A stretch of 64,000 nucleotides of DNA. Source: Clostridiales bacterium (GTDB lineage Bacteria; Bacillota; Clostridia; Lachnospirales; CAG-274). The first letter of the stretch is position 1, and each line of letters starts with the position of its first letter. The notes beneath the pieces were generated by a model. The model was not told the DNA's origin. It saw nothing but the letters and a program-made list of their open reading frames with translations, and did not search any database. Both the position numbers and the translations under genes were made by a program. The DNA lies in NCBI GenBank assembly GCA_021204175.1, contig JAJPZT010000054.1, forward strand, positions 1-64,000, written 5' to 3'. This document shows, piece by piece, positions 1-64,000 of the stretch.

Positions 1-734
1 TTGTTTTTCTCATAGCTATATTATACCATAATCTGAGCCATTTGTCCACACCCCTGTGCGGAAAGGTCTGACGCAGTTATAACATCAATAAGCTTCAGAC
101 AGCTTTTATAGTTTTCGGAATCTCGCTTGCCGAGACAGACCATAACAATATCCAAAAGATCATAGTCCTTAAAGTCAAACTTTGCTTCGCCAATAATATT
201 CTGCTCCTTCAGCGAAAACCTTGTTATTGTATTTTGCTTATTCTTCGGTGCGTCCCAGCAAATCCAAATACTAACAACCTTTTTAATATTTCCATACTCG
301 GAATTAGAAAATTCTTTATTATACTGGTCGGAAATAAGTCATGAACAATAGTAAACGGCACGCTTTAACAGCGGATACTTTGTGTTAAACTTATTCTGGG
401 CTTCAATATTTATTATAAGCTTTACTGTTCCCAAAAGCGACGGCACATAGGCATAGAAAAGAATGTCATATCTAACTACAGTGTCATCCCTGTCCATACC
501 TGTTATAACTTCCTTATCATTTCTGTGAACAGCTTCGACAGATACTTCCGGCTCACCCTCAATATACTTTTCGGCAATATCATATTGATCATATTCCTTA
601 AACTCTTCCAAACAGTCCTTTAAGATATTGGCTAAAAATATTTTTATAGAAAGTGTCTTTTTTAACTGCTCGTCATATTTTTTATTTAATTCGTTAGTAT
701 AAGCGTTTTTAGCCGCTTCGGTCAGTGTTTCCAT
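1..734 (-). pseudogene. PD-(D/E)XK nuclease family transposase (Rpn-like) remnant with in-frame TGA
   Basis: ORF 339..734 (..VRYDILFYAYVPSLLGTVKLIINIEAQNKFNTKYPLLKRAVYYCS*) is family-like. After the TGA at 339-341 the same frame continues sensibly (LISDQYNKEFSNSEYGNIKKVVSIWICWDAPKNKQNTITRFSLKEQNIIGEAKFDFKDYDLLDIVMVCLG...). Confidence 0.7.
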
Positions 735-821
735 AATTGTTTGCCCTTATAATCTCTCGGTAATACCTTCCTTACAATTATATTTTATTACATTCACAAA
801 ACACTGTCAAGAGAAACAAAT

Positions 822-856
822 TAAAAAAGAGCTGCCGAAAACCGACAGCCCTCTTA
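822..856 (-). terminator. Rho-independent terminator downstream of fba
   Basis: Minus strand AAGAGGGCTGTCGGTTTTCGGCAGCTCTTTTTT: stem-loop followed by a T-tract. Confidence 0.75.
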
Positions 857-875
857 TTAGTTTAAGCTTTATTAA

Positions 876-1823
876 TTATTTCATAGAATCGGCTGAACCT
901 AAAACGTCGCTGATCTTATTAACAACAAGCTCTTCGATCATGTCTCTTGCGAGTCCGCAGTATCCTCTGGGGTCGAACTGTTCGGGGTTCTCTGAGAAGA
1001 ACTTTCTGATAGCAGCCGTCATAGCAAGACGGATGTCAGTATCCATATTGATCTTACATACAGCCATAGAAGCAGCCTTTCTGAGCATATCGGCAGGGAT
1101 GCCTGCAGCGCCCTTAAGGTTTCCGCCGTACTTGTTGCAAAGCTCGATAACAGCGGGGTCAACTGAAGATGCGCCATGAAGAACGATAGGATAGTTCTTG
1201 TAGCCTGCAGCTTCAAGGTTAGCTGTAATCTGTTCAAGTCTGTCAAAAGCTAACTTAGGCTCACCCTTAAACTTATAAGCGCCGTGGCTTGTACCGATAG
1301 CGATAGCAAGTGAATCAACGCCTGTCTGCTTAACGAAATCAAGAGCTTCGTCGGGGTCTGTATAGATAGCGTCCTTTGAATCAACCTTAACGTCATCCTC
1401 AACGCCTGCAAGCTTACCTAACTCAGCTTCTACAACAACGCCGTGAGCGTGAGCATATTCAACAACTTCCTTAGTCTTTGCTACGTTTTCGTCATAGTCA
1501 AAGTGGCTGCCGTCGAACATAACAGATGTAAAGCCTGCTTCAACACATTCCTTAACAGTGTCAAGATCAGGACCGTGGTCTAAGTGAAGAGCGATGTCGA
1601 TGCCTGTTTCAGCAACAGCTGCGTCAACCATACCCTTAAGATACTTAGGTGTAGCATACTTAAGAGCACTCTTTGAGCACTGAAGAATACAAGCGGAGTT
1701 CATCTTAGCAGCGCCTCTTGTAACGCCCTGAATAATTTCCATATTGTTGATGTTGAAAGCACCGATAGCATACTTGCCTTCAAAAGCCTTTTTAAACATT
1801 TCGGTAGTAGTAACTAATGCCAT
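876..1823 (-). CDS. fba: Class II fructose-bisphosphate aldolase
   Basis: 315 aa; MALVTTTEMFKKAFEGKYAIGAFNINNMEIIQGV..., LHLDHGPD, GTSHGAYKF, LHGASSV motifs. Confidence 0.93.
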   Translation of the reverse strand: MALVTTTEMFKKAFEGKYAIGAFNINNMEIIQGVTRGAAKMNSACILQCSKSALKYATPKYLKGMVDAAVAETGIDIALHLDHGPDLDTVKECVEAGFTSVMFDGSHFDYDENVAKTKEVVEYAHAHGVVVEAELGKLAGVEDDVKVDSKDAIYTDPDEALDFVKQTGVDSLAIAIGTSHGAYKFKGEPKLAFDRLEQITANLEAAGYKNYPIVLHGASSVDPAVIELCNKYGGNLKGAAGIPADMLRKAASMAVCKINMDTDIRLAMTAAIRKFFSENPEQFDPRGYCGLARDMIEELVVNKISDVLGSADSMK

Positions 1824-1964
1824 TTTTAATACCTCCTGTGGTAGAATTTTCTATACTGTTATTATACTCCAAATTTGAAGCCTTTGCAACAGTTATTTAT
1901 CAATCACTGATAAATTATTTTTTACAAAGCCTGCTTTAAACTTATTATTGTTTTTACAATTATG

Positions 1965-3461
1965 TTATGACAAAGCTTTTTTAATAAGCTTAAAGTTATT
2001 CTTGTTTGCCTTATAAATTTCTCTGAAAACAGGGTAGAGCTTTTCATAAACCGCCGCATTTTCGGAAGGTGTAGTTTCTCTTACAACCTTAACCTTGCCG
2101 CCCTTTGCACTTTCAAAATCAGCGGCGATTCCCGAGCCTACAAGGGCTATAAGAGCCGCACCGTAGGAAGGACCTTCCGACACATTCAAAACCTTCAGTG
2201 GTCTGTTTATAATATCAGAGCAAATCTGTCCCCAAAGAATACTTTTAGCTCCGCCGCCTGTTATAAAAATTTCATCAAGGGCAGTAAACTTTTGAACCTC
2301 TTCGTAAAGGTCTCTTACGGCGTAGCCTACGCCCTCCATAACGGAACGTATAATATTGCCCTTTTCACAGCCGCCCATAATTCCGAAGAAAACTCCTCTT
2401 GCGTCGGGGTCGTTGTGAGGAGATCTTTCACCGAACAAATAAGGAAGGAACACAAGTCCGCCGCTGCCTGCCGGTGCTTTTTCAGCAAGCACATTCAAAT
2501 CATCAAAGGAAAGGTTCTCGAAAAATGTTCTCTTTGTCCAGTTAAGAGCTTCTCCGGCACAGAGCATACAGCCCATAGCATAGCGGCTGTTGGGTGCGGA
2601 ATAGTTAAACAGGTGAACACCCCCTGTTACCTCGGAGTTAATTTCGCCTACATAGCCTATAACAGTGCCGCTGGTGCCTATGCTTATAACTCCCTGACCC
2701 TCTTTAATAACGCCGTTTCCTATAGCGGCGCAGCTGTTGTCAGCTCCGCCTGCCACAACCTTGCAGCCTTCTGCAAGACCGATTTCACTGCAAAGGTCAG
2801 GCTTAACCGTTCCCACAACTCCTGTTGAAGGAATAACCTCGGGCAAAATTTCGGGGCTTACCCCGACTTTTTCGCAAAGCTCATAAGACCACTGACATTT
2901 TTTAACGTCGAAAAGAAGTGTTCCGGCGGCGTCCGAAACATCTGTTTTAACCTCGCCGCAAAGCATATAGTTAATATAGTCCTTAGGCATAACGACCTTG
3001 TTTACCTTGGCGTAGTTTTCGGGCTCGTTTTCCTTAAGCCACAAAATTTTAGGCAGCGTAAAGCCCTCCAAAGCCAAGTTACAGGTCATATCAAGAAGCT
3101 TTTCTTTTCCCCCTGCAAGGTCGAAAATTTCTTTAACCTGGGGCGTTGTTCTTGTATCATTCCACAAAAGAGCCGGTCTTATAACCTCATTATTTTTATC
3201 GAAAAACACTGAAGAGTGCATTTGACCCGAAGTAGCCACCGCTTCAATCTTTCCCTTAGCCTCCGGGTGCTTTTCCAAAAGAGCCTTAAGGCATTTAAGA
3301 GTATTTTCCCACCAAACAACAGGCTTTTGTTCAACTCTTCCCCCCGAAAGAAAATCGGGAGTATAGCTGACGCTTGCGGAGTCAATAATTCCTCCCTCAC
3401 CGTCAACCAAAAGGGTTTTGACACCGCTTGTTCCCAAATCTATTCCTACAACATATTTCAT
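1965..3461 (-). CDS. xylB: Xylulokinase (FGGY family)
   Basis: 498 aa; VGIDLGTSGVKTLLVD, SGQMHS, LLWNDTRT, GGGAKS motifs. Confidence 0.92.
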   Translation of the reverse strand: MKYVVGIDLGTSGVKTLLVDGEGGIIDSASVSYTPDFLSGGRVEQKPVVWWENTLKCLKALLEKHPEAKGKIEAVATSGQMHSSVFFDKNNEVIRPALLWNDTRTTPQVKEIFDLAGGKEKLLDMTCNLALEGFTLPKILWLKENEPENYAKVNKVVMPKDYINYMLCGEVKTDVSDAAGTLLFDVKKCQWSYELCEKVGVSPEILPEVIPSTGVVGTVKPDLCSEIGLAEGCKVVAGGADNSCAAIGNGVIKEGQGVISIGTSGTVIGYVGEINSEVTGGVHLFNYSAPNSRYAMGCMLCAGEALNWTKRTFFENLSFDDLNVLAEKAPAGSGGLVFLPYLFGERSPHNDPDARGVFFGIMGGCEKGNIIRSVMEGVGYAVRDLYEEVQKFTALDEIFITGGGAKSILWGQICSDIINRPLKVLNVSEGPSYGAALIALVGSGIAADFESAKGGKVKVVRETTPSENAAVYEKLYPVFREIYKANKNNFKLIKKALS

Positions 3462-3516
3462 AAAAAACCTCCGTAAATTCTTTATTCACCGGCTGTACAG
3501 TTTTCGTCCGCAGGGG

Positions 3517-3899
3517 TTAAATCCACAATAAGCCCCAGCTCTTGGGCAATAACGCTTTTAGGCGTAACCACACAGACCATATTGTCATAGTTTCTGCCCA
3601 CAAAACATCCCGTAAAGCTTTTTTGTCGGAAAGGGTTATTTTAACAGCCATTCCCCTTTTAAAGGTTGTTCCGTGATATTCAACTACCTCTATGGGAAAC
3701 AGCCTTCGGCATTTTTCCATAACGTTTTTCATCTGCGCCGCTCCGGTTAAAATAATGCTGGCTTCCTTAGCTACCCGTCTAATAAACAGAAAGCTCATAG
3801 TAAGCATAGTAAGCATAGCAGACAAAACCGCAGCCAAAATTACACTGCCGAAATCTACAACAAATTTTAAGCTGCCTATATAAAATTCATAACCTTCCA
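3517..3899 (-). CDS. Small membrane-anchored protein of unknown function, probable -1 frameshift near 3619-3624
   Basis: MEGYEFYIGSLKFVVDFGSVILAAVLSAMLTMLTMSFLFIRRV... The supplied ORF starts upstream inside the DUF815 gene. The downstream alternative frame FTGCFVGRNYDNMVCVVTPKSVIAQELGLIVDLTPADENCTAGE* looks more natural. Confidence 0.5.
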
Positions 3900-3904
3900 T
3901 AAAA

Positions 3905-5035
3905 TTATCCTCCGCACAGCTTGCTTTCGACAAAATGCCTTGCGGCACGTCCGCTTCTTCCGCCGAAGCCCAGCTCATAGGCGTTTGCTTCCTTCAAAAA
4001 TTCCTCTGTAGCTTCAATTCCCTTTTCAGCCGCAATGCCCTTTACTATTTCCGCATATTCCTTAGGTGTGGGACGTAAGAACGAAAGCTTAAGCCCGAAC
4101 CTGTCCGAAAGAGAAACCTTTTCGTTAAGCTGATCCTGAGTATGTATTTCGCCCTTTTGAGACATATCCCCTCTGTCGTCCCACTTTTCCGCAATTAAGT
4201 GTCTGCGGTTTGATGTGGCGTAGAATATAACGTTTGAGGGCTTTGCTTCAGCACTTCCCTCCAAAACACTCTTCAAGTATTTGTAAGATGTTTCCTCCGC
4301 TTCAAAAGACAAGTCGTCTATAAACACAATAAACTTAAAGCCTCTTTCCGAAAGCTTGGGCATAATCTCCGGCATATAGTGAAGCCTGTCCTTAGACACC
4401 TCTATAAGCCTGAGCCCGTCCTTCCAATACATATTAACAAGAGCTTTAACAGAGGAAGACTTACCCGTACCTCTTGCCCCTGTTAAAAGAGCGTTGGCTG
4501 AGGGCTTTCCCTTCATAAAGGCAAGTGTGTTTTCCTTAAGGGTTTCAATCTGATATTTATAACAGAAAAGGCTCTTAAGCTCAATGGGGTCAAAATGCCC
4601 AACAGGCACAACATTGCCCTTAATGTCAAGCTTAAACCCTCTGTAAAGAGCAAGCTCTCCGCAGCCCCTCTTTTCGTAAAATTTACAGAGCTTTTCCGTC
4701 AGCTCCTCAGCGTCAGAAAAGCTGAGTTTATCAAAAATATCGCTTTCGCAGGGCTTAAGAGGTTCATATTTATAAAAAATTTTATCGCACTGAAACAGCT
4801 CATATTCATCTAAAATTTCTTTAATGTCCCGGCTTGCAAGTTTAAAAAGACTTGACTCCTTTTTCATAAGCCCTTTTTCACAGCTTAAAGAAAATATGTT
4901 TTCGTCTCTTATAAGAGAAAAAATAACATATTTTAAAACAACATTACCCCCGAAGCCGTATTTTTCCGCAAAAGCGGCAAAGTCGGCTTTTTCAAGATCT
5001 ATCGGTTTAAAAACATACATAATCAGCACTTCCAA
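3905..5035 (-). CDS. DUF815-family AAA ATP-binding protein
   Basis: 376 aa; Walker A LLTGARGTGKSS, Walker B FIVFIDDLSFE, YATSNRRHLI. Confidence 0.88.
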   Translation of the reverse strand: MEVLIMYVFKPIDLEKADFAAFAEKYGFGGNVVLKYVIFSLIRDENIFSLSCEKGLMKKESSLFKLASRDIKEILDEYELFQCDKIFYKYEPLKPCESDIFDKLSFSDAEELTEKLCKFYEKRGCGELALYRGFKLDIKGNVVPVGHFDPIELKSLFCYKYQIETLKENTLAFMKGKPSANALLTGARGTGKSSSVKALVNMYWKDGLRLIEVSKDRLHYMPEIMPKLSERGFKFIVFIDDLSFEAEETSYKYLKSVLEGSAEAKPSNVIFYATSNRRHLIAEKWDDRGDMSQKGEIHTQDQLNEKVSLSDRFGLKLSFLRPTPKEYAEIVKGIAAEKGIEATEEFLKEANAYELGFGGRSGRAARHFVESKLCGG

Positions 5036-5049
5036 ACTATAATTTTTAA

Positions 5050-6144
5050 TTACACATTAAATCTGAATAAAACTACGTCTCCGTCTTTAAAGACATAGTC
5101 CTTGCCTTCACTGCGGTAAACTCCGGCTTCCTTAGCCGCCGCTACAGACCCTAACTTAACAAGGTCGTCATATGTAACAACCTCGGCTCTAATAAAGCCC
5201 TTTTCAAAATCAGAGTGAATTTTGCCTGCTGCCTGAGGCGCCTTTGTGCCTTTGGTAATAGTCCACGCGCGGCACTCCTTTTCACCGGCTGTCAAGTAGC
5301 TTATAAGCCCCAAAAGGTCATAGCTTGCGGAAATGAGCCTGTCAAGACCGCTTTCCTTAAGACCCAGCTCCTCTAAAAATTCAGCCTTTTCCTCCGGGTC
5401 AAGCCCGGCAATTTCCTCTTCTATTTTTGCGCAGATAACAAAAACTCCGTCTCCGTTTTCCGCGGCATGCTTTCTTACCGCTTCGGTATATTGGTTTTCA
5501 CCGCCCTCCGTAAGGCAGTCCTCGTCTGCATTTGCGGCATAGAGAACGGGCTTAAAGGTCAGAAGATTAAAGCTTTTAACGATTTCCTGTTCCTCTTCAT
5601 CCGAAAGCTCTACTTTCCGGGGTGAAATTCCATCCTTAAGGGCTTTTTCTATTCTCTGAAGAACCTCAACTTCTTTTTTAAGGCTCTTGTCTGACATAGC
5701 CTGTTTAGCGGTTTTCGCCAAGCGTCTTTCCACAATTTCCAAATCCGACAGCATAAGCTCAAGGTCGATTGTTTCAATATCACTTATGGGGTCAACCTTC
5801 GCCGCCACGTGAACGATATTCGAGTCTTCAAAACAGCGCACAACATGAACAACTGCGTCAACCTCTCTTATGTGGGACAAAAACTTGTTGCCTAAGCCCT
5901 CACCTGCGGAAGCCCCTTTAACAAGCCCTGCAATATCCACAAATTCAATAACCGCCGGCGTAATCTTTTTGGTTTTATACATATCGCCCAAAACATCAAG
6001 CCGCTTATCGGGAACGGCTACAACCCCTACATTGGGGTCGATTGTACAAAAGGGGTAGTTAGCCGCTTCGGCTCCCCCTCCTGTCAGGGAATTAAAAAGA
6101 GTGCTTTTTCCTACATTGGGCAGACCTACAATACCTAACTTCAT
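5050..6144 (-). CDS. ychF: Redox-regulated ATPase YchF (Obg-like GTPase family)
   Basis: 364 aa; [42 protein letters not shown]..., TGS domain at C-terminus. Confidence 0.95.
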
Positions 6145-6264
6145 TTAAGCTCTTTCCTTTCAATGAAAACTTAAAACTTTGCTTTGCAGATACTATAAAA
6201 GTTATTGCACGTCGAAGTACACAATGCTTATTTGCTTTGTCTGTCTATCGACAACACTTTTATA

Positions 6265-6302
6265 GAAAAATATTACGGCATAGCAAAGCTGTATGCCGTA
6301 AT
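6265..6302 (-). terminator. Rho-independent terminator
   Basis: Minus strand ATTACGGCATACAGCTTTGCTATGCCGTAATATTTTT. Confidence 0.65.
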
Positions 6303-6321
6303 GATATAAACTCAGATAAAA

Positions 6322-6504
6322 TCAGGAATTTTTCCCTGCGATAAAGCCCATTAAAAGACCGTTAATGAAAACTGCTCCCACTGCTGCGCAAACCGCAACA
6401 ACTCCCTTTGACTTGTCTTTTTTGGGAATTACCACGCAGTTTCTCTTGGGAGCTTCCTTGGCTTCCTTAGCTTTGTTTCTGTAATGTACTCTTGCACTTG
6501 CCAT
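6322..6504 (-). CDS. Small single-TM hypothetical protein
   Basis: 60 aa, RBS upstream, C-terminal hydrophobic segment GVVAVCAAVGAVFINGLLMGFIAG. Confidence 0.5.
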   Translation of the reverse strand: MASARVHYRNKAKEAKEAPKRNCVVIPKKDKSKGVVAVCAAVGAVFINGLLMGFIAGKNS

Positions 6505-6685
6505 AATTTTACGTCCTCCTTATAAAAAAATATGGTTTCCTTAACACATATGATACATTGTATTTATTATAACACACATTTCAGCGGTTTAAAAGAGATT
6601 TTAATAAATTTTTTCAAATTTTTATGGAAAAATTTCTCTAAGTAGTTTATACTATATAGAAAGAACAACACAGGAGGTAATATAT

Positions 6686-7222
6686 ATGTATAAAACCCTT
6701 AAAACCGAAAATATTTTTAAAGGCAAAATTTTAGATATAAAAGTAGACACAGTGCTTTTGCCTAACGGCAACACAACAACCCGTGAGGTTGTTATTCACA
6801 ACGACGCCGCGGCTATGGTAGCTGTTGATGACGAGGGCAAAATTCTTTTCGTAACCCAGTACCGCCACGCCATAGGGGCAGATCTTCTTGAAATCCCCGC
6901 AGGCATTCTTGAAGAGGGCGAGGATCCTCATGAGTGCGCTCTTCGTGAGCTTGAAGAGGAAACATCCTACAAGGCAGGGAAAATCCGTCATCTCACCTCA
7001 TTCCACACCTCAGCCGGCTGTTCAAACGAGGTTCTTCACATATACCTTTGCACAGAACTTACAAAGGGCAGCTATAACTATGACGAGGACGAATTTTTGA
7101 CAGACAGCCGTTTAACCCTTGATGAAGCTATGTCAAAAATACTTTCCGGCGAAATCACAGACAGCAAAACCATAATAGGTATTCTTATGTATAACGAGTT
7201 AAAGAACAGAGGAGAACTGTAA
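6686..7222 (+). CDS. NUDIX hydrolase (ADP-ribose pyrophosphatase-like)
   Basis: 178 aa; Nudix box GILEEGEDPHECALRELEEETSY; RBS CAGGAGG. Confidence 0.92.
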   Translation: MYKTLKTENIFKGKILDIKVDTVLLPNGNTTTREVVIHNDAAAMVAVDDEGKILFVTQYRHAIGADLLEIPAGILEEGEDPHECALRELEEETSYKAGKIRHLTSFHTSAGCSNEVLHIYLCTELTKGSYNYDEDEFLTDSRLTLDEAMSKILSGEITDSKTIIGILMYNELKNRGEL

Positions 7223-8193
7223 TGAAATGGAATAAATATGTTATAAGAACAACCTCTGAGGGAACAGAACCCCTCTGCGCCTTGCTTCTGAACTCAGGCA
7301 TAAACGGAATGGAAATCGACGACCCTGCCGAACGCTTGGACTTTTTCAACACCCCCTCTCCCGACTGGGACTACGCCGAGGACGCATTAAAGGAAGCCGA
7401 TGACCCGGACGTAAAGGTTATATTTTATTTAAGCGGCAACCCCTACGGAGCTGAGCTGCTTTTATCCGTAAAAGAGGGGCTTAACCGCTTAAAAGAAAAC
7501 AGCTTTGGGCTTGACTTGGGCTCTCTTGAGCTTGAAAGCGAAACAGGCTTAAACGATGAAGATTGGCTCAATAAGTGGAAGGAATATTATAAGCCCTTCA
7601 CAGTAGGCGAAAAGCTTCTTGTTGTGCCTGCATGGGAAGAAGCCCCCTCAAATGACAGAATAACCCTTAAAATAAACCCCGGAAACGTTTTCGGAACTGG
7701 ACTTCACCAAAGCACACAGCTTTGTTTAGAGGAGCTTGAAAGATATATAAAGCCCGGAATGTATGCGGCGGATTTAGGCTGCGGCAGCGGAATTTTGGGA
7801 ATTTGCGCCCTTCTTTTGGGGGCTGAGGGTGTTTTTGCCGTTGATATAGACAAAAATGCGGAAAAGTCTGTTTATGAAAACGCCGAAATAAACGGCATAG
7901 ACAAAAGCCGTCTGACATTCAAAGCCGGAAACATTGTTACAGACGAAGCCTTAAAGACCGAAATATCACAAAAGGGCTGTCAGGTGGTAGTGGCAAACAT
8001 AGTGGCTGACGTAATTAACGGAATTGCCCCGGATGTATATAAAATTTTGGACAAAGGCGGCATTTTTATTTCCTCCGGCATAATCAAGGACAGGCTTAAC
8101 GAAACCGTTGAGGCAATAGAAAATGCGGGCTTTAAAATTAAGGAAACGGCTACAAAAAATGAATGGAGCAGAATAACTGCCGAAAAAGGGTGA
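7222..8193 (+). CDS. prmA: Ribosomal protein L11 methyltransferase
   Basis: 323 aa; MKWNKYVIRTTSEGTEPLCALLLNSGINGMEIDDP..., NPGNVFGTGLHQST, DLGCGSGILGI. Confidence 0.93.
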   Translation: MKWNKYVIRTTSEGTEPLCALLLNSGINGMEIDDPAERLDFFNTPSPDWDYAEDALKEADDPDVKVIFYLSGNPYGAELLLSVKEGLNRLKENSFGLDLGSLELESETGLNDEDWLNKWKEYYKPFTVGEKLLVVPAWEEAPSNDRITLKINPGNVFGTGLHQSTQLCLEELERYIKPGMYAADLGCGSGILGICALLLGAEGVFAVDIDKNAEKSVYENAEINGIDKSRLTFKAGNIVTDEALKTEISQKGCQVVVANIVADVINGIAPDVYKILDKGGIFISSGIIKDRLNETVEAIENAGFKIKETATKNEWSRITAEKG

Positions 8194-8197
8194 TAAT

Positions 8198-8935
8198 ATG
8201 CCTAAATTTTTTACTCACAAATCTTTAATTACAGACAATACCTTGACAATAACAGGCGAGGAAGCAAGCCACATAGTCAAAACTCTCAGAAAAAAAGAGG
8301 GGGATATAATTTTAGTAGGCGACGGCGAAATGACAGACTACACCTGTGAAATAAAAAAAGCGGACAAAGCCGCCGTTTTATGCCGAATAGTTGAAAAAGC
8401 AGAAAACCAAAACGAGCCCAATTTAAAAATAACTCTTTTTCAGGCTCTCCCCAAGCAGGACAAAATGGAGACGGTTATTCAAAAATGCGTTGAAATAGGC
8501 GTGACGGAATTTGTTCCCATTGACACAAAAAATTCTATGGTTAAAATAAAGTCTAAAGAGGACAAAAAAATTGCAAGGTGGAACAAAATAGCCTTTTCAG
8601 CCGCGAAACAGTGCGGAAGAGGGATAATCCCCGAGGTTATGCCCCTAATGGATTTTAAGGAAGCTGTTCAATTAGCGGAAAAAAGCTTTGACAAAGCCGT
8701 TATACCCTATGAAAATGAAAAAGACTATTCTATAAAAAGCTTTGCATCAGACTTTAAGGGCAAAAGCTTAGGTATTTTTATAGGCTCAGAGGGGGGCTTT
8801 GACCCAAGCGAAATAGCCTTTGCTAAGGAAAGAGGCATAACCCCTTTAACAATGGGCAAAAGAATTTTAAGAACGGAAACCGCAGGTCTTACGGCTTCTA
8901 TAATAATGTTATATGAAGGAGGAGATCTGAGTTGA
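8198..8935 (+). CDS. rsmE: 16S rRNA (uracil1498-N3)-methyltransferase
   Basis: 245 aa; IFIGSEGGFDPSEIAFAKERG, LGKRILRTETA-like SPOUT motif (MGKRILRTETAGLTA). Confidence 0.93.
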   Translation: MPKFFTHKSLITDNTLTITGEEASHIVKTLRKKEGDIILVGDGEMTDYTCEIKKADKAAVLCRIVEKAENQNEPNLKITLFQALPKQDKMETVIQKCVEIGVTEFVPIDTKNSMVKIKSKEDKKIARWNKIAFSAAKQCGRGIIPEVMPLMDFKEAVQLAEKSFDKAVIPYENEKDYSIKSFASDFKGKSLGIFIGSEGGFDPSEIAFAKERGITPLTMGKRILRTETAGLTASIIMLYEGGDLS

Positions 8936-11265
8936 TATATTTTGACAATGCATCTACTACGAAAACATCGCAAAAATGCGCCGAAGCCGCTTTGAAAATG
9001 ATGACGGAGATTTATTCAAACCCGTCCTCTCTTCACTCCTTCGGCTTTGACTGCGAAAAGGTTATAACAAGCTCAAAAGAAACTATACTGAAAGCCTTAA
9101 ATGTATATGACCCCGAACACATACTTTTGTTTACATCGGGCGGAACAGAAGCCAACAACACCGCAATTTTAGGCATTGCGGAGGGAAGAAAGCGTTACGG
9201 CTCACATTTTATAACGACCCGAATAGAACACCCCTCTGTTGCTGCGGCTTATAAATATTTGGAAGGTCAGGGGGCTCAGGTTACATATCTTACCCCCGAT
9301 TTAAGCGGAAACATAAGCCTTGAGGAGCTTGAAGCCGCAATCAGAGACGACACCGTTCTTGTGAGCCTTATGGCAGTCAACAACGAAACAGGGGTAATAA
9401 ATGATATTAAGGCAATATACGAAATTATCAAGGCTAAAAACCCAAATACACTTTATCACGCCGACTGCGTTCAGGCTTTCTGCAAGCACCAAATCAACGG
9501 AAAATACGCCGATCTTATTACAGTCAGCGCACACAAAATTTTCGGAACTAAGGGCTGCGGCGCTCTTGTTTTCAAGAAAAATCTTCATATAACCCCCAGA
9601 ATTTTAGGGGGAGAACAGCAGAACGCCCTGCGCCCCGGCACTGAAAACACCCCCGGCATAGCCGCTTTCGGCGAAGCAGTGAAAAACCTTGCTCCTGAGA
9701 TAAATGAAAACCTCGAAAGAGTTTCGGCAGTTAAAAATCATCTTTTGAAAATAACGGAAGTTTTAGACGGAATTATTGTAAACGGTGAAAAAACCTCTCC
9801 CTACATATTAAATTTAAGCTTTCAGGGCTTAAGAGGTGAGGTTCTGCTTCACGCTTTGGAGGATAAGGGAATTTATGTCTCAACAGGCTCTGCCTGTTCT
9901 TCAAAATCCAAAAAGTACGACAACACAGTGGCTAAAATTTGGGGAAGAGACAGAGGGGGTTCAGCCGTCCGCTTCAGCTTCAGCTCCGAAAACACAGTTG
10001 AAGAAGCAGACGAGGCGGTTAAAGCCCTGACGGAGCTTGTGCCCCTTTTAATAAAATTACAAAGACACTACGGAGACAAAAATATAATCGCAAAAATACT
10101 TTTGGTTAAATACGGCGAAATTGCCTTAAGGGGCAAAAACCGCTGGATTATAGAAAATAAGCTTATAGGAATAATTCAAAGAAGCCTTTCACGTTTGGGC
10201 AGATACAGCGTTTTAAAGGAGCAGGGCAGATTTTTGGTTAGGTCATTAGACGAAGAAATGGACTACGAAAAGGTTGTGCCCAAGGTTTTGAAGATTTTCG
10301 GCGTGTTGGCTGTGTGCCCGGGAATTATGCTTGAAAACAGAGACTTAGACAGCCTTAAGGAAGGGGCTCTTGCCTATATGAAGGAGCACTACCCCAAAGA
10401 GGGGGGCTACAGCTTTAAGGTTACGGCACGCCGTTCAGACAAAACCTATCCTCTTAACTCCCAGGAAATCTCCGCTGAGGTTGGCGGCTATATTTTTGAA
10501 AGCTTAGGAAACGTCACAGTAGACGTTCACAACCCCGAGGTTGAGCTGAGGGTTGAACTTCGAAATATGGTTTATATGTTTTCCAAAACCCTTAAGGGCT
10601 ACGGGGGCTTGCCTGTGGGAGAAAGCGGAAAAGCCACTGTTCTTATGTCCGGCGGCATAGACAGCCCCGTTGCGGCGTGGCTCACTGCCAAAAGAGGGGC
10701 TGAAATCGAAGCGGTTTATTTTCATTCACCCCCTTACACCTCCGAAAGAGCCAAGGAAAAGGTTGTTGACCTGTGCAAGTGCATAGCGGAATACTGCGGA
10801 AAAATGAAGCTTTATGTAGTACCCTTTACGGAAACACAGCTTTTGATTTATGACAATGTTCCCCCTGAGAGAATGACCATATTTTTAAAGAGGGCTATGC
10901 TCAAAGCCGCTTCACTTGTGGCGGATAAAAGCAAGTCGGACGCTCTTGTCTGCGGAGACTCAATCGGTCAGGTGGCAAGCCAGACTATGCAGGCAATTAA
11001 CGCCATAAACACCGCCGCACTCGACTATCCGATTTTGCGACCTCTCTGCACCTATGACAAACAGCAGATTATAGACCTTGCCAAGGAAATAGGCACATTC
11101 GACATTTCAATTCGTCCCTATGAGGACTGCTGTACTATTTTCGTGGCTAAGCACCCTGAAATCCGTCCGAAACGTCACATTATCGAAAAGAAGGAAAAGA
11201 CTATTCCCAATTTGGAAGAAACAATAGCCAAAGCAGTTGCCGAGGCTGAAATTATAGAAGTTTAA
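8932..11265 (+). CDS. thiI: Fused cysteine desulfurase (NifS/IscS)-tRNA 4-thiouridine synthase ThiI
   Basis: 777 aa. Residues 1-~375 are a desulfurase (MIYFDNASTTKTSQKC, SAHKIFGTKGCGAL, STGSACSSKSK). The rest is ThiI (ILLVKYGEIALRGKNRW, THUMP, PP-loop MSGGIDSPVAAW). Single uninterrupted frame. Confidence 0.9.
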   Translation: MIYFDNASTTKTSQKCAEAALKMMTEIYSNPSSLHSFGFDCEKVITSSKETILKALNVYDPEHILLFTSGGTEANNTAILGIAEGRKRYGSHFITTRIEHPSVAAAYKYLEGQGAQVTYLTPDLSGNISLEELEAAIRDDTVLVSLMAVNNETGVINDIKAIYEIIKAKNPNTLYHADCVQAFCKHQINGKYADLITVSAHKIFGTKGCGALVFKKNLHITPRILGGEQQNALRPGTENTPGIAAFGEAVKNLAPEINENLERVSAVKNHLLKITEVLDGIIVNGEKTSPYILNLSFQGLRGEVLLHALEDKGIYVSTGSACSSKSKKYDNTVAKIWGRDRGGSAVRFSFSSENTVEEADEAVKALTELVPLLIKLQRHYGDKNIIAKILLVKYGEIALRGKNRWIIENKLIGIIQRSLSRLGRYSVLKEQGRFLVRSLDEEMDYEKVVPKVLKIFGVLAVCPGIMLENRDLDSLKEGALAYMKEHYPKEGGYSFKVTARRSDKTYPLNSQEISAEVGGYIFESLGNVTVDVHNPEVELRVELRNMVYMFSKTLKGYGGLPVGESGKATVLMSGGIDSPVAAWLTAKRGAEIEAVYFHSPPYTSERAKEKVVDLCKCIAEYCGKMKLYVVPFTETQLLIYDNVPPERMTIFLKRAMLKAASLVADKSKSDALVCGDSIGQVASQTMQAINAINTAALDYPILRPLCTYDKQQIIDLAKEIGTFDISIRPYEDCCTIFVAKHPEIRPKRHIIEKKEKTIPNLEETIAKAVAEAEIIEV

Positions 11266-11274
11266 GGAGCAAAA

Positions 11275-14200
11275 ATGGAGCTTAATTTTATAACAGGCAG
11301 AAGCCAAGCCGCCGGAACAGAATATTGTATAGACAAAATGCTTTCACTGCCTCAAAGTCAGCGTATTTTTTACATCGTGCCGGAGCAGTTTACATTAGAG
11401 TCTGAAAAGGCTCTTGTGGCTAAGCGAAATTCTCTTTTGAATATAGACGTTGTCAGCTTTAACCGTCTCCGCTTTCACTTAAGCGCCCTTGATGGGAAAA
11501 TCGACAGGGAATTTTTGGACGATGAAGCCAAGTCTATGATTTTGCGCCGCATAACCGAAGGCTTAAGCTTAGAGCTTTTTAAGGGCCTTGATGGCAGACA
11601 GGGCTTTTTGGACAGTATAGAGTCGGTTATAAGCGAGTTTTACCGCTTTAAAATATCCCCCTCTAAGCTTAAGGAAAATCTTTCAAAGCTTGCGCCTGCC
11701 CCCGAAAACACTTCTTTTTTAAAGAAAATGAATGAAATTTCGGCTATATATGAAGCTTATGACAGTTTTGTTTCCGAAAAATATATTTTCTCAGACAGTA
11801 TTTTGGATATTGTGGCGGAGCAGATTAAGCACTCCTCACTTTTTGACGGCTCGGCGGTTTTTATTGACGGCTTCAACAGCTTCACAAAGCAGGAATTGGG
11901 AGTAATTAAAGAAATATTCGCCTTTGCGGAGTCCGTAAGCGTCAGTCTCTGCTATGAGGGGAAGATTGACAACACCCCCTCAGACCCTTTGACCGACCCC
12001 TTTTATGAAACCAAAACAACAGCCCTTAAGCTGAGACGGATTTTTACTGAGGTTTTTCCTGAGGGAGGAAAGATAAACACAGTTGAAACACAGTACGAAG
12101 ATAAAAAGCTTCCTCCTTTTTCACACCTCGAAAAATACTTTTTCGACTATCCCCCGAAGGTTTTTAAGGGAGGTGCCCCCAACATACGCCAAATTGCCGC
12201 AGTAAATAAAAAAGCCGAGGTTTCGGCGGTCTGCGACGAAATTTTGAGCCTTACGGAAAGCAATATGAGATACAGAGATATAGCAATAATTCTCTGCGAC
12301 ACCTCATATATGCCCCTTTTAAAGTCGGCTCTTAAGTCAAGGGGTTTGCCCGACTTTACGGATACTCCTCTGCCTATAAGCACCCACCCCTGTATACGCT
12401 TCATACTTTCGCTTATTAAAACGGCTGAGGCTTTTCACACAAGAGACATTTTGACACTTCTTAAAACGGAGCTTACAAAAATTTCGGCTGAAAAGGCTTA
12501 TGCCCTTGAAAGATTTGCGGCGGAATACGGAATTGAGGGCTTCAAGTGGCAGAGTGAGTTTAAAAACTCTTATTTTGAAGCTATAAGAAAAGATATTACA
12601 GATATGGTTTCTCCCTTAAGAGAACTCTTTGCGGAAAGTAAGGAAGCCAAGGTTTCAGACCTTAACAAAGCCCTTTTCGAATGTATTGAAAAAAGCGGCT
12701 TTTACGGCAAATATAAGACCCTTGCGGAAAATGAAACAGACCCGGTTCTTTCCTCCCGCCACAAACAGGTGTGGGAGCAGGCTGTCTCCACCTTCGACAA
12801 AGCCGAAGAATTTTTAGGCGACACTTCCATTACTCTTGAGACTTTCGGCAAAATTTTGGAAAGCGGCTTTGCAAAAAAATCCACCGCCACAATCCCCCTA
12901 TATCAGGACAGTATTACAATCGGCGACGTAAACAGAAGCCGTCTGCCTAAAATCAAGGCGCTTTTTATAGTGGGAGCAAACAAGGGCAGTCTGCCCAAAG
13001 CCTTTCCCGATGACGGTCTGCTTTCCGACAGCGAAAGAGCCGCCCTTAAAGAAATGGATATGGAAATCGCCGCAGACACAAAGGAACAGCTTTCTTTAGA
13101 ATATCTTAAGATTTATCAGATTATGACAAAGCCCTCAGAACGGCTTTATTTGACCTACTCTTTAGGCACAAATGAAGGAGGCCCTTTAGAGCCCTCCGAA
13201 ATCGTTGAAAAGCTTATAACAATTTTCAAAACCCCTGTTGAGGTTTACAGCGACAAGGCAATATCTCCCGAAAATACAGATGTTTTTGAACCTAAAGAGG
13301 AAATTGCCCCTGAACTTACAGAGAAGCTTTTAGGCACGCCTTTGACCTTAAGCGCTTCAAAGCTTGAAAGCTACTCACAGTGTCCCTTTTCATTCTTTTT
13401 GACCTATGTTCTGCGTCTTAAGGAAAACAAGGTTTTCGACATTGACCCCTTAGACAGAGGAAACATTATTCACAGCCTTTTGGAAGAATTTTTCAAGGCT
13501 TATCCCGATGTAAACAATATCGACGAAGAAAAAATAGACGGGGTTATAGCTTCTCTTATGCCGGAGCTTATTAAGGAAAACTGCCCCAAACTTCTTGACG
13601 ATGAGGGAAAGGTTTCGGAGGAGCTCCCTGTTATGAAATACCGTCTGCGGCTTATAGAAAAAATAGCCGCCGCTTCAGTTAAAGCGGCAGTTTCACAGCT
13701 TAAAGCCGGAGACTTTGTTCCCTCTGAGTTTGAAGCTGCCTTCGGTGAAGACAAGCCCTATAAACCCATTGATTTGGGAGACGGAATTTCCCTTGTGGGG
13801 AAAATAGACAGAGTTGACATATGTGAGAAAAACGGTGCGTCATACATTAAAATTACAGACTACAAAGGCTCAGCCCACTCTGTGGACAGCGCTGAAATCG
13901 CAAACGGAACAAGCCTTCAGCTGCCCCTTTATCTTTTGGCTTATACAGAAGAAAAGAAAAAAGAACAGGGAGCCGACTTCCGCCCTGCCGCCCTTGTTTA
14001 TTTCACATATAAAGACCCTATTTTGACAGACAATAAAATAACTTCTGCGGAAGAGGCGGATGCCTGCCGCAAGGAAAAATATGAGCTTTCGGGCATAGTC
14101 TCCAATAAGGCTTTTGCCTTTTTGAACAAGTCAGACATAGGCTTTACAAACAAGCTGGAGGTTAAAACAGAAGAGGAGCTTTATGAGATTTTAAAGACAG

Positions 14201-14364
14201 CCAAAGATGTTTCCTTCCTAAAAGGCCGGGAGCTTCAAAAGGGTTTCTTCCCCGTTCGCCCTTATAAATACGGAAACAAAGACGGCTGCGCCTACTGCCC
14301 CTATGACGGCATATGCAAAATAAATATAGATAAAAGCAAGTTTAAGGATATTGAGAAGGAGTAA
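11275..14364 (+). CDS. addB: Helicase-exonuclease AddAB subunit AddB
   Basis: 1029 aa; FITGRSQAAGTEYCIDKM, IFYIVPEQFTLESEKAL, C-terminal nuclease ITDYKGS and Fe-S cysteines CAYCPYDGIC. Confidence 0.9.
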   Translation: MELNFITGRSQAAGTEYCIDKMLSLPQSQRIFYIVPEQFTLESEKALVAKRNSLLNIDVVSFNRLRFHLSALDGKIDREFLDDEAKSMILRRITEGLSLELFKGLDGRQGFLDSIESVISEFYRFKISPSKLKENLSKLAPAPENTSFLKKMNEISAIYEAYDSFVSEKYIFSDSILDIVAEQIKHSSLFDGSAVFIDGFNSFTKQELGVIKEIFAFAESVSVSLCYEGKIDNTPSDPLTDPFYETKTTALKLRRIFTEVFPEGGKINTVETQYEDKKLPPFSHLEKYFFDYPPKVFKGGAPNIRQIAAVNKKAEVSAVCDEILSLTESNMRYRDIAIILCDTSYMPLLKSALKSRGLPDFTDTPLPISTHPCIRFILSLIKTAEAFHTRDILTLLKTELTKISAEKAYALERFAAEYGIEGFKWQSEFKNSYFEAIRKDITDMVSPLRELFAESKEAKVSDLNKALFECIEKSGFYGKYKTLAENETDPVLSSRHKQVWEQAVSTFDKAEEFLGDTSITLETFGKILESGFAKKSTATIPLYQDSITIGDVNRSRLPKIKALFIVGANKGSLPKAFPDDGLLSDSERAALKEMDMEIAADTKEQLSLEYLKIYQIMTKPSERLYLTYSLGTNEGGPLEPSEIVEKLITIFKTPVEVYSDKAISPENTDVFEPKEEIAPELTEKLLGTPLTLSASKLESYSQCPFSFFLTYVLRLKENKVFDIDPLDRGNIIHSLLEEFFKAYPDVNNIDEEKIDGVIASLMPELIKENCPKLLDDEGKVSEELPVMKYRLRLIEKIAAASVKAAVSQLKAGDFVPSEFEAAFGEDKPYKPIDLGDGISLVGKIDRVDICEKNGASYIKITDYKGSAHSVDSAEIANGTSLQLPLYLLAYTEEKKKEQGADFRPAALVYFTYKDPILTDNKITSAEEADACRKEKYELSGIVSNKAFAFLNKSDIGFTNKLEVKTEEELYEILKTAKDVSFLKGRELQKGFFPVRPYKYGNKDGCAYCPYDGICKINIDKSKFKDIEKE

Positions 14365-14400
14365 AGCTAAATTGCCGAAAAATCATTTACGAAAAATAAC

Positions 14401-14443
14401 ACCTCTCAGTCAGCTTCGCTGACAGCTCCCCTCAAGGGGAGCC
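14401..14443. repeat. Short structured (double-hairpin) intergenic repeat-like element
   Basis: CCTCTCAGTCAGCTTCGCTGACAGCTCCCCTCAAGGGGAGCC: two adjacent perfect hairpins (GTCAGC/GCTGAC; GCTCCCCT/AGGGGAGC). Confidence 0.5.
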
Positions 14444-14456
14444 TTATAAAAAGGTA

Positions 14457-14489
14457 AATAACCGCCGAAAAAAATTCGGCGGTTATTAT
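14457..14489. terminator. Bidirectional rho-independent terminator between addB and ABC permease
   Basis: AATAACCGCCGAAAAAAATTCGGCGGTTATTATTTTT. Confidence 0.75.
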
Positions 14490-14529
14490 TTTTCCCATCA
14501 AACAATCAAATATTCATAAAAGAAACTCA

Positions 14530-16734
14530 TTAATCCAGCGGAGACTCTACAATCAGTTCCTCCGAAATTTTCGAAGAGGTCATATTTAAATCTTCGGCTA
14601 CAAAATTCGGAGAAGGCTTTTTGACCGAGAAGTTTCCCGAATCTTCACTGTAAACACTCTTTATGCTCACGTCTAAGTTTTCGGAAGGAACCCTTATCAT
14701 ACGGCCTATATTTTCCTTAAAACTGTAATAAATCTCGGCTATCTGAGTCTTGTCCGTATATTCCTTACTTAAGCCTTGAGAATAATTATTTTCATCGGGA
14801 TACGGTGAAAGGGTTATTTTTTCAATATCCTCTATAATTTCCTCATCGCTGTAAATCTTAAAGCCTATATCTTTAAGAACCGACATTGTCTCCTCATATG
14901 AGGAATAAATTATAACCTCAGCCCCTGTGTAATAGCTGTCGCCTATATAATAGCTGTCATATTTCTCTGTATATTTTGTCATAAGCTCCAGCGTTCCGTA
15001 GGGGTTTTCCGTTACAATTTGATCATAGGTTGTGTTCATAAGGTCGTTCTTAACAGCGGTTAAAAGCCTTTCAGCCTGTTCATCATCTAAAGCAAGCTTT
15101 TCGTCCTCATGGAAGTTAAGATTGTTTGCAATCCGTGCTGCTTTTATGTCTTCCGGCTCAAGGTCAAAAGCGTTGCTGTAAAAGCCTTTTTTATATTCCT
15201 CAGAGTTCAAAAGTGTTCTGATTGCGTCAATTTTTTCCTCTGCGGTGTAATTCTGAACATAATCGTCAAGGTCATAAAGCCGCATATAATAGCTTCTGTA
15301 ATATTCTCTGCCGTTTTTCAAAACACATTTAACGCAAATACTGTAGGAGTTTAAATTTTCCCTGTCTGCGGGAACATCGGGCAATGTAAATGCAACCCCT
15401 TCATAATCGTCCGAAAATACATCAAGAATATTGTGAACAAGCTCGCCGTCTGTGATACGCATATTGTCAAAGGCATTGTCTCTGTACCAAGACCATTCAT
15501 AAAGCTTTTCGCCGTTATAGCTTTCCATATTCCTATCCGAAAGATAATCTGAAACATCCTCTATCTGCATTTTGTACGATTCGTCCGATGCAAGCTCATT
15601 CATACAAATTGAAGCATATTCTATTTCCTCAGCAGCCGGAACATAGGTATTATAGGGCTTAACAGTTGATAAAATTACGGCTGCAAAAACTGCGTCCGCA
15701 ATAACCGCAATCAGCAGACAGCGTTTCTTTTTCAAAGCCGCAGTAAAGTCAAAGCTGAAAATAATTTCAATTATTATTGAAGAAATTATTGTTACCGCAA
15801 AAAGTCCTACTGCAAAAACCAATATTCCCCCAATATCAAACATTGCCTGTAAAACAAAACCGCCGATTATGCCGCAGATAAAAGAGAATATAACTCTCAG
15901 AGGAGCAGCTGTCCTTTTAAAGGCAAGGGCTTTTTCCGAAGCCTCCGCCGGACGGATTTTGCTTATAAAGAAGCAAACTGCGGTAAAAACAACAGAAGCC
16001 GCCGCCAAAATAAGGGTGCTTTTTATTGTTCCCAAGCTGCTTGATTTTATGAAATAAACTACAGGTGAAAGGTTTGATATTTCATCAGACGTATTTAAAT
16101 ATGTCATATAAAAGCAGGACAGCACGCCTGTTTTAAGAACAAATATTGTAGGCAGTATGCCGTTTATAATTGCAGCCATTACAATCTGGGTTATAACGGA
16201 AGCGGTTAAAAGCCCCGCAAGAAAACAGGAGGAATATATAAGCCAAAAGCCCAAAATACCCTGAACGAGACAGCCTAAACCTATAAGAGCCGCCTTTCCC
16301 GTCAAAACACCCATACTGACACTTGCAATAAGCATAAAAATATAATTAATTCCGTAGGCAAGGACAAAAATTATAATTCCGCAAATATATTTCACGCCGA
16401 AAACTGTAGTTTTCTTAACAGGCAGTGAATTATAAAAATCGGCTGTTTTTCTGCTGTGGAGATATGTGCAGAAAACAATTGCCAAAAGCACCGCCGGAAG
16501 AATAACCGCCGGTATATGGGTAAAGCTGCCGCTTGACACAGCGTTATTAACATATACTAATATAATTTCCTGCCAAACCTTCTCTGTGGGATTGGTTTCG
16601 TAATATCTCAAATTGTTTATAACTCCTGAAATAAAGGGTATCAGACGTACAAAAACAACATAAACAAGGGTCAAAATTCCGAAGCCGAGACTTTGCTTAA
16701 GTTCTTTTCTTAAAAGTGAAAAAAATGTTTTCAT
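14530..16734 (-). CDS. ABC transporter permease (ABC-2-like, multi-TM)
   Basis: 734 aa, repeated TM segments, directly downstream of an ABC ATPase and GntR gene. Confidence 0.8.
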   Translation of the reverse strand: MKTFFSLLRKELKQSLGFGILTLVYVVFVRLIPFISGVINNLRYYETNPTEKVWQEIILVYVNNAVSSGSFTHIPAVILPAVLLAIVFCTYLHSRKTADFYNSLPVKKTTVFGVKYICGIIIFVLAYGINYIFMLIASVSMGVLTGKAALIGLGCLVQGILGFWLIYSSCFLAGLLTASVITQIVMAAIINGILPTIFVLKTGVLSCFYMTYLNTSDEISNLSPVVYFIKSSSLGTIKSTLILAAASVVFTAVCFFISKIRPAEASEKALAFKRTAAPLRVIFSFICGIIGGFVLQAMFDIGGILVFAVGLFAVTIISSIIIEIIFSFDFTAALKKKRCLLIAVIADAVFAAVILSTVKPYNTYVPAAEEIEYASICMNELASDESYKMQIEDVSDYLSDRNMESYNGEKLYEWSWYRDNAFDNMRITDGELVHNILDVFSDDYEGVAFTLPDVPADRENLNSYSICVKCVLKNGREYYRSYYMRLYDLDDYVQNYTAEEKIDAIRTLLNSEEYKKGFYSNAFDLEPEDIKAARIANNLNFHEDEKLALDDEQAERLLTAVKNDLMNTTYDQIVTENPYGTLELMTKYTEKYDSYYIGDSYYTGAEVIIYSSYEETMSVLKDIGFKIYSDEEIIEDIEKITLSPYPDENNYSQGLSKEYTDKTQIAEIYYSFKENIGRMIRVPSENLDVSIKSVYSEDSGNFSVKKPSPNFVAEDLNMTSSKISEELIVESPLD

Positions 16735-16750
16735 ATTATAAAGCCTCCTT

Positions 16751-17653
16751 TCAAAGCGTCAGCTGTTTTATTGAATAACCGATTGACTCGGCTTCGCTTA
16801 TAAATATCTCTTCAAGTGTCAGGGGGAGAATTTCGGAAAATACGGGAGACGCCGCCTTTGCAGCCGCTTCCACCTCTTCAATATTCCCCTTAAGGGTCAG
16901 GGTGTGAAGATTTCCCCTTGTTTCGTGCTTATAGGTTTTGAACGCCTTAAAAATTTCGTTTGGGTTCGTTCCCTCTTTGGGCACAAGCTGAATTTTGCAA
17001 ATCCCCAGCTTAAGGTCGTTTACGTTTTGAGACAGAAGAACGCCGCCCTTGTGAAGATAGCCTATGTTTTCGCAGATATCCTCAAGCTCTCTTAAGTTGT
17101 GAGAAGCAATTATAGGGGTTAAACCCCTCTGCTCCATTTCCTCCGCAAAAAGTGATTTTACCGCCTGTCTCATAACCGGGTCAAGCCCGTCGAATGTTTC
17201 GTCGCAGTATATGTATTTTGTGTTTGCGCAGATTGCGGTTATAACGGAAAGCTGTTTTTTCATACCCTTTGAAAAGGTTGAAATTCTCCGCTTTGTGTCA
17301 AGTGAAAAATTCGTCATAAGGCTTTTAAACCTTGTCATATCGAACCCGGGATAAACCGCCGAATAATAGCCCGCAATTGTCTTTGGGGTTGAGCTTTTAA
17401 AAAAGTAAGCCTCGTCGGGAATAAAAAAGAAATTAAGCTTTACATCGGGAGCTTCGAAAACACTGCTTCCGTCTATCAAAACCTCTCCCTCGTCCTGCTT
17501 TAATACCCCCGAAAGAATACGCAGAAGAGTGCTTTTTCCTGCGCCGTTTGTGCCTATAAGCCCGAAAACCGACCCCTCAGCCACGTCTAAGGTAACATTG
17601 TTTAAAGCCTTTATGTCGTCAAAGCTTTTTGTTACATTTGTTATTTTAATCAT
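16751..17653 (-). CDS. ABC transporter ATP-binding protein
   Basis: 300 aa; Walker A GTNGAGKSTL, YtrB/BcrA-like. Confidence 0.93.
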   Translation of the reverse strand: MIKITNVTKSFDDIKALNNVTLDVAEGSVFGLIGTNGAGKSTLLRILSGVLKQDEGEVLIDGSSVFEAPDVKLNFFFIPDEAYFFKSSTPKTIAGYYSAVYPGFDMTRFKSLMTNFSLDTKRRISTFSKGMKKQLSVITAICANTKYIYCDETFDGLDPVMRQAVKSLFAEEMEQRGLTPIIASHNLRELEDICENIGYLHKGGVLLSQNVNDLKLGICKIQLVPKEGTNPNEIFKAFKTYKHETRGNLHTLTLKGNIEEVEAAAKAASPVFSEILPLTLEEIFISEAESIGYSIKQLTL

Positions 17654-18020
17654 CGTATACCTCCTTTAGGGCTTCTTCTCCCAAAGTCTTTACTTCGGAT
17701 GGGGTAAAGCCCTGTTCTCTTCCTTTCATAATAATTTCCTTAAGGTCTGCCTTATACCTTGAGTATTTAAGCCTTTTTATGTCCTCTTCACAGGCAGTAA
17801 AACAGCCCTTTCCCTTTACGGTGTAAATATAGCCCTCGCTTTCAAGCTCATGATATGCCCTTGAAATTGTGTTTGGGTTAATCGCCAGCTCAACGGCTAA
17901 GCTTCTGACGGAGGGGAGCCTGCTGTCGGGGGCTAAGCCGCCGCTGCAGATCAGCTTTTTAAACCGCTCCGTAATTTGTTCGAAAAGGGGGCGTTTGTCC
18001 TTATAATCAATTAAAATCAA
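17646..18020 (-). CDS. GntR family (YtrA-type) transcriptional regulator
   Basis: 124 aa; PLFEQITERFKKLICSGGLAPDSRLPSVRSLAVELAINPNTISRAYHELESEGYIYTVKGKGCF. Confidence 0.92.
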   Translation of the reverse strand: MILIDYKDKRPLFEQITERFKKLICSGGLAPDSRLPSVRSLAVELAINPNTISRAYHELESEGYIYTVKGKGCFTACEEDIKRLKYSRYKADLKEIIMKGREQGFTPSEVKTLGEEALKEVYDD

Positions 18021-18653
18021 GTTATCACCTCCGTATTAACTGTATTGACTGTATTAATTGTCTTAGTACAGTTATTATAGCAGACTTCCCACTGTGCTGT
18101 CAATAGCTTTTTAAGAACTTTTTTAGTTTTTCCGAAGAGTCTGCACCGAAATATTTAATGAACAGGCAAAGGTTCTCAGTTTGACCGGCTGCTTGCTTAA
18201 TTTAATTGACAAAGCACATCTTTAGGGATTTTATTATAAAAAAGACAGAATGCAGAGCTGAATGACCCCCCCCTGTCAAGTAGACAGAGCAAATAACAAA
18301 AGAATTATGTATAGCACATTGAAATACTCCCCATTCCGGCAACTGCGACTTAAACGACCTGTTCATCCGGACAGACCGTATTGCCGCAAAAAAAGTTGGC
18401 TGCAGCATAACTTTTTGAGTGTTAAATATGTGTAAAATTCTTTACGGCTTTTTTGCAGAAGCGTGACGATTTCGCTTGCTTTTCGAGAATTGGGGTAGTA
18501 TAATAAATACAGATTGCCGTTTTTTTCGGCATATTGTAAGATGTAAAATGATTTTTAGGCCAAAGAACAGGAAAAATTGACCATAATAGTTTACAAAGGT
18601 CAGTTTCGTTTTAGTGTTTTTATTATAGCAGAAAAAGCTGAGGTGTGTGATTA

Positions 18654-21600
18654 ATGGCAGATTTTAAATTTGAAGACAGTTTTTTCGCGTGGTTATCTGC
18701 AAGGGTTTCGCCTGCTCAGCTTTCAGCCCTCTATTCTGCGTTTACGGAAATTAATAATTATTGTTTGAATAAAAAGCTTCTGACGAAACCTTTATTTGAA
18801 ACAGATGATATTGCTGTTTTGATGAAAATTCAGTCGGTTATCGAGCGTAATAAATTATTCGCTTTTACTCACAGAAGACAGAAAAATGCTATGTCGGCTG
18901 CAATTCGTCATTACTGCCGCTTTATTGAAGAGAGAAAGGGAAAAAATAATGAAGAGAAAGCAACTGTTTATGTGATGAGGCAGCCTGAACAGCTTTCACT
19001 TTCCATTGACAGCAGCCCGGCTGAAGAAAAGCCGAAAGAGGCTGAAGCTTCTTCCGAAAGGGCTGTAAAAGCCGAGGTTTTGCCTAAAGAAGAAACACCC
19101 TCCGAGCTTAAGGCGGCTGCTTCCGAAATAGACGAACTGCTTAAGGATGAGCTTTTTTTGCCCCTTAGAGCCGCTTTGGCAAAAGAAAATATTCGCAGCA
19201 TAGCCGAATTCAAAGAAATTAAGCTTTGGGCGTTTATGAATAAAAATAATATTTATACCATACCTGTTCGGCAAAGTGTTTTAACCAAGGTCAGGCTTTT
19301 TTTGGAACCGCCTGCAGAGGAAAATCCGGAGCTTTTATATAAGCTTCACTGCGGTTCTGAAGTATATACAGGCGAAACGCCTTCGAAAGCTTTTCTGCGT
19401 TTCTGCGAAGAAATTGCCGGAAAATACCCCCTTTTTTTCAGGTCTTTGTTAGATTATAATATAGGCACATCTTCTAAAATTACCATATTCCGCAATCGTG
19501 AAAAAGGCGAATATTTGAAAATGGAAAACCCCTCCTGCTTTATAAGTGCGAAGCTTAAAAACGAAGAGGTTATATCGGCGGCTGAATGGATTTATGAGAA
19601 GTGTTTTAAAAAGAAAGAAACCGTAACAATCGAAGAACCTGAAACCCGTGGGGATGAACCGCTGCTTTCCGACAAAGCCGAAGAAGAAAAGACGTCGGAA
19701 GAGGTTAAAGACACTGTTTTAAACGAAAGCCCTTCCGGCACTTCCGACGAAAAGGAAGAATACTGGCTTGATATTATGTCCGACCGCAGTTTAAACGGCA
19801 TAACACCTGTTTCGTTTTCATATAAGGGAACTTACAGGGAGTGTTCTTCCTGGTTTGAGCTGTATGTAGGCTTGATTAAAGAATTTTATTTTGACAAGAG
19901 CCCTTTGTTCGGAAGCAATGTTTATATAAACGGCAGCAGAAGAGTGGATATTGGCAGCATAGAAGGTATGACCGACCCTCAAGAGATTTCGGAGGGCGTG
20001 TTTGCCGAATGTCACATAAAAGAAGATAAAATTATTGAAAAAACCCGCTGGCTTATGAAATATTGTTCGGTAGGCAGAGATGATATTGTTATTAAATTTA
20101 AGTATGTTAATAATAACGTCAAGCCTGCGTCCGAATATATTGACGAAGCTGCTGAAAGGATTTCGGAAAACAGGAGCAGCGGCGTTAATAAAAAAATACT
20201 GACTGACACCTGTGAACAGCAGATTGACTTTAATGCCGACACTCCTTTGGCATATACAAAACCCGTTAGATTTTCTTATAAAGGGAAAACAAAGTCTTGC
20301 ACTAACTGGTCTGATCTTTATTTAAAGCTGGTCAGAGAAATTTATTCTGACAAGAGCTTTTTGTTTAACGGCAATATATACTTTCCCGGAAGCAAAAGAG
20401 TAGACATAGGCAGTTTTGAGGGAATGCGCAAGCCAATGAGAATTGCGAAAAACATTTATTTGGAATGCGGCATAAAGAAAACAGGAAATTCAAGTCATGT
20501 AATTGACAAAATCCGTTGGCTGCTGAAATACTGCTCAGTAAGTTATGATGACGTTGTAATTATATACAGAACAAACGGCAATAAGGCTTCAAACCAAAAC
20601 AGTGTTCAGCCTCTTCAAAAAGAGAATGACCACCTCACGGCAGCAGAAAGTGCCGATGAACAAATTGTTGACACCGGTGAGGTTACGTTAGATACTTATG
20701 CACTGGAAAGAAAGGCTGACGAAATTCCCCAAGCTGTTCCCGAAGAGGAGAAAGAAAGCGGCGACGCTTTTTCAGCTGTTGAAGAGGAGAAAGAAACAGG
20801 CGAAGCTTTTTCGGCTGTTAATGAGCATAAGGAAGAGGCTGTTGAAAAAGCAGACGATATTGCTGTTCAAGAGGACAAAACCGATAAAACAGAAGCATAT
20901 GAAGAGGAGCTTGCCGACAGGGTTAAAAAATTTGTACTTGATTCGGATTTAGAGGGCGTTACATATGATGATATTTATAAGCTTTTAAATACAACCTATA
21001 TGACGGTGAAAAACCTTGTTTCACAAATAGGGTGTATTGTGGAAATGAAGGGGCGGCTCTATCATGAAGAGGCTTTTATAGACTGGGACGAAGGTGCAAA
21101 GCAGCTTTGCGGCATTACGGAAAAGCTTATGAAGAAAAACAGCGGCTATGTTTCAGCGGTTCAGCTTTATGAGTATGCACGTTCCGATATGAATATGTTT
21201 CTTAATGACAATGATTTAAATGACGAGCGGTCTGTTTATGAAATGGCTCAGCATTTGTTTCAAAAGAACAGCTGCGGCGGTTATAAATATGTTTTCAGCG
21301 GTAAAACCCATATTTCAAAAGCCGAAGCCGAAATTGGAAGCAACTTTGATATTATATGTAAATATGCGGAGGATCAGGGCGGCTTGTTCAGTGAAGAGGA
21401 GCTTTTAGAATATTTAAACGGTTTGGGAATTAAAACCGGCAGTATCCGCAGTCAAATGAAAATAAACACAAAGCCCTTTTTCTTTTTCTATGACAAGGGT
21501 ATGATTATTTCAGAAAAAAGTATGGCTGTTGACGATTTGAAGAAAGAAGGCATAAAGAAGGCTCTCGATAAGCTGTTTGACGACATTGGGGATCATATTA

Positions 21601-22001
21601 TAATAAGAGATATTCAGCCTGTATGGTTTGAACAGCTGCCTGCACTGCCCGGAAACATAAGCTGGACGCCCCTTCTTCTTCAAAGCTTTCTGCGGTTTTA
21701 CGGCGAAGAAGCAGGCGCAAAAACAATTGGGGCAATGGATAATCAAAAAGCCGACACTCTTCATACTATGCTGGTTAAATATGACAGCCCTGTTCAAAAT
21801 TTCGGAGACGCGGTTGTTTCATATATAGTTGAAAATGAAATTGAAAAGCGTTCCTTTGAGGCTGAGGAGCTGCGTCAGCTTTTGGCGGAAGCCAAAATGA
21901 TTCAGGGCAGTGAGCTTATGAACAATATGCCCAAAGCTTTGGCTGATGACGAGCGCTTCGCCTGGGACGCAAAGGGTCAAAATGTAACGGTAAGGGTGTG
22001 A
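18654..22001 (+). CDS. Large BREX-4-associated protein: repeated unknown module plus C-terminal winged-helix-like region
   Basis: 1115 aa; two clear module repeats (PVSFSYKGTYRECSSWFELYVGLIKEFYFDKSPLF...GSRRVDIGSIEGM / PVRFSYKGKTKSCTNWSDLYLKLVREIYSDKSFLF...GSKRVDIGSFEGM). Confidence 0.6.
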   Translation: MADFKFEDSFFAWLSARVSPAQLSALYSAFTEINNYCLNKKLLTKPLFETDDIAVLMKIQSVIERNKLFAFTHRRQKNAMSAAIRHYCRFIEERKGKNNEEKATVYVMRQPEQLSLSIDSSPAEEKPKEAEASSERAVKAEVLPKEETPSELKAAASEIDELLKDELFLPLRAALAKENIRSIAEFKEIKLWAFMNKNNIYTIPVRQSVLTKVRLFLEPPAEENPELLYKLHCGSEVYTGETPSKAFLRFCEEIAGKYPLFFRSLLDYNIGTSSKITIFRNREKGEYLKMENPSCFISAKLKNEEVISAAEWIYEKCFKKKETVTIEEPETRGDEPLLSDKAEEEKTSEEVKDTVLNESPSGTSDEKEEYWLDIMSDRSLNGITPVSFSYKGTYRECSSWFELYVGLIKEFYFDKSPLFGSNVYINGSRRVDIGSIEGMTDPQEISEGVFAECHIKEDKIIEKTRWLMKYCSVGRDDIVIKFKYVNNNVKPASEYIDEAAERISENRSSGVNKKILTDTCEQQIDFNADTPLAYTKPVRFSYKGKTKSCTNWSDLYLKLVREIYSDKSFLFNGNIYFPGSKRVDIGSFEGMRKPMRIAKNIYLECGIKKTGNSSHVIDKIRWLLKYCSVSYDDVVIIYRTNGNKASNQNSVQPLQKENDHLTAAESADEQIVDTGEVTLDTYALERKADEIPQAVPEEEKESGDAFSAVEEEKETGEAFSAVNEHKEEAVEKADDIAVQEDKTDKTEAYEEELADRVKKFVLDSDLEGVTYDDIYKLLNTTYMTVKNLVSQIGCIVEMKGRLYHEEAFIDWDEGAKQLCGITEKLMKKNSGYVSAVQLYEYARSDMNMFLNDNDLNDERSVYEMAQHLFQKNSCGGYKYVFSGKTHISKAEAEIGSNFDIICKYAEDQGGLFSEEELLEYLNGLGIKTGSIRSQMKINTKPFFFFYDKGMIISEKSMAVDDLKKEGIKKALDKLFDDIGDHIIIRDIQPVWFEQLPALPGNISWTPLLLQSFLRFYGEEAGAKTIGAMDNQKADTLHTMLVKYDSPVQNFGDAVVSYIVENEIEKRSFEAEELRQLLAEAKMIQGSELMNNMPKALADDERFAWDAKGQNVTVRV
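20742..20819 (+). repeat. 2 x 39-bp in-frame tandem repeat (EEEKE[S/T]G[D/E]AFSAV)
   Basis: gaagaggagaaagaaagcggcgacgctttttcagctgtt followed by gaagaggagaaagaaacaggcgaagctttttcggctgtt. Confidence 0.85.
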
Positions 22002-22005
22002 TAAA

Positions 22006-22674
22006 ATGGCAGCAGCAGCAAAATTTACACGAGATGAGGCAATATTAGCATTAGACGTTTATTATTCTTTGGCTGACGGCAGAGTTTTGCCTGATTCTGA
22101 TGAAATCAGGGATCTCAGCCTTCTGCTTAACCGCCTGCCGGTTTATCCTGTTGAAAACAGAAGAGATGATTTCAGAAATGCTAACGGCATAGCCAAACAG
22201 CTAATGTTGTTTCGTTCAAACTGTAAATCGGGCAAGAAAAATCGGCATTTAGGCTCTATATTTTTCGAGGTTGCTTTTGAATATGAAAATAGAATAGACG
22301 AGCTTCATTCCATAGCGGAAGCTATAAGAAGAAACGAAAAAGCCTTTAATTTATGTTTTGGTTCTCCGCTTGAAGATGAGGGCTTTCCGGAGGGTGTTTT
22401 TTTAGGTCATTTGCACAGAATAATAGAAAAGCGTGATGGCTTAAAATATGAAATGAAGGATCACTGTCAGGTTTGTTTCAGCAGTCCCGGTTTGTGTTAT
22501 AAAACTGACGAAAATCTGCTTCAAAATCATCTTATAATAAATCCCGTAAAAACGGACTTTTCGAAAAAATATAAGGCAGATGATTTTATTACTGTATGCC
22601 CGACATGCCACAGGGCATTACATAGTTACAGACCTTGGCTTACAGCAGAAAACTGCGGAGAGGTTCTCCGCTGA
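22006..22674 (+). CDS. HNH-endonuclease-like protein
   Basis: 222 aa; CQVCFSSPG...LQNHLIINPVKTDF...ITVCPTCHRALH zinc/HNH-like pattern. Confidence 0.65.
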   Translation: MAAAAKFTRDEAILALDVYYSLADGRVLPDSDEIRDLSLLLNRLPVYPVENRRDDFRNANGIAKQLMLFRSNCKSGKKNRHLGSIFFEVAFEYENRIDELHSIAEAIRRNEKAFNLCFGSPLEDEGFPEGVFLGHLHRIIEKRDGLKYEMKDHCQVCFSSPGLCYKTDENLLQNHLIINPVKTDFSKKYKADDFITVCPTCHRALHSYRPWLTAENCGEVLR

Positions 22675-22707
22675 AGGGGGAAATATTGCAACAGGGAGAC
22701 GTATGTT

Positions 22708-25056
22708 ATGTACGGATATGAATGGACGGAAGAATACGGTATATTTCGCTTAACGGTAGACGCTAAAATTCAAAAAGAAATTCGACCGGTGTTTTGGGAA
22801 GAACTGGACTTTTTCGAAATGTATAAATATTGGGATTATCCTAAAAACACGAAAGAACCGCTTTTGTGGGCTGAAGGTATTCGTAAATATGTTTTGAACG
22901 GTGTTTGTGTTGCGGAAGCACAAGGGGGCAGCTTTTATTCAAAGCCTGTCATAGAGTTAAAAACAGATGAAAGACTTAAATTAAAGGCTGTTGATGTAAA
23001 CCGTTTGTATGAAGTCAACCGACGGCTTTTGGTTAATTTAGAACAAATGGAGATTGCCTTCATACAAGAGCAATACAAAGCATATTCGAAAAAAGGATAT
23101 TTGTTTGTATGTGCTTTTTCAGGCGGAAAGGATTCTTCGCTTTTGTTGGATTTGGTTTCAAAGGCGCTTTCTCCCGACAAATATTATGTAATTTTCAGCA
23201 ATACGGGAATGGAATTGAAATCTACTCTTAATGCTGTTGAAGCTGCAAAACAAAGGTGGTCTGAGCTTAGATTTGAAGAATCTGAGTGTCATATGAAGCC
23301 TGCGGAAAGCTGGAAAGAGTTCGGACCTCCGGGGCAGAGAATGAGATGGTGCTGTACTGTTCATAAATCTGTTCCTGCCATATTAAAATTAAGAGATTTA
23401 AGCGGAAATTATAATGCCAAAGCGATTGTATATGACGGAGTACGTGCAGAAGAAAGCGTCAGGCGGTCTAAATATGATAAAATAAGTGTAGGGGCAAAAA
23501 ACATCAATCAAATAAACTGTCACGCAATAATAGAGTGGAATACTGCCGAATTATATTGTTATCTGCTTGCAAATGATTTGTTGTTAAATGATGCTTATAG
23601 GGTTGGTTTATTTAGAGTTGGATGTATGGTGTGTCCTATGCAGTCGGGGTGGTCTGAAAGCATAGTCGGTTTTCATTATGAAAGCGAAGCAAAACAGCTG
23701 CGAACTATGGTTGAAAAGTATGTAGCAAACACAAAACCGGAAAGTGAACGTAAAAAATATATAGAAAAAGGCAGCTGGAAAGCCCGGGTAGGCGGCAAAG
23801 GATTAGACAACGGCGGCAACAGAGTAAAGGAAGTTATAGAAAAAAATACACTTAATATAACAATAACAAAGCCAAAACAAAAGTGGACAGATGTTGCCTG
23901 TATATTAGGGGTTTTTGTGGAGCAAGACGAAAAGTACCTGCTTCAAAAAATAGGAACACAAAATTATGAATGCAGAATAAAACAAGATAAAGATACTATA
24001 ACAATATCATATTATCCCTTTTATCAAATGGACAGATTTGTTATCAGCAGAATAAGAGGGGCGGCGAATAAGGTTGCTTATTGTGTCGGATGTAAAGCCT
24101 GTATGGTTCAGTGCCCCACGGGAGCGTTTACAATTCAGCCCGGCGGCAAAATTTTAATTCGAGAAAATTTATGCATACATTGCAACAACTGTATAGAATT
24201 TGCAGAAAGAGGATGTATAGTTTCTGATAATATGAGAATACCGGAAGGAGGATTTACAAATATGAAAGGACTTGACCCTTATCACGGTTTTGGATTTAGA
24301 CAGGCATGGCTTACACACTTTACGGAAGAGGGTATAAACTGCTTTTCTATGGGTGTTTTGGGAACTGTTCAATATTCGGCATTAAAAACTTGGCTTAAAC
24401 AAGCTGAAATGATAGAAATGAAAAGAGTAGGCAGGGCTAATGCCGTAAGTATTACGGAACTCGGCGAAAAGCTTGCTTCTATAGGCTCTTACAACCCCTT
24501 TACGTGGGCTGTTATTTGGGCGAATTTGTGTTACAATTCTACAATTTGCAGGTGGTATTGTTTAAATTCCGAAAGGGGAGGGGTATACGAGAAGGCTGAT
24601 TTAGTTATGATGCTCGGCGACAGCTATTCTAAGTCAAACCGAGACAATGCTATAACCGCTTTAACTGAGACTTTCCGTTATTCTCCCATAGGAGCCGCTT
24701 TAAAACAGGGGCTTCCTGTTGAGGTTAAGAAAAACAGCTTTACTTATTTGCGCGACGGCTGGGACTACCCCGATGCGGCCGCTCTTTTGTATGCCCTTTA
24801 TCTTTATGCGGAGCATACGGGGCGGAAGACATTTACCTTTACGGAGCTGGCAAACGCCCACGCAAACCCGGAGGCGCAGGGAATTTCTCCCCACGACATT
24901 TACGGCATAGATGTAAAGGCTTTCAGAGAAAATATACAGGGGCTGGCTATGACATATCCTCAGTATATAAGAGTTTCATTTGTGGCGAATTTGGACAATA
25001 TTATTCTTGAAAATTATACAAGCAATGATATTTTGGATTTGGCTGAAAGCGATTAA
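22708..25056 (+). CDS. brxP: PAPS reductase-family PP-loop protein with 4Fe-4S ferredoxin domain (BREX-4 BrxP-like / DndC-like)
   Basis: 782 aa; PP-loop CAFSGGKDSSLLLDL, WCCTVHKSVP, VGCMVCPMQSGWSES, ferredoxin YCVGCKACMVQCPTGAF...CIHCNNC. Confidence 0.8.
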   Translation: MYGYEWTEEYGIFRLTVDAKIQKEIRPVFWEELDFFEMYKYWDYPKNTKEPLLWAEGIRKYVLNGVCVAEAQGGSFYSKPVIELKTDERLKLKAVDVNRLYEVNRRLLVNLEQMEIAFIQEQYKAYSKKGYLFVCAFSGGKDSSLLLDLVSKALSPDKYYVIFSNTGMELKSTLNAVEAAKQRWSELRFEESECHMKPAESWKEFGPPGQRMRWCCTVHKSVPAILKLRDLSGNYNAKAIVYDGVRAEESVRRSKYDKISVGAKNINQINCHAIIEWNTAELYCYLLANDLLLNDAYRVGLFRVGCMVCPMQSGWSESIVGFHYESEAKQLRTMVEKYVANTKPESERKKYIEKGSWKARVGGKGLDNGGNRVKEVIEKNTLNITITKPKQKWTDVACILGVFVEQDEKYLLQKIGTQNYECRIKQDKDTITISYYPFYQMDRFVISRIRGAANKVAYCVGCKACMVQCPTGAFTIQPGGKILIRENLCIHCNNCIEFAERGCIVSDNMRIPEGGFTNMKGLDPYHGFGFRQAWLTHFTEEGINCFSMGVLGTVQYSALKTWLKQAEMIEMKRVGRANAVSITELGEKLASIGSYNPFTWAVIWANLCYNSTICRWYCLNSERGGVYEKADLVMMLGDSYSKSNRDNAITALTETFRYSPIGAALKQGLPVEVKKNSFTYLRDGWDYPDAAALLYALYLYAEHTGRKTFTFTELANAHANPEAQGISPHDIYGIDVKAFRENIQGLAMTYPQYIRVSFVANLDNIILENYTSNDILDLAESD

Positions 25057-25080
25057 TCAGGGAGAAGGGAGAAGGCAATT

Positions 25081-27954
25081 ATGGCAAACAAAAGATATTG
25101 TGATTTTATTGAAATGAGCCCCACGTTTGAGTCTGTTGTGGATATAGACGCAGACACAAGGAATAAAAATTTGTGGCGCGAATACATAGTGGGGGAAGAC
25201 CTTGAAAAAATGATGGAGGTTTTGTGTCAGTCTCTTAATAAGGAAGAACCCGACAGCCGCCGTTCCTTTTGGATTGAGGGAACATACGGAACGGGGAAAA
25301 GCTACGCCGCAATTTTAATTAAACACTTAATGGAAGACCCGCCGGAGGTTATAGACGCTTATCTTTCTCAAAACAGCCGCCTTGCGCAGTTTCGCAACCG
25401 CTTTATGAAGTGCAGAGCAAAGGAAAAAGGGGAATTTCTTGTAATTTGGAAAACAGGCTGTACGGGTATTCGTGACGGAAACGCTATGCTTATGGAAGCA
25501 GAAAAGGCTGTTCGTGAGGCACTTGGCGCAAAATTCGGAGACAAGGCGGATTACGGCGAGGCCTCTCTTCAGGATGCGGTAAAACAGCAGGTAAACAGCC
25601 CTGTTCATAACTGGGAATATATTTTAGACAATACCTTTTTGGGTGATGACTATGGCAGTGTTGAAGAACTGAAAGAGAAGGTTAATTCAGGAGACCTTAA
25701 GGCTTTACAGAAAACCGCTGCCGTTATCCGCCGATTTAACTGGGGGCTTGTAGACAGCCTTGATACATTTAAAAAGTGGATAGGGGCTGTTATAGAGAAT
25801 AACGGCTTGTCAAAAACGGGAATTTTCTTTATTTGGGACGAGTTTACGGAGTATGTGGCAAACAGCGAGGATCAGACAATTTTGCAGCAGCTTTCGGAGT
25901 TTTGTAAGGTTCAGCCATTTTTTATGCTGTTTGTTGTTCACCGTACAAGCGAAATGGTGGAAAGGATTACGCCGGAGCGTTATCAGCTTATTACACACCG
26001 TTTTCATCAGGTTGAATTTCATATTAGCACAGACGCCGCTTTTGATTTAATTGCCGGGTCTATTAAAATAAGAAACGGTATGAGCGAACACTGGAAGGAA
26101 GAAAGAAAAGAGGTTATAAAAAATATTAAGCCTTTCCTTCCGGATATGTCGGGACTTGACGACAAAATAAGCGAAGAAATAGACCACTACTGCCCTATGC
26201 ATCCTATGACGATAAAGCTTCTTTCACGTGTGGCTGAAAATTATGCGGCTTCACAGAGAACAATGTTTCGTTTTATGAAGGATCAGTCTAATTCGGAACA
26301 GGGCTTTGTAGGCTATATTAATAAAAAAGGCCCTGAAGACCAGGCGTGCTGGCTGACCCCCGAATGGCTTTGGGATTATTTCTTTACACGTGAAAGCGAT
26401 TTTTCAGACAAAGACACAAAGGCGGCGGAATATATAAGACATTTTGAAGAAAGCCGTCATTTGGTGGAAAACGACGAAAACGCAAGCCGTGTGTTTAAAA
26501 CGGCTATGCTTCTGCTCGCACTGATGTCATCTACAAAGGGGATTTACAGCGGAAGAAGATCAAGAGACGGAATTGCGGCGACGAAAGACTGTCTTGAAAC
26601 CTGTTTGGCAGGAGTTATGAGCAAAGCTCAGGTAAACGATATGCTCAAGACAATGGTTGACAGCAGGATTCTTGTTTTGGACGAGGGCTCAAACAATATC
26701 GTCCGTATTCAGCTGCCTTTCAGAGGTACGGGGGAATCTGACTTTTCAGCAAAGCTTAACGCCAACGATAAAAAATACAGCAGATATATGATGTTTTCGA
26801 AGGACGGCACATTTGCCCAGACCTTTGAAAAGCAGGCGTGGGATGTTAATGATGCGGCGTTTAAGCGTATGAAAATTGCCGTATGCTGCGCCGAAACAAA
26901 TTCAATAAATACAAGGCTCGGAGAAATTATAAAAGACATTGATAAATATACTTATAAATTGGGCTTGCTTATTGTGACGGTTCAAAGCGAACCCCAGGCT
27001 GTGTCAATTCAGTCTGTTTTACAGAAAAAGGCAGCCGAGGTTAATGAACCGAGACTTATTATTGCCCTTGTGAAAGAACCTCTTAATGATGAAAAACGCA
27101 GGAAGTGGCTGACGGCTGTAACAAAACAGGAAATGGCTTCGGAGGCAGGTCAGACAGGCTCGGCTCAGCAGTACAGAATGGAAGCGGCGACTATTGTCAG
27201 CTCATGGGTCGGCTCGGCGGTCAGCGGAGCAAGAATTATCGTTTATAACGGCAGTAATGTAATTAATAATATCTACGGTATGGCTAACTTGCGCAAAGTT
27301 ATACGCACAGGCGTTCAGGACGAAATTTTTAAATATGCTCCTGAAAATATTGTGGGAACAACCACTGCCTATAAACCCTGCAACAGCGGCTCGCCTACGG
27401 CAGGCATTCAGAGAAGCAGCGGAAACAGCCAGCTTAAAAATGCGTTGGAGCCGCTGAAACAGCTTGGGGTTCTTGAGTTTAATTCAATCGGTGAAATTGC
27501 CGGGGTTAAGAATAAAGGCGGCAGAGCGGCGGAAAGTGTCGCTGCTTTGGCAGAGCTTGTTAAAAAAGAAATGGAATCGGGTCACAAGGTAAGCCTGAAC
27601 GATTTGTGGAACACGCTTCAGAGAGAACCCTTCGGCTATTATAATAATATTGCCTGCGGTGTTTTGCTGGGATTTGTGTTCTCCTGTTATAAAAACAGTA
27701 AATTCACCTGGACAGACAGCGTTCAGTCTCCTCACCCGTTGGCAGAGGCTACACTGGGCAAAATGGTTTTCACTATGTGCAGCGGCAAAATGACCACAGA
27801 CTATCTGTCGGCAGGCTCTCTTACGTGGCAGAATTTCAGCGACTATTTGGGAAAGATTTTTAATCTGCCTGAGGGGCAGCTTGCTGAGCAGACTACAGGC
27901 TATCATAATGTCAGAGAAGCTATATCTCAAAGCGGTTGCCCTTTTGGGCTTTGA
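25081..27954 (+). CDS. brxC: BREX ATPase BrxC/PglY-like, N-terminal part (frameshifted)
   Basis: 957 aa; EGTYGTGKSYAAILIKHLM Walker A. Ends ..REAISQSGCPFGL* where the -1 frame continues ..SGCPFWALKYIPESEW. Confidence 0.75.
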   Translation: MANKRYCDFIEMSPTFESVVDIDADTRNKNLWREYIVGEDLEKMMEVLCQSLNKEEPDSRRSFWIEGTYGTGKSYAAILIKHLMEDPPEVIDAYLSQNSRLAQFRNRFMKCRAKEKGEFLVIWKTGCTGIRDGNAMLMEAEKAVREALGAKFGDKADYGEASLQDAVKQQVNSPVHNWEYILDNTFLGDDYGSVEELKEKVNSGDLKALQKTAAVIRRFNWGLVDSLDTFKKWIGAVIENNGLSKTGIFFIWDEFTEYVANSEDQTILQQLSEFCKVQPFFMLFVVHRTSEMVERITPERYQLITHRFHQVEFHISTDAAFDLIAGSIKIRNGMSEHWKEERKEVIKNIKPFLPDMSGLDDKISEEIDHYCPMHPMTIKLLSRVAENYAASQRTMFRFMKDQSNSEQGFVGYINKKGPEDQACWLTPEWLWDYFFTRESDFSDKDTKAAEYIRHFEESRHLVENDENASRVFKTAMLLLALMSSTKGIYSGRRSRDGIAATKDCLETCLAGVMSKAQVNDMLKTMVDSRILVLDEGSNNIVRIQLPFRGTGESDFSAKLNANDKKYSRYMMFSKDGTFAQTFEKQAWDVNDAAFKRMKIAVCCAETNSINTRLGEIIKDIDKYTYKLGLLIVTVQSEPQAVSIQSVLQKKAAEVNEPRLIIALVKEPLNDEKRRKWLTAVTKQEMASEAGQTGSAQQYRMEAATIVSSWVGSAVSGARIIVYNGSNVINNIYGMANLRKVIRTGVQDEIFKYAPENIVGTTTAYKPCNSGSPTAGIQRSSGNSQLKNALEPLKQLGVLEFNSIGEIAGVKNKGGRAAESVAALAELVKKEMESGHKVSLNDLWNTLQREPFGYYNNIACGVLLGFVFSCYKNSKFTWTDSVQSPHPLAEATLGKMVFTMCSGKMTTDYLSAGSLTWQNFSDYLGKIFNLPEGQLAEQTTGYHNVREAISQSGCPFGL

Positions 27955-29291
27955 AATATATTCCGGAAAGCGAATGGAGCTGTGAGGATCACAGAAAAGC
28001 CGCAGACAGAATAATTGACAATATTCAGATATTCATATCTCAGGACGGAGATGTAGAGGGAGCAATGAGTGACAGTCTCCAGCTGTTTACGGGCAGGGGA
28101 AAGGTACGTCAGGTTTTAGCCAAAACCTTTCAGGATAAAAACGCTATGGCGGCGGCTTTCCGCACGTTCCTGTTTGAAGCTTCTCCCAAACTGAAAGCAG
28201 TTTCGGAAAGGCTTTCTGTTCAGCCCCAGGAGTTAAGCGACAAAATCAAAACCGCAATGCAGGGGGCAATTTATACTTGGACGGAAGAGCAGGTTAAAAG
28301 CAAGCTTGATGATATTGCGGAACAGTATAAATATTTGGAGGTTATAGGCAAGGTACAGGGGACTACATATCACAGCATAGATGCTGCGAGAAATGATTTG
28401 GTGAACCAGTTCAGCTATTTGAGAATTCCGATGGCTGCTATAGAACAGCTTAACAAGCCCTGGTATCCTGCGCTTAAAGCCTTGAGAGACGTTGTTTATT
28501 CGGATACGTCGCATATGACCGGGGAACAGCGTCAGGCGGCAGTCTCCGCACTTGAACAGTACGGCATATTTGCTGAGGATTGTCTTAAAAACGGAAAGGC
28601 AGTGCTTGAAGATATTTTAAATTCAAAGAATATTGAATGTACCCCTGAGGAGCTGGATACGGTTTACGGCGGCTTAAAGGGCATAAACCACAATACGGCA
28701 CTGACACAGTTTAATAAAGAGCTTGAAGGACAGCTGGGAAAAATAAGCTTTGCAAGAAACAAGACCGATCTTTCGGAAACTTGGAAGTCGATTACGGGTA
28801 CGGAGTCTGTTAAGGACTGGTGCAGCAATTATAATGTTCCTTTGATGTGGATTATTCCCAAGGAGCTTAACAATGCATTCAGAACCCTGATTGACGTGCA
28901 GAACGGAAGCTACACTGTTGACAAGGCTGTGGTAAGCGCTTTAAACAGCCTGCGCAATATGGACACTTCTGTTTTGACAGACAGGGCTAAGATAGAAAAT
29001 TCTTTTGTCTCTTTGGTCGGTGAAGAATATTCACAGATTTGGGTTATGAACCGAACGGAGGTTATGACGGAAGCAAAGCTTAAAATAGGCAATGATATGA
29101 GTACGTGGACGGCGGCGGATTTGACGGTTCTTCAGGGCATTCTTAAGAGAATGAAGCAGGATAAGGCAAAGAAAGAAAAGCTTGCCGGAACAAAAAATTC
29201 CGTACGCAATATGAAAGATGATATTTTAAGAGATTTGGTAACGGCTTTTCTTGATTTACATCCAGAATACTGCGATGATTTTATAAAGTAG
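27936..29291 (+). CDS. BREX ATPase BrxC/PglY-like, C-terminal part (frameshifted continuation)
   Basis: 451 aa beginning PFWALKYIPESEWSCEDHRKAAD; overlaps the preceding ORF at a T4 run (27942-27945). CPFWALKYI resembles the G-YPLWALKY motif I associate with BrxC/PglY-like proteins. Confidence 0.6.
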   Translation: MPFWALKYIPESEWSCEDHRKAADRIIDNIQIFISQDGDVEGAMSDSLQLFTGRGKVRQVLAKTFQDKNAMAAAFRTFLFEASPKLKAVSERLSVQPQELSDKIKTAMQGAIYTWTEEQVKSKLDDIAEQYKYLEVIGKVQGTTYHSIDAARNDLVNQFSYLRIPMAAIEQLNKPWYPALKALRDVVYSDTSHMTGEQRQAAVSALEQYGIFAEDCLKNGKAVLEDILNSKNIECTPEELDTVYGGLKGINHNTALTQFNKELEGQLGKISFARNKTDLSETWKSITGTESVKDWCSNYNVPLMWIIPKELNNAFRTLIDVQNGSYTVDKAVVSALNSLRNMDTSVLTDRAKIENSFVSLVGEEYSQIWVMNRTEVMTEAKLKIGNDMSTWTAADLTVLQGILKRMKQDKAKKEKLAGTKNSVRNMKDDILRDLVTAFLDLHPEYCDDFIK

Positions 29292-29307
29292 GAAAGGGGC
29301 TGGCAGT

Positions 29308-31671
29308 GTGACAATTCAAGAGGTTATAGCTGTATTTCAAAAGGAAAAGCAAAATAATCTGCCCTCCCGTTTCCCCTGCCGGGCTGTAATGGTAAGCACA
29401 ATCGGGCAGTATACGAAGCTTCTTTCGGAGCTGAAAAAAATAAGCGACATATGGGTAATAAAATCAAGCGAAATTTTATCAAGCGCAGATATTATGCCCG
29501 ACTATTCAAAGCTTTGCTCGAAGGCTTACAGAAATGAATGGGTTATTTTAACCGGAGTCGGCGAATATCTCAGGCTGTTTTCTCAAAAAGAGGTGTTAGA
29601 CAGGCGGTTTGCCTCACTTTGGGCTTATCAGCAGCCGGCAAGCAGCACGGGGCGGATAATTATTCCCTTATGGGGCTGTGAAGCCCAGTGGTTTGACGGA
29701 GCAATAGGTCTTAATAATGACATAAGACAGGAAGACTTTTATTTTGACTGCACAACTCCCGGCAAACCCGAACAGACAATGAGTATATCCGTAGTTTCTG
29801 ATATGTTTGAACAGTATCTTTCTATGTTCGGCAGGGGCGGCGGAATGCTTTGCGTAGGACTGTTGGAATGGTTTGAATATTGGGAAAATCCTTCAGAGAA
29901 AAACAGCCGTTTTATTTTGCTTACAAAGCGGTACAGAAGCATTTTGCCCGTAAAGGGAAATATAACAATAAAGGTTACTAAAGATATTTCGGCATTTGTC
30001 AGAGAAAATATAACAGGCGGAGAATTTTTGACTGATGAAAACTGTTCAGAAGAAATGAGTTCAGAGCTGCTTCCCTATGTTTTGCAGGAAAATTCTTTAG
30101 ACGGCGCGCTTCTTAAAATTCTTAATGTTTCGGCTTTTTCAGGTGTTGACATTATGGGAAAATGGAATACTCTGTCGTTAAGCCGAAAAAAATTTGCGGC
30201 TCTCTGGCTTGAAATTCACCCGGATAACAGCTATTTAAACCACTGCTTTACAATTGCCGGGTCGGTTAAAGAAATTCCGTATCTTATATATCATGAGATA
30301 TTTAAAAAGAGAACAGACAGACCGGAGTGGGTTGATGAATTTAAAAAGCTGTCTTCTGTAATGATGATTAAACCCGACCCGGAATATTTTAAGGCGGTTG
30401 ACGCAATTCCCGAATTTGAAAACCGGCTGGACTATATTTCAAACAATATAAAGGAAGAAAAAATTTATCTTCTTAAAATGACAGGTCAGTGGCTGCGAAA
30501 AGATCCCGAACAGGCAGATAAAAGCAAAAAGCTTAAGGAAAGCATTCCGGCTCTTTCGGCATATCTTTCAAATGATTTGCCGCCGCTTAAAAATGATACG
30601 GGAGATTATTTGTTAAGGTATAAAATCCACAAGCTTGAAAATTCGCTGCCTGAAGATGAAGAGGCTTATTTTGGCAATATCAGCACAGAAGCTTTTGATT
30701 ATCGATATGCGGTTCTTTCGGAATATGAAGACAAAGAAACATTTTTTCTGTGGATTGATGCATTGGGTATAGAGTGGCTTTCTCTGCTGTATCGGAGCAT
30801 AACGGCAGGCTGCGGCGGAAAAATTATAAAGGCGGTTCCCACGCTGGCGGCTCTGCCTACGGAAACCCGTTTTAACGAACAGTGGAAAAGCATGGAGAAA
30901 GAGGGCATTGAATATAAAAAGTTAAATAAATTGGATAAACTGGCTCACAAGGGCGTTATTGACGAGCCTGATTATTATGCCTGTATTGAAGAACAGTTTA
31001 GTTTTATGGATGAAATCAGTAAATATGTTGATGATTTGCTGGGGAAATACCGCCGTGTTGTTATAACGGGAGATCGCGGCACAAGCCGTCTTGCCGCACG
31101 TTTTTTTCACGGCAGAGACGGAATAGAAGCACCGAAAAATACTGAAGTGTGCTGTTACGGCAGATACTGCAAGCTGCCGCCGGATACTGATTTATACCTT
31201 TCCGGCTTGAAAACCGTAAAGAACGGAAATGAGAGATATGCCGTATTTTGCAATTATGACCATTTTAAACAGCCAGGCTTTGCGGCAGGGGTGGAGGATG
31301 AAAACCCCGTTTACGGAGAAATTCACGGCGGCGGCGCTCCGGAAGAAGTACTTGTTCCCGTAATTGTGGTGGAAAGCAGCAAAGAAATTCCGCTGTCGGC
31401 GGTTTGGGAAAAAGATACCGTAAAAATTTCGGGAAAGAAAGCAATGCTTAAGGTTTTGTTTAACAGCCCCGTTGAAAATTTATCTGTGAAAACGGCGGGT
31501 ATTCAGGCGGAGGTATCAAAAGAAAATTCGGGCAAAGCCTGGAAAGCAGTTTTTTCGGGTATTAAACCGGGAAAATATACCGTAAGTGTAATTGCGGACG
31601 GACGCATTGCGGATTTGGCTGAAATTACGCTGCTTTCGGCTCTGGGCGGCGGAGGCGGTGATTTGCCTTGA
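29308..31671 (+). CDS. pglZ: BREX-4 system phosphatase PglZ
   Basis: 787 aa; FLWIDALGIEWLSLL, VVITGDRGTSRLAARFFH, EIHGGGAPEEVLVPVIV: alkaline-phosphatase-like PglZ signature. GTG start with upstream RBS. Confidence 0.85.
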   Translation: MTIQEVIAVFQKEKQNNLPSRFPCRAVMVSTIGQYTKLLSELKKISDIWVIKSSEILSSADIMPDYSKLCSKAYRNEWVILTGVGEYLRLFSQKEVLDRRFASLWAYQQPASSTGRIIIPLWGCEAQWFDGAIGLNNDIRQEDFYFDCTTPGKPEQTMSISVVSDMFEQYLSMFGRGGGMLCVGLLEWFEYWENPSEKNSRFILLTKRYRSILPVKGNITIKVTKDISAFVRENITGGEFLTDENCSEEMSSELLPYVLQENSLDGALLKILNVSAFSGVDIMGKWNTLSLSRKKFAALWLEIHPDNSYLNHCFTIAGSVKEIPYLIYHEIFKKRTDRPEWVDEFKKLSSVMMIKPDPEYFKAVDAIPEFENRLDYISNNIKEEKIYLLKMTGQWLRKDPEQADKSKKLKESIPALSAYLSNDLPPLKNDTGDYLLRYKIHKLENSLPEDEEAYFGNISTEAFDYRYAVLSEYEDKETFFLWIDALGIEWLSLLYRSITAGCGGKIIKAVPTLAALPTETRFNEQWKSMEKEGIEYKKLNKLDKLAHKGVIDEPDYYACIEEQFSFMDEISKYVDDLLGKYRRVVITGDRGTSRLAARFFHGRDGIEAPKNTEVCCYGRYCKLPPDTDLYLSGLKTVKNGNERYAVFCNYDHFKQPGFAAGVEDENPVYGEIHGGGAPEEVLVPVIVVESSKEIPLSAVWEKDTVKISGKKAMLKVLFNSPVENLSVKTAGIQAEVSKENSGKAWKAVFSGIKPGKYTVSVIADGRIADLAEITLLSALGGGGGDLP

Positions 31672-31868
31672 CAAAAAAGAAGACTTGCTGCGACTGCGGA
31701 AAAGCACTTAAAAAAGACGAAACCGCTCTTTCGAAAAAGCTGATAGATATAGATACTGAAGAGTTTTATTGTTTACACTGTATGGCTGAATATTTCGGCT
31801 GCAGTGAAAATGATTTAAAAATCAAAATAAGAGAATTTAAAGAGCAGGGATGCACACTTTTCTTGTAA
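31668..31868 (+). CDS. Small zinc-ribbon protein between pglZ and brxL
   Basis: 66 aa; CCDCGKALKKDE...FYCLHCMAEYFGCSENDLKIKIREFKEQGCTLF; overlaps pglZ stop. Confidence 0.7.
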   Translation: MTKKKTCCDCGKALKKDETALSKKLIDIDTEEFYCLHCMAEYFGCSENDLKIKIREFKEQGCTLFL

Positions 31869-31880
31869 GGAGGGCAAAGT

Positions 31881-33347
31881 ATGCTTGAAAATAAAGTAAA
31901 AGAAATATTTGCCGATATGGTTGTTCTTAAAGACCCACAGCGGAGTGAATGCTTTTCAAATTTAAGTATGCCGTCGTATATGCGTGACTGGCTGGTTATG
32001 AAGTTTTCAGACGAGGACGGCTCTGTAGACTATGACAGTGTACGCAGATATATTAAGAAATATATCCCCGGCAAGGATGATTTTGAACAGTATAAATTTC
32101 AAATGATAAACGGCGAAGAGGTTCAGTTTCTTGCCCGTGTTCGGGTGAATGTAGACATAAAAACCGGAAAGACAAGGTTTGAGCTGCCTGATTTCGGCGG
32201 AGCAAGAGGCGGGGCAGCCGGAATTGTTGCTAACGATGTTGCCGATGAATGGCAGGCGACACTTTTGCATGAAAGTGAAAACTGGGGAATTATTACATTG
32301 GAATGGCTGCTTGAAGGAACAGCCTCAAGACCCAGAGGCGTTATTTCAATGATTGATTATAAGCCCTTTTGCCCCTACTTTATAGATATGGATTTTTTCA
32401 GAGAAGCAAGAAAGGAATTTAATATTCATGAATGGATTGACGTAATTCTTATGGCAATTGACTATAATCCCGACGGATATGTAGACGAAAAGGGTCAAAT
32501 CAGCGAAGAAAAAAAGCTGTGTTTCCTCAGAAGGCTGCTTCCTTTTGTGGAAAAAAGAGTAAATCTTATAGAGCTTGCTCCGAAGGGAACGGGAAAAAGC
32601 TATGTTTTTGAAAAAATCAGCAAGAGAGGCTGGCTTATAAGCGGCGGAACGGTTTCGAGGGCTTCTCTGATTTATGACAATGCAAAAAAAACCGGCGGTC
32701 TGCTGACACGTTTTGATTATGTGGGCTTTGACGAGGTTCAGTCAATTACTTTCGAGCAGCCCGGGCAAATTCAGCAGGCGTTGAAGCATTATATGGAGTT
32801 CGGCGAGATTAAAGGCTTTGACGCTGCTTTGACAGCCGAAGCGGGGGTTATAGTTTTAGGCAACATAAATGCGGAAAAGTTTGACATAAACAAAAATATG
32901 GTGGAGCATATAAGCGAGGTTTTCGGAGAATCAGCAACGCTGGACAGATTTCACGGCTTTATTCCCGGCTGGGAAATTCCCAGAATGACTACGGGAATGA
33001 TTGCCCATGGCTGGGCAATAAATACCGAATACTTTGCTGAGGTTATGCATGAGCTCAGAAGCGATTTGTCATATGCTTCTATTGTTGAAGAGCTTATAAG
33101 CTATAATTCAAATTCGGATAAACGTGACATAATGGCAATAAAGCGTCTTTGCACGGCTTTTCTTAAGCTGCTTTTCCCCCATGTGCAGTCTGCCGATGAT
33201 ATAAGCAGAGAGGATTTTGAACATTACTGCCTGAATCCGGCTCTTGAAATGAGAGGAGTAATTAAAAAGCAGCTTTGCATTATCGACCCCAAGGAATTTG
33301 ACGTCCCCGGCAAAAGAACAATTCCCGAGGTTATTTACAGCAGGTGA
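31881..33347 (+). CDS. brxL: BREX system BrxL-like ATPase (short form)
   Basis: 488 aa; LIELAPKGTGKSYVFEKIS, GFDEVQSITF, LDRFHGFIPGWEIPRM. C-terminus ends before any recognisable Lon-like domain. Confidence 0.85.
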   Translation: MLENKVKEIFADMVVLKDPQRSECFSNLSMPSYMRDWLVMKFSDEDGSVDYDSVRRYIKKYIPGKDDFEQYKFQMINGEEVQFLARVRVNVDIKTGKTRFELPDFGGARGGAAGIVANDVADEWQATLLHESENWGIITLEWLLEGTASRPRGVISMIDYKPFCPYFIDMDFFREARKEFNIHEWIDVILMAIDYNPDGYVDEKGQISEEKKLCFLRRLLPFVEKRVNLIELAPKGTGKSYVFEKISKRGWLISGGTVSRASLIYDNAKKTGGLLTRFDYVGFDEVQSITFEQPGQIQQALKHYMEFGEIKGFDAALTAEAGVIVLGNINAEKFDINKNMVEHISEVFGESATLDRFHGFIPGWEIPRMTTGMIAHGWAINTEYFAEVMHELRSDLSYASIVEELISYNSNSDKRDIMAIKRLCTAFLKLLFPHVQSADDISREDFEHYCLNPALEMRGVIKKQLCIIDPKEFDVPGKRTIPEVIYSR

Positions 33348-33351
33348 TTTT

Positions 33352-34488
33352 ATGGATAAGTTTATTTATGCCGATAACGCAGCCACCACAAAGCTTGACC
33401 CCGAGGCTTTTGAAGCTATGAAGCCCTTTTTGCTGGAGCAATATGCAAATGCTTCACAAGCCTATTCCTTTGCGCGCACTGCAAGAAAAGCGCTTTCGGA
33501 TTCCAGAAAAACAATAGCCGCCCTAATAGGGGCAAAACCGGAAGAAATCTTTTTTACCTCCGGAGGAACCGAAAGCGACAACTGGGCTGTAAAAAGCTCA
33601 ATGCTTATGCCGGGAGATAAAAACGGAGTCATAACCTCCGAAATAGAACATCACGCTGTTCTTAATTCGGTGAAAGCTATGGGAAGACAGGGCTTTGACT
33701 GTAAGTATATTCCCGTTGACTCATTCGGAGAGGTTCATCCCGAGGCACTGCTTAATATTATTTCCGACAAGACAAGGCTTGTTTCGGTGATGCTTTCAAA
33801 TAATGAGGTTGGAACAATAGAGCCTGTAGCCGGGCTTGCTTCAATTGCCCATTCATACGGAGCATTGTTTCATACAGATGCAGTACAGTCTGTAGGGCAT
33901 ATACCCGTTAATATTAATGAACTGGGAGTAGATTTGCTGTCTGCTTCCGCACATAAGTTTAACGGCCCCAAAGGCATAGGTTTTTTATATATAAGGGAAG
34001 GAGTAAATCTTCCGGCTTTTAATGACGGCGGTTCTCAGGAAAATAATAAACGGGCGGGGACGGAAAATACAGCGGCAATTGTGGGAATGGCGGCAGCTCT
34101 CAGCAGCTGTTATGCCCGTCTTGAAGAAAATGCCGCTCACCTTAAAGGTCTTGAAACGCAGCTGCTTTCTATGCTTAATTCCGCTGAAATTGATTATTTA
34201 AGAAACGGAGCAGCTTATCATGTTCCTGGAAATATGAGCCTTTCCTTTAAAGGGGTACAGGGTGAAATGCTTCTTCACCGCCTTGATTTGATGGGAATTT
34301 GCGTTTCTACAGGTTCTGCCTGCGACAGCAGGAATACTCAGCTGTCGCATGTTTTGAAGGCAATGAAAATTCCCCGCGAATATGCACTTGGTACTATACG
34401 CATATCTCTCGGTAAAGATAATACAAAAGAAGAAACAGAAAAAATAGGCAATTCACTTATAAAAATTCTAAAACAAATAAAAAAATAA
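33352..34488 (+). CDS. Cysteine desulfurase (IscS/DndA-like) in BREX operon
   Basis: Start MDKFIYADNAATTKLDPEAF (the supplied ORF extends upstream); SAHKFNGPKGIGFLYI, STGSACDSRNTQLSHVL; stop 34488. Confidence 0.9.
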   Translation: MDKFIYADNAATTKLDPEAFEAMKPFLLEQYANASQAYSFARTARKALSDSRKTIAALIGAKPEEIFFTSGGTESDNWAVKSSMLMPGDKNGVITSEIEHHAVLNSVKAMGRQGFDCKYIPVDSFGEVHPEALLNIISDKTRLVSVMLSNNEVGTIEPVAGLASIAHSYGALFHTDAVQSVGHIPVNINELGVDLLSASAHKFNGPKGIGFLYIREGVNLPAFNDGGSQENNKRAGTENTAAIVGMAAALSSCYARLEENAAHLKGLETQLLSMLNSAEIDYLRNGAAYHVPGNMSLSFKGVQGEMLLHRLDLMGICVSTGSACDSRNTQLSHVLKAMKIPREYALGTIRISLGKDNTKEETEKIGNSLIKILKQIKK

Positions 34489-34659
34489 AAGAAATGCCTT
34501 TGGGGATAAAAACTTCTGTTGTCGGGGAAGTGCGTTCGGTATTCTTGTATGTTTGTTTGCTGCCATATACATCGCTTCCTTGCATGTGCCGGAATGATGA
34601 ATTGTCAACCGATTTTTTCAGTAAAACTTTTTTAAGCAAAAATAATTGTTTTCAACAAA

Positions 34660-34694
34660 AAAAGCAGGCAGCCCGACGCTGTCCGCTTTTTATA
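34660..34694. terminator. Hairpin terminator between the convergent BREX and helicase operons
   Basis: AAAAAAAGCAGGCAGCCCGACGCTGTCCGCTTTTT: imperfect stem with A/T tracts on both sides. Confidence 0.55.
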
Positions 34695-34698
34695 ATTT

Positions 34699-37395
34699 TT
34701 AAAGATCTTCGCTGTATTTATCGCTTTTTATTAAGTTTTCCTTTACTGTAAGAAGCTGGAGATTTTCGGGCTCGGTAAAACCTCCCTGTGAAAGAGGAAT
34801 TATGTGGTCTATTTGAAAATCAAGCTTATTTTTGCTTCTGCAGCCGCTTTCCTTGCTGAAATAAAAGCCTTCGTCGTCGGTATATCTTCTGAAGATTTCA
34901 TCTCTCAGCTTAAAGCCCAGCTCAGGGTATCTTTCCTTAATTTCCTGCAGAGGCAGCTCTTTTATTTTAATTAATTCGTTTTCGGTAATAGGTTCTGCAA
35001 AGCCTGTTTCATAATCTTCCGGGTGCTTCTGTTTATCTCTTTCTTTAAAAACAAGCTGTCTGAAAGCCTTTGCATTGTTTACGCCGAAAAAAGCAGACCA
35101 TTTGTCTTTATTCTTTTCCCATTCTTCATCTGCAAAGTCGATAATATCGCCTCCGGCTTCAACGGCATTTTTTACAACAAGGCTTATGTCATAATTTGAA
35201 CGTTCTTCAAAGTCAATCAGCTTGGGAAGCTCTCCTGTTTGGCTGTAATAATTTACAATATCCTCAATATCTCCTTTGTTATAGCCCAAAAGCGCCTCTT
35301 TTTCTCCGAAAAGTGTTTCGTCTATATGGTCTGCAAGCTCAGGGCTCTCAAGCTCTTCTTCCGAAACGTCGGGCAGCCAAGCCATAAGACTTTCGTAAGC
35401 TTCCTTCATACAGTCATAAACAAGAATATTGCAGCTTTTGGCTTCATCGTCCTCATCTTCACCCTTAACAAGGTATGAAAAATTATATATTCCCACGGGT
35501 ATTCTTTCGATAAAATCCAAAGAAGAAAGCCTTTCGTCAATTGTTTCGTCGGCAATTTTTGCAAATTCTTCGATTTTTCCGATTGATATAAGACGTAAAA
35601 TCTGCTTTTGGGTTTCTCTGTTGTTTATGTTGAAATCGGCGTTTGTGTCAATGAAAAGCTTTTCGGGGTTGACCCATGCAATTTTATCCTTCCAGTCGTC
35701 TATAAAGCTTACAATATAGGCTGTTTTTGTGCCTCCTGCCCTTGTGCCTCTCAAAGCCCTTCCTATCATCTGGGTCATAAGAATGGTTGACTTTGTGGGA
35801 CGGGTTAAAAACACCGTTTTTGTTTCCGGCAGGTCTGTGCCTTCCGTAAGAATATTGACATTTATTATAACATTTATTTTGCCCTTTCGAAAATCATTTA
35901 TTATAATTTCATTTTGTTTGGCTGACCTTACGACACTCGTCGCTGCGTCTCTTATATCCGAAACAACATAGCCGGACTTAATACCCTTTTCACGGAAAAG
36001 CGTATTAAGGGCTATCGCCATACCTACAGACGGGGCAAAAACTATTGTCTGACCGTATTTTTCACTGTTGTTTTTATAGTGATCTACAATAAGGCTGTTT
36101 CGGTTTCTGTTGTTGAAAATTTGATTTGCAAGGTCGTTTCCTATGCTGCCGATGTCGAAAAATTTATCGCCTACTATTCTGTCTAATTTCTCCTTGCCGC
36201 CGCAGGCTTCGAAAAGCTTTGTCATATCCTCCCCTGTTTTCACCGATTCAAAGTGAGGCTCGGACAAAATTCCTCTGTTTATAAGCTCCCTTAAATCGAT
36301 TTTATAAACAATATCGTCGGGAAACAGCTTTTTAAGAAGACCAAGCTCATTTTCGGCAGTTCTGAAAGGGGTCGCCGTAAGCCCCAGCAGCTTATAGTTA
36401 GGGCAGTACTTCTTTACCTCGTCTATTATAGCCCTGTATTCCGAAGCGGCGGCGTGGTGTGCCTCGTCTATTACCAAAAACACTTTGTCTGAATTGGGCT
36501 TAAGCCAGTTTTTAACAAACTTCTCCATACCTCTTTTAAGGCTTGTTTTGCTTGAAATTATAATATCGTCGGAAGCCTTAATATGTATGGGCTTGTCGTG
36601 CTTTCCCGAAATTATTCTCCAGTTGTATTTGCTGCCGTTTTTCGAAACCTTTCTGCAGCAAACCTTTTCAAAGGCTTTTTCCGCCTGATTTAAAAGCTCG
36701 TGTCTGTGGGCAATCCACACAACCTTTCCGCCTTTGTCCAAAACATTTTCCATAAGCCAGTAGGCGGCGGTTAAGGTTTTTCCTGCTCCCGTAGGAAGAA
36801 CGAGAACGCCTGCATAGCTTGTGTTTTCGGAAATTGCGGCGGTCATATTTTTGACTGCTTCTATTTGATGCTCATAAAGTGAGATATTTGTGTTTTTTTC
36901 GTCAACTGTCATACTTCCGGCAGATTTATTTGCTGTAGGCTTATTAAGAGCAGTCTCAAAATCAAAGCCTAATTCTTCGCCGGTGCTGTTTTTGTCTGAA
37001 ACAGAGATATTTTTACCCGACTTTAAACAACGTTTTTCCGCTGTTCTTATTTTACCTCTGTAATAATCCGTTTTAAACTTGTCGGGATAAAGCTTAACAA
37101 ACTCCAAAAGCTCCTTATCCCTTTTCAAGCCGTAAAGAGAATCAAATTTATTTCTGTAAGGATTAAGTCTTCCGTCCTTTCTGGTTTTTATGCTTTTTTC
37201 GGCATAAATCAGTCCCTCTTCAAATTTTTTCTGCTTGTTAAGATAATAGCTTAAATTATTGTTTGCATAGGTATAACAGTCATCAAGCTCGAGACATTTT
37301 TTTAAGCATTCTTCCGCTTTATCGAATTTTTTTTGTTTTTCATACTCAAGGGCTTTTTCAAAATATTTGCCCGGATTTTTCGGTTTGAACATCAA
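34699..37395 (-). CDS. TPR - SF2 DEAD/DEAH helicase - HNH nuclease fusion
   Basis: 898 aa; N-terminal TPR, VLVLPTGAGKTLTAAYW, LVIDEAHHAA, MIGRALRG, C-terminal HNH (DFQIDHIIPLSQGGFTEPENLQLLTVKENLIKSDK). Confidence 0.88.
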   Translation of the reverse strand: MMFKPKNPGKYFEKALEYEKQKKFDKAEECLKKCLELDDCYTYANNNLSYYLNKQKKFEEGLIYAEKSIKTRKDGRLNPYRNKFDSLYGLKRDKELLEFVKLYPDKFKTDYYRGKIRTAEKRCLKSGKNISVSDKNSTGEELGFDFETALNKPTANKSAGSMTVDEKNTNISLYEHQIEAVKNMTAAISENTSYAGVLVLPTGAGKTLTAAYWLMENVLDKGGKVVWIAHRHELLNQAEKAFEKVCCRKVSKNGSKYNWRIISGKHDKPIHIKASDDIIISSKTSLKRGMEKFVKNWLKPNSDKVFLVIDEAHHAAASEYRAIIDEVKKYCPNYKLLGLTATPFRTAENELGLLKKLFPDDIVYKIDLRELINRGILSEPHFESVKTGEDMTKLFEACGGKEKLDRIVGDKFFDIGSIGNDLANQIFNNRNRNSLIVDHYKNNSEKYGQTIVFAPSVGMAIALNTLFREKGIKSGYVVSDIRDAATSVVRSAKQNEIIINDFRKGKINVIINVNILTEGTDLPETKTVFLTRPTKSTILMTQMIGRALRGTRAGGTKTAYIVSFIDDWKDKIAWVNPEKLFIDTNADFNINNRETQKQILRLISIGKIEEFAKIADETIDERLSSLDFIERIPVGIYNFSYLVKGEDEDDEAKSCNILVYDCMKEAYESLMAWLPDVSEEELESPELADHIDETLFGEKEALLGYNKGDIEDIVNYYSQTGELPKLIDFEERSNYDISLVVKNAVEAGGDIIDFADEEWEKNKDKWSAFFGVNNAKAFRQLVFKERDKQKHPEDYETGFAEPITENELIKIKELPLQEIKERYPELGFKLRDEIFRRYTDDEGFYFSKESGCRSKNKLDFQIDHIIPLSQGGFTEPENLQLLTVKENLIKSDKYSEDL

Positions 37396-38459
37396 TTTTC
37401 ACCATCACTTTCATATAAATTAAAAATTGTTTCCGCAAGACTGCAATACTCCTCCGCCAAATATTCAGGCTCGGCAATAACCATTCTGTCTGAAAACTGA
37501 AACAGCCAGCCCCAAAAGGCAGGGCTTATTTGGACAGTTACATTTGCGGTAAACGTATCGTCGTCTGTTTTTGTGATTTTTGTGTTTTCGCCGAATTTAT
37601 CGTGAATTACGCCCATAAGGGATTTGTCAAAGCTTAAGGCTATATTTTCGGAATATCCGTCATACATTTTAAAGGCGTTTTCGGTATAGTTTTGCATTGC
37701 CGAATAGGATAAGACAGCTTCTTCGCTTATGTTTTCCTCTGATATTTCAACAGAGGTCATTTTATCAACCCTGTATGTGCACAGCTCATTGTATTTTGAA
37801 GTGTAGCACACAAGATAATAATTGCCTTCGTTAAACACAAGGGCAATTGGCTCGGCTGTGTAAAGGGCTTTGTTTTTTCTGTAAACCTTTTCGCCCTTTT
37901 CGTCAAGGTCAAAATAGTTGAATGTTATTTTTTTATATTCCCTTACTGCCTTTTCGAGTGCATCTACATTGTAAAATATACTTTCGTTGGAGTGCTTTTT
38001 TGTGTTTGTGTAAAGCAGGCTGTTTTTAAGAAGGTCGGCATAAAAGCTGCCGCCTAAATTTGCTAATTTTTCAGTCATTTCCTCTGTTTTTTTCTTGGTT
38101 ATAAACGAAGACGCCTGAACTGCATCTATGAGAATTTTAAGCTCTGCAAGACTGAAGCTTCTGTCCTCAACATAATAGCATTTGTTGTGTCCCACAGTCC
38201 CCGACATAACCTCATAGCCGAATTCGTTTAAAAGAGCAATGTCATTTGCCAAGGTTCTCCTGTCACAGGAAATCCCCATATTAACAAGCTTTTGACAAAT
38301 TTGGTTTGTGGTCAGAGGATGAGCCTCATTTGTTTCCTGTCTTAAAAGCTCCCACAGCTTAAGCAGCTTTATTTTTTGATAGTTACTCTTTACCATAAAA
38401 CACCTCGTTTTCTCTTGTGAATTTACAATAATTATAGCTTTCATATTTAATTTAGTCAA
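37392..38459 (-). CDS. WYL domain transcriptional regulator
   Basis: 355 aa; N-terminal HTH (LTTNQICQKLVNMGISCDRRTLANDIALL), WYL core; 4-nt overlap with the helicase gene. Confidence 0.88.
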   Translation of the reverse strand: MTKLNMKAIIIVNSQEKTRCFMVKSNYQKIKLLKLWELLRQETNEAHPLTTNQICQKLVNMGISCDRRTLANDIALLNEFGYEVMSGTVGHNKCYYVEDRSFSLAELKILIDAVQASSFITKKKTEEMTEKLANLGGSFYADLLKNSLLYTNTKKHSNESIFYNVDALEKAVREYKKITFNYFDLDEKGEKVYRKNKALYTAEPIALVFNEGNYYLVCYTSKYNELCTYRVDKMTSVEISEENISEEAVLSYSAMQNYTENAFKMYDGYSENIALSFDKSLMGVIHDKFGENTKITKTDDDTFTANVTVQISPAFWGWLFQFSDRMVIAEPEYLAEEYCSLAETIFNLYESDGEN

Positions 38460-38661
38460 TGCTTAACTGTCATAATTTTACGACAGTTGCGGGGATGAAT
38501 TATCAAAAATAATTGTATTATAAACTTAAAGTATTAATGTTAAAATTATAAATACGGGATTAACGGTTATATATAATAAAATGAGGGATGGCGGAATGAA
38601 ATTATTCGATATTATAAAAAAATATTGTAAAACAAGATATGGTGAAAACAATAACTAAAGA

Positions 38662-38694
38662 CAGCCCTTCCAAACAAACGGAAAGGCTGTCTTG
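38662..38694. terminator. Strong hairpin (possible terminator)
   Basis: AGACAGCCCTTCCAAACAAACGGAAAGGCTGTCT; no clear T-tract, so low confidence. Confidence 0.4.
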
Positions 38695-39118
38695 CAGGAT
38701 TTATTTGAAACTACTCAATTGCCCGCTAAGAAACATTATATCTTATTTTGGCAGTTTGAATATTGTTTCTATCATATCTGCCGGAAACTGAGCCATATCA
38801 TCAATGCTTTTTTGGCTTCTGCTGACAAGCTATTCTCTAACCATGCTGTAAAAACCACTCTGAATAAATAAAAAAGCGCCTGTTAGTTTCACCATAACTA
38901 TTGGGAACAGCATCTTCAATTGTACTTCTGATGTCAGAAAAATTAAAGGGCCTCATTACAAATTTAGGGTTAATATCTAAGTTTAAACGCAGAAAAGCGG
39001 CAAAAGCCTTATTATTATGAATATATTTAAATATATCTGCAGTTTGTTTAATGAAGACCTTTACACGGCTTAGTATTCATTCGTTAATTAAAGACGGGAA
39101 ATCCTTGAGCAGATATTT

Positions 39119-39337
39119 TTAGAATTTTAATATGCTGAGATTTCCCTTGTGAACTGATTTGTGACATTCTCGGCACAGGGTTATAATATTATCGGTTTTT
39201 GATGAACCTGAAAATTGAAAATCTATAATATGATGCCCCTCTGTATTTTCTGTTGAACCGCATATTTGACATGTATAAAAATCACGTTTCTTTCCCTGTT
39301 TTTGTGCCTTTATGTGAGAAGCATCCCTTTTGCTCAT
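39119..39337 (-). CDS. Small HNH endonuclease
   Basis: MSKRDASHIKAQKQGKKRDFYTCQICGSTENTEGHHIIDFQFSGSSKTDNIITLCRECHKSVHKG; upstream extension of the ORF overlaps the next gene. Confidence 0.75.
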   Translation of the reverse strand: MSKRDASHIKAQKQGKKRDFYTCQICGSTENTEGHHIIDFQFSGSSKTDNIITLCRECHKSVHKGNLSILKF

Positions 39338-39567
39338 ATTTTTCCTCCTTTTCTTTTGACAGTGGTTTTGATGCATTTTTGAGTTTGTTCCCGTCCGTTT
39401 TGAATAAGTCTGCCAACATCGCGGTTTTTGCCTGAAGCTATTGTTCCGCGGCTTAAGGGCGCATATTTGTTTTTGGCTTTTATGATTTCCTTTGTGAGTT
39501 CCGCTGCCTGATCTTGTGTTAAAGCTGTTACTACAGCAACTACTGAATTATCTTTTGTACCCGCCAA
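39334..39567 (-). CDS. Small basic hypothetical protein
   Basis: 77 aa, tightly spaced in the small-gene cluster, good RBS. Confidence 0.6.
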   Translation of the reverse strand: MAGTKDNSVVAVVTALTQDQAAELTKEIIKAKNKYAPLSRGTIASGKNRDVGRLIQNGREQTQKCIKTTVKRKGGKI

Positions 39568-39579
39568 AATAATACCCCC

Positions 39580-39795
39580 TTAAAAAGTTTTTATATTTAT
39601 TCCTGACCCGTCTACAATCTCTACGATGTTTTGACCGTAACCGATGGTGACAATATTTTCAAGATCTACTCTGAATCCCAAGTTATCATTTACCAGACTT
39701 ATTAAGTCTACTTCACCGTTTTGTCTTTGAACTGCTATAAAATCACTTGTTACATTTATAACAGAATCTCCCTTGTTTAATACACCGATTTTCAT
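39580..39795 (-). CDS. Small hypothetical protein
   Basis: 71 aa, RBS GGAGG, cluster member. Confidence 0.6.
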   Translation of the reverse strand: MKIGVLNKGDSVINVTSDFIAVQRQNGEVDLISLVNDNLGFRVDLENIVTIGYGQNIVEIVDGSGINIKTF

Positions 39796-39819
39796 AATAT
39801 ACCTCCTATATTAACATCA

Positions 39820-40176
39820 TTAGGCAGCTTTTTCGCTGAATTCATTAGCTATAATCCAACCTATACCTTCTGTCAATGCGCCTGCCGCAGCAGCATTTGC
39901 CGCATTTCCTACACCCGGAATCCATCCCAATATAACTTGTACAGCTGTTTTGCCTACGGTTGATGCTGCCTGACTGGCTAAACAAGCTTTTGCAGTACTT
40001 TTGTCAATCTCTTTTCCGAATACTTTGCCGAGAGAAATAATCATGGTAAGCTGAATTGGTGTTATTATTGCATTGTCACTTAATGGAACTTGGGCTAAGC
40101 CTGCGCCAACGCCGGCTGCGCCTAAACTTGCCGTATGAATGATACCGTGACATAAAGTTTTTTCTGTTTTTGTCAT
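39820..40176 (-). CDS. Small Gly/Ala-rich hydrophobic (possible membrane) protein
   Basis: 118 aa; TASLGAAGVGAGLAQVPLSDNAIITPIQLTMIISLGKVFGK...VGKTAVQVILGWIPGVGNAANAAAAGALTEGIGW. Confidence 0.65.
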   Translation of the reverse strand: MTKTEKTLCHGIIHTASLGAAGVGAGLAQVPLSDNAIITPIQLTMIISLGKVFGKEIDKSTAKACLASQAASTVGKTAVQVILGWIPGVGNAANAAAAGALTEGIGWIIANEFSEKAA

Positions 40177-40289
40177 ATTATATTCCTCCTTAAAAATTTA
40201 TAAAAATGAGTATGTACTTGATGTTTAAAATGAAACGTATACCGATACTCCGCCGATGTTCACCTCCTATGGAGCTTTAATGTAAGTAT

Positions 40290-40335
40290 ATAATACCATA
40301 TTAAAAAAACTGCGCTTTCAAAAAACCTGCAAAAA
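40290..40335 (-). promoter_or_regulatory. Shared island operator/promoter, site 1 (upstream of small-gene cluster)
   Basis: Minus strand TTTTTGCAGGTTTTTTGAAA-N20-TATTAT. Confidence 0.55.
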
Positions 40336-40346
40336 TCTGCTAACTG

Positions 40347-41021
40347 TCAGGCTGCCGAAAATTCAAAAGAACTGAAATCAAATATATCACCAAGCTTAAA
40401 AGTCATATCTTTGTTGTTATTTACTGTATCCTCAATTAAGCTGATAGTTTCTGTCAGATTTGTTTTGTCTTGTGATAAAACAAACAGCTCGGAAGTATTT
40501 TGTGCATCCCATAGTGCATCATGTATTTTACCTTTAAAGCTGTGTCCTGTAAGTGTAAGGGCTTTTTCCAGCGAAAGAAGCTTTGTTGATTTTATGAGCT
40601 GACAAAACTCTGTCTGAAAATCGCTCCAATTATTAAGCAAATTTGAAATGTTATCGGTGATTTCTATGTTTTTAACCTTTAGCTCTTTCTTAACTTGCGA
40701 AAGATCATGTTCGCTCCAAGCATGTACAATGTAGTCACTGCCGTATTTTGAACACCAAGCAGAAAATTTTTCTATAACGGTTTCAAACTTTTCCGCATTT
40801 GCGACCATAGCTGAGGTAATTCCTGTCAGGTCGGTTATTCTGGGAATTATTTCGCTGCACCACTGGGGTTTTACGAAAACTCTTAATTTTTCTGCAATTC
40901 TTGAATTTTCATCAAGCATTACAGCACCGATTTGAATAATTTCGTTTTTGCAGACCTTTCTTATTTTGCAGAATTCTCTTGAAACAGGGTTCATTTCCGT
41001 ATCTATAAATATATGCATCAT
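40347..41021 (-). CDS. 3'-5' exonuclease, DnaQ/DEDDh family
   Basis: 224 aa; IFIDTEMNPVSREF, EIIQIGAVMLDE, ITDLTGIT, YIVHAWSEHDLSQVKKEL, HDALWDAQNT. Confidence 0.85.
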   Translation of the reverse strand: MMHIFIDTEMNPVSREFCKIRKVCKNEIIQIGAVMLDENSRIAEKLRVFVKPQWCSEIIPRITDLTGITSAMVANAEKFETVIEKFSAWCSKYGSDYIVHAWSEHDLSQVKKELKVKNIEITDNISNLLNNWSDFQTEFCQLIKSTKLLSLEKALTLTGHSFKGKIHDALWDAQNTSELFVLSQDKTNLTETISLIEDTVNNNKDMTFKLGDIFDFSSFEFSAA

Positions 41022-41075
41022 AATAAATTCTCCTTTCTCTTATGAATCATAAATGGTTTTTAACTTCATATTTTT

Positions 41076-41121
41076 ATTATAAACTTTTTTTATTTTTTCT
41101 CTTTCAAAAAACCTGCAAAAA
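41076..41121 (-). promoter_or_regulatory. Shared island operator/promoter, site 2 (upstream of exonuclease)
   Basis: Minus strand TTTTTGCAGGTTTTTTGAAA-N20-TATAAT. Confidence 0.6.
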
Positions 41122-41147
41122 AAAACGGCATCTCCGCCGTCTTTAAG
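41120..41147 (-). terminator. Rho-independent terminator downstream of MYG1-family gene
   Basis: Minus strand GACGGCGGAGATGCCGTTTTTTTTT. Confidence 0.65.
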
Positions 41148-41158
41148 GTGTAGCTGTT

Positions 41159-41977
41159 TTATTGTTTTAATGCCTGTTTGCAGGCTTCTATGGCTTCTTC
41201 TTTACTTTTTGCATTTATTAAATAGCCGCTGTTATGACAGAATGTAAGCCCTTCGATGCCGGATATTTTTTTCAGCTCAGAGCTTTCGCCTCTCCATTTT
41301 TCCGGAAAATATTTTTTACACTCTTGAGAGCCTTCTGCCTTTGGAACTGCCTGAGCATTATATCCTCCTCTGTCGGAAGGATAAACAACAAAATAAACCT
41401 TTTCCGGAATTAGGATCTCTTTCCAAGGCATTCCGCCAGACAACACAACAATCCCGTCCTTTTGATTTTTAAGAGCATTATATACTAAGCTTTTTGCTCT
41501 TTTTATACTTTTCATATTTTCTATTTCGTTTTGCAAAATTGTTTTTGCCATTTCCACTGCTTTGAAAAAACATTCGTCGGAGTCTGCGTTGCTGTCCCAG
41601 ACAAGGTTAAACATTGTTATGGCACGGCAAAGCATATTGCTGCCGCCGAAATTGTCTTGAATATCCAAGGGCTGAATAAAAGCTCTGTCAAAAACGGCTG
41701 CGGCAGCTTTTCCCACAAGACCGGTGCCGAATTCCCGCCACAAAAGCCCGAAAGAAGCATAGGGAATACCGTTTTCACGGCATTCCGCCTGCTTACTGTG
41801 GTGGTCATATTTTCCGCCGGGCAAATCAAAGGCTATTCCCTTAAAATCGTCGCTGAGAGAGTTTACACGTATGATTTTTATATCAGGGTATATTATTTTT
41901 AACAGAGCCGCCGAAAAAACATCATCAGCGTGAAATCTGCCTGTATGCGTTGCAGCGATTTTAAATATATTTTCCAT
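41159..41977 (-). CDS. MYG1 family protein (UPF0160, DHH-like)
   Basis: 272 aa; ATHTGRFHADDVFSAALLKI, FDLPGGKYDHHSKQAECRENGIPYASFGLLWREFG, LSGGMPWKE. Confidence 0.9.
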   Translation of the reverse strand: MENIFKIAATHTGRFHADDVFSAALLKIIYPDIKIIRVNSLSDDFKGIAFDLPGGKYDHHSKQAECRENGIPYASFGLLWREFGTGLVGKAAAAVFDRAFIQPLDIQDNFGGSNMLCRAITMFNLVWDSNADSDECFFKAVEMAKTILQNEIENMKSIKRAKSLVYNALKNQKDGIVVLSGGMPWKEILIPEKVYFVVYPSDRGGYNAQAVPKAEGSQECKKYFPEKWRGESSELKKISGIEGLTFCHNSGYLINAKSKEEAIEACKQALKQ

Positions 41978-41979
41978 AG

Positions 41980-44900
41980 TTATTCCTCTTCTAAACCGGC
42001 TACTTCAATTAAAGCCGCTTTTTTATCGCCGTTCAGATACAAAACCAAAGCGTATGCCAAATCACTCATTTTTGACAGATTTTCAGGTTTTTCCAAATTA
42101 AATCTTACCTTTGATGAGGGATGCTCCGTATAAACGTCAAGTCTTTTTATAATTTCCGCCAGTCGGAGAGACTCGCCGCTTCCGATTTTTAATATTTCAA
42201 AACCCTTTGCTTTTTCGGGGTTTCTCAGACGAAGCATAGATAGTATGGCCTCCATATATATTACAAATGATTTTTGCTGCTTACGAAAAAGTTTCTCTGA
42301 ATTCCGGCTTTGTCGGTTGAAGCTTACATCGGGGTCTTCAAACTCCTTAAGTAAATTCGTAAGCTTTTCTGTAATATAATATATTATCTCTTCGGCGAAT
42401 TCAATATGAGAGTCAAAGAAATCATAAATTAAATCCGAATCAAAACAGCACAGCTTGCCCAAAGCTCTTATAAGCTCATACATTTTTATATTATAGTTTT
42501 TGATGTAATCAGACGGGTCATCTGTTATATAATTATTTTTCACATCATTTATGAGATTATTTATGATGTCCTGTTTGTCATTATTTTTTAACATCAGATT
42601 TACAGCGGCCTTTATACGGGGGATTTCATCAAATTTATCATAATATAATGTAAAAAATTTTTGGATATTAGGCCAAGTATATCCGCCTGCCGAAAGAATA
42701 ACCTGAAGGCTGTCTCCCCTGAGATAAGCTAAATCATTGGGCTTGCAGTCTTTATAGAAATCCGAAGGGATATAACGGGGCCTGGTTATTTTCGAAAACT
42801 CGGCAAGATACATATATATATCGGAATTTAAAAACCAGTCTATAAATTCTTTTGCTTCCGGCAGACTGCTGAGAGTAATATTTCTCAGTTTGAAAATAGT
42901 TTGGTTTATGTATTTGCAAATAGTACTTGCGGGAGTATATTTTCCCCAGCTCGGTCTGTAACATACAACATTATTATATATATATTCTGCTGTTTTGGAA
43001 AGACTGTTTTTTGTAATTTCAATTTCCCTTAAGACGTTTTCTTCAGGCTGCAGATTTGTTTCGGGAGGCCAAATATTTATAACATCACTGTTCTCTGCTT
43101 TATTTGTCCATTTTACAGTAAGTTCCCTGAAAGCCTTTTCATTTTTGTCGGCAGGCTTCAATATCAGTTCATAGCTGTTGTCAAAACCGTATTTATAGTT
43201 TACCGTCAGTGAAACCTCTATATCATGATCGAGCGGAAAGCTTTTGTCTGTTATAAGTGCTTCTATCATAAGAGAATTTCTGCTGACATCATTTTTTATA
43301 AGCGGAAAACGAAATTCCTTTTCGCCTGCTTTTAAAAACAGCTTTTCTTTTACTATATGACTGTTGTTGCGGCCCATAACATCAAATTTTACATCCTTGC
43401 CTATTAAATTAAGTCTGTCATATGTTCCGTTTCTTATAACCTCAAGACTTAATTCGGGCAGATATTCTGTCCAAGTAGGCAGGTTATTTCTGAGTCTGTC
43501 AATGTAAACATAGGCTCCGCTGTTTACTTCGGCACTTCTGCTGAAATAAACTATATTATTATTAAGCTTTAAACTGATTTCTCTTTCCGATAAAAAATTA
43601 TTTATACAGTCAGTCAATACATTTATATATCTTGTTTTTGCCATATTGAGTTCACTGCATACTTTCTCAAAAAAGACCTTAAAATCTTCAAGCCATTCAC
43701 TTTTACACTGTTCGGCTGTGTCTCTGTCATACTCAATTCTGTAAACAGCGACTCTTCCGCCTGATATGGTTATATAATTGCAGCTTTTCTTAGTTTCAAA
43801 AAAATTCTTTAAATCATCGGATTCTGACATAGCTTCAATAAGGCTTTCATCATATTCAACAGAGTTTTTATCGAAATACAATTTTATGTATCTTTTCATA
43901 AATGCTTTATCGGTGACTGATATGCCTTCATGATACTGTGGCAAAGGAGGATAGTGACTGCATATAAAATCTTCAATATTTTCGTCATAATCCAACCGAA
44001 GGAGCCCTGCCGAAGCATTATTTCCCGTAAGATCAGCCGAAATAAACAGGCAGCCGTTTGGATTCAGCAGATATTTTTTATTTTTTATTGCCGAATTCGT
44101 TAAAGCGGCCACACTTCTCCATATGGGAAATGTTCTCGGAAAGACAGAATTAACACAAGTTTTAAGGTTTTTTTGCGAAAATTCTTCCAAAGAATCCGGT
44201 ATTTCATAAATAAAATAATCGTCTCCCGCAAGATCTAAGCTTCGGCTAAATTCGTCAAGAGCGCTCTTAAGAGCCTCTGTTTGAAATCCGCTCTTTACGG
44301 CATCGGAGATTTTGATAAGTCTCTCAGCACCGGGATAAAGACTGTAAGGATTTCCCGTGCAGATTTTTTCGCTGCCGTTTTTTACGTAAACTACCGCTGT
44401 ATTGTCATAAAATTTTTCGATTTTTTCATTATTTACATAAGCTGTTCCGCCGCTTGCTATATCAAATGTACAGGTTCCCGTTAAAGATTGGCGGCAGTGC
44501 TTTTTCAGTGTAAAACTGTGACCCGAAAAGGCCTCTGCTTTTGATATGCACAATTTTATAAAGGAGAAAAGACCTTCATTGTCGGCATATATTGATAAAA
44601 AATCTTCTTCGGAATTTGTTATCTTTAAGGGATAACCTCTTTTTTCGGCAAGGTTAGTTTCATAATCGGGAGCAAAAAGCAGTTCGAGATGTTCCTCTTT
44701 AATAATTTTTCTTTCTTTTGCATCTGCAGCCGTCATTTTCATATTTATTTTGCAGCCGTCATTACTCAGTTTGAGTATACAGGGAGAAACTGAGTTCCAG
44801 CCCAAAATATGGATTACCTCCTCTGAAATTTTCTCTGAAAGGTTAACTCTGCTTTCTGCCGTTTTAACTTCATTAAACTGTGTCAAAAGAGCATTAAAAG

Positions 44901-45765
44901 AAATAAAACAGCTTTTTACAAACATTTCATGGGCTTTGTTCCAGCCTTTTGATATATTTTCGTCATATTTACACACTTTAAGGTAGGCTTTCCAAATTAC
45001 AGAATAGTTTTTGTCTGACAGCAGAGCATTGTTAGCTGTGGTATGATGGCGGGAAACGGCCTTATTTATTTCCGATTTCCTTATACTCTTTTTCAGCCTC
45101 AACATTTCATTTATTTGAGGGCTTTCCGACAGTTCATCATAGCCGCACTGCTGTATGCCGTTTGTTATACGGGCGGAAACTCTCTTCATTATAAGATTGT
45201 AAAGCATTAAAGCAGCCTGATTTTCTTTAATATCATAGCTGTATTCGTTTATTAAAGTAAGCATCTTGTTTTTGCCGGAAAGCTTTTCTTTAATTGTTTT
45301 GCCGGGTTGTTTTCCAAGCCAGTCCATTGTTTTCGTTCCCATATTTTTTGCACGGTAGGGCGGCACCATTTTGCTTTTTTTGACTATGCTGTGTTTGGGG
45401 TTGTCTGTTACATACTGAAGCTGTTTGCCGCAGTAGTTAATAAGCTGCATAATATCATCATAGGGCAGAGGTCTTATTTTGTTTTTGCCGTCTCCCAAAA
45501 ATACGGCAATACCGCCGCCGTCCTTTTTTTCGGCGGCTTCATGCCAAAACTCATTTAAAAATAAATTGTTTACGGGGTCTCTTAATGCAGCATGATTTAT
45601 ACAGCTCATAGCGGTTTGAAACATTATCCACCATGCGCCTTCGTGCGAAGGATTTTTTGACGAAGAAAGACTTTCAAGCGTATTTATTTCCGGCAGCCGT
45701 GGAGGGAAGCTTTGTTCCGCCTTAAGCTCATTACACAGCTCATAATTATCATTCATACTTTTCAA
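41980..45765 (-). CDS. DUF2357 / McrC-like large protein (CoCoNuT McrC homolog candidate)
   Basis: 1261 aa; DUF2357-like EYSYDIKENQAALMLYNLIMKRVSARI; directly downstream of the McrB-like AAA gene. Confidence 0.6.
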   Translation of the reverse strand: MKSMNDNYELCNELKAEQSFPPRLPEINTLESLSSSKNPSHEGAWWIMFQTAMSCINHAALRDPVNNLFLNEFWHEAAEKKDGGGIAVFLGDGKNKIRPLPYDDIMQLINYCGKQLQYVTDNPKHSIVKKSKMVPPYRAKNMGTKTMDWLGKQPGKTIKEKLSGKNKMLTLINEYSYDIKENQAALMLYNLIMKRVSARITNGIQQCGYDELSESPQINEMLRLKKSIRKSEINKAVSRHHTTANNALLSDKNYSVIWKAYLKVCKYDENISKGWNKAHEMFVKSCFISFNALLTQFNEVKTAESRVNLSEKISEEVIHILGWNSVSPCILKLSNDGCKINMKMTAADAKERKIIKEEHLELLFAPDYETNLAEKRGYPLKITNSEEDFLSIYADNEGLFSFIKLCISKAEAFSGHSFTLKKHCRQSLTGTCTFDIASGGTAYVNNEKIEKFYDNTAVVYVKNGSEKICTGNPYSLYPGAERLIKISDAVKSGFQTEALKSALDEFSRSLDLAGDDYFIYEIPDSLEEFSQKNLKTCVNSVFPRTFPIWRSVAALTNSAIKNKKYLLNPNGCLFISADLTGNNASAGLLRLDYDENIEDFICSHYPPLPQYHEGISVTDKAFMKRYIKLYFDKNSVEYDESLIEAMSESDDLKNFFETKKSCNYITISGGRVAVYRIEYDRDTAEQCKSEWLEDFKVFFEKVCSELNMAKTRYINVLTDCINNFLSEREISLKLNNNIVYFSRSAEVNSGAYVYIDRLRNNLPTWTEYLPELSLEVIRNGTYDRLNLIGKDVKFDVMGRNNSHIVKEKLFLKAGEKEFRFPLIKNDVSRNSLMIEALITDKSFPLDHDIEVSLTVNYKYGFDNSYELILKPADKNEKAFRELTVKWTNKAENSDVINIWPPETNLQPEENVLREIEITKNSLSKTAEYIYNNVVCYRPSWGKYTPASTICKYINQTIFKLRNITLSSLPEAKEFIDWFLNSDIYMYLAEFSKITRPRYIPSDFYKDCKPNDLAYLRGDSLQVILSAGGYTWPNIQKFFTLYYDKFDEIPRIKAAVNLMLKNNDKQDIINNLINDVKNNYITDDPSDYIKNYNIKMYELIRALGKLCCFDSDLIYDFFDSHIEFAEEIIYYITEKLTNLLKEFEDPDVSFNRQSRNSEKLFRKQQKSFVIYMEAILSMLRLRNPEKAKGFEILKIGSGESLRLAEIIKRLDVYTEHPSSKVRFNLEKPENLSKMSDLAYALVLYLNGDKKAALIEVAGLEEE

Positions 45766-45801
45766 TCCTCCTTTTATACTTAAGATTTATTCTGTTATTT
45801 A

Positions 45802-48435
45802 TCAGTCTTTACTGTTATACTCAGCAGTATCATTATATTCGCTGTCATACCCGGCAGCATCCTCATATTCATTGAGATATTCGGCACTGTTCCACATAAA
45901 CGTATCGTATGTATTTTTAACGGCATTGTCAAAGTCGGCTTCTAAACCGGGAGCCAGTGCTTCATTTTCACCTTTAAAGAGAATGTCACTTATTATATTT
46001 AAACATTTTCTGCCGTTTTCACTGTCAGCTTCTATACCCCTGAGTTTGGGCATAACCTTGTGAACGAGAGCCTCTTCAAAGCTCTCACGAAGACGGCGCT
46101 CACGTTCTTTTTCACTGCCGCCGTTAAAAGCTTTTATAACAAAAGGATGGTTTGCCATATAGTTTTCGACAGACTGCCATACTCTGTGACCTAATGCTTT
46201 TCCCACATAACTCATGGCTTCATTTATTTTTTCAAGTCCCAGCTTGTATTTTTCAAGGCCTTTTTCAAAATCTGCATTGTTTACTGCCGTGTTTTTCAGC
46301 CATTCTTGCCAAAGCTCTTTTTTAAGCATATATGAGTCAGGTTCATTTTCGGTGGATGTACGTCTTATAAATTTTTTCGGTCTTGGGAAACTTATTAAAT
46401 TTCCTCTGTCAAGAACCTTGTCCGAAAGAGATTTTGTTGTTTCGTCTTCATTCATTGTTCCTACCCAGAGTATATTTTCGGAAAGCTCTAAGGGATACTT
46501 GTCCATTCCGGCACCCATATCTATTTCAACATTTACTCCTTCATTTGTGTTTCTTCTTCTTTCGAGCTTGCTGAGCATATCGCTGAAATAAAGCTCAACA
46601 TGGGCAAGATTCATTTCATCCAAAAGTATGAGAAACATTGAGTCGGAAAGATTCGACTCTTGGTTTTCGGCATCATCATTTTCATTAAACTGAACCATTG
46701 CTCTGAGAAGCGTTGTAGCATTAAATCTGTTGTCAACGGAGTTAAAATATCCGAATAAAGACTGGGGACTGTCCCAATCGGGCTGAACTGCCATAGAAAG
46801 AAAGTATAAGCCTCCGAATCTGCTGTAATACTCCGGAAGAAGAGACTTGCCTGTTCCGCTGACACCTGCCAAAACCGTAAGAGGCGACCAGTCGGCTGTT
46901 TTTAAAGCAGTGTGGAATGAATAAAGCAGTCTCTTGTTAAACTTTATTCCCGAATTGCTGCACTTTTTCCAAATTCCGTTAAGCCACTCAATCTCATCTT
47001 TGAAAGTAAGGTCGAATTCTCTTTTTTTATGAAAAGGCTTTTTAATGGCATCAAGCCTTGCGGAAATTTCTTTCGGCTGTTCATACAGACTTTTAAATCT
47101 GTTTACTTCATCGCTGTATCTTTCAATTTGCACTTTTTTTATATCTATCAACCGATTCAGATCTTTAATCTGATCCTGCGCTTCGGCAAGCCTGCGGGTG
47201 TTTAAAAGCCATTTATTTTCCTGAACTCTTAAATCCGCAAGCTCTGCTGTTACATTATTATACTCTTCCGTAAGACTGTCATAATCTTCAGCTTTGGCCT
47301 TGGCCTCTATATATTGTTCATTTGTGGGAAGACTTGAAATTTTATCCTTTAAATTTCGGATATCTTCTTTATATAGGTCAATATCCTTTAAAAGCTCTTC
47401 CGTTGTTTTTCCGTTGGCTTCTCTTTCTGTCTGTACATAGCTGCTGAGTCTGTTATTTGCAGTGTTGAGCTTTTTATTAAGGTTTTCAATAATTTTATCT
47501 TTGTTTTTCGACTCATTTTTGACGGCCTCGGTTGCCCTTTGAATGTCTCTGTCCCTGCTTGAATTTTGTTCGTTTATTGTTTCCTCAAAAAATTTCCGCT
47601 CGGCACAGATATTTTCTCTTTCATGTTCAAGCTCCTTAATTTTTTGCTCCAATTCAATCCTTTCTGTTCTGTTTTCCTCAGAAAGCTTTTTAATTTCCTT
47701 TTTTTCAGCTTCAAGTAAAGCTCTTTCATTATCCATTTTATCCTTATGCTGTTTTATCATTGCCGCTATATTGCCGTCGGCTTTTATTTTTTCTGCTTTA
47801 TAATAATCGTCGGCTTCTTTTACAACGGCTTTGATTTTATTTGTTTTGCATTGTTTCAGTTCCTTATCAATCTTGTCTCTGGCTTTACTCTTGGCTTTTT
47901 CAAGATCAGCTATATCTTTTTCAAGGCTTTCTTTGCACTCTTTAAGAGCACTGAGGGCTTTTTTGTTCTGTTCATAAAAACCGTTTTCGGCATTTGTTTC
48001 ACGCTTTATTATTTCCCTCTCCCGGCTTATAAGATCGTTGTTTTGGCTGTCAAGCTGTTTTTGATAATTGTCTAAAGAGATTTTTATATTGTCTGCATCT
48101 GCTGCTTTTTGATTTACAGCCTTTTCTTTATCCGCCAAAGTATTTTCTCTGTCTGTTACAACATTTTCTCTGTCTGTTACATCCTGTTCTCTTTTCGCCA
48201 AAGCCATCTCCTTTTCTTCGGCTTTTTCGCTTCTGAGCAAAATTTCCTCTTGGGTTAAAAAAAGCTTGAGCTCTTCGTTATTCTTAAATTTTTCCTCAAT
48301 ACGCTGCAGAACATCCTCGTCTGCATCAATTTTTTGCGGTGCTCTGTTTCTCAAACTATTCGGAACAGGTTTCCTTTCGGGAATGAGCGGACCTCTTGAA
48401 CCATTATGATTGTTTCTCTTATTAGGTTTTGCCAT
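45802..48435 (-). CDS. McrB-like AAA+ NTPase with long N-terminal coiled coil
   Basis: 877 aa; heptad-rich first ~480 aa, Walker A VLAGVSGTGKSLLPEYYS, FLILLDEMNLAHVELYFSDMLSKLE, VGTMNEDETT. Confidence 0.85.
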   Translation of the reverse strand: MAKPNKRNNHNGSRGPLIPERKPVPNSLRNRAPQKIDADEDVLQRIEEKFKNNEELKLFLTQEEILLRSEKAEEKEMALAKREQDVTDRENVVTDRENTLADKEKAVNQKAADADNIKISLDNYQKQLDSQNNDLISREREIIKRETNAENGFYEQNKKALSALKECKESLEKDIADLEKAKSKARDKIDKELKQCKTNKIKAVVKEADDYYKAEKIKADGNIAAMIKQHKDKMDNERALLEAEKKEIKKLSEENRTERIELEQKIKELEHERENICAERKFFEETINEQNSSRDRDIQRATEAVKNESKNKDKIIENLNKKLNTANNRLSSYVQTEREANGKTTEELLKDIDLYKEDIRNLKDKISSLPTNEQYIEAKAKAEDYDSLTEEYNNVTAELADLRVQENKWLLNTRRLAEAQDQIKDLNRLIDIKKVQIERYSDEVNRFKSLYEQPKEISARLDAIKKPFHKKREFDLTFKDEIEWLNGIWKKCSNSGIKFNKRLLYSFHTALKTADWSPLTVLAGVSGTGKSLLPEYYSRFGGLYFLSMAVQPDWDSPQSLFGYFNSVDNRFNATTLLRAMVQFNENDDAENQESNLSDSMFLILLDEMNLAHVELYFSDMLSKLERRRNTNEGVNVEIDMGAGMDKYPLELSENILWVGTMNEDETTKSLSDKVLDRGNLISFPRPKKFIRRTSTENEPDSYMLKKELWQEWLKNTAVNNADFEKGLEKYKLGLEKINEAMSYVGKALGHRVWQSVENYMANHPFVIKAFNGGSEKERERRLRESFEEALVHKVMPKLRGIEADSENGRKCLNIISDILFKGENEALAPGLEADFDNAVKNTYDTFMWNSAEYLNEYEDAAGYDSEYNDTAEYNSKD
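48141..48192 (-). repeat. In-frame short tandem repeat in coiled coil (VTDRENV/VTDRENT)
   Basis: TTTTCTCTGTCTGTTACA repeated twice on the plus strand. Confidence 0.7.
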
Positions 48436-48475
48436 GTGTTATACCTCCTGTTAAATATCATTTATGACGGACAGC

Positions 48476-49507
48476 TTAAAGCTTTTTTTCAGCCATAAGG
48501 CATATAAGCCCTTTTATGACTGCTTCGGCATTGTTTTTAAGATAGTCCAATTTTTTGCTGTTATAATCGATATATCCGTTGTGTGCTCTCAAAACGGAAG
48601 TGCTGTTTATTACATTTATAAGCTCCGGAACAGCTGCTGCGGTTTCCGGCAGGAGAGAATCCTCACGGTTTTTCTCCGAAAAATACCAACAGTAAAATAA
48701 TGTGTTCAGAGTCCCTTTATTATAATTTACAAAGGTGTCACTGAGCTTTCTCAAATCATAATAAGGTAATTTACTCACATTAAAACCGTCTTTCTGCATC
48801 ATCAAAAGATAGTTTTGGGCAGCTTCCTTATCATTATAGCTTTTTACCGAAGAAGCTGCTTCCGCAGTAAGTCTTTTGCTGCATAAATGTTTAAAGAGTG
48901 CTTCTAAGACTGCCGATACCCTTAAAGGATAACAGTTTCCCTCAGCTAAAATTTCTTTTTCCAGTTCCGCCAGCTTCTTTACCGCTGTTTTGTATCTTGA
49001 AGCATCCGGCATATATTTTTGGGTTACGAAGCTTTCCGCATTCTTTAAACGCTTAATTTCATTTAAGTTTATAATTTCTCCGCTTTCAGTGTCAAAACGT
49101 CCTTCATCTTTAATATTAAAGCTTATATTATCCAAAAGAATATGTGCCATATACATATTTTGGTAATGAAGTCCCTTTACGCTTTCAAAATTATACTCTA
49201 TTTCATTGCCGTGTACCGCATCATTTCTTAAGGCTTCAAGCTTGCTGAGAAGTGTGATAATATTGGGCATCTTCCGGGCAAGTCTGAAAAAAGGATGTTC
49301 GTTATATGAAAATGATGCAAGCATACAAGCGGCAAACAGGGCATTCAGCTCACCTGAATTTTCGGCATTATTTATACTTCCTTTTTTTACTGCAAAAAAT
49401 TTCTTATTAATCCCCTCGCTGTTCTCAAAACCATATCTGAGAGATGCCGAACAAAGCTTTTCGGAATTGTCGGAAGGGGAGGCTGTCAGTATGTCTGTAT
49501 TATACAC
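48476..49507 (-). CDS. HEPN-domain-like protein (probable RNase); likely begins upstream in another frame
   Basis: 343 aa; LRNDAVHG gives an Rx4H HEPN motif at ~49211-49228. The frame is open upstream to the 3' end of the neighbouring gene with no usable start. Confidence 0.65.
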   Translation of the reverse strand: MYNTDILTASPSDNSEKLCSASLRYGFENSEGINKKFFAVKKGSINNAENSGELNALFAACMLASFSYNEHPFFRLARKMPNIITLLSKLEALRNDAVHGNEIEYNFESVKGLHYQNMYMAHILLDNISFNIKDEGRFDTESGEIINLNEIKRLKNAESFVTQKYMPDASRYKTAVKKLAELEKEILAEGNCYPLRVSAVLEALFKHLCSKRLTAEAASSVKSYNDKEAAQNYLLMMQKDGFNVSKLPYYDLRKLSDTFVNYNKGTLNTLFYCWYFSEKNREDSLLPETAAAVPELINVINSTSVLRAHNGYIDYNSKKLDYLKNNAEAVIKGLICLMAEKKL

Positions 49508-49620
49508 GCTGTATTTTTTCAGTACCTCCGCAAGAATTGCCGCTGCCAGATTATAGCTGTCCGTAACAAAATCGTTTATATCATTTTGTATGCTGTCCCA
49601 GTTAGCGGCTGCATTGTTTT

Positions 49621-50676
49621 TTATTTTGCCTTGAATTTGATTATACCTGTGTTCATTTTTTTCAACAAATCAAAAACAAAGGGATATCTTGTTATATTTT
49701 CGGAAAGCCTTTTTATAATTTTATTTCCGAAAGCGTGATAAGCATTTTTGGTTTGTTCGCTTTGCTTTTCGGTCAAAGCGTAGACCTGTTTATAAAGACC
49801 GTTTATGACCTTGCTTAAAGTTTCGTTTTCCGCTTTTTTCGATGCCTTTAAAACATCCTCTGTAATTTGGGGAGAAAGACCTGTTCCAAATGGATAGCAA
49901 AGCTGTAAGCGGCTTCTGTTTATTAAATCTTCTGTGGGTAAAAACATATATGCAGCGGTATAAACATATCTTTTTTCACCCAAAATACAAACCTTTTCAA
50001 TATTCGGCGGTAATGACATACTGTTTTCTCTGTCATCTGTTTCATCGTGAATTAAACGGCGGCTTCTTTTTTTATGTTTTTGACATATTTTTAAAACATC
50101 TGTTTCAGTCAGCTTTATATAGTTTTCTTCATTATCCGTATGAACAATAAAACCGGTTTCGACTTGGGGAGAAGCTGTCGATTCATCTGTATAAAACCGA
50201 ATCCAGCTGCGGTTTCTCCGGTCAGTTGAAACAATATTCAGTTCACTGTCGGCAACAAAGGCATCCGCAAAGCAATTTGAAACATAATTGAAAAAAACCC
50301 AGCCTATTTTAATATCATAGTCAGTGCCGTTATATTTTAAGACCTGTTCACCCTCCCTTGTAATTAAACGCCGTTTTGTAATAAGCCCTCTTTCTTCAAG
50401 CTCATTTACTATAAATTCTACAAGGCTTAAATTTAACATAAGCATATCCGCCAGCTGTTCGTCCGATTTAGCCCCGCCTGCAAGAAGCTTAAGTACGGCT
50501 TCACGGAATATATTAAGCTCACTGTCCTTTGGATATGGCACTGACACCTTATATGCACACATAGGTAAAAGCAGCCATCTTTTCTCATATTTGCCCTGTA
50601 TGTATGTTTTGGGATGAGACGGATTTTGATAAATAACTTCGGTTCTTTCATTAAAAAAGTATTTTCCCATAGTCAC
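49621..50676 (-). CDS. Winged-HTH-containing protein of unknown function, N-terminal part of a possible fusion with the HEPN protein
   Basis: 351 aa; KSDEQLADMLMLNLSLVEFIVNELEERGLITKRRLITREG wHTH-like segment; ends at an A7 run. Confidence 0.6.
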   Translation of the reverse strand: MTMGKYFFNERTEVIYQNPSHPKTYIQGKYEKRWLLLPMCAYKVSVPYPKDSELNIFREAVLKLLAGGAKSDEQLADMLMLNLSLVEFIVNELEERGLITKRRLITREGEQVLKYNGTDYDIKIGWVFFNYVSNCFADAFVADSELNIVSTDRRNRSWIRFYTDESTASPQVETGFIVHTDNEENYIKLTETDVLKICQKHKKRSRRLIHDETDDRENSMSLPPNIEKVCILGEKRYVYTAAYMFLPTEDLINRSRLQLCYPFGTGLSPQITEDVLKASKKAENETLSKVINGLYKQVYALTEKQSEQTKNAYHAFGNKIIKRLSENITRYPFVFDLLKKMNTGIIKFKAK

Positions 50677-51273
50677 TCTCCTTACACAGCTTATAATATT
50701 CAGTCAAGGCAGGTATTGCTCTTTCTGCAAGGTTTCCCTTAAGCATGCCGCTGTCGCCTACACAGATCAAAGCTTTTTTCTGTCGGCTCATAGCAACGCA
50801 AAGTCTGTTTTCATACATTAAAAATCCGTATTTTCTCTGCATCAGTTTATTGATGTCGGTTTTTCCGCCTTCTGCTGAAGAATTTGCGTCTTTGGGAAGA
50901 ACATAATTATTTGAGCGAACCATTGAAAGATATACAATGTCAAACTCCATACCCTGAAATGCATCAACCGTACCTATTTTAATAAAATCTCGGCTTTTGT
51001 TTTCTTCGGACAGATAATTTCTGCTTAAAACATAGTTTCCGCTTTCATCTTTTGTAAATATTCCGACTTTCGCCAATGCTTTATATATTTCATTTACCTG
51101 CTCTCTGTAAAAGGTTATTATTCCGTAGTTATAAGTTCTGCCGATACTGCTGTCAAGCATTTTTTTAATATGGGCTGCAATTCTTTCGGCTTCTGCCGGG
51201 CGGCTTTTACTTTTTGAACTTATCTCTTTTCCTGCCTCAGGAGGAACATCATACCATATGCAGGCCTTATTTT
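50651..51273 (-). CDS. UPF1-like SF1 helicase, C-terminal fragment (frameshifted)
   Basis: Frame PGIENKACIWYDVPPEAGKEISSKSKSRPAEAERIAAHIKKMLDSSIG...IGTVDAFQGMEFDIVYLSMVRSN...RLCVAMSRQKKALICVGD; motifs V and VI. Confidence 0.8.
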
Positions 51274-53340
51274 CTATTCCCGGGAGAGACTGAGAAAAAC
51301 TTCCGGATTTTCGATTCCGTTTTCAACCTTTTCGCTTTGACTGTATTTTTCATAGAAATTGTCATTTACAAATTTTCCCAAAACAGGATGCATTCTGAAC
51401 TGTTTATTCAGAGTAATGGTTCTTTTTATGTTGTCGGTCTTTTCCAAAAGCTTAAGTTTGTTGAAAAGGTGTTCGAACATACTTTCCTTTATTTTCTGTT
51501 CAACAACAGTTTTCATATCTCCGGCATTTTCTTTTTCAAGCTCATTTAAAATTTCATTATCAACCATATGGGGCAGCTGTCTGTGGTCGCCTACCAATAT
51601 AATTCTGTCTCTTGCCACAGAAAGGGGGATAAACAAATCAAGGGGGTTGCTTCTGGCAGCTTCATCTATCAAAACATTGTCATAAACAATATTTCCGCCC
51701 TTTGCAGTACTTAATTCATGGCCCATAACCTGTTGGTTTGTAGCCCCGTTTACCGTAGTGTAATCAAGTATAGCTTTTTTTACACCGATCGGGTTTTCTC
51801 TGAGATTTTGCATATACTGTAAAATTGCCAGATCTTCGCCGTCTTTGCTTGCTGCAAGCTGTGACATTAAGTGTTCCGAAATATCGGTTAAAAGCTTTAT
51901 AATTTCATCTGTCTGTGCATTTTTTGTGAATAGGCTGCTTCTGGGCATTATTTTAACCAAAAGCTCCCTTCTTATTTTTTTCAAAAGGTCAAAATCATAT
52001 TTTCGTGTTTTGTCCATTTCTTCAAGACTTTTGACAGCATTATCAAATTTATGGTTGTTTTGATATTTAAGGATAAAAATCGCCGATTTTACAGTCCCGA
52101 TACCGTTATCCGAAAAAGCAGCTTCATTTGTCGGTATTCTTCTTACGGCATGGTTTATTAGGGAGGAAACCGGAGAAGGCGTACCGCTTAAAAGCTGAAG
52201 CTTATATATGCAGCTGTAAAGCCTTTCGCTTAACTCTGTTGAAAGCTTATCGTCAAGCATATCTTCTACGGATTTCAAGATATTCAGAGAGTTGCGGACG
52301 GTTTTTGACGAACAAAGAAAATCGATATAAAGCTTATTATAGTCTTCAAGATATTTCATTCCCGATATATAGGCATATTTTTCATTTAAGTTTGCCAGTT
52401 TATCGTTAATCCAATTTTGAACTGTATTGTCAATATCTATATTATCATCCTCTTTATCCGTATGCCTTTTGCCGAATTTTATTGCGGGCAGACCTAATAT
52501 TTCAATCCTATCCAAAACATTTTGAAGAGCATCATGCTGAAAAGCCGAAACCAGATTTCTGCCGAACATTCCATCGTTATAGTCGGCTTCTTCGTTCAGT
52601 CTTTTTAAAATGGCAGTAATAACAGTTGTTTTGCCTGTTCCCGGAGGGCCTTGAATTAAAGCTATATCCGGGGTGTTAAGAGCCATTTCTATAGCGTCTG
52701 TCTGGTTTCCCGTAGGAGGGCGGAAATTACCGTTTTTATCAGTGAAAATTTCTTTTTCCACAGTTTCACTTAAGGCGGGAATTCGAGTTTTTCTAGGTGT
52801 TGATACACTTTTGCCCTCAAGAATAGCCGCAAGATTGGGCATTGGGCAATTGAGGGTTTCTATATTGCTGCGGGCGGTGTTTCTTCGCTTAAAACGCTTT
52901 TCATCACCATGAACCGACATAAAAATATAACCGGAACTAATGCCGTCTTTATTCAGGTTTTGTGCTTTTTCCGTATTGTAGTTCAAATTAAGCGAAACAC
53001 TGCGCCTGTTTAGGTTTATTTCCACCAATTCTGCATTTAATATGAATTTTTTGTTTTTCTCCAAAAAATTATTAAAGACCTCGGAGTCAACATGCTGTTC
53101 AAAAGGGTTTATAGTTGTTAAAGATAAAATGTCTCCTCTTTTAAACTCTCTTTCAAAAAGTTCAAGCCTTTTTTGATTTCCGTCTGTAATATCAAATCTG
53201 CAGGATGTACCTTCTACTTCAAAGGAACTATACCGCAGAGCCCCTAAATCTATAGCCTTATCTGTTATAAATTTATGCTCCAGTTCATCATACCTCTTCC
53301 ATATATTAATGTATGAATCCGATGTATTTTCTTCTCCCAA
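51274..53340 (-). CDS. UPF1-like SF1 helicase, central part (frameshifted)
   Basis: 688 aa; IQGPPGTGKTTVITAIL, DNVLIDEAARSNPLDLFIPLS, LVGDHRQLPHM, LNKQFRMHPVLGKFVN. Confidence 0.9.
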   Translation of the reverse strand: MGEENTSDSYINIWKRYDELEHKFITDKAIDLGALRYSSFEVEGTSCRFDITDGNQKRLELFEREFKRGDILSLTTINPFEQHVDSEVFNNFLEKNKKFILNAELVEINLNRRSVSLNLNYNTEKAQNLNKDGISSGYIFMSVHGDEKRFKRRNTARSNIETLNCPMPNLAAILEGKSVSTPRKTRIPALSETVEKEIFTDKNGNFRPPTGNQTDAIEMALNTPDIALIQGPPGTGKTTVITAILKRLNEEADYNDGMFGRNLVSAFQHDALQNVLDRIEILGLPAIKFGKRHTDKEDDNIDIDNTVQNWINDKLANLNEKYAYISGMKYLEDYNKLYIDFLCSSKTVRNSLNILKSVEDMLDDKLSTELSERLYSCIYKLQLLSGTPSPVSSLINHAVRRIPTNEAAFSDNGIGTVKSAIFILKYQNNHKFDNAVKSLEEMDKTRKYDFDLLKKIRRELLVKIMPRSSLFTKNAQTDEIIKLLTDISEHLMSQLAASKDGEDLAILQYMQNLRENPIGVKKAILDYTTVNGATNQQVMGHELSTAKGGNIVYDNVLIDEAARSNPLDLFIPLSVARDRIILVGDHRQLPHMVDNEILNELEKENAGDMKTVVEQKIKESMFEHLFNKLKLLEKTDNIKRTITLNKQFRMHPVLGKFVNDNFYEKYSQSEKVENGIENPEVFLSLSRE

Positions 53341-53426
53341 AATAAGTTTGACTTCTTCCCGAGCAGCCTCTTTTTCGTCAGTAAAATTCAGTCCTTTTAC
53401 AAGTATGAATTTGTAATCCTCTTTTT

Positions 53427-54035
53427 TTATTGATTTTGTGATTTTTTCGGCTGAATAATATTCCTTGTCAAACTCATTTGTTTTTTACATATGTGTATAT
53501 AACAGTTACTTCCGGCTATGACAAAGCTGTCAAATTCTTTTTTCCTGTCAGATCTCATATGAAGCCCCACAACGGCGAAGCTGACGTCTCCTGATTTATA
53601 AAGACCGATTTCTCTCAAATCTTCAATAGGATTTCCGAAATTTTTTATTTGAACCTGAGCCTTAAAGCTTTTGGTTAAAAAATCATCTGTTATATTTACG
53701 GAATAATTCAAAATTTTTCTTTCCGGAAACGTCTTTATTAAAACCTGTATTGTTTTGTCCTTATGGATGATAACCTCCGTCAGCTTCGGCAAGCCGCTGT
53801 TTATAATATTATTTATAACTCTGCCGTTTATTTTGTCTGCCGGTTCTGTCAAAATAAACTGTTCTTCATCAAGCTCAGAGGCTACAATAAAAGAGTTTTT
53901 TATTTCGGCAATTCTTACAGCGGTATTTGCCGGAAAATGAATTTTTTTATTGTCCTTTTTATGCTGATAGGTTTCAATTTCTTTAAGTTCTGCTATATTT
54001 TCCGAACAACAGTGTCTGACCTCGTGTAAATTCAT
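53427..54035 (-). CDS. N-terminal domain of the same helicase (frameshifted)
   Basis: 202 aa; after a -1 shift at A6 (53481-53486) the frame reads TNEFDKEYYSAEKITKSIKKEDYKFILVKGLNFTDEKEAAREEVKLILGEENTSD into the central ORF. Confidence 0.7.
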   Translation of the reverse strand: MNLHEVRHCCSENIAELKEIETYQHKKDNKKIHFPANTAVRIAEIKNSFIVASELDEEQFILTEPADKINGRVINNIINSGLPKLTEVIIHKDKTIQVLIKTFPERKILNYSVNITDDFLTKSFKAQVQIKNFGNPIEDLREIGLYKSGDVSFAVVGLHMRSDRKKEFDSFVIAGSNCYIHICKKQMSLTRNIIQPKKSQNQ

Positions 54036-54052
54036 CTGTTCACCTCCCCTGT

Positions 54053-55588
54053 TTATATAATATTAAATCTAATGTGACGGGTCGTAAAACTTTTATATAT
54101 ATCCTCTTCATCCTCCTCGTCAGGCTTAAACAAAGGCATGGAAAGAGTAAGATTATTTATATTATTATCAAACTTTTTAATATCCTCCGGGCCTAATTCA
54201 CCGTAGGAGGTTTTGAGACCCGTCAGTGTTATAACTTTATCGGAAAGGTTTCTTATGGAAAATGTACCCTTCTCAATTTTTATTTCTATTGTCTTTTCGG
54301 TTTTTTCTGAAGGAAGAATTTCAGAGGTGTCGTAATTATAAAGATAATATACTCCGTCTGCCGTATCAAAAAACTTTCGGCAAACATTAACCTCACCGAG
54401 GTTTTTAAAACTTTCTGCCGAAATCTTTTCAACAGAGTAATTTCCGCTGTTATTAAATTCTTCAGTAAGCTTGTTCTCGGCTTCTATTATTTCTTCAATA
54501 GGATATACATCTTTTATGCGGACAAGCAAAAGTTTTTCTCTTTTTAGACCGTGATTGCAGAAAGGACAGTCTGAGTCGACTTTCCTGACAAAAAAAGTAT
54601 TGCCGCAATAGCTGCATTTTGCCGTAAGCCCGGAGGCCAGTTTTAAAGCCTTATACCATTCATATATTTTGGGTCTGCTTTTTGGGTTGTGCCTGCCCTC
54701 ATAACTGAATGTTTTTCTAAAAAGCTCATATAAGTCTTTAGTAAAAACCATCTCATGCGGAAAACCCGTATAACACCTGTTTGAATCGTCCTCCGGGTCA
54801 AATATCCAGGGAAGCTCGCCTTTTTCCGCAAGATCGGCATTGTCAGTTTCATCATCGTCCCAGCCGGCTTCGCAGTCTGTTATCATTTCTCCGCAAAAAG
54901 GTGAATTAAGGGTTAAAATTTCATGGGCTAAAACTGCAAAGGAATAAACATCACTTTCAAGTGTGTTTATTTCTCCCTTAACAACTTCAGGAGCGCCATA
55001 ACCGGGAGTAAATATTATTTTATTTACGTCATATCTGTATCTCATATTGTCTGCGTCAATAAGCCACACTTCGGCAAAGTTTAAATCCTTAGAGACGAAA
55101 ATATTTTCCGGAGACAAATCGGCATATACGGCTGAACGATAATACAGCTTTGTATAAATTTCCGCTAAATTTGTCAGCAGTTCAAGTCTGTGACGCAAAC
55201 CTCCTGTTTCGCAGTAAAATTTTGCGGGGTTTTCATGGGGGTTTTTAAAATCTTTTATATATTGTTTTATGGGAATCATTTCAGTCAAAAATCTCATTAC
55301 ATAGCCGCAGAACGGCTTTTCAAGCATATATTCCGGCTTGGCAATATGTATATGATCGGGGATGCCGAGTATTCTGACTTCGTCGATAATTTCATTTTTA
55401 TATTTTTCGTACGCTTTTTCGTTTACAATAGGTTCTCCCGTAACAGGATTGACTCTCATTTTTACAATTATATTTGGGTCTTTGGTTTTCCAAACAGCCC
55501 CCTGACCGCCGCTGCCGATTTCCGCTTCAAGATAATGTTTATTTCCGATTTCATCAACCACAAAATTTAAAATCTTATTTTCTTCCAT
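54053..55588 (-). CDS. Protein kinase-like (TerY-P triad kinase) with zinc ribbon
   Basis: 511 aa; IGSGGQGAVWKTKD, AVYADLSPENIFVSKD, WLIDADNMRY, zinc ribbon CSYCGNTFFVRKVDSDCPFC. Confidence 0.88.
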   Translation of the reverse strand: MEENKILNFVVDEIGNKHYLEAEIGSGGQGAVWKTKDPNIIVKMRVNPVTGEPIVNEKAYEKYKNEIIDEVRILGIPDHIHIAKPEYMLEKPFCGYVMRFLTEMIPIKQYIKDFKNPHENPAKFYCETGGLRHRLELLTNLAEIYTKLYYRSAVYADLSPENIFVSKDLNFAEVWLIDADNMRYRYDVNKIIFTPGYGAPEVVKGEINTLESDVYSFAVLAHEILTLNSPFCGEMITDCEAGWDDDETDNADLAEKGELPWIFDPEDDSNRCYTGFPHEMVFTKDLYELFRKTFSYEGRHNPKSRPKIYEWYKALKLASGLTAKCSYCGNTFFVRKVDSDCPFCNHGLKREKLLLVRIKDVYPIEEIIEAENKLTEEFNNSGNYSVEKISAESFKNLGEVNVCRKFFDTADGVYYLYNYDTSEILPSEKTEKTIEIKIEKGTFSIRNLSDKVITLTGLKTSYGELGPEDIKKFDNNINNLTLSMPLFKPDEEDEEDIYKSFTTRHIRFNII

Positions 55589-55595
55589 ATTTCAC

Positions 55596-56306
55596 CTATA
55601 TCCTTTCATAGCTGGCCAGAGTCCTGTCATCACCTGCGTTAACGGTGTTCCAGCTGCTTAAAATATTACGAAGAAACCGTTTTGTTTCCGATAAATCCGC
55701 TTTGCTGCGAAGCTCTTCCCATATATATTTTACAAAGTCTTCTTTGGTTTCATCTATAAGGGTTTCCGAAACCCCGTCAGTCATTAAGCAGACGGCAACG
55801 CTTTTTTCTCCTGTTATATATTCTTTGAGCTTCCAGTCTGAAAAGCTTGAAACAGAACTCATTCCGACTGTGATATTTGAAAACTCTTCTTCTTTGCCGG
55901 CAATAAGCTCTGTTTTATCGTCTATGCGTATAAATATATTTCCGTCACCGAGTTGACCTGCCCACAGCCTGCCCGTATTGCTGTGAAAAGCAAAAAGGCA
56001 GGTTGTTCCGCATTCATTTCTGCGGAAAGGGTAGATTTCGATATTCCATATAGAATGAATTAAGGGGATTAAAAGGCGAAAATCCTTTTCTTTATAAGAG
56101 TTCCAAAGTTTTACGGCTTTAATGACAGCCCGACAAGCGGCTCTCGAACCTATATGGGCATTTTTGTGAGAGCCGTGACCGTCAGCTACTGCTAAGACTG
56201 TACCGAATTTGAATTCTTTAACGATACAATAGTCTTGGTTTTTGATGCCTTTTTGCTTATGGCTGCTTCCCCTGACAGAACCGTATCCTAAAATTGCGTT
56301 TTTCAT
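55596..56306 (-). CDS. PP2C-family protein phosphatase (TerY-P triad)
   Basis: MKNAILGYGSVRGSSHKQKGIKNQDYC...VLAVADGHGSHKNAHIGSRAA...MTDGVSETL; the supplied ORF starts slightly upstream at 56327. Confidence 0.9.
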   Translation of the reverse strand: MKNAILGYGSVRGSSHKQKGIKNQDYCIVKEFKFGTVLAVADGHGSHKNAHIGSRAACRAVIKAVKLWNSYKEKDFRLLIPLIHSIWNIEIYPFRRNECGTTCLFAFHSNTGRLWAGQLGDGNIFIRIDDKTELIAGKEEEFSNITVGMSSVSSFSDWKLKEYITGEKSVAVCLMTDGVSETLIDETKEDFVKYIWEELRSKADLSETKRFLRNILSSWNTVNAGDDRTLASYERI

Positions 56307-56310
56307 AAGA

Positions 56311-57015
56311 TTATCCAAAGTCTTCAAAGTTCATATTCAATATATCCTCATTAAACAAATCTTCAGGCACAACGTTAGGGTTTCGGCTTTGACTTCGCTG
56401 AATTGTGCATGAAGATATAAATCTGAAAAATTTATGTATATCACCGGTATCATCTACATAACAGACGCTTTTTTCGGGGTTATCCAAAAATCTTTTCATC
56501 ATATCTGCGTCGGCATCTTCGCCTATAGCCAGACTCCAACGGTCACATTTTGAACTTCTGCCCTCCTTTGTAAATCTTTCAAGCTGTTTTTCAAATTCAC
56601 GGTTATTAGGATCTTCCGGATCATAGGGTTCTCCGTCTGAAACAAGAACAACTACAGGGCGATAAGCATTTTTGGGAACTTTAGTCTTGTCTTCTATCAT
56701 ACTGCCGGCCAAATCAAAGGCTTTGCCCATACAAGTTGCACCGTAAGCAGTTAAATCAGCAAAGCTTATATTTCTTGCCGGCATTAAATCCGTGTGGAGT
56801 TTTACGTCAGAGCCGAAAGTAATAATTGAAACACAAATTTCCGCTTGTAAAATCTGTTCATCAGTAAAGCTTTGAATCATTTCCTTTACAGAGGTATTTA
56901 ATTCGTCAATTTTATTGTCATACGACATGGAACCGCTTACGTCAAGCAGCAGTATAACCGGCAGCATTCTTGCTTTCGCTGCTACAAAGTTTTTAAATTC
57001 ATTGTTTTCTTTCAT
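56311..57015 (-). CDS. vWA domain protein (TerY-like)
   Basis: 234 aa; MIDAS VILLLDVSGSMSYDNKIDELN, YGATCMGKAFDLA, VVVLVSDGEPYDP. Confidence 0.92.
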   Translation of the reverse strand: MKENNEFKNFVAAKARMLPVILLLDVSGSMSYDNKIDELNTSVKEMIQSFTDEQILQAEICVSIITFGSDVKLHTDLMPARNISFADLTAYGATCMGKAFDLAGSMIEDKTKVPKNAYRPVVVLVSDGEPYDPEDPNNREFEKQLERFTKEGRSSKCDRWSLAIGEDADADMMKRFLDNPEKSVCYVDDTGDIHKFFRFISSCTIQRSQSRNPNVVPEDLFNEDILNMNFEDFG

Positions 57016-57160
57016 TTGTTGACCTCCTTAATTAATCTGTTTGTACAATTGTAATAATATTTACCTTATTATAACTCATATAATTGACAATTTCAATATA
57101 ATATCACAAAATATAAGTTTATGTATAGTGAACTTTTGTTATCTCCTCCTTTCAAAAACC

Positions 57161-57220
57161 ATTATAAAACTTTTTTTGCAGGAGTTTTTTGAAAAAACCT
57201 GCAAATTTTTAAAATATAAT
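57161..57220. promoter_or_regulatory. Palindromic bidirectional operator/promoter, site 3
   Basis: TTTGCAGGAGTTTTTTGAAAAAACCTGCAAA (57175-57205) flanked by TATAAT on the minus strand (57161-57166) and on the plus strand (57215-57220). Confidence 0.65.
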
Positions 57221-57234
57221 AATCGGGTCGAACT

Positions 57235-57410
57235 AAGGCAAAGAAAAATATAAAAACCGTTCCATAACTATTTATGTCATCATGAAAAATCAGAAGCGTA
57301 TTAAGACATATATTTACATACGGAAATTATTCCGCTGAAGATTTTACAAAAAAGGTTTGGCAAAAGCGTGCCGTTCTGTTTACGGCTTAATAAACAGAAT
57401 TGCCAATCTC
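57235..57410 (+). pseudogene. Truncated, decayed 5' fragment of the WYL regulator gene
   Basis: aaggcaaagaaaaatataaaaaccgttccataact... aligns with 57696 atggcaaagaaaaatacaaaaccatttcagaact...; ATG lost. Confidence 0.8.
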
Positions 57411-57556
57411 ATAAATTAATAGTTTTTTGCTTTTTTATTAATATTTTATTTATTATAATCATATAATTAACAATTTCAATATAATATCATAAAATATAAG
57501 TTAATGGATGATGAACTTTTGTTATCTCCTCCTTTCAATAATTATTATAAACTTTT

Positions 57557-57587
57557 TTTGCAGGAGTTTTTTGAAAAAACCTGCGAA
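57557..57587. promoter_or_regulatory. Palindromic operator, site 4 (upstream of WYL gene)
   Basis: TTTGCAGGAGTTTTTTGAAAAAACCTGCGAA. Confidence 0.6.
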
Positions 57588-57695
57588 TTTTTGAATACAG
57601 CAAAAGTTCTGCCGGCTAATTTTCAAAATGTCTGCAGCACAGCCGACGCCGTTCCGCAGCCGAACTATTGCAAAATATAAAAAGGGGACCAAGTT

Positions 57696-59249
57696 ATGGC
57701 AAAGAAAAATACAAAACCATTTCAGAACTATGTGCGCCATTATGAAAAAATCAGAAACATATTAAGGCATATGTTTATGTATGGGGATTATTCCAATAAA
57801 GACTTTACAAAAAACGGTTTGGCAAAAAGCAACCGTTCAGTTTACTATTCAATAAACAGAATTCAAAATTATTTGGGAAACGAATATTTTAAAACTCATG
57901 AGCTGCCAAACAGAAAAAAGGACAAAAAGGGTTACAGACTTATGTATGATCCCTTTATTTGTCCTATAAACTATCTTGCCGATACATATGTAAACTGCTC
58001 CTATGTAATTGAAGATTTTATATTTTATTTTACATTAATGCAGGCTTTTATATATGAAGAAGAATATTATGAAAGTGAAATATATGAATATGATGATTTT
58101 AAAAATTATACAGATGACATATGTGAATTGATTATTTCGCCTGAAGGAGAAGATAAAGGTTTTGAGTTTGGCAGCATTTGCGACTGTTTTTGCAATATTT
58201 ACACATTAAACAAAAAATTTTTGTATGAACAGGGGCAAGCCAAATTTTCCGATTATAAAACCGAAAGTGAATTAACCGAAAATTCCTTTAAAAGCAGTAA
58301 AATAAAAGATAGACTGGACGAACTGTCAGGTCTCGGAATTTTAACACATAGAAGGAGAAAAACAAAATATTCGGTAAATATGAAAGATGTATATTCTCTT
58401 GCGCCGGATATATTTAAATGTTTGGAATTTAAAGAACTTGAAGATTTGCAGCGAATGGTCCTGTTTTTCTATAATTTTTCATTTCTTTCCGCTGCAGGCT
58501 ATCATCTTTCACAAACATTAAATTTATATGTAAAGAGTGAATTTCCGGCTTATTGCAAAGAAACCGGTTCATTCTTTGCAATAAACGAAAACCCTGTTTT
58601 TTTCTACAAGAATAATAGGCTTCAGACTGTAATAGACAATAATGTTTTCTGGCAAATTTTATATGCAATTCATAAAATGAAACCCATATCCTTTATATAT
58701 AACAGAAAACACACAGAAGGCGGAGAGGAAAAAAAGGTTTATCCCGTAAAGATTATAACAGATTTACAGTATGACAGACAATACCTCTATGCTTATGATT
58801 ATCAGGCGGAAAAATTCAACCCTTACAGAATAGACTCTGTCAGCAATGTGGATATTTTAGAAATAAATGAACCATTTGTTTTTATAAACAATACAACTGA
58901 AGAAGCGGATATTCGGAAAGAAATTGAAGAAATATACAAGAAGAACTCTGCAAATACATGGAATGTTTCATTTGCGGGTGAGCCTCATCGGGTTTTACTT
59001 CACTTTACTTTTCCTCAAAAAGAATGTGACAAGCTTTACAATAGGCTTATTTCCACAGGCAGATTCGGAAATATTAAAAAAACTTCCGATTGTACTTTTG
59101 ACTATGATATAGAAGTTAAAGATGAAAATGCTATGGTTCCGTGGATAAGAAGCTGGGGCAGTATGGTTATGGTTGATAAAGCAACTAACTCAAATCTGTT
59201 TGACAGAATATACAATGACAGTATGGAGGCATTAAAACAATATGAATAA
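57696..59249 (+). CDS. WYL domain transcriptional regulator
   Basis: 517 aa; N-terminal HTH-like region, WYL-like QILYAIHKMKPISFIYNRKH...VYPVKIITDLQYDRQYLYAYDYQAEKFNPYRIDSVSNVDI. Confidence 0.82.
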   Translation: MAKKNTKPFQNYVRHYEKIRNILRHMFMYGDYSNKDFTKNGLAKSNRSVYYSINRIQNYLGNEYFKTHELPNRKKDKKGYRLMYDPFICPINYLADTYVNCSYVIEDFIFYFTLMQAFIYEEEYYESEIYEYDDFKNYTDDICELIISPEGEDKGFEFGSICDCFCNIYTLNKKFLYEQGQAKFSDYKTESELTENSFKSSKIKDRLDELSGLGILTHRRRKTKYSVNMKDVYSLAPDIFKCLEFKELEDLQRMVLFFYNFSFLSAAGYHLSQTLNLYVKSEFPAYCKETGSFFAINENPVFFYKNNRLQTVIDNNVFWQILYAIHKMKPISFIYNRKHTEGGEEKKVYPVKIITDLQYDRQYLYAYDYQAEKFNPYRIDSVSNVDILEINEPFVFINNTTEEADIRKEIEEIYKKNSANTWNVSFAGEPHRVLLHFTFPQKECDKLYNRLISTGRFGNIKKTSDCTFDYDIEVKDENAMVPWIRSWGSMVMVDKATNSNLFDRIYNDSMEALKQYE

Positions 59250-60018
59250 AATTGAAAAAACAATATTTGAAGATGCTCTGTTTAATCAGTATAAAAATAG
59301 AGATTTTACATATATGACAAATTATATAAACAACTGTATTGAAAACAATGGATTTGCTCTTACACCCGATGATATTAAAACGCAGCTTTTGGGAAAAAGC
59401 AGAAAGAATACCTTCGAAGAATTTATAGATGCGGTTTTAAACAACAGCAGTGACATAAAAGACCAAGCCCATAATAATGCAAATTTGCTGTATAATAAAG
59501 AAGGCAGGCTGCTTCCTTTAAGAAGGGTTCCCATAAAAATAAGAGCCACCGTTGCTGAAAAAGCATGGCTTTACTTTGTTTTAGCCGATCCGAAAACGGA
59601 TTTATTTTTAGAGCAAACTACTAAAGATAAGCTTAAGGAGGCATTGTCTGACAACATTGATTTTCCGCTTAAAAATGAATATATAGATATTAAAACCCTG
59701 TCAAAAAACGATAATTCGGATTTTAAAGGAGATTTTGCCGCAAATTTCAAAATAATTGCAGAGGCCATTTCCCAAAAAAGTTATTTAACAGCAACGAATA
59801 CAAGCTTTTCAGGTAAAGTCTATGCCGATCAAAAGATTGTTCCGTATAAGATTGAATATTCTCCGTTATTTAATTCATTTTCATTATCCTGTTATCCTGT
59901 GGAAAGCGGAAGACCTGTTAAAATGAATCTGAAAAATCTTTCGCATGTAAAAATGGGCGAAAAAATAAAGAATTATGACGAGGTAATAGCTGAATTTCAA
60001 AAAAACTGTTTAACCTGA
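59242..60018 (+). CDS. Second WYL-like protein, N-terminal part (frameshifted at A7)
   Basis: 258 aa; ISQKSYLTATNTSFSGKVYADQKIVPYKIEYSPLFNSFSLSCYPVESGRPVKMNLKNLSHVKM; overlaps the upstream stop (TATGAATAA). Confidence 0.7.
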   Translation: MNKIEKTIFEDALFNQYKNRDFTYMTNYINNCIENNGFALTPDDIKTQLLGKSRKNTFEEFIDAVLNNSSDIKDQAHNNANLLYNKEGRLLPLRRVPIKIRATVAEKAWLYFVLADPKTDLFLEQTTKDKLKEALSDNIDFPLKNEYIDIKTLSKNDNSDFKGDFAANFKIIAEAISQKSYLTATNTSFSGKVYADQKIVPYKIEYSPLFNSFSLSCYPVESGRPVKMNLKNLSHVKMGEKIKNYDEVIAEFQKNCLT

Positions 60019-60290
60019 GAGAGAAAAAACCTATTGTGTTAGAGGTAAAATGCAAAGATATGGCGGACGACAGGAGCATACATATTTTTTCTTCATATGA
60101 GAGAGTGTGCTATAGAAAGGATGACGGAAATCTTATAATGCAGATTTATTATTACCGCTTTAATACAGATGATATTGTAAGAAATATATTGTTTTTAGGT
60201 CATTATGTAAAAGTTATTTCTCCTGCCTGTATTGCAGAAAAAGTTAAAGAACAGCTTAAGCAGGTTTGCGAGAATTATAAAAGCTGCTGA
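60006..60290 (+). CDS. C-terminal (WCX-like) part of the second WYL protein
   Basis: -1 frame reads LFNLREKKPIVLEVKCKDMADDRSIHIFSSYERVCYRKDDGNLIMQIYYYRFNTDDIVRNILFLGHYVKVISPACIAEKVKEQL. Confidence 0.65.
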   Translation: MFNLREKKPIVLEVKCKDMADDRSIHIFSSYERVCYRKDDGNLIMQIYYYRFNTDDIVRNILFLGHYVKVISPACIAEKVKEQLKQVCENYKSC

Positions 60291-60341
60291 AATAAAAAGT
60301 AATTGTATTATAATGTGTGAAATTTTTCGGAGGAGGAGGCA

Positions 60342-60570
60342 ATGGTTAAAGGAATAATTTTTGATATGGACGGGGTCGTTTTTGATAGTGAACGGCTTTC
60401 CGCTGTGGGCCGGCTTAAGCATGGAAGAGTGCATAGTAATCAAGAACAGCCCGGCGGGAACAACGGCAGGACAAAACGCCTGTATTAGGGCCGGGACAAT
60501 TTCCGATATGATTCCATTTGACAGAGATACTATGGCGAACTCCGGTAAGTGTATGAAGAAATATGAATGA
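60342..60570 (+). pseudogene. HAD-family phosphatase remnant with large internal deletion
   Basis: MVKGIIFDMDGVVFDSERLSAVG (N-terminus), then another frame EECIVIKNSPAGTTAGQNACIRAGTISDMIPFDRDTMA (C-terminal motifs). Confidence 0.75.
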
Positions 60571-61119
60571 CAAAACACAGGCAATTATGACAAGGGATAC
60601 GTCAAAGGTCACTTTCATTGTACCGAATTTAACGGGAACAACCTGACATATGGCGAGAACAAGCCCCTCCCCTGCAAGGGTAACAACATTAGCCACAACC
60701 TCAAAGCTTACGCCTATGGCTACGAGAACTATGTCTATAATGCAGAAAACCCATTTCATTACATAGCCGCTGCACACCAGCGGACTGAGAACCCAAACTG
60801 CAAAATCGGTCATATATCCGAATACAACAGCTGCCGCAAGCTGTAAAAGCTGTATGGGCTTATATTTTCTTCTCAGTATAATTATCTGCAAAAGTATAAA
60901 AAAGCAGTGCATTAATATTGTTATATTGCCCACTGTTAGAGGCGTTGCTTCGCTTAAAACATAGGGAACGCTGGATATAGGCGATGTTCCCAAGCCTGCT
61001 TTAATGGAAAATGCCACTCCGAAAGCCATTATGAAAAGCCCGACAATCAAAAATAAGTAGCGTTTTACCTGTTTGATCTCCGATTTCTCTGTTTTTGTTT
61101 TTATATTTTTCTTATTCAA
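60415..61119 (-). CDS. YczE/YitT-like integral membrane protein with aberrant C-terminus
   Basis: 234 aa; LFLIVGLFIMAFGVAFSIKAGLGTSPISSVPYVLS... The last ~40 aa are antisense to the HAD remnant. Confidence 0.75.
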   Translation of the reverse strand: MNKKNIKTKTEKSEIKQVKRYLFLIVGLFIMAFGVAFSIKAGLGTSPISSVPYVLSEATPLTVGNITILMHCFFILLQIIILRRKYKPIQLLQLAAAVVFGYMTDFAVWVLSPLVCSGYVMKWVFCIIDIVLVAIGVSFEVVANVVTLAGEGLVLAICQVVPVKFGTMKVTFDVSLVIIACVLSFIFLHTLTGVRHSISVKWNHIGNCPGPNTGVLSCRCSRRAVLDYYALFHA

Positions 61120-61152
61120 AAGCTTTATCCTCCTATCTCACTAAGGTTGATT

Positions 61153-61641
61153 TTATTTATTGTCCGCCAAATCAAAAGAACGGTTAAGCTTATCCAAAAG
61201 TGTTTTCAGCTGCTCCGCTTCTTCAAGCGATAAACCCCGTTCCGCCTGCCGATCCTCTTCGGCAAATATTTCGTTGACTTCAGCGGCAGCCTGCCTCCCC
61301 TTTTCTGTTAAATATACAAATAAAGAGCGGCGGTTATCCTTTTTTTGCCTTCGTTCAATCAGACCGGCTTCTTCCATTCTCAGTAAAATTTTTCCTACAG
61401 TGACCTGTTCAATCTCGCAAAATTTGGCTATGGTTTTCTGGTCAATGCCTTCCTGATGAGTAAGACATTCGAGCACCTTTGGCTGACCGGGTGAAAAACC
61501 CTTCGGCATCACCCTCGATAATATTTTGCGGTTAAGCTTCATATGTGATTTCATTAACAGATAATGCAAAGGCTCCATTTCAATCCTCCATTCTATTATA
61601 ATAAGCAAGCTTATTATACGCTTGCTTATTAATTGAGTCAA
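61153..61641 (-). CDS. MarR family transcriptional regulator
   Basis: 162 aa; LTHQEGIDQKTIAKFCEIEQVTVGKILLRMEEAGLIERRQKKDNRRSLFVYLTEKG; true start probably MEPLHYLL. Confidence 0.9.
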   Translation of the reverse strand: MTQLISKRIISLLIIIEWRIEMEPLHYLLMKSHMKLNRKILSRVMPKGFSPGQPKVLECLTHQEGIDQKTIAKFCEIEQVTVGKILLRMEEAGLIERRQKKDNRRSLFVYLTEKGRQAAAEVNEIFAEEDRQAERGLSLEEAEQLKTLLDKLNRSFDLADNK

Positions 61642-61697
61642 TACTCTTTTAAGAAAAACTTTAATAAAAAAATAAATTTGTTTTTGCGTCAGAAAAA

Positions 61698-61913
61698 ATG
61701 TGCATAGTCTTTGACTATTTCAGGTTATTAGGTTATTCTGTTGAAATAGATGAAGAAGCAACCATAGAATGGTATAAAAACTACGAAGGCCGGGGCAGCG
61801 ACTGCGAACAGGAAACATATCCGTTTGCAGCTCTCGGCTTTCCCGAGCCGCATTTTGACTTGATGTTTTATATGGAGATACCTTGGGTATCGGAAGAACC
61901 CAAAGATAAATAA
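61698..61913 (+). CDS. Short hypothetical ORF
   Basis: 71 aa, unremarkable; possible gene fragment. Confidence 0.3.
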   Translation: MCIVFDYFRLLGYSVEIDEEATIEWYKNYEGRGSDCEQETYPFAALGFPEPHFDLMFYMEIPWVSEEPKDK

Positions 61914-61931
61914 TTTATATTTTATAATTTG

Positions 61932-62081
61932 ATGAATTATATTCGTCTGCTTACCTTTATTCCCGTTGAGGAAATCAAAGAAACAGACAAATGGGACAGC
62001 AGCCGCAAGGTTTTCCGAAATTCAAAAATCCCCCGAATTATTAACGAGGGATTTTCGATTAAACGGGGGTGGGATTTTTAG
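61932..62081 (+). pseudogene. Possible tyrosyl-tRNA synthetase fragment
   Basis: 49-codon frame MNYIRLLTFIPVEEIKETDKWDSSRKVF... resembles the TyrRS region LLTFVP-EEI. Confidence 0.3.
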
Positions 62082-62125
62082 TAAGCGGTAAACCTGTTCC
62101 TGTTGGTTTATGCTTCTGTATATAT

Positions 62126-63481
62126 TTATGCAAAGAAGGAAATTACAAGAGCAACTATGAAGCCTGTACAGCCTACGATTGTTTCCATAATTGTCCAGGT
62201 TTTGAGAGTTGTTTTTTCGTCCATGCCTACCAATGATTTAACAAGCCAGAAGCCGGAGTCGTTAAAGTGTGAGCAGACTGTTGCGCCGCCGGCTACGGCT
62301 GCTGTTATGCAGGCAAGATGGAGAGGTGAAAGCCCTGCTACTTCAGGCATAGCGGAAACGATACCGGCTGCCATTGTCATAGCTACCGTTGATGAGCCTA
62401 CTGAAATTCTTACCAAAACGGCTACTATGAAAGCTACAACTACAATGGGAAGAGCTGCGGAAGCTACGGCTGATCCTATTACATCGCCTAAGCCTGAGTT
62501 TTGAAGAATGTATCTTAAAACGCCGCCGCAGGCAGTTACAAGAAGAATCATTCCCGTAGGTTCAAGAGATTTTGTCATTACCTTTTCAAGCTCTTCCTTG
62601 GAGTAGCCTCTCTTAATTCCCAAAAGAAGCATAGCGGCTATAGTTGCTATAAGAAGGGCTACAAAGGGCTCGCCTACGAAAGCCAAAACAGGTCTTATAG
62701 GATCTAAAGCGGGGATAACGCTTGAAACTGAGTTTAAAATAATAAGTACAAGGGGTATAAGTATAATTCCAACAACATAAGCAAAGCTGGGAAGCTTTGA
62801 TTCGTCTATGTCTTCCTGTTCTGCAATGTGCTTGGGAACGGGAATGTTATATTTGTTTCCGCAGATTGAACCCCAAATAGGGCCTGCTGCTATCATTGCG
62901 AATATACCGCAGACAATACCTACCATTATAACCCAGCCTAAGTCAACGCCTAACATAGTTGCTACCAAAACGGGGCCCGGTGTGGGAGGAATGAAAGCGT
63001 GACCTACTGCAAGACCTGCAAGCAGAGGGATTACATAAAACAGTGACGAACGCTTTGTTCTCTTAGCAAGAGCAAAAGCAAGGGGTATAAGAATTATAAG
63101 ACCTGAGTCGAAAAATACGGGCATAGCTATTACAAGACCGGTTATACCCAAAGCCCATGCGGCTTTTTTGTCGCCGAAGCGTTTAACAAGGGTAACGGCT
63201 ATGGTTTGAGCACCGCCCGAAATTTCAAGAATAGCGCCGAACATAGAGCCTAAGCCTACCAAAAGAGCTATTCCTTTAAGGGTTGAGCCTATACCTTCGT
63301 TTACGGTGGTTACAATATCCGCAAGGGGCATTCCTGCGGCAATTCCTATAACGATTGCGCCTACAAGAATGGCTATCATTGCCTGAACCTTAAAGGCTAT
63401 AATGAGTACCAGTAAAACCAAAAATCCTATGAGAGCGGCTGCCACAAGTCTTGTGGGATTGGCGGCGAGTGTTTCTGTCAT
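62126..63481 (-). CDS. GntP family gluconate/sugar-acid permease
   Basis: 451 aa; LLIIAFKVQAMIAILVGAIVIGIAAGMPLADIV, FIPPTPGPVLVA, VRISVGSSTVAMTMAAGI, HFNDSGFWLVKSL. Confidence 0.92.
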   Translation of the reverse strand: MTETLAANPTRLVAAALIGFLVLLVLIIAFKVQAMIAILVGAIVIGIAAGMPLADIVTTVNEGIGSTLKGIALLVGLGSMFGAILEISGGAQTIAVTLVKRFGDKKAAWALGITGLVIAMPVFFDSGLIILIPLAFALAKRTKRSSLFYVIPLLAGLAVGHAFIPPTPGPVLVATMLGVDLGWVIMVGIVCGIFAMIAAGPIWGSICGNKYNIPVPKHIAEQEDIDESKLPSFAYVVGIILIPLVLIILNSVSSVIPALDPIRPVLAFVGEPFVALLIATIAAMLLLGIKRGYSKEELEKVMTKSLEPTGMILLVTACGGVLRYILQNSGLGDVIGSAVASAALPIVVVAFIVAVLVRISVGSSTVAMTMAAGIVSAMPEVAGLSPLHLACITAAVAGGATVCSHFNDSGFWLVKSLVGMDEKTTLKTWTIMETIVGCTGFIVALVISFFA

Positions 63482-63535
63482 AAAAATTCCTCCTTAAATT
63501 AATTTTGTGTAAATCTGTGCTTGAGTTAATGTTAA

Positions 63536-64000
63536 TTATTCCATATATCCGCCCTTCATAGGGGAAACAGCGTGTTCGGAATATATTTTCAGAACGCCTT
63601 TTTTATATTTGGGTTCTTTGGGCGTCCATGCTGCCTTTCTCTCTTTGAGAACCTCGGCAACCTCTTCTTCCGAAAGTCTTTCGCCTTTAATGCCTACGAT
63701 AGCTAAAATTCTGTTTGGAATATCGATTTCTATTAAGTCGCCTTCTTCAACCAGTGCTATAGGGCCGCCGTCTGCGGCTTCGGGAGAAACGTGACCTATT
63801 GCCGGGCCTTTTGATGCGCCTGAGAAACGTCCGTCTGTAATGAGAGCAATTGTCTTTCCGAGTTCAGCGTCTGATGAAATAGCTTCTGTTGTGTAGAACA
63901 TTTCCGGCATTCCCGATCCTTTAGGGCCTTCGTATCTTATAAATACGGCGTCGCCGGGCTTAATTTCGTGTGAAAGAATTGCGGCAATAGCGTCCTCTTC
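63536..64000 (-). CDS. IlvD/Edd family dehydratase, C-terminal part (runs off the window edge)
   Basis: Frame [88 protein letters not shown]. Confidence 0.9.

Follow-up and report, generated by a model that had tools for sequence, protein, structure and literature searches.

A gene of the MYG1 family is almost certainly a dedicated component of one sublineage of the CoCoNuT defence systems. This follows from its fixed position behind cnuC, from the clustering of its bearers as one clade in both the CnuB and the MYG1 tree, and from purifying selection. The gene was first encountered in a stretch of 64,000 nucleotides from a Clostridiales bacterium (contig JAJPZT010000054.1), hereafter the window.

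A type III-A-like CoCoNuT ending in MYG1

The operon of the window starts at position 57015 and runs along the minus strand in the order VWA, PP2C and kinase (together the TerY-P triad), UPF1-like helicase, wHTH/HEPN protein, NxD AAA+ GTPase, DUF2357 protein and MYG1. Its features, together with the divergent regulator, are as follows.

57696..59249, plus strand: divergent WYL-domain regulator, conserved in front of each of the five related operons with MYG1
56311..57015, minus strand: VWA protein of the TerY-P triad, with which the operon begins
55596..56327, minus strand: TerY-P PP2C phosphatase
54053..55588, minus strand: TerY-P serine/threonine kinase
50651..54035, minus strand: cnuH, UPF1-like SF1 helicase, with two frameshifts near 53480 and 51296
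53427-54035, 51274-53340 and 50651-51160, minus strand: the open reading frames of cnuH
48476..50676, minus strand: cnuE, with one frameshift near 49650
49621-50676, minus strand: wHTH part of cnuE
48476-49507, minus strand: HEPN part of cnuE, with RNDAVH and RAH motifs
45802..48435, minus strand: cnuB, encoding an McrB-like AAA+ GTPase; its long N-terminal region is charged and presumably a coiled coil
within CnuB: Walker A motif GVSGTGKS; NxD motif N662-D664 (MNEDE)
41980..45765, minus strand: cnuC (CnuCD type), 1261 aa, DUF2357 at the N-terminus, residues 271-930 predicted Hsp70-like
41159..41977, minus strand: MYG1, PF03690 match, 272 aa, ATG start, last gene of the operon
within MYG1: DHH motif, residues 58-60
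41124..41138, minus strand: terminator-like stem-loop with T-run after MYG1

The layout of type III-A CoCoNuTs was defined by Bell et al. 2024, eLife (PMC11090510), and the window operon is a type III-A-like CoCoNuT to which MYG1 has been added. Both share the TerY-P triad, which is a common but non-core CoCoNuT feature (type III-A, PMC11090510) and is complete and in order in the window (VWA, PP2C, Pkinase), a UPF1-like CnuH, a CnuB with NxD motif, and BREX nearby. Likewise shared are a CnuE combining a wHTH with RxxxxH and RxH HEPN motifs, and a CnuC in which DUF2357 is fused to an Hsp70-like part while a McrC nuclease is unrecognised. Unlike the type III-A layout, the window operon carries MYG1 as fixed last gene and the divergent WYL regulator. 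In the main text of the defining paper, neither MYG1 nor UPF0160, DHH or exonuclease is mentioned (PMC11090510).

The individual proteins agree with this assignment. CnuB, whose residues ~40-460 are charged and repetitive and presumably form a coiled coil, groups with the CnuB proteins of CoCoNuTs in the tree and carries NxD rather than NxxD (GTMNEDE in the window, GTMNQDE in locus L052). CnuH, which is spread over three reading frames in the window, matches AAA_11 and AAA_12. In CnuE, the predicted HEPN motifs read RNDAVH and RAH in the window, and each of the five relatives has RN(D/E)SxH and RGH; due to this conservation the partner effector of MYG1 would belong to an RNase family. The profile search assigned DUF2357 to the window CnuC with 23.2 bits (E 4.6e-5), just below the cut-off of 23.3, and to CnuC of locus L073 with 24.2 bits. 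The region behind this domain (residues 271-930), modelled by AlphaFold with a pLDDT of 81, matches DnaK/BiP in Foldseek (E ~1e-13, probability 1.0); at the sequence level, CnuC had no match among solved structures. Thus, of the designation 'DUF2357/McrC-like' that the initial annotation gave to this gene, the first half can be retained, whereas in place of a recognised McrC nuclease the protein carries an Hsp70-like domain.

The two genes at the end of the operon lie on the same strand with a gap of 2 bp, exactly as first annotated (41980-45765 and 41159-41977). This spacing is compatible with the proposed translational coupling, although it falls short of proof. A terminator had also been placed behind MYG1; the hairpin with its T-run is present at 41138-41124, but the pattern alone is at chance level, with one occurrence observed against a shuffle mean of 1.3. 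Beyond the hairpin, a DEDDh (RNase T-like) exonuclease gene (40347-41021) has its own leader and appears to be a separate unit from the MYG1 operon; it was not found beside the related MYG1-bearing operons.

Comparison with CnuH and CnuE of Catenibacillus revealed three frameshifts in the window, two of them in cnuH and one in cnuE, that the initial annotation had left unmentioned; the reading frames of cnuB, cnuC, MYG1 and the TerY-P triad are open. These breaks reflect either decay of the effector half or errors of the draft assembly, and because of them the window copy of the system may be inactive. The case for MYG1 stands on the intact relatives.

Further defence genes adjoin the CoCoNuT. 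Positions 22708-34488 encode BrxP, BrxC, PglZ and BrxL (BREX), followed by a DndA/SspA-like cysteine desulfurase, which suggests a phosphorothioation-linked BREX. Between BREX and the CoCoNuT (34699-38459), a TPR-DEAD-helicase-HNH protein and a WYL regulator form a probable further restriction unit.

MYG1 and its relatives

The 272-residue protein matches PF03690 with 154 bits (E 9.6e-45, cut-off 22.1) over profile positions 3-318. With the family profile it aligns over its full length (E 8e-24) with the chains of PDB entry 24ah, which is titled only 'MYG1 exonuclease' and which we take to be human MYG1. It thus shares with the eukaryotic MYG1 proteins of yeast and human the PF03690 family, the DHH motif and the full-length alignment with the human chains, but differs in being some 50 residues shorter across the alignment, in its bacterial origin and in its location within a defence operon. 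Foldseek returned no significant match for the MYG1 model; the best entries, which include RecJ and the human replisome, all have E > 1e-3, and the Foldseek matches listed do not include the human MYG1 chains that the sequence search had detected.

MYG1 has been characterised as a 3'-5' RNA exonuclease, the activity of which is abolished by replacement of the DHH residues (PMC11167044), and the yeast protein limits the L-A RNA virus (PMC10089162). By analogy, MYG1 of the CoCoNuTs can be regarded as a putative 3'-5' exoribonuclease; DHH and FH(A/T)DD are invariant in all six CoCoNuT-borne proteins. Our literature searches found no assay of any bacterial MYG1 or of this CoCoNuT, no experimental study of CoCoNuTs, and no study on bacterial defence that joins MYG1 and phage.

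The five operon-borne relatives are 56-60% identical to the window MYG1, as opposed to at most 50% for stand-alone MYG1s. The latter, as they occur in the same order, belong to the same family, with 41-50% identity to the window protein in the closest group, but are found in varied ordinary contexts and form a separate clade. Nine positions, numbered as in the window MYG1 (14, 52, 107, 112, 118, 175, 218, 220 and 252), are invariant in the CoCoNuT MYG1s, and at each of them the 11 stand-alone MYG1s compared have other residues; some of the nine flank the conserved LD-x-QDN loop.

One MYG1 of the order has a defence context of another kind. At L031:4072-10758, the Wadjet genes jetA, jetB and jetC are directly followed by a gene for a 410-aa MYG1 at the expected position of JetD. 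MYG1 as a recurrent Wadjet partner is unsupported, since related JetC proteins occur in seven other genomes of the order and only two of these gave any MYG1 match, in both cases on other contigs; the arrangement appears to stand alone within the order.

Recurrence of the cnuC-MYG1 adjacency

Uniqueness to the window genome, which the initial annotation would have counted against its proposal, does not apply: the adjacency of MYG1 to a DUF2357 gene was found at five more loci, which belong to Lachnospiraceae and Acetobacterium. A CnuB scan of genome contigs yielded 48 loci, and at five of these (L054, L055, L056, L069 and L073) MYG1 directly follows cnuC. The hosts are Lachnospiraceae bacterium MC2017, two Acetatifactor-like metagenome-assembled genomes, Acetobacterium fimetarium and Catenibacillus scindens. 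All five share the divergent WYL gene followed by VWA-PP2C-STK-CnuH-CnuE-CnuB-CnuC-MYG1, and across the six junctions, window included, MYG1 starts between -4 and +4 bp relative to the end of cnuC. MYG1 occurs in only about 8% of the genomes of the window's order. That it recurs at five other loci with strand and position unchanged and hardly any spacing is more than chance would produce.

Downstream of MYG1 the genes differ between loci. A family of 465-473 aa without Pfam match follows MYG1 in three MYG1-bearing operons (L073:16961-18361, L054:17574-18971 and L069:17597-18994) and directly follows cnuC in one operon lacking MYG1 (L079:15330-16751); it is likely another CoCoNuT accessory gene.

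A locus counted as assessable if its CnuC was full-length and followed by 1.2 kb or more of sequence; MYG1 is present in five of the 30 such loci and absent from 25. MYG1 is therefore dispensable for CoCoNuT core function, and its interpretation as a general CoCoNuT gene was rejected. The two other CnuC loci of the order both lack MYG1, one of them being counted among the 25. Conversely, no CoCoNuT homologue lies near 16 MYG1 genes of the order (mostly ~10 kb per side).

Wider searches extended the group no further. Neither a search with the CnuC profile through 391 genomes of the class nor a scan of viral contigs with CnuC revealed another member, and a search of the relatives of genome G323 gave one match only, the coordinates of which again fit Catenibacillus. 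A scan of genome contigs with the MYG1 protein alone, for which the search patterns were too narrow, found nothing, and plasmid and phage records contained more distant MYG1s only.

Phylogeny and selection

In the CnuB tree, a fast-search tree of a small sample, the six MYG1-bearing systems (window plus five) form one clade with an SH-aLRT support of 98. The nearest other CnuB proteins, from Ectobacillus (L057) and Anaeroplasma (L058), belong to systems without MYG1. The same six form one clade in the MYG1 tree (support 100/98, with a bootstrap of 100), where the window, the Acetatifactor pair, and Catenibacillus together with MC2017 and Acetobacterium branch in an order compatible with the CnuB tree, which leaves the relative order of the window and the Acetatifactor pair open. 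Within the sample, the MYG1-bearing CoCoNuTs have a single origin. Since the two Acetatifactor loci are near-copies, the number of independent lineages is about four or five.

MYG1-family genes also occur on viral contigs of IMG/VR (L104-L120), many of which are 57-197 kb long; in the MYG1 tree these sequences fall outside the CoCoNuT clade.

Between L054 and L073, dN/dS amounts to 0.096 for MYG1, 0.072 for cnuB and 0.058 for cnuC; between L055 and L056, the MYG1 value of 0.12 is similar to those of the neighbour genes. MYG1 is thus under purifying selection about as strong as that on cnuB and cnuC. In the genomes of the window, L054, L055 and L069, the operon copy is the only MYG1, and the Catenibacillus genome contains one extra match, which is weak and partial, and no other full-length MYG1. 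With recurrence at five loci, agreeing trees and purifying selection, the initial proposal of MYG1 as part of this defence operon is supported for the sublineage.

Proposed role of MYG1

The best explanation, in which we place moderate confidence, is that MYG1 is an additional nuclease, dedicated to the system and maintained by vertical descent, which degrades RNA first cut by the HEPN nuclease. Infection would be sensed by the TerY-P kinase/phosphatase switch and by the Hsp70-like CnuC with the CnuB GTPase, upon which CnuH, as helicase, and CnuE, as HEPN nuclease, would cut RNA. MYG1, presumably translated directly after CnuC, would then act as a metal-dependent 3'-5' exoribonuclease on the cut RNA, which could be neither repaired nor translated. 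The placement of MYG1 after HEPN is drawn from the biochemistry of the family and from gene context, and for the specific step, degradation of HEPN products by MYG1, we consider the chances even. HEPN products usually end in a 2',3'-cyclic phosphate, at which many 3'-5' exonucleases cannot start, and these ends are the chief difficulty for MYG1 as a degrader.

Alternatively, MYG1 may be an off-switch or safety valve, that is, a DHH phosphoesterase which allows the host to recover by destroying activating short RNAs or cyclic (oligo)nucleotides, or by clearing HEPN-generated nanoRNAs. Among the members of the DHH superfamily are nanoRNase and cyclic-dinucleotide phosphodiesterases, and several residues near the LD-x-QDN loop differ between the CoCoNuT MYG1s and other MYG1s. 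Control by cyclic nucleotides or RNA ends has moreover been proposed for CoCoNuTs (PMC11090510). However, neither a CARF sensor nor a signal synthase was recognised in the window operon, and the characterised eukaryotic MYG1s are RNA exonucleases (PMC10089162, PMC11167044). We consider such a role unlikely, though still worth weighing.

It is more doubtful still that MYG1 is a general RNA-turnover gene, parked once behind an ancestral cnuC and carried along as a passenger without defence role. One insertion followed by common descent would equally yield congruent trees, and MYG1 of related genomes sits in ordinary, varied contexts. Yet its position, strand and near-zero spacing have been kept although CnuC has diverged down to 34-46% identity, whereas the genes beyond MYG1 vary. 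Furthermore, the other examined members of the window's genus lack both MYG1 and this CnuC, so that MYG1 is not needed by them. Action on DNA within the complex, or a non-catalytic structural role, is very improbable: human MYG1 does have exonuclease-independent effects (PMC11167044) and the best, insignificant fold matches include RecJ DNA exonucleases, but their E-values lie above 1e-3, and none of the six proteins deviates at the catalytic DHH or at the metal-site residues.

Implications

MYG1 as the fixed last gene of a CoCoNuT sublineage is an addition to the described type III-A layout. RNA targeting by CoCoNuTs has so far been a prediction (PMC11090510), and an extra putative exoribonuclease conserved in one of their lineages provides independent support for RNA as the substrate. 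The compact eight-gene operon is intact in Catenibacillus scindens DSM 106146, which makes the role of MYG1 testable. A defence role in CoCoNuTs would also connect the antiviral function lately described for yeast MYG1 with bacterial immunity. The findings suggest that this enzyme family takes part in antiviral defence not only in yeast but also in bacteria. Tentatively, and at slightly less than even chances, the MYG1 exonuclease may be a catalytic effector of bacterial RNA-targeting immunity and, as such, a member of an antiviral RNase family common to prokaryotes and eukaryotes.
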